From: a virus
Length of the DNA: 25,546 bases
Strand: one strand, 5' to 3'
Virus record (IMG/VR): IMGVR_UViG_3300003177_000014
Coordinates: 1-25,546 of that record
How positions within the stretch are numbered: the first letter of the stretch is position 1; every line of letters begins with the position of its first letter. This document shows positions 1-25,546 of this stretch, one piece after another. The position numbers were made by a program, and so were the translations under genes. The notes under the pieces are model-generated. The model did no database searches and was not told the DNA's origin. It was given only the letters and a program-made list of their open reading frames with translations.

Positions 1-2
1 GT

Positions 3-2324
3 GGTATTGGCGGCATGTTGGCGACCACCATGACCAATGGAACCAGTGGCACGATGGGGATGGCGGGGAGCCTTGCTGGTGCCGGCCTTGGTGCCGGAGC
101 GGGGGCACTCTTTGGCGGCCCGGCAGGTATGGCTGTTGGTGCATTGGCAAGCACGTTGCTCGGCGGGATAGGCAGCAAGGTTGATTCTGGTGTTTCCAAG
201 GGCAAGGACGAGATCATTCAATACTCGAACCTTCGTCATGCGTTAGGCGCGACGGTTACTGATTTCGGCGAGCTTAGGGATACGGTAAACCAATTCACTG
301 CCGGTCTGGGGTTGTCTTATAATGAGGCGGCATCATTGGCTACGGAGTTTGAAAAGACTTCCGCTATCATTGCTAAACACGGCGACGAGATAGGGAAGGA
401 AGTTGGCTCATCGGTTGGGTTTGCTCGAAGCTATGGTATTGATCCGAGTCAAGCCGTTAAGTTTTTCGCTTCCATGCACCACTATAAGCAGACACACGAT
501 CCACACGAAACCAAGAAGATGGCGGTGATGATTGCAGAGGCAGTGGGTCGTGGTGGTGATCAGCTGGAGATGGGCAAGGTGCTGTCTCTGATTACGTCGT
601 TTGTGCATTCATCCACACAGGCATCTCTAACGAAGGCAAACACGGAAAGCTTTGCGTCATACATGGCGGCCATGACCGGGTCGCACTTGCCGGGCATGAA
701 GAGTGATCCGGGGAATGCTGCGAACGCACTTGGTGCTGCCGATGCCTCATTGCGTCGCGGTGGTGGCTTTGGTTCCGCATCACAGAACTTTTCACTTGCC
801 GAGTGGCAGAAGCGTATGCCGGGGTTCGGCGCACTTGATATGGAGTTCATGAATGAGCAGGGGGCGATGGGAACAATAAGCCGCGCCTTTGGTCATCATA
901 GTCCGGCTGACGAAATGGCACGCAACCGAGGCGACGATGCGAAAAGGGCGCAGTATTCTGGTTGGGTGGCGAAGGCAAAAAAAGACGGCGACAAGACAGT
1001 CATTGAAATGCAGATGGAGGCTTTACAGCGAACCTATGGCGGTTCGACTACAGGATTCACCACTGCAATACAGAAGCATTTTGGCGTAAGTGGGGCGCAG
1101 GCGAGTGCGCTTTATTCTGGGTACCTAAACAAAGGCAGTCTGGGTGCATTGAGCAAAAAGCTGAATGGCGCAGGGATTGATGTTGAAAGTCTCTCTACTG
1201 GAAAAATTGCTGATCTTGCTGCGCTGGCTTCCGGTGGAAGTGGGCGGATCCGCACGCAGGGTAGGAAACTGTTGGATAGCGGAGAACTCAGCAAAAGTGA
1301 ACAATCTTCACTGAAAGGGGTGATGGACTCTGGTTCTGCCAATGATGTGATGGGCATGGTGTTGCGCCTGTCAGCAAAAGCCGCAACGGACAAGGATATT
1401 GGTGAACGGCAGCGTGCCCTTCAGGCGCGAATGGCGAACTCATTGCAGGAGTTATCGGTTGGGCTGATTCCAGCAATGATAGAGGTGAAAGAGGGTATTG
1501 TTGCTCTTGTTCGGAAATTCACACCAGAGAGCGACTACATCAAAGAGCACGACCGTAAAATGTTTGAGCCTCAGCAGAGAATGCTGGATAATAAGCATGG
1601 TCGCGTGACCGGTGCCGGCAATATATTATCTGACTCAACCACCTTCAGCTTGCCAACCAATAGCGATGCTTCTTTTGACAACCTTGTTGTCGATAAAAAG
1701 TTTCTGGATAGATTTTCCGGCAGTAAGCATGCAGATAGTGCCGCCGGGAAAGCACCAACAATCGCCCAGAGCAAGAAGAGTAAAATACTTTCGCTTATGA
1801 AATCCGAAACAAGATATGATGATTTATTCAAGAAGGCTGCCAAGAAATACGGTGTCGATTGGCAAGATCTGAAACTCACGGCGGCGATGGAATCTGGGTT
1901 AAATCCTCATGCTATGAACCTGAATGCGAATGGCTCAACGGATCGCGGAATCATGCAGCTTAACTCTGATTATGATGATTCACGGGGTGTCTCTGAGCCA
2001 TTTGATCCAGTTCAAAATATTGACATTGGTGCGAGGGTTCTATCAGAGGATATAAAGGCAGCAGGTAATATGCGAGGTGGTTTCCGTCGGTATAATGGTT
2101 CTGGTTCGGCTGCGGCTGCGTATGCTGATAACATGATGGATATGCGAAGTACCATGCAAGATGGTCGTGTTCCGGGTGGCCTTTCTGGCACGGCAACCAA
2201 AGAGCAGGTTGTGCGAGTTGTTGTTGAGGGGAGCATTACCGAAAAGACCCATTCTGGGGCTCCCACTGGCCGCACAGCGTTGATTCATGGCCACGGTGCC
2301 CCTGTTCCCGCAGGAGGCCACTAA
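3..2324 (+). CDS. Tail tape-measure protein with C-terminal lytic transglycosylase domain (5' partial)
   Basis: The reading frame is open to the left edge, so the ATG at 15 is probably internal and the gene starts outside the window. Residues are numbered here from that ATG. Residues about 15-55 are a Gly/Ala-rich hydrophobic stretch of the kind found in tape-measure proteins, followed by a long helical middle. Residues about 600-710 look like a soluble lytic transglycosylase (SLT) domain: YGVDW, then AAMESGLNP with the likely catalytic Glu at 626, then GIMQLN near 645 and a late YNGSGSAAAAYA. Such domains cut peptidoglycan during DNA entry while the rest sets tail length. Its place immediately before the hub and spike genes fits this. 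The family is clear; the total length is unknown. Confidence 0.85.
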   Translation, partial: GIGGMLATTMTNGTSGTMGMAGSLAGAGLGAGAGALFGGPAGMAVGALASTLLGGIGSKVDSGVSKGKDEIIQYSNLRHALGATVTDFGELRDTVNQFTAGLGLSYNEAASLATEFEKTSAIIAKHGDEIGKEVGSSVGFARSYGIDPSQAVKFFASMHHYKQTHDPHETKKMAVMIAEAVGRGGDQLEMGKVLSLITSFVHSSTQASLTKANTESFASYMAAMTGSHLPGMKSDPGNAANALGAADASLRRGGGFGSASQNFSLAEWQKRMPGFGALDMEFMNEQGAMGTISRAFGHHSPADEMARNRGDDAKRAQYSGWVAKAKKDGDKTVIEMQMEALQRTYGGSTTGFTTAIQKHFGVSGAQASALYSGYLNKGSLGALSKKLNGAGIDVESLSTGKIADLAALASGGSGRIRTQGRKLLDSGELSKSEQSSLKGVMDSGSANDVMGMVLRLSAKAATDKDIGERQRALQARMANSLQELSVGLIPAMIEVKEGIVALVRKFTPESDYIKEHDRKMFEPQQRMLDNKHGRVTGAGNILSDSTTFSLPTNSDASFDNLVVDKKFLDRFSGSKHADSAAGKAPTIAQSKKSKILSLMKSETRYDDLFKKAAKKYGVDWQDLKLTAAMESGLNPHAMNLNANGSTDRGIMQLNSDYDDSRGVSEPFDPVQNIDIGARVLSEDIKAAGNMRGGFRRYNGSGSAAAAYADNMMDMRSTMQDGRVPGGLSGTATKEQVVRVVVEGSITEKTHSGAPTGRTALIHGHGAPVPAGGH

Positions 2325-3778
2325 TGCGCGTTTACGCGCCGAGTATTAAGGTTAGATTGATTAAGTCTTCGGCAAGAACGGAGTTGGCTCCGGGTGTCCC
2401 TGTCGCTAAGAGGTTTGCCGACCTAACAGAGATTAACCTTACGCCCTTCCTTGGTGAATCTGGTACCGTTACAACAACGAAAGGCGTGCGAAATCCGTCT
2501 GGAACCTTCTCAATCACATTTGCCGATCAGGCGCACCCAAGGCTTCTCGATACGGTTTATGCCCTGATTGAGCCAATGGATATGGTGGAGATCCGCTTTG
2601 GTAACAAGCCGGGTGAACACAACAATCCGCCTGTTGTAATGCGTGGCCTTGTATCATCCATTATGCGTAATGAGATAATGACAGGCGAAAAGCCCATTCG
2701 GACGATAACGGTTGGAGGCAAAGATTTTGGGATGATTCTTGAAATCAACATGCTCTACTATATAAACAACTCTATCGTTGGTGATAATTTTCTTACGGAG
2801 TTTCAGTTTTTCCAGAAATATAAGTCATTTGGCGAGCCGAGAAACCTCCCTGCAAATGATTTTGTAAAGCTGGTCGCTTCATCGATAATTGGGAAATACC
2901 TTGAGCGGTTCAATCAGTTCAATAATGGGCGGAAGTTGAGCGCAAAGACTGTCAGTAAATGGGTTGCTGATACGAGCATATCTGGAGTTGTTTCCCCGTG
3001 GTCAATTGCACAGCATGATAATGTATCGCTTTATTCCATGCTTCACGACGTTCTGGATATTGGCCCGTTCAACGAAATGTATGTTGAGGATAGACCTGAT
3101 TCGATTGCACTTGTAGTTCGCAAGAATCCTTACATGGATATTGCAGGCACTCCGGTTCAAGGGGTTAAACCTGTAAACGTAAATGTTGATTCTTTAGATA
3201 TGGTTGCGCTTAATGTGACCCGTACAGATGCCGGTGTTGCCAACTTTTTCTGGGTTGTAAGCAATGCTTGGACAATGATGTTGAATGAGCAGGCGAAATC
3301 GGCATCATCAGTTGGAGCCGCGAGCACATTTATTAAGTTCAATTATCTAAACTCAGAAGCTGGCCGGTTCGGGATCCGGAAGATGGAGGTGCAAACGAAC
3401 CTCCTTCCTGCCGACGGATTCACCACATCTGATTCGCAGTCATCCACCCAAATTGACAATAGTGTGGGTGCGGTTGATGCATGGATTTCTGATCGGCGAC
3501 GGATTCTTTCTGAGCAAAATAAGGACAATTCAGTTTTTGAGCATGGATCCATACGGCTGCGTGGGAACACTGATATAAAGGCTGGCGTTCAGATTACGCT
3601 GACGCGGGGAAAAGCTGTTACTGCGACTTATTATGTGTCTGAGGTCACTCATGAATTCAGTGCGTTGAAGTCATTCATTACGACGGCCACATTGGAGCGG
3701 GGGACAAGCTACAAGGCGCACTTGCAGAGTGATCACCCGGTTTATCGTCTTGAAATGGAAGCTGGAGGCGTAAAATGA
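2324..3778 (+). CDS. Baseplate hub protein (gpD/gp27/Mu gp44-like)
   Basis: A 484-residue protein whose ATG shares one base with the stop of the tape-measure gene (TAATG), preceded by AGGAGG at 2312-2317. The N-terminal part (residues about 30-150) has the feel of a hub barrel domain: short beta segments such as GTFSITFADQ and an RGLVSSI stretch. The C-terminal part ends in a second beta domain (IKAGVQITLTRG, ATYYVSEVTHEFS) typical of late-control-D/gp27 family proteins, which form the trimeric hub above the spike. I assign the role from these weak sequence features and from position between tape measure and gpV-like spike. It is not assigned from an unmistakable motif. Confidence 0.72.
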   Translation: MRVYAPSIKVRLIKSSARTELAPGVPVAKRFADLTEINLTPFLGESGTVTTTKGVRNPSGTFSITFADQAHPRLLDTVYALIEPMDMVEIRFGNKPGEHNNPPVVMRGLVSSIMRNEIMTGEKPIRTITVGGKDFGMILEINMLYYINNSIVGDNFLTEFQFFQKYKSFGEPRNLPANDFVKLVASSIIGKYLERFNQFNNGRKLSAKTVSKWVADTSISGVVSPWSIAQHDNVSLYSMLHDVLDIGPFNEMYVEDRPDSIALVVRKNPYMDIAGTPVQGVKPVNVNVDSLDMVALNVTRTDAGVANFFWVVSNAWTMMLNEQAKSASSVGAASTFIKFNYLNSEAGRFGIRKMEVQTNLLPADGFTTSDSQSSTQIDNSVGAVDAWISDRRRILSEQNKDNSVFEHGSIRLRGNTDIKAGVQITLTRGKAVTATYYVSEVTHEFSALKSFITTATLERGTSYKAHLQSDHPVYRLEMEAGGVK

Positions 3779-4479
3779 ACACAACCCTTGCTCGCGTTGT
3801 TGGAGTACACCCGGAGTCGAATGCTGTCGATATTGAAATGATGATCGATAACCGAAGGATTCCCGGTGTTCAGGTTGGTAGTGGTTCCGCCGGCACTGAT
3901 TGTGGTCTAGCTGATCTATCTGAGCCGACGTTCACCGAATACGGCAAGGGAAACAGCAAGACGAGGGATATTTATGCCGTCGTGACTTGGGTGCATGATT
4001 TCCCAATCGTATTGTGTTTTTTGTTTCCTCAAGTTTCTGAGTGCCTTTTCCTTGAGAAAAACTTCCGTGTAAACCGTCATGCATCCGATGTTTACTCGAC
4101 TATTGATGCCAATGGTAATATTGAGGTTTGTCATCCGTCTGGAGCCTATGTTCGTTTTGGGGCAACCCCTGACCATGTTGATTTAACTGGAAAAGACTAT
4201 GATAAAAAATGGAAAATAAAACGTAATACTGACAAGCCGGTTCATATCCATGTTGGGCAGGCTGGCGGTGTTGCCTCGGTCAATATCTCTCCAAGCGGGC
4301 AGATTGATGCGGTATCTTCAGTTGGGTTTACGGTAACTTCTCCGTCCAACGTGATTAATGGACCGCTACATGTGACAGAAAACATAACAACACCGGGTGA
4401 TGTGATTGCAGGCACGATAAGCCAGAAACATCACACCCATCCAGACCCCCAAGGTGGCTCAGTTGGATCTCCGCAGTAA
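3775..4479 (+). CDS. Baseplate spike / assembly protein V-like
   Basis: A 234-residue protein overlapping the hub gene by four bases (ATGA), with GGAGG just upstream. The N-terminal half has an OB-fold-like start (LARVVGVHPESNAVDIEMM). The C-terminal half has beta-helix-like repeats (PSNVINGPLHVTENITTPGDVIAGTIS). It ends in HHTHPDPQGGSVGSPQ, closely resembling the tip of P2 gpV, where an HxH motif in the three chains binds an iron ion at the membrane-piercing point. The family is therefore the gpV/gp5 spike. It follows the hub gene as expected for the hub-spike complex. Confidence 0.85.
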   Translation: MNTTLARVVGVHPESNAVDIEMMIDNRRIPGVQVGSGSAGTDCGLADLSEPTFTEYGKGNSKTRDIYAVVTWVHDFPIVLCFLFPQVSECLFLEKNFRVNRHASDVYSTIDANGNIEVCHPSGAYVRFGATPDHVDLTGKDYDKKWKIKRNTDKPVHIHVGQAGGVASVNISPSGQIDAVSSVGFTVTSPSNVINGPLHVTENITTPGDVIAGTISQKHHTHPDPQGGSVGSPQ

Positions 4480-4483
4480 TTGC

Positions 4484-4514
4484 CCGGTTTTGGTCGTGAC
4501 CGTACCTTGATTGC
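4484..4514 (+). promoter_or_regulatory. Late-region intergenic motif GGTCGTGAC, copy 1
   Basis: GGTCGTGAC lies at 4492-4500 in the 35-base gap between the spike gene and the LysM/gp25-like gene. The same nine bases occur in two other gaps (8420-8428 and 14290-14298). Here the core is a full inverted repeat, GGTC-GT-GACC. I infer a phage-specific late promoter element or activator site; no sigma-70 boxes are evident. Downstream, the next ATG follows after only 14 bases with no Shine-Dalgarno sequence. Confidence 0.45.
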
Positions 4515-6293
4515 ATGGCGACCGGAAATCAGAAGGCCGAAGCAAGGCCAATATCTTTCATACTTCACAATCTAGCAACAGGGGCAAGCCCCGTTGAGTT
4601 GAAGCTTGTGATCCGCCCGGAAGATTTATCAGTCCCGTATCAGTCACGCATTACCGCCAACCAGACCATGGGTGGTGTTTGGTTGGACGATTTTGGAAGG
4701 GGGGTACCTTCGGTAAGTCTTTCTGGCCATACTGGCTGGGGTGCCGGTGCCCGGAAAAATGGCTTTGAGGCATACAAAGCCCTGCATAATCTGATTTTTA
4801 AGGAGTGGCACATACAGCGTGCCAGTGCTTTACGGCACGGTCTGGACGCTGACGATGTTAAGCTGATCTACGCGGATCATCTTGACGATATTACTTGGGT
4901 GATGGCTCCCAATACCTTTCTGTTGAAACGGAATAAATCGCGACCACTTCTTTCACAATATCAGATTTCGCTACTTTGGTTGTCCGATGATGTTTCAGAT
5001 ACAGTTGAGGCATTGGATGAATTAAATCGCAGTCGCTCAACAAACACAAATGAAATGGCGGCAGCTTCTTTACAGGTGTCGCTTGTGAAAATAAACGAAG
5101 CTAGGGCATCCGGAATGACCGCCAGTCTTGGTTCAGCCCAGCGAGAATATGACAATCTACTCACTCTGACTAGCACCACACTGGAATCGGTCAACACTTC
5201 CCTTGCCACTGGTTTGAGCGTCATGGAGGCGACGAACAGAAGCGTCTTTGATGTTGCGACCAGACTTACAAAAGCGGTTTTAAACATAACGAATACGTTA
5301 ATTTCAACCATAGCCTTTCCTCAAATTATGATGGCGCGTTTTTTGCGGTTAGCATCGTCACTAAGAAATGCCTATTGCCTATTGAGCAACGTGCTTTCTC
5401 AGCAGCAGACAATTCCGAATTACGCTGGCCTTTATGGCTCTTCAAACTGTTCATCAACCGCTGGTGGCAGCCCTGTATCAATATATGATACAGCAAACCC
5501 ATTTTCTGCGATCCAACCGAATATTCAGCCGGCTTCAATGATTTCCGGCGCGGCCAGCAATGCACTTTCTGGTGCCGGCGGAATTGACCCTGTCCTTAAT
5601 CCTATAACGACAGATGATGCGTCCCGGCTGATGGGTACAGTAAATTCAGGTGTAACGCCGGCATCTAACCCTTCGACGGGGACTTCTGTGAGCGGTGCGA
5701 CAACCAAGATTCCCAACATTCGTATTGTTGAGGTTCAAGCTTGGGATAATCTTAGGAGCATAGCCTTACGCGAGCTTGGTCATTCTGGGCGGTGGACTGA
5801 GCTTGTACTTCTCAATAAGTTAAAGTCTCCGTATATCGCACTACAAGCTTCGTCTGGCGTTTTGGCTTTCGGAGATAACATCAAGGTACCATCTCCGGGT
5901 TCGATGATTTCAGCGGATTCTGACCCGGCGTATGTATATGGAACCGATGCGTTGGTGACGGGCGGAAAGTTGGTTATTGCCAACGGCGACCTTGCTCCAG
6001 TTTCTGGCGAGAAGAACCTGCTGCAAGCGATCAAGAATCACGTTACGGTAAGCAAGAAGTCGCTTGGTTTTCATCCAAGATATGGCTGCTTGGTTCACGA
6101 TGTCCTTGGCGTAGTAAGCGGGCCAACAGCCGGGCAGCTTTCAGCATTTTACGTTCAATCTTCAATCCTTGAGGATTTGAGAATAGACAAGGTTACAAGC
6201 AGCACCGCTGAAATAGCAGGAGATTCAATCAAGGTGACAGCAGAGATAGTACCTGTTGCCGGTCGTCAGATTGACTTTAAGGTGGTCATATAA
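4515..6293 (+). CDS. Fused baseplate protein: gp53-like/LysM region plus C-terminal gp25-like domain
   Basis: A 592-residue protein. An in-frame TGA at 4497 forces the start to 4515 or later, and 4515 has no visible ribosome-binding site. The N-terminal region (about 1-170) carries IRPEDLSVPYQSR, recalling baseplate connector proteins. Residues about 200-390 are helical, then Ser/Gly/Ala-rich and linker-like. Residues about 400-460 look like a LysM fold (AWDNLRSIALRELG, then WTELVLLNKL, FGDNIKVPSPG). Residues about 475-592 match the gp25/gpW wedge pattern: ANGDLAPVSGEKNLLQAI, LGFHPRYGCLVHDVLG, and EDLRIDKV where gp25 has its conserved E-P-R. In T4, gp53 (LysM-like) and gp25 (sheath initiator) are separate proteins. 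The fusion is inferred from sequence; the order before the J-like gene supports it. Confidence 0.7.
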   Translation: MATGNQKAEARPISFILHNLATGASPVELKLVIRPEDLSVPYQSRITANQTMGGVWLDDFGRGVPSVSLSGHTGWGAGARKNGFEAYKALHNLIFKEWHIQRASALRHGLDADDVKLIYADHLDDITWVMAPNTFLLKRNKSRPLLSQYQISLLWLSDDVSDTVEALDELNRSRSTNTNEMAAASLQVSLVKINEARASGMTASLGSAQREYDNLLTLTSTTLESVNTSLATGLSVMEATNRSVFDVATRLTKAVLNITNTLISTIAFPQIMMARFLRLASSLRNAYCLLSNVLSQQQTIPNYAGLYGSSNCSSTAGGSPVSIYDTANPFSAIQPNIQPASMISGAASNALSGAGGIDPVLNPITTDDASRLMGTVNSGVTPASNPSTGTSVSGATTKIPNIRIVEVQAWDNLRSIALRELGHSGRWTELVLLNKLKSPYIALQASSGVLAFGDNIKVPSPGSMISADSDPAYVYGTDALVTGGKLVIANGDLAPVSGEKNLLQAIKNHVTVSKKSLGFHPRYGCLVHDVLGVVSGPTAGQLSAFYVQSSILEDLRIDKVTSSTAEIAGDSIKVTAEIVPVAGRQIDFKVVI

Positions 6294-7372
6294 TGGCATT
6301 TCAAATTAAGAATTTCACATCGATTGTGGCGGGCATGATCAACCATGCAAAGTCAACCCAGACGGTGCTTACTGACTTCAATATTGGTTCCATAACAAGG
6401 ACTCTGATGGAGTCACCTGCAGTGGAAATGGAAGAGATTTACCAGCGGTTGTTTTACGGTTTACTCGAAGCAATCCCTGTCGCCACATACAATTCATTTG
6501 GCTTTGATACATTGCCGGCAACCAGTGGCTATGGAATGGTTACCGTTTCAGTCGCACCAGCCCTTGGCTCTGATATGCCAGTACCTGCCGGAACGATTTT
6601 CACAACGGCGGCTGGTGTGGAATATGCAACCGATGCCGATGCTGTATTTCTGGCTGGTGATGGATCCGCCACGTTCTTGGTTCGCGCAGTTGTACCCGGC
6701 CTTGCAGGGAATGCTGCTGCAGGAGCGATTGTTTCAAGTGGTATTTTCTCCGACCCAACATTTTCGATTGTTTCTGGTGTAATTTCAAGCGGAAAGGATA
6801 TTGAGTCCGATAGTGAGAGAGCTGTACGGTTCGCAGATTTTATCTCTTCACTTTCCCAAGGTACTGTTACTGCGGTTCAGTATTCTGCAAAATCAGCAGT
6901 GTATGGTTCTGAGTATATCACCCGGTCAACAATCAAAGAGGGCGGAGGCCACGTTTACGTTTACGTCTATTCATCATCGGGGATTCCGTCTGCCGGTTTA
7001 CTTGCGTCAGCACAGTCAGCAGTAGATGGGTTTACCGATCCATCATCTGGGTCTATAACCTTCGGTAGTCGTGCGGCTGGTGTTCGGGTTGACGTTCTCC
7101 CTATGTCGGAGGTTGTTGTGGACGGTTCATTGCAGATTGCTGTTCTTTCTGGGTATTCATTGGATGCAACCATGATAAACAGCCTAAGTACCGTTTACAG
7201 CCAATTCATATCATCTTTGGACTCTGGTGCGATATTGAATATTTCAAGCTTGATTGATTCGCTACTTTCGGTTGCTGGCGTTAAGACGGCTATCATGCCA
7301 AACACATCAAACGTAATAAGTGCTGATGGAGAGGTTCTTGTGCCCGGAACATTGACGGTAAGTGCGCTGTGA
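6293..7372 (+). CDS. Baseplate wedge protein J-like (gp6 family)
   Basis: A 359-residue protein starting at an ATG that overlaps the previous stop by one base, with AAGGTGG upstream. The N-terminus (TDFNIGSITRTLMESPAVEMEEIYQRL) is a strong Baseplate_J signature: the G-S-x-x-R-x-L-x-E core followed by a helix. The middle has IPAGTIFTTAAG-like and VPGLAGNAAAGAI segments, then SDSERAVRFADFISSLSQGT, all characteristic of the family. The C-terminal beta-rich part (GVRVDVLPMSEVVVDGSLQIAVLSGY) is also typical. These proteins form the inner wedge ring and clamp the gp25-like sheath initiator, which is encoded just upstream as a fused domain. Confidence 0.9.
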   Translation: MAFQIKNFTSIVAGMINHAKSTQTVLTDFNIGSITRTLMESPAVEMEEIYQRLFYGLLEAIPVATYNSFGFDTLPATSGYGMVTVSVAPALGSDMPVPAGTIFTTAAGVEYATDADAVFLAGDGSATFLVRAVVPGLAGNAAAGAIVSSGIFSDPTFSIVSGVISSGKDIESDSERAVRFADFISSLSQGTVTAVQYSAKSAVYGSEYITRSTIKEGGGHVYVYVYSSSGIPSAGLLASAQSAVDGFTDPSSGSITFGSRAAGVRVDVLPMSEVVVDGSLQIAVLSGYSLDATMINSLSTVYSQFISSLDSGAILNISSLIDSLLSVAGVKTAIMPNTSNVISADGEVLVPGTLTVSAL

Positions 7373-8400
7373 GTGCTGTTACTGATCGCCTGATAAACAA
7401 TGTTCCATCGTCTATGCTGGCTCATGATCCAGAGCGTATTTTATCGCTTCGTGTGAGAAACCAGCAGGGATTGGTATGGGTCATTTCTGGCTACAATCTT
7501 ACCATTCACAGTAACGTAGTTGGCTGGGATGGATCGATTGACTGGAATGGTTTCTATGCGTTTGGCGCGACCACAACCGAATATGATCTGGCCACACTAA
7601 CAATTGGCCAGCTGTCTGATGCTCTCGTAGCCGACGGGCACTTGATTGCCTATTCAGACCCTTCTCTGCTTACCCTTTCTGCCATGGCGTTGATTGATGG
7701 TTCCGGGGATCAAGATTCATCCAACGGTGATCATTTGTATATCTACACCTCGCCATTCTGGACGCTGATGTCTGCATACGGTGAGGCTTTGACGATAGCA
7801 AATGCAGATGTTGATTTCGGACTTACTCAGATGGATTTACGGCAGTGCATTGGAGAATGGGCTGATGTTTGGGGTGTCCTGTTCGGTGTACCGCGACTGG
7901 TCAATGAGTTGGATGCTGATTATATCACACGAATTGTGGCGGAATCATTCCGGATTAGAGTGAGCCCACTCGCCATCGAAGATGCTGTTTTTGCTGCCAC
8001 TGGAGTCCATGTCGTAATAGACGAGCCGTGGAAACGCATCTTTGAACTTGATGGTTCATCCTTATCCGGTGCTTCTGCGATGCAGGACGGTAACTATTTT
8101 ACCTATCACGTTATTCAGCCAATATTCCCAGACGGAACCACAATAGCAGAGGTGGACTTGGGTGTGCCGGCAGTGCAGAGAAATAAAGCAGTGGGTGTTG
8201 ATGTTTTCGCTCCGGTTGTTTCTTTCAATCCAAGATTTAACATTTTGACTGCTGGTATGCAGGTTGATAGTGCGCGAACAGATAAGCGTTCGTCGTGGAC
8301 TTATTGGGAAAAATCAATGGTTCTAAGCAGGGATCTACTATCCGATCCGGGCACCGCACAATTAAATGATAGTATGATTATGTCTACGGTTGCGTTGTAG
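7369..8400 (+). CDS. Tail protein I-like baseplate wedge component
   Basis: A 343-residue protein. The start is a GTG at 7369 overlapping the previous TGA by four bases; no strong Shine-Dalgarno is seen, so translational coupling is likely. The central part carries the tail-protein-I type pattern: LRQCIGEWADVWGVLFGVPR, then DADYITRIVAESFRIRVSPLAIEDAVFAATGV and a VVIDEPW stretch. P2 gpI and relatives (T4 gp7 counterpart) bind the J protein and attach fibres. The order J then I then fibre genes is the standard P2-like arrangement, which raises confidence. The extra N-terminal 120 residues are not recognised. Confidence 0.75.
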   Translation: MSAVTDRLINNVPSSMLAHDPERILSLRVRNQQGLVWVISGYNLTIHSNVVGWDGSIDWNGFYAFGATTTEYDLATLTIGQLSDALVADGHLIAYSDPSLLTLSAMALIDGSGDQDSSNGDHLYIYTSPFWTLMSAYGEALTIANADVDFGLTQMDLRQCIGEWADVWGVLFGVPRLVNELDADYITRIVAESFRIRVSPLAIEDAVFAATGVHVVIDEPWKRIFELDGSSLSGASAMQDGNYFTYHVIQPIFPDGTTIAEVDLGVPAVQRNKAVGVDVFAPVVSFNPRFNILTAGMQVDSARTDKRSSWTYWEKSMVLSRDLLSDPGTAQLNDSMIMSTVAL

Positions 8401-8410
8401 GTAGACATTG

Positions 8411-8440
8411 TCGGCGTTTGGTCGTGACTAGACAATCCAG
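8411..8440 (+). promoter_or_regulatory. Late-region intergenic motif GGTCGTGAC, copy 2
   Basis: GGTCGTGAC is at 8420-8428 in the 64-base gap between the I-like gene and the first fibre gene. It continues as TAGACAAT, similar to copy 3 (TGGATAGT), so copies 2 and 3 share GGTCGTGACT-n-GA-n-A-n-T. The fibre gene ATG lies 36 bases after the core, almost the same spacing as copy 3 (34 bases). It is inferred to be a promoter or activator site for the fibre genes. Confidence 0.45.
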
Positions 8441-8464
8441 TTCTGAATTCATTTTGGGGGATAA

Positions 8465-9556
8465 ATGGCAACTATAGCAGAATCTGCCACATGGGATGTT
8501 GGCGTTTATCAGATTTCCGACAATGACAAGGTTCTTGGCGGTACTTCTGGTGTTGTTAATATGCAGGCATTATCACTTGTTAACCGTACTGCTTATCTGA
8601 AGGGACAAGTGGATTCGGTGGCTATAATCGCTGCAGATAGTGTAGCTAAGGCCGATTCTGTCATAGCCCAAATCGCATCCATTGAGGCGAGCGTGGGTGC
8701 AGTTGCCGCATCTGCAGCTGCGGCTCAACAAAGTAGTCTTGATGCCTCCGCAGCTAAAGCCCTTGCCCAGCAGTCCGAATCTGTTGCGACAGTAAATTCC
8801 ACGTATGCGGCTGATCAAGCTGCGATTGCCGCAGCCTCTGCTATATCACTGACGGCGGCCAAGGACGCGGCACTATCTTCCAGCCTATCGGCATCTCAAT
8901 CTGCGACCAGCGCGGCGGCTTCCGCAGCTTCTGCCTTAAACCACTATTCTTTCCGTGGCGCATGGAGCATTACTGGAGTTTATGCAAGGAACGATGCTGT
9001 TACTTCTGTCGTTACAGACTATGGTGTTTTCGGCTTTGTTTCACTGCAAGATGGGAATGTAAACAACCAACCGCCAATTGATGGTAGTTCAAATGTATGG
9101 TGGGGCGTTTATGCTGCTGGTGGTGCAGATGGTTTTGGTGATATGCAGGCCAGCAAGTACGACCCGAATGGCTTTGCTGTTGATGCTTTTGCGAGGTCTA
9201 ACCATACCGGCGTAGTTCCTGCGTCAGAGGTGAGTAATATCCCTTCTGGGGGCGTTTCATCTACCGTACTGCAGGATGCGATCAATCAGCTTGATACAGG
9301 GATTGCCGGCAAGATGGATAGCGGCATGGTGATTGACGGTGGTTCACAACCCGTGAAGATTAAGCGTTCAGCCTCTCCAAACATCATTCCGCTAATTACA
9401 GATATTTCACTTGGTGAACTGATGATCAATACGTTTGACGGGAAGTTATATTTGAAGAAGAGTAATAATGGGACAGAGACTGTCGTCGAGGTTGGCGGCG
9501 GAGGCGTAGCGCAGGCTAACGCTCTGTCGGTTGCTTTAACTATGGTCTTATACTAG
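8465..9556 (+). CDS. Tail fibre protein with Ala-rich shaft
   Basis: A 363-residue protein with GGGGGAT a few bases before the ATG. The N-terminal 45 residues (TWDVGVYQISDNDKVLGGTSG, cut here) resemble the attachment segment of many phage fibres. Residues about 55-160 are an Ala/Ser-rich heptad-like stretch expected to form a trimeric coiled shaft. Residues about 163-220 (FRGAWSITGVYARNDAV, FVSLQDGNVNNQPP, VWWGVYAAG) look like a small carbohydrate-binding module of the CBM5/12 kind, with W, G-x-Y and P spacing. The C-terminus (GELMINTFDGKLYLKK) has the repeated fibre motif in which T-x-D-G-K-L-Y-L recurs. It probably contacts the host surface. The fibre assignment is firm; the receptor is unknown. 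Confidence 0.8.
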   Translation: MATIAESATWDVGVYQISDNDKVLGGTSGVVNMQALSLVNRTAYLKGQVDSVAIIAADSVAKADSVIAQIASIEASVGAVAASAAAAQQSSLDASAAKALAQQSESVATVNSTYAADQAAIAAASAISLTAAKDAALSSSLSASQSATSAAASAASALNHYSFRGAWSITGVYARNDAVTSVVTDYGVFGFVSLQDGNVNNQPPIDGSSNVWWGVYAAGGADGFGDMQASKYDPNGFAVDAFARSNHTGVVPASEVSNIPSGGVSSTVLQDAINQLDTGIAGKMDSGMVIDGGSQPVKIKRSASPNIIPLITDISLGELMINTFDGKLYLKKSNNGTETVVEVGGGGVAQANALSVALTMVLY

Positions 9557-9567
9557 GAGCTTTATAA

Positions 9568-10533
9568 ATGACAATTTCTACCGCAAGCCTAGAGACGGCC
9601 TTACAGCAAAAACTAGACGCTCTTTCTGTCGCTAATGCGAGTGACGAATTTGTGTTGCTGATTAAGGCTCTTGAGGCATTTAAGGCCGGCACAAGTTCTT
9701 CTGTTGCTGATATTTCTGCATTGCCGCCAGCGAACCTGAATACCGGTCGGCTTATTCATGTTCTCAACCCAAGTTCTCGCATATATTACTCGACAGGCGT
9801 TACATGGCAAAGCTTCGCAACGTCAGAGGCTCCGGTCTACATTAAGGGTGTTTTGGCATCGGAGGCTGTAGACCTAATCGATTACAATTTAATCACAGAT
9901 GCTGTGACCGTTTCTCTGGATTACGGATTGATTACTGTCGCCCACACCGCGCAGACGAATTTGGGCGCGTTATCAATTCTGAGCCCCGGAATCAATGGCG
10001 ATATTTACATCGACCCGGTGAATTATACGTTTACGCTTTATGATGGAGTTACTCGCGGTGGTGTAAAAACAGCGCGTGCCGACTTAAATAATATTGATTT
10101 TTACAACATGAGCGCATCGAAACGTGGATTTGTGCATCTTCTGAAGGGTACCAATACAACCATTCCACTTGGAACTCCAACGATAATTCCATTCAGTTCT
10201 GCCAAGCTTATTGATCCCCGTCTGGGATCTTTTGTGAACGGGACTTTTGTCACGAATTACAGAGGGTGGTTCAAGGTTGATATTCAGGGGATTTGTGACG
10301 GCCTGCTTTATGTCGGCTTTGGGGCAGACACTACCGGCCTAGACAGTTCGACCGTGATTGTAAGTCGAGCAACTGATTTTGCTGGGAGTGCGCTTGTGTA
10401 TTTGGAGGTTGGCGAAGCCCTCAATGTCTATGGCATGAGTGTTGGCGTGGTAAACCGCACGATATTTGGTTACGATTACAATCACCCTGACTTAACTCGC
10501 TTGTCCATTGAATATCTTGGCTTAAATAACTAA
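9568..10533 (+). CDS. Tail fibre-like protein
   Basis: A 321-residue protein beginning eleven bases after the previous fibre gene, with AGGAG nine bases before the ATG. The first 50 residues are helical (ALQQKLDALSVANASDEFVLL is part of this). The middle is beta-rich, and TFTLYDGVTRGG near residue 155 is the same kind of motif seen in the next gene (VVVHDGVTVGG), which is common in fibre and tropism-determinant N-terminal domains. The C-terminal 130 residues are beta-rich without a recognised fold. It is probably a second fibre subunit or a receptor-binding tip, inferred from its position and composition. Confidence 0.62.
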   Translation: MTISTASLETALQQKLDALSVANASDEFVLLIKALEAFKAGTSSSVADISALPPANLNTGRLIHVLNPSSRIYYSTGVTWQSFATSEAPVYIKGVLASEAVDLIDYNLITDAVTVSLDYGLITVAHTAQTNLGALSILSPGINGDIYIDPVNYTFTLYDGVTRGGVKTARADLNNIDFYNMSASKRGFVHLLKGTNTTIPLGTPTIIPFSSAKLIDPRLGSFVNGTFVTNYRGWFKVDIQGICDGLLYVGFGADTTGLDSSTVIVSRATDFAGSALVYLEVGEALNVYGMSVGVVNRTIFGYDYNHPDLTRLSIEYLGLNN

Positions 10534-10550
10534 AAAAGAAGGAGAAACTT

Positions 10551-11303
10551 ATGTCTACTCAAGCAAAATTACGGAGAGGGACTACGCTGGAACATAGCAC
10601 TTTTACGGGTGCTCTTGCTGAAATTACCGTGGACACAGACAAGAAGACTGTCGTTGTTCACGACGGGGTGACGGTTGGCGGTGCTGGCCTGTTGCGTTCA
10701 GATCAGGCCAGAGGCATGACACTGACGGAATATTTTTTAGTGAGCGGAACGTACACAATTGCTAACAAGCCGGGTCTTAAACGTATCCGGGTGCATGCGT
10801 ATGGCGGAGGTGCCGGTGGAACAAATGGTGCGCCGTATGGTGGTGGCGGTGGCGGCCAAGGTGCTCATGGCTTCGTAGAGCTTGACGTATCCCAGCTTGC
10901 CACAAATACAGCAGTTACAATTGGTGCTGGTGGGGCAGCTTCAGCTGTGGGTGGGACAACCACGTTCGGCACGTTTATTTCCGCAGGTGGTGGGGTTGTC
11001 GGTGCTGCTTCTGGTGCCTATTATGGTGCTCCGGGAGGAAAGGGTGGCACAGCAACGGGAACCAACGTGATTGATCTTGGTTCTGACGCAGGCTCTCCTT
11101 GCCAGTATGCTTACCAAGCAGCCAACCGTGCCTGTGGTGGTTCTGGTGGTGGTTCTGGTGGTGGTGTCGGTGTAAATGGAGGAACAGGTTCTGCAGGTAC
11201 TGGTGTGTCTGGTGGTGGCGGTGCTGGTTCTGGTCAAGCTGGCGTTGGTGGAGCGGGTGCGCATGGCCATGTTATGATCGAAGAAATTTATGGTGAGGTG
11301 TAA
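10551..11303 (+). CDS. Adhesin with Mtd-N-like start and glycine-rich tip domain
   Basis: A 250-residue protein with a strong AAGGAG site before the ATG. Residues 1-50 (KLRRGTTLEHSTFTGALAEI, TDKKTVVVHDGVTVGG) match the short N-terminal domain of the major tropism determinant family and of many fibre tips. Residues about 84-245 are exceptionally rich in Gly with runs of GGG and GAGG separated by short beta strands (TNTAVTIGAGGAAS). This resembles the glycine-rich adhesin tips in which polyglycine-II helices are stacked, as in phage S16 gp38. It has one Cys pair (SPCQ and RACGG). It is probably the receptor-binding tip. Confidence 0.72.
   Translation: MSTQAKLRRGTTLEHSTFTGALAEITVDTDKKTVVVHDGVTVGGAGLLRSDQARGMTLTEYFLVSGTYTIANKPGLKRIRVHAYGGGAGGTNGAPYGGGGGGQGAHGFVELDVSQLATNTAVTIGAGGAASAVGGTTTFGTFISAGGGVVGAASGAYYGAPGGKGGTATGTNVIDLGSDAGSPCQYAYQAANRACGGSGGGSGGGVGVNGGTGSAGTGVSGGGGAGSGQAGVGGAGAHGHVMIEEIYGEV
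11136..11174 (+). repeat. Short GGTGGTTCT tandem repeat in the glycine-rich adhesin
   Basis: Imperfect copies of GGTGGTTCTGGT run head to tail here and encode Gly-Gly-Ser-Gly. Such a repeat can gain or lose units by slippage and so change the length of the glycine-rich tip domain. Confidence 0.6.
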
Positions 11304-11306
11304 ATC

Positions 11307-11591
11307 ATGGTTATTGCGAAAGTAGTAAATGGTGCCATTGTTAATGTTGAAATGTGGCCGACGATGCCGAAGGGCAATGAGTATCATGATGTCACCGGCA
11401 AGCCCGGTGGGATCGGCTGGTTGCTTGATGCTAAGTCTGGTGTTTTTTATGAGCCCGCCCCATTTCCCTCTTGGAAGTTGAACAAGACTAATTTAACTTG
11501 GTCTGCTCCAAAACCAAAACCAAAGACTGGAATTTCCGAGTGGGATGAAACATCCCTTTCTTGGACAACCATTAAAGCACCCATTGCTTAA
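11307..11591 (+). CDS. Small tail-fibre accessory protein (unknown function)
   Basis: A 94-residue protein with GAGGTG before the ATG, directly after the adhesin gene. The sequence is Trp-rich near its end (PFPSWKLNKTNLTWSAP, then SEWDETSLSWTTIKAP). The pattern of W-x-L/W-x-A-P repeats is reminiscent of the short repeats in phage fibre accessory proteins that read W-x-x-W-x-x-P. I do not recognise a named family. The position suggests a chaperone or a virion decoration protein of the fibre, which is inference only. Confidence 0.55.
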   Translation: MVIAKVVNGAIVNVEMWPTMPKGNEYHDVTGKPGGIGWLLDAKSGVFYEPAPFPSWKLNKTNLTWSAPKPKPKTGISEWDETSLSWTTIKAPIA

Positions 11592-11605
11592 TTCTACAAA
11601 AAATA

Positions 11606-11950
11606 ATGGAAGCATTAAGTGGAAGTCGAGACAGATCGCAATTCATTCAATATTGTGGAAGGGGAGTGGTTGTGCTTTCTACTGTAGCCGCTAAGGCAAT
11701 AGGTTCTACACTTGGAAGTTCTCTTGCGGTTGTTTTCAACAGCAGGGACTCCAACCCACTATTGATGGTGAAGCGTTTTATTATTGGCGCGATACTTGGG
11801 TTTATATTTGCCCCTATCGTGATTGATCATCTCGGATGGAAGCATGAGATGGATTATTGGATAGCATCAGCTACGCTATGTGGAGTGCTTGGATATTTAT
11901 CACTGCAAATTGTGTTTAGTGATAAGATGCTGGCTCGGATATTTAAGTGA
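11606..11950 (+). CDS. Small membrane protein, holin candidate 1
   Basis: A 114-residue protein. The ATG at 11606 has little ribosome-binding sequence. A GTG at 11672 has AAGGGGA six bases upstream and would give 92 residues beginning VLSTVAAK, so the true start is uncertain. Two hydrophobic segments are clear: RFIIGAILGFIFAPIVI and the later IASATLCGVLGYLSLQIVF. The C-terminus ends in a basic LARIFK. Two membrane spans, small size and a position two genes before the endolysin suggest a class II holin-like protein. This cannot be proved from sequence. Confidence 0.5.
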   Translation: MEALSGSRDRSQFIQYCGRGVVVLSTVAAKAIGSTLGSSLAVVFNSRDSNPLLMVKRFIIGAILGFIFAPIVIDHLGWKHEMDYWIASATLCGVLGYLSLQIVFSDKMLARIFK

Positions 11951-12249
11951 GTCCTATATTTGAGTTTAACCTGTTTGTGCTTGTGGTTGATACCTTAATT
12001 GGAGCGTCAGCCATTATTTTCCTCATGCATTGGTCTTCTCACCATCACATGTTATTTGTGCGCGTGGGGTTGTGGTTGGGTGCCATTGGACTTTTTGGCC
12101 AAGCGTATAGGAACGCGCAGTACATTCTATACTCCGAGTCACCAACGGATAATTCGTTAGTTTATTGGGTGTTAAAAGATGCTGCGTTGTGGGTAATAAT
12201 AGTTTGTGCGATTTTGTATTCAATAAAGAAAAGTAGGGGGGTAAAATGA
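11947..12249 (+). CDS. Small membrane protein, holin candidate 2
   Basis: A 100-residue protein starting at GTG 11947, overlapping the previous stop by four bases. Three hydrophobic stretches are visible: FNLFVLVVDTLIGASAIIFL, then LFVRVGLWLGAIGLFG, and WVLKDAALWVIIVCAILYSI near the C-terminus, which ends with KKSRGVK. The layout of three membrane spans with a basic tail fits a class I holin. It overlaps the endolysin start by four bases, so the two are probably translated together. It could instead be an antiholin to the preceding protein. Confidence 0.55.
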   Translation: MSPIFEFNLFVLVVDTLIGASAIIFLMHWSSHHHMLFVRVGLWLGAIGLFGQAYRNAQYILYSESPTDNSLVYWVLKDAALWVIIVCAILYSIKKSRGVK

Positions 12250-12794
12250 AGATAGCTGTATGTGCTGGCCACTATGCCGGCGCGAAAGGTGCAGACAACC
12301 ACAAGTTTGGTTTGAACGAACACGATGAAGCGAAGCTGGTGGTTTCATTTCTGGTGACTATATTGGTAAATTTAGGTCATTCTGTGTCTGTTTTTTCCGG
12401 CGGATTAACCAAGAAGGTGAATAATATAAACAATGGCCTTTTTGATCTTGCCTTTGATATTCATTTCAATTCTGGCGGCGGGCATGGGTGCGAGGTTATG
12501 CATGTTCCCCACTCTCCCAAGCGGGCGCATCAAGCGGCAATCATGTCTTCTGTGATTGCGACTGCGCTTGGTTGCAGTAATCGTGGTTCGAAAGAAGGTT
12601 GGTGGCAGGGTGGAAAGCATCCGGGCACTTTACCTGATTTCTTTCTTACGGAAACGAATTGTCCTGCATTTATTCCAGAGTTGTTTTTCATCGATAATGA
12701 TGAGGCTGTTGAAAAATGGTTTATTGGAAAGCGACATAAAGAGCTTGCGGAAGCGATTGCGGAAGCGATTGGTGCGACATTTAGTGATGTTTGA
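12246..12794 (+). CDS. Endolysin, N-acetylmuramoyl-L-alanine amidase (Amidase_3)
   Basis: A 182-residue protein with GGGGGG four bases before the ATG. It shows the Amidase_3 zinc-site pattern: CAGH with His9, Glu25 in LNEHDEA, DIHFNS with His73, and the likely catalytic Glu145 in IPELFFIDN. This enzyme cuts the bond between muramic acid and L-alanine in peptidoglycan. There is no signal peptide, so release should depend on a holin, consistent with the two membrane proteins encoded just upstream. The domain fills the whole protein and no binding module is present. Confidence 0.88.
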   Translation: MKIAVCAGHYAGAKGADNHKFGLNEHDEAKLVVSFLVTILVNLGHSVSVFSGGLTKKVNNINNGLFDLAFDIHFNSGGGHGCEVMHVPHSPKRAHQAAIMSSVIATALGCSNRGSKEGWWQGGKHPGTLPDFFLTETNCPAFIPELFFIDNDEAVEKWFIGKRHKELAEAIAEAIGATFSDV

Positions 12795-12796
12795 TT

Positions 12797-13000
12797 ATGA
12801 GTGACTTCAAGGCTCGTCTAGTTGACGAATACAGTGAACTCAATAATCGAGTGAATCTGCTGTCGAGGTTCATGCTTTCGGAAGGGTATAAAAACCTAAA
12901 TGTTCTGGATCAGGAAGACCTGCTAGAGCAGCACAACCACATGAATGCTTACTTGTCTGTTTTGGTGCGGCGAGTAAGCCGAATTTGTGAATGTATATAA
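12797..13000 (+). CDS. Small phage protein, possibly crAss001_48-related
   Basis: A 67-residue protein from ATG 12797. A TTG at 12791 is a possible alternative that overlaps the endolysin stop. It is predicted to be helical, with a pattern (FKARLVDEYSELNNRVNLLS then LLEQHNHMNAYLSVLVRRV) resembling the small phage family sometimes called crAss001_48-related. That resemblance is from memory. No enzymatic residues are evident. The function is unknown; it sits inside the lysis block but need not act in lysis. Confidence 0.55.
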   Translation: MSDFKARLVDEYSELNNRVNLLSRFMLSEGYKNLNVLDQEDLLEQHNHMNAYLSVLVRRVSRICECI

Positions 13001-13012
13001 TGGAGGTTTGAT

Positions 13013-13198
13013 ATGTTTGTTTTTGCAGTAATATCAGTGATAATTGGATTGATAGTCATTGGATATGCCTTTTTTCGTCATAATGGAACGGAAGATTATG
13101 CATTCTATTCATTTTTCATTATAGGGGTTGCGTTGCTGGCTGTTGGTTCTGTATCTGCAATAATTGGTTGGCTCATAAAGCTGACAAGTGGAGGTTAA
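13013..13198 (+). CDS. Small two-span membrane protein (unknown)
   Basis: A 61-residue protein with GGAGG seven bases before the ATG. It is almost entirely hydrophobic: span one is FVFAVISVIIGLIVIGYAFF, then a short polar loop (RHNGTEDYA), then span two FFIIGVALLAVGSVSAIIGW. Placement among lysis genes suggests a holin, antiholin or regulatory membrane peptide. No family is recognised. Confidence 0.6.
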   Translation: MFVFAVISVIIGLIVIGYAFFRHNGTEDYAFYSFFIIGVALLAVGSVSAIIGWLIKLTSGG

Positions 13199-13200
13199 AA

Positions 13201-13530
13201 ATGAGTAATGCTATAGCTTTTTGGTTGAATTATTTTGGTGGTGCAGATATAGCATATGTAGCATGTTTCTCGATTGCATGCACTCAGGTTGTGAAGGTGA
13301 TCTGCAAAGCGAACAAGATCGACAACCAACTACTGTTTAGGATGGTGAGTTATGCCACTGGTGTATTGTCCGGGCTTGAATTCCTTGGTGGAATTCATGG
13401 TGCAATGGTTGGATTTGCTGTTGCTGGTGCTGCATCGGCTGCCTATTTCGGGGTTAGGAGTTGGCTTGGTGGATCAGATGTCCCTTGGCGCAGGGCTATT
13501 GCTCACTACATGAGTGGAGAGTTGAAGTGA
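13201..13530 (+). CDS. Membrane protein, holin-like
   Basis: A 109-residue protein. I chose ATG 13201 over the upstream TTG 13168 because GGAGG lies directly before it (GGAGGTTAAAAATG). Hydrophobic stretches are IAYVACFSIACTQVVKVIC and a Gly/Ala-rich pair around GAMVGFAVAGAASAAYFGV. The C-terminus is polar (PWRRAIAHYMSGELK). The size, spans and position just before the spanin-like gene are compatible with a holin. It adds to an unusually large set of small membrane proteins here. Confidence 0.6.
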   Translation: MSNAIAFWLNYFGGADIAYVACFSIACTQVVKVICKANKIDNQLLFRMVSYATGVLSGLEFLGGIHGAMVGFAVAGAASAAYFGVRSWLGGSDVPWRRAIAHYMSGELK

Positions 13531-13847
13531 TTTGGGTCAAGAATCACCTTGCTTTAATTGGTGGGATTCTAGCTGCGCTTGCTTTTGCGGTCATGGGCAT
13601 GCAGAAGGCATCTGCAAAACAGGCGGCCAGAGCATCCGATTTAACGGCCTCGAACGCTCCTGATGCTGCATTGGCCAATGGTTCCCGTGAACAGGCTGTC
13701 GCGGCGGTACAGAAGGCCAACGAAGCCCAGCAAACTGCTGATCGCCACCATGAGGCGGCCAAGATTGCCGTCAAATCTGCTCTGGATACATCTGGAGCAT
13801 CTGGGGTTGGTGATGATGATCTATTGGCGTACTTAAACAGACAATGA
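13527..13847 (+). CDS. Inner-membrane spanin-like protein (Rz-like)
   Basis: A 106-residue protein from GTG 13527, which overlaps the previous stop by four bases. An upstream in-frame ATG at 13461 would overlap the previous gene by 70 bases and is less likely. One N-terminal membrane span (LALIGGILAALAFAVMG) is followed by a long Ala/Gln-rich helix suited to a periplasmic coiled coil (EQAVAAVQKANEAQQTADRH). This layout matches the i-spanin partner of a two-part spanin. The next gene, overlapping by four bases, encodes a lipoprotein, the other partner expected. The sequence itself is not strongly conserved, so the call rests on layout. Confidence 0.55.
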   Translation: MIWVKNHLALIGGILAALAFAVMGMQKASAKQAARASDLTASNAPDAALANGSREQAVAAVQKANEAQQTADRHHEAAKIAVKSALDTSGASGVGDDDLLAYLNRQ

Positions 13848-14275
13848 GATACATAGTTTTGGTGCTTTTGCTGACTGGTTGCGCTGCTGATCATACGGCA
13901 CCAAGGCTGACAGAGGTAGATTCCCGTCCTTTTTTATCCGATGCTATTTCTATCGAAAACTATGCGCCTTTGGATATTGCGCCGTTATCGAAAGCAACAA
14001 GCATTAAGGATGCGGCAGTGAAGTTCGATGCAGAGCGTCGGGCTTATCGTAAGTCAACCCTTTCACTTGACCAAGCATTGAGCGCACAAACGCTGGTATC
14101 ACAGCACCTAAAGGGCGCATTGAAGGCCACCGAGATTGAGCAGCGGGCAACCGAGAGAATGCTGATCCGTACAGACGAAGCGTTTAAGCAGGAACAGAAA
14201 ACGGCGAAAGTGAGTGATTTCTTTCACCGTGTTATAGAGGCTGCATTGGCAATTGCTGTTGGTGTTGGCTTGTAG
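13844..14275 (+). CDS. Spanin-type lipoprotein with C-terminal hydrophobic segment
   Basis: A 143-residue protein, with ATG overlapping the previous stop by four bases (ATGA). It begins MRYIVLVLLLTGC, a lipoprotein signal with the lipobox L-T-G-C and Cys13 as the predicted lipid-attached residue. The middle is helical and polar (SLDQALSAQTLVSQHLKGAL). The last 14 residues, VIEAALAIAVGVGL, are hydrophobic. Outer-membrane lipoprotein plus C-terminal membrane segment is the layout of a one-part spanin (u-spanin, as in phage T1 gp11). With the i-spanin-like gene before it, a two-part system is equally possible. The hydrophobic end is short for a full membrane span. Confidence 0.5.
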   Translation: MRYIVLVLLLTGCAADHTAPRLTEVDSRPFLSDAISIENYAPLDIAPLSKATSIKDAAVKFDAERRAYRKSTLSLDQALSAQTLVSQHLKGALKATEIEQRATERMLIRTDEAFKQEQKTAKVSDFFHRVIEAALAIAVGVGL

Positions 14276-14283
14276 TCTGGCCT

Positions 14284-14316
14284 CCCGTCGGTCGTGACTG
14301 GATAGTTTGATAAACT
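14284..14316 (+). promoter_or_regulatory. Late-region intergenic motif GGTCGTGAC, copy 3
   Basis: GGTCGTGAC is at 14290-14298 in the 57-base gap between the lysis block and the second tail module. It is followed by TGGATAGT and then TTTGATAAACT, which could hold a -10-like sequence (GATAAA or TAAACT). The next ATG lies 34 bases after the core. This copy would serve the 14333-17996 genes. The role as a promoter is inferred from recurrence in gaps. Confidence 0.45.
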
Positions 14317-14332
14317 GAGGATAAGGTGGCAT

Positions 14333-14809
14333 ATGGCGATATTGGTTGATTTGGGTCGGGTAGCAATGGCAGAAGCCATTAAGGTGCTGCCTCTTTTTAT
14401 GGCTTGGGGAAACGGTGATGTTGGCTGGGATACGGTTCCGCAGGTAGAAAACATTTCTGATATTTCATTGGTGGCCGAAGTTGGTCGCCGGTCTGCTTCT
14501 TTTGTTGAATTTTGTACCCCGGATCCAGCCGGAAGTATAGTCGTACACTCTGGAATATATGCCCCTTCTGTAACGCCAACAAACAGTCTTCACATTGTCT
14601 TTAATTTCGATTTCTCTGATGGATTGAATGAGACAATAAGGGAGGTTGGTGTTTTTATTGGGACAACAATCAAGCCGGGGACACCGGGTAATTATTTTTT
14701 ACCAGCTGATATATTGGATGCTGGTTCACTGATGTTGAGCGAGCACGTACAGGCTTTTGCTCGCAGTAATTCTGTTCGGCAGACCTTTGAGTTTGTCGTG
14801 AATTTTTAG
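14333..14809 (+). CDS. Tail/baseplate-associated protein (unknown fold)
   Basis: A 158-residue protein with AAGGTGG just before the ATG. It starts MAILVDLGRVAMAEAIKVLP and includes FMAWGNGDVGWDTVPQVENI, IREVGVFIGT and a C-terminus of RQTFEFVVNF. I remember similar small proteins in other phage tail clusters next to DUF4815 genes, with R-E-V/I-G-V-F and R-Q-x-F-E-F as conserved blocks. Their function is not known to me. It lies ahead of the DUF4815 gene with a ten-base gap and is probably part of the same structural unit. Confidence 0.62.
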   Translation: MAILVDLGRVAMAEAIKVLPLFMAWGNGDVGWDTVPQVENISDISLVAEVGRRSASFVEFCTPDPAGSIVVHSGIYAPSVTPTNSLHIVFNFDFSDGLNETIREVGVFIGTTIKPGTPGNYFLPADILDAGSLMLSEHVQAFARSNSVRQTFEFVVNF

Positions 14810-14818
14810 GGGGCTGTT

Positions 14819-16783
14819 GTGCAGACTGGATACTATAATCGATTCAATCCGGATGATGAGTTTGAAAAGCATCTATTTATTGCCGGCAAAGCATTGCAGA
14901 GCGCAGAACTTAATGAGGTACAGGACTCCCTGTCGTTTCGATTAAAGTCTGTCGGTGATGCTATTTTCAAGAATGGTGATGTGATCCGCGATGCGCGAAT
15001 TTCTGTAAATGTGACGACCGGGGACACCTTCTGCGAATCAGGTGCTATTTATCTGAATGGTGCTGTACGTGGAGTTCCTACAGGCTCACTAACCGTCCCT
15101 GTTGTCGGTTCTGTTACGCTTGGTGTTTACATTACCTCAACAGAGATTAATAGCGCAGCAGACTCAACGCTGCTTGATCCCGCAAGTATTTCCAGAAACT
15201 ATCAGGAGGCCGGTGCCGCACGACTGAAGATGGCCACCGCTTGGGGATATGATGGCGATGGCCAGACTGGAGACTTCTACCCTGTATACACCATTCTTGA
15301 TGGTGTTCAGCTATCTAAGAGCGCACCACCAACGTATGATTTATTTTCCCAAGCTTTAGCCTCTTATGATCGAGATTCTGCCGGCGGCACATATATTGTT
15401 GATGGGATGGGTGTGAGTCGGTTGGCTGACCTCCCAGATGGGCGGCAGGTTTATTCTGTAGCTGAGGGTAAGGCGCGAGTGAATGGCTATGGAATTGATC
15501 AGCCGACAGGTAAGCGTTTAATCTTTGATGCGCAGCCAAACCTTCGTTTAATTACGACAGAGCCACACCTGAGCACAAATGCTGGTGCCCAGCGGGTTGA
15601 TCTATCACATACTCCAATTAACAATATTACTGCAGTACAGATTACAGCTGCAGGATTTGCATCATTGACTCATGGTGGATTCATTGGTGCGCTTGATTTG
15701 CTACCCGACACATCTGTATTGCAGATTACGGCGGTCACTCAGGGAGCGACCACATACACCGTTGGAGTTGATTTCCAGCTGACTGCTGATCAGGTGGATT
15801 GGTCGCTTGGTGGTGCAGAGCCAGCAACAGGCTCGACATACGATGTCGCCTATGAGCACATTACAACCGTCGTTCCAACTTCTGTCGATGATACTGGCAT
15901 GACGGTAACGGGTGCGGTGATTGGAACGCTTGTTTTGGTTTCATATAATTTCAAGCTATCGCGCATTGACAGACTCGCGGCGACGGCTACTGGTGAATAT
16001 CTTTGGGTTAAGGGTGTCGCTTCGATTGCCAATCCGCAGGCACCGTTGATTCCGGGAGATGTTCTTTCACTCGCAACCATTTATCAGGCTTGGGACGCGA
16101 CAACCACTGTCACGAACGATGGTGTTCGTGTTGTCCCGATGACTGATCTGAATAAGATAAACGGGCGAATTGATTACATGGTTGCATTGATCGCCCAGCA
16201 GCGTCTGGAAGGTAGCGCGAATCTACGCGACGCTTCACAGAAAAAGGGATTATTCACCGACCCATTTATCGATGATACGCTGCGTGATGCAGGCGAGGTT
16301 CAGACTGCTGCCATTGTCGATGGTGCATTGATGCTCCCAATTACAGTCACGAGCGTGAGCACACCTTCTCTTGATCCGGTCACACCCAAAGCAAATGCCT
16401 TCACCTTGATTGAATCAGTATCGCAGACTTCGCGAACTGGATCCATGAATGTTAATCCATATATGGCTTTCGATGTTCTCCCGGCACGGGTCGAGTTATC
16501 TCCTGCTGTGGATCGTTGGACAGTTAATGTGACTTCGTGGACAAGTGCTGTTATCCGTGGTTGGTGGGGATGGTCTTATTGGGGCTGGCGTGGCCGCAAT
16601 TGGAGGCGTACCCGTTGGAATCGTTGGGGTTGGAATAACACAACTACAGAGCAGGCTGGTCAAAGTGAAACGCTCATCCCTTACATTCGCCAGCGCAACG
16701 TGTCCTTTGTGATCGATGGTTTTGGTGGTGGGGAAGTTCTTGCGTCCGTAACATTTGATGGCATCACAGTAACAGCGGTTTAA
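14819..16783 (+). CDS. DUF4815 tail protein, probably split from its C-terminal part
   Basis: A 654-residue protein from GTG 14819 with AGGGGGC upstream. The N-terminal block (GYYNRF, HLFIAGKALQSAELNEVQDS, GDAIFKNGDVIRDARI) is the DUF4815 signature, found in large phage tail or baseplate proteins. Residues about 574-606 are extremely Trp-rich (see findings). The C-terminus, FVIDGFGGGEVLASVTFDGI, resembles a small beta motif found near the middle of longer DUF4815 proteins. The stop is followed by AAGGAG and the ATG of the next gene after ten bases, whose sequence would continue such a longer protein. It is probably a virion surface or fibre component. Confidence 0.75.
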   Translation: MQTGYYNRFNPDDEFEKHLFIAGKALQSAELNEVQDSLSFRLKSVGDAIFKNGDVIRDARISVNVTTGDTFCESGAIYLNGAVRGVPTGSLTVPVVGSVTLGVYITSTEINSAADSTLLDPASISRNYQEAGAARLKMATAWGYDGDGQTGDFYPVYTILDGVQLSKSAPPTYDLFSQALASYDRDSAGGTYIVDGMGVSRLADLPDGRQVYSVAEGKARVNGYGIDQPTGKRLIFDAQPNLRLITTEPHLSTNAGAQRVDLSHTPINNITAVQITAAGFASLTHGGFIGALDLLPDTSVLQITAVTQGATTYTVGVDFQLTADQVDWSLGGAEPATGSTYDVAYEHITTVVPTSVDDTGMTVTGAVIGTLVLVSYNFKLSRIDRLAATATGEYLWVKGVASIANPQAPLIPGDVLSLATIYQAWDATTTVTNDGVRVVPMTDLNKINGRIDYMVALIAQQRLEGSANLRDASQKKGLFTDPFIDDTLRDAGEVQTAAIVDGALMLPITVTSVSTPSLDPVTPKANAFTLIESVSQTSRTGSMNVNPYMAFDVLPARVELSPAVDRWTVNVTSWTSAVIRGWWGWSYWGWRGRNWRRTRWNRWGWNNTTTEQAGQSETLIPYIRQRNVSFVIDGFGGGEVLASVTFDGITVTAV

Positions 16784-16793
16784 GGAGTAAGAA

Positions 16794-17996
16794 ATGGCTT
16801 TAGTAGCGGATGCAAACGGTAGGGTTACTGGCAGTTTCGCCATCCCGGCAAATGTGCCGGCTGGATCGAAACTTGTGGAATTTATTGGTTCTGGCGGCTC
16901 TAAGGGGCAGGCGCAATATGTTGGGCAGGGTAAGCGGGTGAGCACTGTGTTTCGCCGCGTTTATACTCGTTCATGGTGGCGTTATGACCCACTGGCGCAG
17001 ACATTTACCCTTGATTCCGCGCAGCAGATTTCAGCGGTTGATCTATGGTTTACGGCCAAAGGGACGAGCACAATCATCGTTCAGATTCGAGAAACAACGA
17101 ATGGATTTCCGTCGCAGAACATTCTTGCTGAGGGGCGGTTGGATCCGGCAGTTGATATTACCTCATTAACATCACATACACAGGTGAACTTCGCACAGCC
17201 AATTTCACTGCTGCCAAACGTGGAATATGCCATTGTGATTATGTGTAATGACGCTGTGACAGCTTTGTCTGTTGCGCAGCTTGGCAAGTTCGACGCAAAT
17301 GTTCAGCAGTGGGTTACGGCTCAGGCTTATCAAGTTGGCGTTCTATTATCTTCATCCAATGCTTCAACGTGGACGGCGCATCAAGATCGGGATCTTACCT
17401 TCCGGCTTCATCGCGCTATGTACTCTGAGACTGTTGCGACCATCGATCTTGGTATCGTTCCTGTTGTGGCTGCAACCGATCTCATGTTGCTTACAACGGA
17501 TGACGTTCCTGATTCAAACTCTCACGTTGAATATGATCTAACACTTCCGGATACATCAATTATTACAGTGACGGATGGTCAGCCTGTACAGCTTGATGCA
17601 CCAATAACGGGTGATGTTGGCATCTCTGCGCGAGTAACCGGCAACGTAAATGGTTCTCCAGTCCTATATCCGGGTTTTCAGCTTATCTCTTCGGTTACGG
17701 AACCTACCGGGACATATATATCACGTTCAATTAAGGCAGGTACCGGGGTTACTATTAAGGTTATTTTTGATGCGCTGCTTCCCGGCGGATCAACTGTGAC
17801 TACTGAATATCGGCTTGATGGTGGCGTATGGGCTTCAGTACCGTTTGTTTCCTCTTCACCTGTAGATAACGGCTTCCTTGAAATGGTAAGTGAGGCAGCT
17901 GGGTTGACCGGTGTAAATGCACAGATTCGCCTAACGCTTAATGGCGGTGCTACTGGACGACCGATCATTCAGAATCTTCGTTTTATGACAGTGTAA
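16794..17996 (+). CDS. Tail protein resembling the C-terminal half of long DUF4815 proteins
   Basis: A 400-residue protein with AAGGAG eight bases before the ATG. It opens with DANGRVTGSFAIPANVPAGS, then VEFIGSGGSKGQA and YDPLAQTFTLD near residue 65, a set of beta motifs that in my memory follows the DUF4815 region in single longer polypeptides. Residues about 70-200 look like a galactose-binding-type beta sandwich (VDLWFTAKGTSTIIVQIRE, LLPNVEYAIVI). The C-terminal part is also beta-rich. It is probably assembled with the DUF4815 protein. It is the last late gene, ending nine bases before the shared terminator stem begins. Confidence 0.65.
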   Translation: MALVADANGRVTGSFAIPANVPAGSKLVEFIGSGGSKGQAQYVGQGKRVSTVFRRVYTRSWWRYDPLAQTFTLDSAQQISAVDLWFTAKGTSTIIVQIRETTNGFPSQNILAEGRLDPAVDITSLTSHTQVNFAQPISLLPNVEYAIVIMCNDAVTALSVAQLGKFDANVQQWVTAQAYQVGVLLSSSNASTWTAHQDRDLTFRLHRAMYSETVATIDLGIVPVVAATDLMLLTTDDVPDSNSHVEYDLTLPDTSIITVTDGQPVQLDAPITGDVGISARVTGNVNGSPVLYPGFQLISSVTEPTGTYISRSIKAGTGVTIKVIFDALLPGGSTVTTEYRLDGGVWASVPFVSSSPVDNGFLEMVSEAAGLTGVNAQIRLTLNGGATGRPIIQNLRFMTV

Positions 17997-18002
17997 CAGA
18001 AA

Positions 18003-18028
18003 GGGGCTCGTTAAGAGCCCCTTCTTTT
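18003..18028. terminator. Convergent rho-independent terminator
   Basis: GGGGCTC at 18003-18009 pairs with GAGCCCC at 18015-18021 around the five-base loop GTTAA, followed on the + strand by TTCTTTTTTT. On the - strand the same stem is followed by TTTCTGTT, a weaker tract. It sits between the last late gene and the last early gene, so it can stop transcription arriving from both sides. Confidence 0.9.
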
Positions 18029-18029
18029 T

Positions 18030-18272
18030 TTATTGTTCTTTTTTTTCGGTGAATTCTATAAGCTGCTTTCTAGTCGAACACGCCCGGATGGATCGACGCA
18101 TGTCGCGAAGTCGAGCAATTTCATCGAGCGTTATTTTATCGAACTTTCGTTTTGCATCGCGAAGCCCCTTGAATATTGTCCTCCCAAGTTCTTCATTACC
18201 AGAATAATGTCTCTGTGGTTTTTCATCTGGCGTTATGCCACTTTCGAGGTCTACATGGTAATAAATGGTCAT
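18030..18272 (-). CDS. Small unknown early protein
   Basis: An 80-residue protein. I chose the ATG at 18272 because CGGGGAGCG lies just upstream and it overlaps the previous stop by one base (TAATG). Longer frames lack such a site. The sequence is basic in its second half (GLRDAKRKFDKITLDEIARL, MRRSIRACSTRKQLIEF). No motif is recognised. It is the last gene of the leftward operon. Confidence 0.62.
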   Translation of the reverse strand: MTIYYHVDLESGITPDEKPQRHYSGNEELGRTIFKGLRDAKRKFDKITLDEIARLRDMRRSIRACSTRKQLIEFTEKKEQ

Positions 18273-18598
18273 TATTCGCTCCCCGTTTTTTCCTCTTCTT
18301 TCAGTTCTGAGAATTGCATCAAATCTTCCGCTGTCCACCCAGCTTGGATGGCTGCTTTATAGGAAGCACTGAAAAGCATCGCAGACGAATTTCTGTGAAA
18401 CTCTTCGTCATACGCTGGTGAGACAATGGCTCCGCAAACGATTGATGTGAGTGCTGATAGAACAAGGTCAACTCGCTCGCCTTCAATTGCAGGCTCAACT
18501 TTTGCGATAATTCTCTTAATGCTGTCAATATATTCTGCTTCATTGAAGCTGTTTACCGGCTGCTGGTCAGCTGTCTTTGCGTTATCTTCATTGGTCAT
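18272..18598 (-). CDS. Small unknown early protein
   Basis: A 108-residue protein with GGGAG seven bases before the ATG. It is acidic and predicted to be mostly helical (NEAEYIDSIKRIIAKVEPAI, GERVDLVLSALTSIVCGAIV, AAIQAGWTAEDLMQFSEL). The hydrophobic middle helix is not long enough for a clear membrane span. It overlaps the Ref-like gene by 11 bases. Function not recognised. Confidence 0.68.
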   Translation of the reverse strand: MTNEDNAKTADQQPVNSFNEAEYIDSIKRIIAKVEPAIEGERVDLVLSALTSIVCGAIVSPAYDEEFHRNSSAMLFSASYKAAIQAGWTAEDLMQFSELKEEEKTGSE

Positions 18599-18887
18599 CT
18601 AATAACTCCCGTGTGTCATTTATTAAGTCTTTTTCTGTAAATCCATACATGGCCTCGAACATTCCCTTTTTACCAAGCATGTGTACTCCAGTATCCCCCA
18701 AGTGATGCTCATAACATAGGGGGATGAGATCGCGTTCATCGCTCCGCAATCCCATCCCTGTATGGGATCTTGGGTGGTGTAGCTGTGCTGGTGTTCCGGG
18801 AAATCCGATACGCCGGCACAAAGAACAACCGAGTTCCGCAACGCGGTTCCGATATTCTTTCTGCGCTTTAGTTGCAGCGTGCTTCAT
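18588..18887 (-). CDS. Ref-like HNH nuclease (recombination enhancement family)
   Basis: A 99-residue protein. It carries LGCSLCRRIGFPGTPAQLHH, then GMGLRSDERDLIPLCYEHHL, with paired Cys21/Cys24, His37/His38, Cys58 and His61/His62. This is the arrangement of the HNH-type domain in P1 Ref and its shorter phage relatives, which bind zinc and cut DNA, in Ref's case with RecA filaments. The extended N-terminal region of P1 Ref is absent here. It belongs to the same operon as RecT, exonuclease and SSB, which fits a role in recombination. Confidence 0.78.
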   Translation of the reverse strand: MKHAATKAQKEYRNRVAELGCSLCRRIGFPGTPAQLHHPRSHTGMGLRSDERDLIPLCYEHHLGDTGVHMLGKKGMFEAMYGFTEKDLINDTRELLDDQ

Positions 18888-19278
18888 TTGTTATATCCAT
18901 AGCGAGGCTCTTTATGGCTTCGGCACATTCATCTGCTGTTTTTCTCCGCTTTGCAGGTGCTGTATGAGTGATCTGGCACATTTCATCCCCGTCTGGGCAT
19001 GGTACCTCCATGTTATAACAGACGCTCTCTGTGCAGATTTCAGCGGCTCTGCTGAGGATGTTGAATTGCATAGCTGTGAGTGCTGAGTGAGCATTTTGCT
19101 TAATGATCATCTGCGCACGATTAAGTAGGTAATTGCTTATTTCTGATGTTTCTCCAATATCGGTCGCATCATCAAGCAATTTTACAAGGCAACCTTGGAG
19201 GGTATCCACCTGTGTTTCCAGTGCTGCTATTCTTGCATTGTATGGGTCTGTAACGATTTCACGTACTACAGCATTCAT
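18868..19278 (-). CDS. Unknown early protein
   Basis: A 136-residue protein with AGGAGGT eight bases before the ATG. The N-terminal region is helical (PYNARIAALETQVDTLQGCL) and the whole is predicted helical with five Cys residues spread through the second half (ICTESVCYNMEVPCPDGDEM). The spacing does not match a zinc finger I know. It overlaps the Ref-like start by 20 bases. A sigma-70-like promoter lies just upstream at about 19307-19342. No function is recognised. Confidence 0.65.
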   Translation of the reverse strand: MNAVVREIVTDPYNARIAALETQVDTLQGCLVKLLDDATDIGETSEISNYLLNRAQMIIKQNAHSALTAMQFNILSRAAEICTESVCYNMEVPCPDGDEMCQITHTAPAKRRKTADECAEAIKSLAMDITNEARCN

Positions 19279-19313
19279 CTGGTTTTACCTCCTGTTGCAT
19301 GTTATCGACAGCA

Positions 19314-19342
19314 ATTCGACAATGGCTGGCGATTCCTGTCAA
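19314..19342 (-). promoter_or_regulatory. Candidate sigma-70 promoter for the last early genes
   Basis: Read on the - strand, TTGACA (positions 19342-19337, a perfect -35) is followed by 17 bases and TCGAAT (19319-19314, four of six matches to TATAAT). Transcription would start near 19307, about 30 bases before the 19278 ATG. The spacing is ideal and the sequence lies in an 81-base gap, so an internal promoter is likely. Confidence 0.5.
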
Positions 19343-19359
19343 GTGTAATCTTGTGGGGC

Positions 19360-19587
19360 TTATTTTTCTGGTGCTTGTTTTGCCCACATGATCGGTTCCT
19401 CTTTCCCTGTCGCCCATGCCTGAATAATATCGAGCATACTCATTCTTGCTGGGAATGTTTTGTGGTACCAACCACCAACAGGGAATCCATCTTCGCTAAT
19501 GTTCGTCACAAAAACATAAACCTTTGTGATCTCTGGATCCCGGACATCGATACGGATTTCATCGTAGCTAATTTTTGTATCTGCCAT
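19360..19587 (-). CDS. Small unknown early protein
   Basis: A 75-residue protein with AAAGGAGAA just before the ATG. It begins MADTKISYDEIRIDVRDPEI and contains VYVFVTNISEDGFPVGGWYH and ARMSMLDIIQAWATGKEEPI, a pattern of beta strands followed by a helix. It does not match a family I can name. It has its own good ribosome-binding site, and is bounded by a gap with a small stop-interrupted frame upstream. Confidence 0.68.
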   Translation of the reverse strand: MADTKISYDEIRIDVRDPEITKVYVFVTNISEDGFPVGGWYHKTFPARMSMLDIIQAWATGKEEPIMWAKQAPEK

Positions 19588-19599
19588 ATTTTCTCCTTT

Positions 19600-19752
19600 T
19601 TATTTATTATTCCGATTATCTGTTTCTACACTCCTCATGTATGCTTCATACGGCTCACCAGTATCCTTATGGGTGAATAGCCCATACCTGATATGATATT
19701 TTTGCAGCCATACTTTTCTGCTAAACCTTTTCAGCCATTGGGCTTAAACCAT
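19600..19752 (-). pseudogene. Possible decayed small ORF with an early in-frame stop
   Basis: In the 196-base gap after SSB, the - strand frame ATG GTT TAA begins at 19752 and then stays open for 47 codons to TAA at 19602-19600. The translation is protein-like (QWLKRFSRKVWLQKYHIRYG, then FTHKDTGEPYEAYMRSVETD). No ATG, GTG or TTG start is available in the open part before the Met near its end. Either the stop is a mutation that killed the gene, or the frame is coincidental. No ribosome-binding site is clear. Low confidence. Confidence 0.3.
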
Positions 19753-19783
19753 AAATCTTTACAAATAAGGTCTAAGGTGTGTT

Positions 19784-20260
19784 TCAAAACGGAATGTCGT
19801 CATCTACAGGGTAGTTGTCGAATCCGGGCTGTGGGTCGAACGGATCCGCTGGCGTTATCGGTTTGGTGTTGTCTTGAGGTTTCCGCTGTTGCGCTCCACC
19901 TTGGTTTGGAACCCCACTATTGTTGCTGCCTCGGCGGTTTGTGTCATCATTCTTGCTACCAAGTAGATCAAGCGTGTTTACATTACATTCGACAGACGTT
20001 CGCTTATTCCCGTCGTTATCAGTGAAATCACGCACCCTGAGTTCACCGCTGATACCAACCTGTGTTCCTTTCAGCAGGTACTCAGGTAGTTTACCTTCAG
20101 CACGTTTCCCAAATACAGAGCACCGGATCCAGTTTGTTCCTTTATTGTCACCGAACCCATAATCAACGGCCACAGAGAACGAACAGATTCCCATTCCACC
20201 CTGTGTAAAGCGTATCTCGCAATCCTTCCCCAGCCTTCCGCTAAATGTATAAATATTCAT
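19784..20260 (-). CDS. ssb: Single-stranded DNA-binding protein
   Basis: A 158-residue protein. The ATG at 20260 is preferred over the ATG at 20275 because GGAG sits nine bases before it, while the first has a purine tract abutting it. The N-terminal 110 residues form the OB fold of bacterial-type SSB: MNIYTFSGRLGKDCEIRFT, CSFSVAVDYG, WIRCSVFGKRAE, LLKGTQVGISGELRVRDF. A disordered Gly/Asn/Gln/Pro-rich linker follows and the protein ends DDDIPF, the acidic tip that binds partner proteins. It protects single-stranded DNA for the RecT and exonuclease encoded in the same operon. Confidence 0.93.
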   Translation of the reverse strand: MNIYTFSGRLGKDCEIRFTQGGMGICSFSVAVDYGFGDNKGTNWIRCSVFGKRAEGKLPEYLLKGTQVGISGELRVRDFTDNDGNKRTSVECNVNTLDLLGSKNDDTNRRGSNNSGVPNQGGAQQRKPQDNTKPITPADPFDPQPGFDNYPVDDDIPF

Positions 20261-20330
20261 TTTTTTAATCTCCATCCTTTTTTAGCACTTTTTATGAAGT
20301 TTAGTGTTTGGTATTAATACAATTGTTGCA

Positions 20331-20453
20331 TTAAAGCCATCCGCCTCGCCTGTACTTACGAGCCTGTGTTCCTGTTCGCTTATTTCTCGCAACACCCGGA
20401 TTTCTATGTCTTGGGCGTGGTTTATTTTTTGTGTTTTTAACTCGCTTACTCAT
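20331..20453 (-). CDS. 40-residue strongly basic protein
   Basis: A small gene of 40 codons plus stop. The ATG at 20453 has AAGGGGA five bases upstream, a good ribosome-binding site. The sequence starts MSKRVKNTKNKPRPRHRN and continues through RNKRTGTQARKYRRGGWL: about 16 of 40 residues are Lys or Arg and only Gly, Pro, Asn and Thr are otherwise common. It has no acidic residue. Composition suggests binding to nucleic acid or to an acidic protein tail such as that of SSB, whose gene is next. This is inference. A hairpin lies just upstream at 20473-20493. Confidence 0.6.
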   Translation of the reverse strand: MSKRVKNTKNKPRPRHRNPGVARNKRTGTQARKYRRGGWL

Positions 20454-20472
20454 CGCGTTCCCCTTGAATGTA

Positions 20473-20493
20473 CCGGCCACACATGGTGGCCGG
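20473..20493 (-). other. Perfect 8-bp hairpin between two early genes
   Basis: CCGGCCAC (20473-20480) and GTGGCCGG (20486-20493) are perfect complements around a five-base loop ACATG. It lies between the DUF2303 stop and the 40-codon gene, 19 bases before that gene's ATG in transcription order. There is no run of T after it on the - strand, so it is more likely an RNA-processing or stability element, or a block to upstream ribosomes, than a terminator. Confidence 0.6.
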
Positions 20494-20512
20494 ATTATTG
20501 TTTTCTGCTGTT

Positions 20513-21331
20513 TTAGGTTGGTGTGCCGATATAGACGGGACTTTCGCTTGATGCAATTCGTTCCTTGATCTTCAATGCGAACTCAACAGCTGTCTCATCG
20601 TTGATTCTCGGCAGCATCTGTACCCGCGTGACGATGGTTGGCTTTTCACCCCCGGTTAGAACAGATACGCGAATGTTGAAGGTTCGCTCTTCCAGACCTT
20701 CGTATGGCTTGCATATGAAGGTGATGATGGCTGGCATTTTCAATGCATTTGATACTTCAGTGCTATCCATCCTTGAGCGGCTTTCGCGGAAGTTTTCAGT
20801 AACGTGTTCGCCTTTTTTGATTTGTTCGATTGTGATACTTCGGACTGCAGCAAATGCTTCAGCCGTACTAATATCGTCACCTTTTGAGTTTTTACATCGG
20901 ATGATGCTGTTCCAATCTTCCATCCATTCAGAAATATCACGCTGAGAATTGCGGGCGGCGTTCTTTTCGAGGAGTGATTGGAATTCAACTGTCTTGCGCA
21001 TATTCAGTGTTGCTTTGTGTTGGCCATGGAGAGGCTTATCCGTCGATCCATAATCGAATATCATGATTGCACTCATGGTATCCGGGTTGATGAAGCACGC
21101 AGAACCATCCGCTTTGTTGTTTTTTACATATTCGACGAACGAATCTTCGTCCGTCGTCACCAATCCGCTCCGCATGCATGTTGGTGCAGCGAGGTATTTT
21201 TCCAGATCGATCACCTTCATTTCGTTTGGTAATGCAACAACTGGCGTTGTTAGGTTGAGTTCACCAATTGCCGATTTTGCTGCCTCTATTACCTCGGCTT
21301 TTTGAATTTCTCTAATTGCTGTCGAGTCCAT
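20513..21331 (-). CDS. DUF2303 family protein
   Basis: A 272-residue protein from ATG 21331; GGGAG lies eight bases upstream. A TTG in frame at 21346 would overlap the previous gene and is less likely. Sequence features match the DUF2303 family found in phage recombination operons: VVALPNEMKVIDLEKYLAAP, a central IMIFDYGSTDKPLHGQHKAT, and a C-terminal NIRVSVLTGGEKPTIVTRVQ. The biochemical function of the family is not known to me. Its constant neighbourhood with RecT, exonuclease and SSB suggests a role in DNA metabolism. Confidence 0.82.
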   Translation of the reverse strand: MDSTAIREIQKAEVIEAAKSAIGELNLTTPVVALPNEMKVIDLEKYLAAPTCMRSGLVTTDEDSFVEYVKNNKADGSACFINPDTMSAIMIFDYGSTDKPLHGQHKATLNMRKTVEFQSLLEKNAARNSQRDISEWMEDWNSIIRCKNSKGDDISTAEAFAAVRSITIEQIKKGEHVTENFRESRSRMDSTEVSNALKMPAIITFICKPYEGLEERTFNIRVSVLTGGEKPTIVTRVQMLPRINDETAVEFALKIKERIASSESPVYIGTPT

Positions 21332-21332
21332 G

Positions 21333-21674
21333 TTATTTACTCCCAAGTTTAGTTACTTTATCATCTTCAAACATGTCAGTTTGATTGTTTGGCATCAGCG
21401 TCATGTTGCCTTTTTTATCCACAAACATAGGGGTGCTTGTGGTGTGGTCTTCTGAAATTTTTCCCTTCATCGTGGGTTGCACGAATGTCAGGCAGTGGTT
21501 GATCATTACCTGAGCACCACTCCCAAGTGGTCGGATGTCGAATCCGACAGTGACCTTCCCGACCCGCTCGAAGTTCACCACTGCATTGGCTACCTCTGAT
21601 AGGGCTTTTGCGAGGTTTCGCTTAAAGGTTCCTGAGTCCAGAACCGCCATCATTTCATCTACATCAGTTGACAT
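21333..21674 (-). CDS. Small unknown protein upstream of DUF2303
   Basis: A 113-residue protein with AAGGAGGAATAA just before the ATG. It starts MSTDVDEMMAVLDSGTFKRN, has LAKALSEVANAVVNFERVGK, and then a beta-strand-rich middle (VTVGFDIRPLGSGAQVMINH, CLTFVQPTMKG). I recall such genes directly upstream of DUF2303 genes in other phages, without known function. The two are separated by a single base, so they are probably translated in series. Confidence 0.7.
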   Translation of the reverse strand: MSTDVDEMMAVLDSGTFKRNLAKALSEVANAVVNFERVGKVTVGFDIRPLGSGAQVMINHCLTFVQPTMKGKISEDHTTSTPMFVDKKGNMTLMPNNQTDMFEDDKVTKLGSK

Positions 21675-21692
21675 TTATTCCTCCTTTTTTTA

Positions 21693-23363
21693 TTACAACG
21701 TACTGACGATGTTTGTCAGTTCCGCTTTTAGTGATGTTCTTGAGTGACGAGATATTTCCGATAATATCTGGCCAAGCCTTACACATACACCACTCACATC
21801 GAAGTCTTGGACTGTACTTTTAGCCAAGACTGCTTCGATATCTTCTATTGTCGCTGTGCTTGTTGGCACATCGTCATCTGGCACCGATCCCGACCGATCC
21901 TGCTTTTTCGGTGGTTCCGTTACTTCATCCTTCTGTAGACGTTGTATTTCCGCCGCACGCTCTTCGGCCTCAGCCTTCGCACGCTCTTCGGCTTTTGCAC
22001 GCTCTTCGGCCTCAGCCTTCGCCTGCTCTTCGGCTCTGATGCGATCCCGTTCCGCTTCCAGCTTTTTTTCCTCTGCAGCTTTGTGCTCCGCAATACGAAG
22101 CTTGGCCAGATTCAGGAGGTCGCTTTTGTCTTTGAATATTATGCTTTGAATATCGCTGAATAGGAAGCCGTATTCACCCGCAGCATCTTTCAGTGCTTTT
22201 AGGTTCGCCTCAATTCCCTCGGCAATTTCATTTGCGGCGAGCTTTGCGCGTGCCAATTCATCATTCGCTGCCGCCTCCATGTTTGCAAACTTACTTTTAC
22301 CTTTGATCGCACCAGCGAAGTCTGCTGTATTCAGAAGTTGCGGCATGGTGACGGTGTCACCAATTCGTTCTTGTAGTTGTGCGAGGTGTATGGAGAAAGC
22401 ATCCTTTCTGGATAATACAATATTATTCCGTTTTGCTTTATCTTGAATCGCCCCCTCTTTTTCAAGTCGGAGCGCGGTGGCGTTGAAATCTTTTTGCACG
22501 CGCTCTATCGAGTTGAAAGCCGTATCGAGGTCAGTCACCTGTCCACGCATGTTGGTTTTGACAGCTTCAAGGTTTTTTGCGGTAGCCCGGCAGAATTTTG
22601 CCATTGCTTTCGCATTCGCGAAATCTTTATCGGAGTCAAGTTTATCCGGGACAGTTGCGATTATTGTTGCTGCCCTGCGCTCAAATTCCTCAAGGTTGGA
22701 CTTGATGGATATATCTCCATCCACGTTTACAAATACTGCAGGTAAGTTGTCGATGGTTTCTGCGACTATCTCAGCCTCGATTACTTTAGGTGTGAATGTT
22801 TCAAGGTCTTTTTGGAGTTGTTCCCATCCACAAAGAAGCTTTTTCCTGCGCCCGCGAACTGGGGTGTATTCCATCATTTCGCGTTTTTCTTTCGTGCCAT
22901 CAGACACTACAAATATCACTTTTTTCGCGCCGGCAACCAGAAGCTGTTGTTCAAGCTGCCAGTAGTGTGTTTCGGGTAATTTCTTTTGCCGCACTGCTTC
23001 AGCCAATTGCTCATTCCATAGCTTGTGCTCGAATATGACATCTTCCATCATTGTGATACCATCGAATGATGCGAGCAGGTAAGGGTACTCATCAGATATG
23101 GCCGTGACGGGGTACAAGTCCTCTCCCATCTCTTCTTCCAGCTTCTCCCTTGCCGCTGCCTCTGTAGCGTGCCCTTTATCGTACAGGCGTTGCAGGGCTG
23201 GATCCACTGGAGGGGTAATTCCTGTTTTTGTTTGCTGGAGAAGTTCATCCCGGCTCATGTACTTCGACTTCCCCATCATGGCTTGTGCCTCGGATGCGGT
23301 GCAGTAGTTCCGCCGAAGGGCGAGCCATTCCTCACTACCTTGGGTTACATTTATGATCTTCAT
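21693..23363 (-). CDS. YqaJ-type recombination exonuclease with long C-terminal extension
   Basis: A 556-residue protein; its ATG shares a base with the RecT stop (TAATG) and GGAGG precedes it by seven bases. Residues 1-200 are a YqaJ/lambda-exonuclease nuclease core: TQGSEEWLALRRNYCTASEA, the helix GHATEAAAREKLEEEM, Asp101 in LASFDG, Glu112-x-Lys114 in FEHKLW, and Gln136 in HYWQLEQQLL. This enzyme would digest one strand to prepare for RecT-driven annealing. Such nucleases are usually about 200-350 residues; here about 350 more residues follow, mostly helical, perhaps related to DUF1351, with an Ala/Glu/Arg-rich coiled coil near residue 450. Confidence 0.88.
   Translation of the reverse strand: MKIINVTQGSEEWLALRRNYCTASEAQAMMGKSKYMSRDELLQQTKTGITPPVDPALQRLYDKGHATEAAAREKLEEEMGEDLYPVTAISDEYPYLLASFDGITMMEDVIFEHKLWNEQLAEAVRQKKLPETHYWQLEQQLLVAGAKKVIFVVSDGTKEKREMMEYTPVRGRRKKLLCGWEQLQKDLETFTPKVIEAEIVAETIDNLPAVFVNVDGDISIKSNLEEFERRAATIIATVPDKLDSDKDFANAKAMAKFCRATAKNLEAVKTNMRGQVTDLDTAFNSIERVQKDFNATALRLEKEGAIQDKAKRNNIVLSRKDAFSIHLAQLQERIGDTVTMPQLLNTADFAGAIKGKSKFANMEAAANDELARAKLAANEIAEGIEANLKALKDAAGEYGFLFSDIQSIIFKDKSDLLNLAKLRIAEHKAAEEKKLEAERDRIRAEEQAKAEAEERAKAEERAKAEAEERAAEIQRLQKDEVTEPPKKQDRSGSVPDDDVPTSTATIEDIEAVLAKSTVQDFDVSGVCVRLGQILSEISRHSRTSLKAELTNIVSTL
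21955..22034 (-). repeat. Tandem repeat coding for an Ala-Glu-Glu-Arg coiled coil
   Basis: On the + strand, GCACGCTCTTCGGCCTCAGC followed by CTTC occurs at 21955-21978 and again at 21997-22020. Between them is a shorter form ending in GGCTTTT (21979-21996), and a partial copy follows (21021 series, 22021-22034). Reverse-translated, this gives repeated AEERAKAEAEERAKAEER. The units are in-frame multiples of three, so slippage would lengthen or shorten the coiled coil without breaking the gene. Confidence 0.85.
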
Positions 23364-24271
23364 TATACTTCCTCCGCATCAATGATATTGCACTTTATTT
23401 CTTTCAGTGTTTGAAGCTGCTCTTTGGTAAATTCACCCTTTGAAGATACTTTTTTCGCAACATCTTCCGCTGTGTATTTCCCGCTTTCGATACCCTCAGT
23501 CCACTTCGGCAGCATGGTTTTGAAGTTCTTCTCTGGATAGGGTGTGATGTCCGTTATTCCAGTCGTTTCATCTTCCGGTGCTCCAGTTTGGGTTCCGGAT
23601 TCACTATGTTTGAAATCGGTGCCATCGTGTTCATTGAGCGTGTTAATGGCATCACCAAGACGTTCAGTTTTTGGCCAGTATTTACTTGCTCGCTTGACGC
23701 ATGTTTTCCGCATCATTTCATTGAAGTCTGTAATCCATGGCCCGTTGGCTGCTTTTGATCTCTTCTGCACTTCTTTCACTTCTGCCAGAGACATTGTTTC
23801 AACCAGTATGGCTCCGCTATGGATGGTTGCTGCAACATAGACACCAATTAATGCGCCCCGGTCACCAAAAACATCAGGCTTATGTGATAGCCGTTCGTGC
23901 GTACCGTGTTCAATTTCAAATTGATCATTGGCATATACAAGCTGGCAGTTGAGGTGTGTAATGGATCCACTGTCAGTCGCAATTTTAGCCAGACCCATAT
24001 ATGATATATCAAGGCACACTTTTCCCTTTCTTGGGACGAGGTATGCAAGTTTCATCGCTGGGTTTAGTGTGATTCCACACAGAGCCACGTTTCGCACCGC
24101 ATTGTGAAGCGACGGAATCATACTTGGGTTCTGAAGTGCCGTGTTCATCTCGCATACTTGCAGGGCAAAGCGTGCCTCACGTTCAAATTCTACAGGGCAG
24201 TTTTTCACCGATGCGAATGTTTTTTTTGTGGTCATGATTGCATCTTGGTATGTTTGCATTTGCGTGCTCAT
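23363..24271 (-). CDS. recT: RecT-family single-strand annealing recombinase
   Basis: A 302-residue protein. The family pattern is clear: EFEREARFALQVCEMNTALQ, then PSLHNAVRNVALCGITLNPA, LAYLVPRKGKVCLDISYMGL, and MRKTCVKRASKYWP near residue 200. RecT anneals complementary single strands and pairs with the YqaJ-type exonuclease encoded next. Two features of its start are unusual: a 17-codon leader ORF overlaps the ATG (ATGA), and the only Shine-Dalgarno-like AAGGG lies in a hairpin (see findings). The C-terminal 90 residues are polar and less conserved, as in other members. Confidence 0.92.
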   Translation of the reverse strand: MSTQMQTYQDAIMTTKKTFASVKNCPVEFEREARFALQVCEMNTALQNPSMIPSLHNAVRNVALCGITLNPAMKLAYLVPRKGKVCLDISYMGLAKIATDSGSITHLNCQLVYANDQFEIEHGTHERLSHKPDVFGDRGALIGVYVAATIHSGAILVETMSLAEVKEVQKRSKAANGPWITDFNEMMRKTCVKRASKYWPKTERLGDAINTLNEHDGTDFKHSESGTQTGAPEDETTGITDITPYPEKNFKTMLPKWTEGIESGKYTAEDVAKKVSSKGEFTKEQLQTLKEIKCNIIDAEEV

Positions 24272-24321
24272 TTCTGATGCCCTTGGGCATCTACACGATG
24301 CAATTTAACTAAATTATTCAT
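24268..24321 (-). CDS. 17-codon leader ORF overlapping recT
   Basis: On the - strand, GGGAGAAAGTA precedes ATG at 24321, and the frame runs 17 codons (MNNLVKLHRVDAQGHQK) to a TGA that overlaps the recT ATG by four bases. The good ribosome-binding site suggests it is translated. Ribosomes finishing it would arrive at the recT start, giving translational coupling. It could also be a short fortuitous frame. Confidence 0.45.
   Translation of the reverse strand: MNNLVKLHRVDAQGHQK
24276..24291 (-). promoter_or_regulatory. Hairpin covering the recT Shine-Dalgarno
   Basis: GATGCC and GGCATC are perfect complements with a CAAG loop (transcript order GATGCCCAAGGGCATC). The AAGGG inside this hairpin is the only ribosome-binding candidate for the recT ATG seven bases further on. 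The leader ORF runs through it, so ribosomes translating the leader would melt it. Confidence 0.45.
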
Positions 24322-24504
24322 TACTTTCTCCCGTGGTTCGTTTTTTTATTAGGCTTCAAGCCCGTAATCCGGATGCTATACCACACAGGTACGCTATGCA
24401 AGGTTTCATCATCCATTTCTATTCAGATGGCGATTGTGTTTATTCTTCTTCTTTATATGCGTGCCTAGCTTGCTGTTTTGTTAGCGTTCCGGTAGTGTGC
24501 CGAT
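24322..24504. other. Divergent control region between the recT operon and the rightward genes
   Basis: This 183-base stretch separates two divergent gene sets and must hold both promoters. For the leftward side, TGGTATAGC (on the - strand, plus positions 24382-24375) is an extended -10-like sequence that would start transcription near 24368; no good -35 is seen. For the rightward side, TTATAT at 24453-24458 is a possible -10 but lacks a fitting -35. ATCCGGAT at 24367-24374 is a short palindrome. I see no repeated operator. A 67-codon + frame crossing it has no ribosome-binding site. Confidence 0.4.
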
Positions 24505-24723
24505 ATGAATATGACAGAATATTTCAACAAATATAAAACGCTCGGAATTCGTGCGTTGGCGGAGCGGGCGAATACAAAACCAAGCTATCTATTACAGCTT
24601 GTTTACTCGCCAACCAAGGTTCCGTCGCTACCTATGGCGTTACGCCTTGTTCGTGGCAGTGATCGAAAGCTGACCTTCGAGGGGCTTGCTCGCGAACCAG
24701 AAGAGGTTGAACGTGAGGCGTAG
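24505..24723 (+). CDS. Small helix-turn-helix protein (Cro/YdaS-like)
   Basis: A 72-residue protein. ATG 24505 or 24511 could be the start; neither has a strong Shine-Dalgarno. The sequence LGIRALAERANTKPSYLLQL followed by SPTKVPSLPMALRLVRGS is a helix-turn-helix pattern of the XRE/YdaS type: the first helix with A-E-R-A, a turn, and a second helix with P-S-Y-L. These proteins act as Cro-like repressors or activators at phage early promoters. Its place beside the divergent control region agrees with this. No matching repressor gene is in the window. Confidence 0.6.
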   Translation: MNMTEYFNKYKTLGIRALAERANTKPSYLLQLVYSPTKVPSLPMALRLVRGSDRKLTFEGLAREPEEVEREA

Positions 24724-25066
24724 TCTAGGTGCGCTTGGCCGCTTGCGAGTTGGGCAGATGAATAAAACGGAGGCGGCTTACGCTGGCTACCTAAAGTTAT
24801 TGCTGTATGCCGGTCAGATTTCTTGGTATCGGTTTGAAGGTATGAAGTTCCGCCTTGCCGACAAGACATTTTACTCACCTGATTTCGCTGTGTTGCTACC
24901 TGATGGTGTTATGGAGATGCATGAGGTGAAGGGTGCCCGTGCTATTTTTCAAGATGATGCAAAAGTGAAGATTAAGGTTGCTGCGGAAATGTATCCGTTT
25001 GTCTTTCGGGTGATTTACCCAAAATTAAAACGTGATGGTGGTGGTTGGGAAATTGTGTTGATTTAG
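24713..25066 (+). CDS. DUF1064 nuclease-like protein
   Basis: A 117-residue protein from GTG 24713, with AGAGG six bases upstream and 11 bases of overlap with the preceding gene. An in-frame start at 24686 would lie further inside that gene and is less likely. The pattern (NKTEAAYAGYLKLLLYAGQI, FYSPDFAVLLPDG, MEMHEVKGARAIFQDDAKVK, AAEMYPFVFRVI) is that of DUF1064. The Asp in SPDF and Glu-x-Lys in HEVKG form a PD-(D/E)xK-like nuclease site, so a Holliday-junction or structure-specific endonuclease is plausible. The substrate is unknown. Confidence 0.8.
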   Translation: MRRSLGALGRLRVGQMNKTEAAYAGYLKLLLYAGQISWYRFEGMKFRLADKTFYSPDFAVLLPDGVMEMHEVKGARAIFQDDAKVKIKVAAEMYPFVFRVIYPKLKRDGGGWEIVLI

Positions 25067-25068
25067 GT

Positions 25069-25110
25069 TAAAAAAGCGAAGCCGCAGATGCGTGGACATC
25101 ATGCGGCTTC
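25069..25110 (-). terminator. Leftward terminator-like hairpin
   Basis: GAAGCCGCA (25078-25086) pairs with TGCGGCTTC (25102-25110), nine perfect base pairs. Inside, GATG pairs with CATC around a short loop, with one extra A. On the - strand the stem is followed by GCTTTTTTAAC, a good U-tract. On the + strand no U-tract follows. It thus reads as a terminator for leftward transcripts, although no - strand gene is seen to its right in this window. Confidence 0.65.
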
Positions 25111-25138
25111 TACCTGTACGATCTTTGGAGGAGAACGC

Positions 25139-25219
25139 GTGGATAAGTGCGATTATATATGTTCGGTTTGTATAACACAAGCTGAGAGCAGCGGGGGGCG
25201 ACAGTGGCTATATCTGTGA
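25139..25219 (+). CDS. 26-residue cysteine-containing ORF
   Basis: GTG at 25139 is preceded by GGAGGAG with five bases of spacing, the best ribosome-binding site in this part. The frame runs MDKCDYICSVCITQAESSGG then RQWLYL to a TGA at 25217-25219 that overlaps ATG 25219 of the next gene frame (TGATG). Cys4, Cys8 and Cys11 could bind a metal if a fourth ligand came from a partner. It may be a true small protein or a leader that couples translation to the replication gene. Confidence 0.45.
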   Translation: MDKCDYICSVCITQAESSGGRQWLYL

Positions 25220-25546
25220 TGTCGAAGGTGTGGCCAATCGACCTACCCATGGGGCAAAAGTTTGTACTTGCTGCGATATGCGATGCAGCGAATGATGATG
25301 GCGAGTGCTTTTTATGTATCGATACCATCGCCTATAAAACAGGTTCCAACAAGAGAACAGTTCAGCGGAATATACTGATGCTGGAATCTCTGCTCTTAAT
25401 CAAAAAAGAGTCGAGGTTAGGAAGGTCAAATATTTACCTTGTGAACCTTCCTCTTCTTATTTCATTCAAGAAACACCCTCAGTGGATTTGTCGCCAACCA
25501 AAGTTGCACCCTGCGGAATCCGTAGAACAGACCCCCGGCACTGTGC
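25204..25546 (+). CDS. Probable phage replication-initiation protein, N-terminal part (3' partial)
   Basis: The frame is open to the right edge, giving at least 114 residues. GTG at 25204 has GGGGGG five bases upstream; ATG at 25219 overlaps the stop of the 26-codon frame (TGATG) and is an alternative. The sequence VMSKVWPIDLPMGQKFVLAA, then DAANDDGECFLCIDTIAYKT and SNKRTVQRNILMLESLLLIK, is a winged helix-turn-helix (HTH_36-like) typical of the N-terminus of phage replication proteins such as lambda O relatives. Basic LGRSNIYLVN follows as the wing. It would bind the phage origin. The rest is outside the window. Confidence 0.7.
   Translation, partial: MAISVMSKVWPIDLPMGQKFVLAAICDAANDDGECFLCIDTIAYKTGSNKRTVQRNILMLESLLLIKKESRLGRSNIYLVNLPLLISFKKHPQWICRQPKLHPAESVEQTPGTV

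Follow-up and report, generated by a model that had tools for sequence, protein, structure and literature searches.

A predicted late promoter, GTCGTGAY-N2-NANNNT, in temperate myophages and a cysteine-rich phage protein as its candidate activator

The nine-base word GGTCGTGAC, repeated in the late region of a phage genome fragment, is the more conspicuous half of a longer promoter sequence, GTCGTGAY-N2-NANNNT. Its identity as a promoter is strongly supported, in the absence of transcript data. Two parts make up the element, a box spanning roughly −22 to −15 and, at a fixed spacing from it, a −10-like hexamer; a −35 sequence is lacking. A phage protein, herein designated B, quite likely activates this late promoter, and the mRNA would be leaderless at some of its sites; neither transcription-start, expression nor binding data are available for this reading.

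The window analysed is the whole virus record IMGVR_UViG_3300003177_000014, 25,546 bases in length. No terminase, portal or capsid gene was seen within these 25,546 bases, indicating that the window is a fragment of a phage genome. The megablast comparison of the window with phages found nothing, and IMG/VR scans gave no close relatives of its phrog_877 and LysM baseplate proteins. GGTCGTGAC is present exactly three times, at 4492-4500, 8420-8428 and 14290-14298, always on the + strand, against an expectation of 0.09 from dinucleotide shuffles, none of 100 shuffles reaching three. Each copy lies in one of the three longest gaps between late genes of the + strand, 4480-4514 (35 nt), 8401-8464 (64 nt) and 14276-14332 (57 nt), and the distance to the ATG is 36 nt for copy 2, 34 nt for copy 3 and only 14 nt for copy 1. 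The first-pass annotation had placed the motif at these positions on the same strand, within 35-64-base gaps of the late genes, and had counted 36 and 34 bases before the ATG for copies 2 and 3, all in agreement with the present analysis. Using a weight matrix built solely from other genomes, with the window excluded, the three sites scored 18.6, 18.6 and 16.0 bits, against 9.2 for the next best site of the window and a maximum of 14.7 over 20 shuffled sequences.

The genes around the three copies encode a tape-measure-like protein, baseplate proteins, fibre and lysis proteins and distal virion proteins. Copy 1, with its core GTCGTGAC at 4493-4500, is followed by the −10-like hexamer TACCTT (4503..4508), at the spacing fixed in 109 other sites, and by late unit 1 (4515..8400), including the genes for a baseplate/LysM protein (4515-6293), a baseplate J-like protein (6293-7372) and a baseplate wedge-like protein (7369-8400). 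For copy 2 (core 8421-8428), the hexamer is GACAAT (8431..8436), and the inferred start site predicts a leader some 20 nt long, in which a G-rich Shine-Dalgarno sequence precedes the ATG at 8465. This ATG opens late unit 2 (8465..14275), with genes for the tail fibre, for fibre-associated proteins and for lysis. For copy 3 (core 14291-14298), the hexamer GATAGT (14301..14306) and a start site likewise inferred predict a short leader carrying GAGGATAAGG before the ATG at 14333, from which late unit 3 (14333..17996) extends with the genes for a phrog_1394 virion protein and for phrog_877 and phrog_5986 proteins. All these features are on the + strand, as is a terminator-like hairpin with a T tail, detected by consensus scan at the end of the late region (18001..18023). 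This hairpin divides the late genes from an early-type block on the minus strand (18030-24300), facing the late genes and containing SSB, RecE-like, RecT-like and HNH-like genes.

The neighbour of the gene downstream of copy 3, located at 14819-16783, has relatives in Aeromonas phage ST4, Pseudomonas phages Dolphis and Jeremy, Yersinia phage fHe-Yen8-01, Enterobacter phage phiT5282EW and Morganella phage Mecenats66. The sequence TCGTGAC/T was found at comparable places in the late-gene gaps of these relatives, and the element itself in those of Dolphis, ST4, fHe-Yen8-01 and phiT5282EW. Alignment of the sites gave GTCGTGAY, two free bases and a hexamer whose second base is A and whose sixth is T. 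When 118 GTCGTGAY copies from eight genomes were collected without imposing any −10 box, 93 of them had A at +11 and 90 had T at +15, these being the two key bases of a −10 element. The same promoter is located before late genes of ST4, Dolphis, Jeremy, fHe-Yen8-01 and phiT5282EW, of Pseudomonas phage Touem01 and Bordetella phage PHB04, and of dozens of uncultured phages, with about 7-14 copies dispersed over each genome of about 90 kb, mostly preceding a gene start on the strand of that gene. The reversed pattern, examined as a control, gave no match in any of the B-encoding relatives scanned, and one chance match each in the window and in phage HJ05. Orthologues of the genes after copies 1 and 3 also carry the element, protein identity between the window phage and these relatives being mostly 33-50%.

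Based on this comparison, the remaining proposals of the first-pass annotation can be judged. The bases noted as common to copies 2 and 3 (T-n-GA-n-A-n-T) are indeed shared and correspond to the −10-like hexamers GACAAT and GATAGT. The inverted repeat GTC-GT-GAC stands only as a description of the window word, which is partly palindromic; it is not conserved, the last base being T in 40 of the 118 copies elsewhere. The scan of relatives suggested there showed that the element recurs ahead of late genes in numerous related phages, accompanied by its fixed −10-like box. This recurrence and the tight link to protein B support the proposal of a late promoter element, recognised by a phage factor and splitting the late region into units. 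That earlier reading recognised neither the −10-like hexamer nor the leaderless geometry at copy 1, and did not note that the palindrome is unconserved.

At copy 1, the order of elements is GGTCGTGAC-cg-TACCTT-gattgc-ATG. With a −10 hexamer ending at −7, the A of such an ATG falls at or next to +1, and the transcription start of promoter 1 is thus predicted at 4515, the A of the ATG itself. An ATG is located 6-7 nt past the hexamer in 46 of 110 sites (about 40%), 43 of these 46 opening frames of at least 30 codons, and in 29 of 96 sites of a separate set of B loci. For copies 2 and 3, the leaders are short and of the ordinary kind, with Shine-Dalgarno sequences. An ATG 6-7 nt past the hexamer is where orthologous portal, protease, adaptor and baseplate proteins begin. 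Their N-termini are conserved across phages (MTDxALEVAHxP for the portal, MITMVLP for the adaptor and ...QKAEARPISF for the baseplate protein), and this ATG is therefore very likely the true start. For copy 1, and for some 40% of sites in the relatives, leaderless mRNAs are inferred from the position of the ATG, without RNA-end data. The annotated starts of one baseplate protein (Dolphis gp25, ST4_071; L021:12685, L020:15258) miss the conserved N-terminus, and its true start looks leaderless; the annotated start of B in Dolphis (gp82, 66941) also misses the conserved N-terminus.

B emerged from a comparison of gene families among the initial phages, as the one conserved non-structural family left with the right distribution. 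Two other candidates were rejected: an AraC-like protein was dropped for its patchy distribution, and a conserved protein of about 270 aa, encoded on the reverse strand next to the adaptor gene, appears from its sequence and position to be a structural protein. B is a phage protein of about 180 residues whose conserved cysteines form two clusters, C-x11-C-x18-C-x2-C and C-x2-C-x12-C-x2-C, and its gene is located at the start of an early operon in several phages. Only 9 of 50,697 phage records encode B, all belonging to this clade. The structure of B was predicted with confidence (mean pLDDT 89.9), and its fold had no match to solved structures among those ranked by Foldseek. Sequence and fold searches gave no match to a curated family, and no recognisable DNA-binding or sigma domain was identified. 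In the open-access literature, to which the search was restricted, neither the promoter element nor B is reported.

The occurrence of the promoter follows that of B. Of 38 B-encoding IMG/VR records, not all of them independent, 37 carry the promoter, with 410 matches in total and none for the reversed control. Four phages lacking B had 0-1 matches. In a prospective test, phages chosen by the presence of B gave 13 sites in PHB04, 14 in Touem01 and 14 in a Rhodovastum phage-plasmid; HJ05, Alfacinha1 and AcaML1, chosen by a common late gene and lacking B, gave none. At 102 B loci, 123 motifs were detected, compared with 1 for the reversed pattern and a mean of 4.5 for permuted words. The one exception among the 38 records (G039) belongs to a lineage, represented by G002, with a divergent B. 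Boxes resembling GTCGGGAC occur in this lineage with unchanged spacing, and the leaderless geometry is found among them (G002 positions 29224, 54322, 54328, 67201 and 80961); the lineage appears to be a natural specificity variant. In Mecenats66, B is present, yet just two sites fit the pattern. Co-occurrence within one clade partly reflects shared descent and is not proof of binding.

B is also encoded outside these phages. In the 13-kb plasmid EC71, B is the sole feature in common with the phages, and two sites were found against about 0.1 expected from base composition. NZ_CP085626.1 (L054) and about 40 similar enterobacterial plasmids of 11-13 kb are non-mobilizable and encode a B-like protein of about 320 aa; in EC71, the one such plasmid scanned, both GTCGTGAY promoters precede unknown genes. 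NZ_CP018944.1 (L055), a 27 kb E. coli plasmid carrying CTX-M-14, has GTCGTGAY promoters, one of them shortly upstream of B, and has in common with ST4/Dolphis-type phages a tape-measure/transglycosylase protein, part of a primase, a small membrane protein and B. It is apparently a decayed phage-plasmid or a satellite. At five of the chromosomal loci with orphan B genes (L172, L173, L174, L176 and L177, near position 10000), a GTCGTGAC...A...T site is located 57-200 nt upstream of B, suggesting self-regulation of B.

The promoter could be real and yet be read by another phage factor, for instance a sigma-like or HTH protein, with B merely accompanying it. The lack of a recognised domain in B leaves room for such a reader, and these phages do encode other putative DNA-binding proteins, such as the AraC-like protein. 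This protein was, however, not found in fHe-Yen8-01 and phiT5282EW, both of which carry the promoter; EC71 has promoters although only B is shared with the phages; and sites adjoin the orphan B genes. Another reader is thus considered unlikely. The hexamer retains its A and T as second and sixth bases, and where Y is T the extended −10 position often reads TG, as would be the case if the sites were plain host sigma-70 promoters of the extended −10 type with an incidentally conserved spacer. This is very improbable, as the box is identical in phages of Gamma-, Beta- and Alphaproteobacteria hosts while the hexamer is weak (CACAAT, GACAAT, TACCTT), a scan of the window detected no −35/−10 promoter at the sites, and the box tracks B. 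The location on one strand, in gaps, and the partly palindromic word might point instead to a signal other than a promoter, for packaging, recombination or RNA processing, for instance. This can hardly be maintained, given that the spacing is fixed relative to the −10-like box and in many cases also to the ATG, that the 7-14 copies are dispersed and mostly precede gene starts on their own strand, and that the palindrome is not retained.

For the preferred reading, activation by B, the following mechanism can be proposed. B is absent from the window, a 25.5-kb fragment itself without head, packaging and most early genes, and its presence in the window phage is assumed. B would be made early, from a gene outside the fragment, and would most likely bind the box at −22 to −15, recruiting or re-directing host RNA polymerase and holding it in place of a −35 contact, while the host sigma factor would open the −10 hexamer. 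P1 Lpa promoters are understood to operate in this manner (P1 annotation; PMC10695390). The three late units, for baseplate, for fibre and lysis, and for distal virion proteins, would then be switched on, and an ATG at the predicted start site, as in copy 1 and in about 40% of the sites of relatives, would give leaderless mRNA. Directly observed are the element itself, its spacing and conservation, its location ahead of late genes and its co-occurrence with B. The role of B as activator is an inference, as are the start sites, the binding of B and leaderless translation.

In a wider reading, for which we see the chances as evenly balanced, this would be a widespread late-transcription system of temperate myophages, in which a new activator family, B, reads its box directly against the −10 element. 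Many structural-gene mRNAs would start at their own ATG, head and baseplate proteins being made from leaderless mRNAs, and small plasmids and chromosomal islands would have taken up B and the promoter, perhaps to sense or exploit the late phase of the phages. The small plasmids with B, one of them carrying blaCTX-M-14, suggest elements listening to, or descended from, these phages. For a large and mostly uncharacterised group of phages, the analysis provides a late-promoter code that can be read and one candidate activator, neither of which was found described. The promoter geometry predicts transcription starts to the base and corrects gene starts missed by annotation because of the absence of a Shine-Dalgarno sequence, offering a clean case for the study of leaderless translation of abundant structural proteins.

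Late transcription in other phages depends on factors with which B can be compared. P2 Ogr and P4 Delta are small cysteine-rich phage activators of late operons, and the candidate activator is also small and Cys-rich. No member of the B alignment, however, matched Pfam Ogr_Delta at E 0.1, and the Ogr site TGT-N12-ACA (near −55) is absent upstream of the window sites. In T4, gp55 for late and MotA/AsiA for middle transcription re-direct host polymerase to −10 promoters without a good −35; the box described here differs in position and sequence, B shows no sigma-like domain, and the T4-type late element TATAAATA is absent. In phage P1, host SspA takes part in the activation of late promoters by Lpa. 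P1, a temperate myophage of about 90 kb, has about 11 dispersed late promoters without −35, with a conserved short box near −22, and an early phage-encoded activator, Lpa (gp10) (P1 annotation; PMC10695390). The likeness is of architecture only, a −10 hexamer without −35 and an activator box at about −22, and identity with the P1 late promoters was rejected, box, spacing and activator all being different. The P1 box is AAGTGACTT-N4-TANNNT, a 9-bp inverted repeat with a 4-nt spacer, in contrast to GTCGTGAY-N2-NANNNT; the P1-type pattern has 11 matches in P1 and none in the window, while three sites before late genes of the window fit GTCGTGAY-N2-NANNNT. When P1 Lpa was compared by phmmer with every ORF of the related phages, a set without the window fragment, P1 itself was the only hit. 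The Cys-rich B is unrelated to Lpa, and the leaderless geometry is not among the listed P1 late promoters. On present evidence, the P1 Lpa system and the putative GTCGTGAY/B system appear analogous, not homologous.
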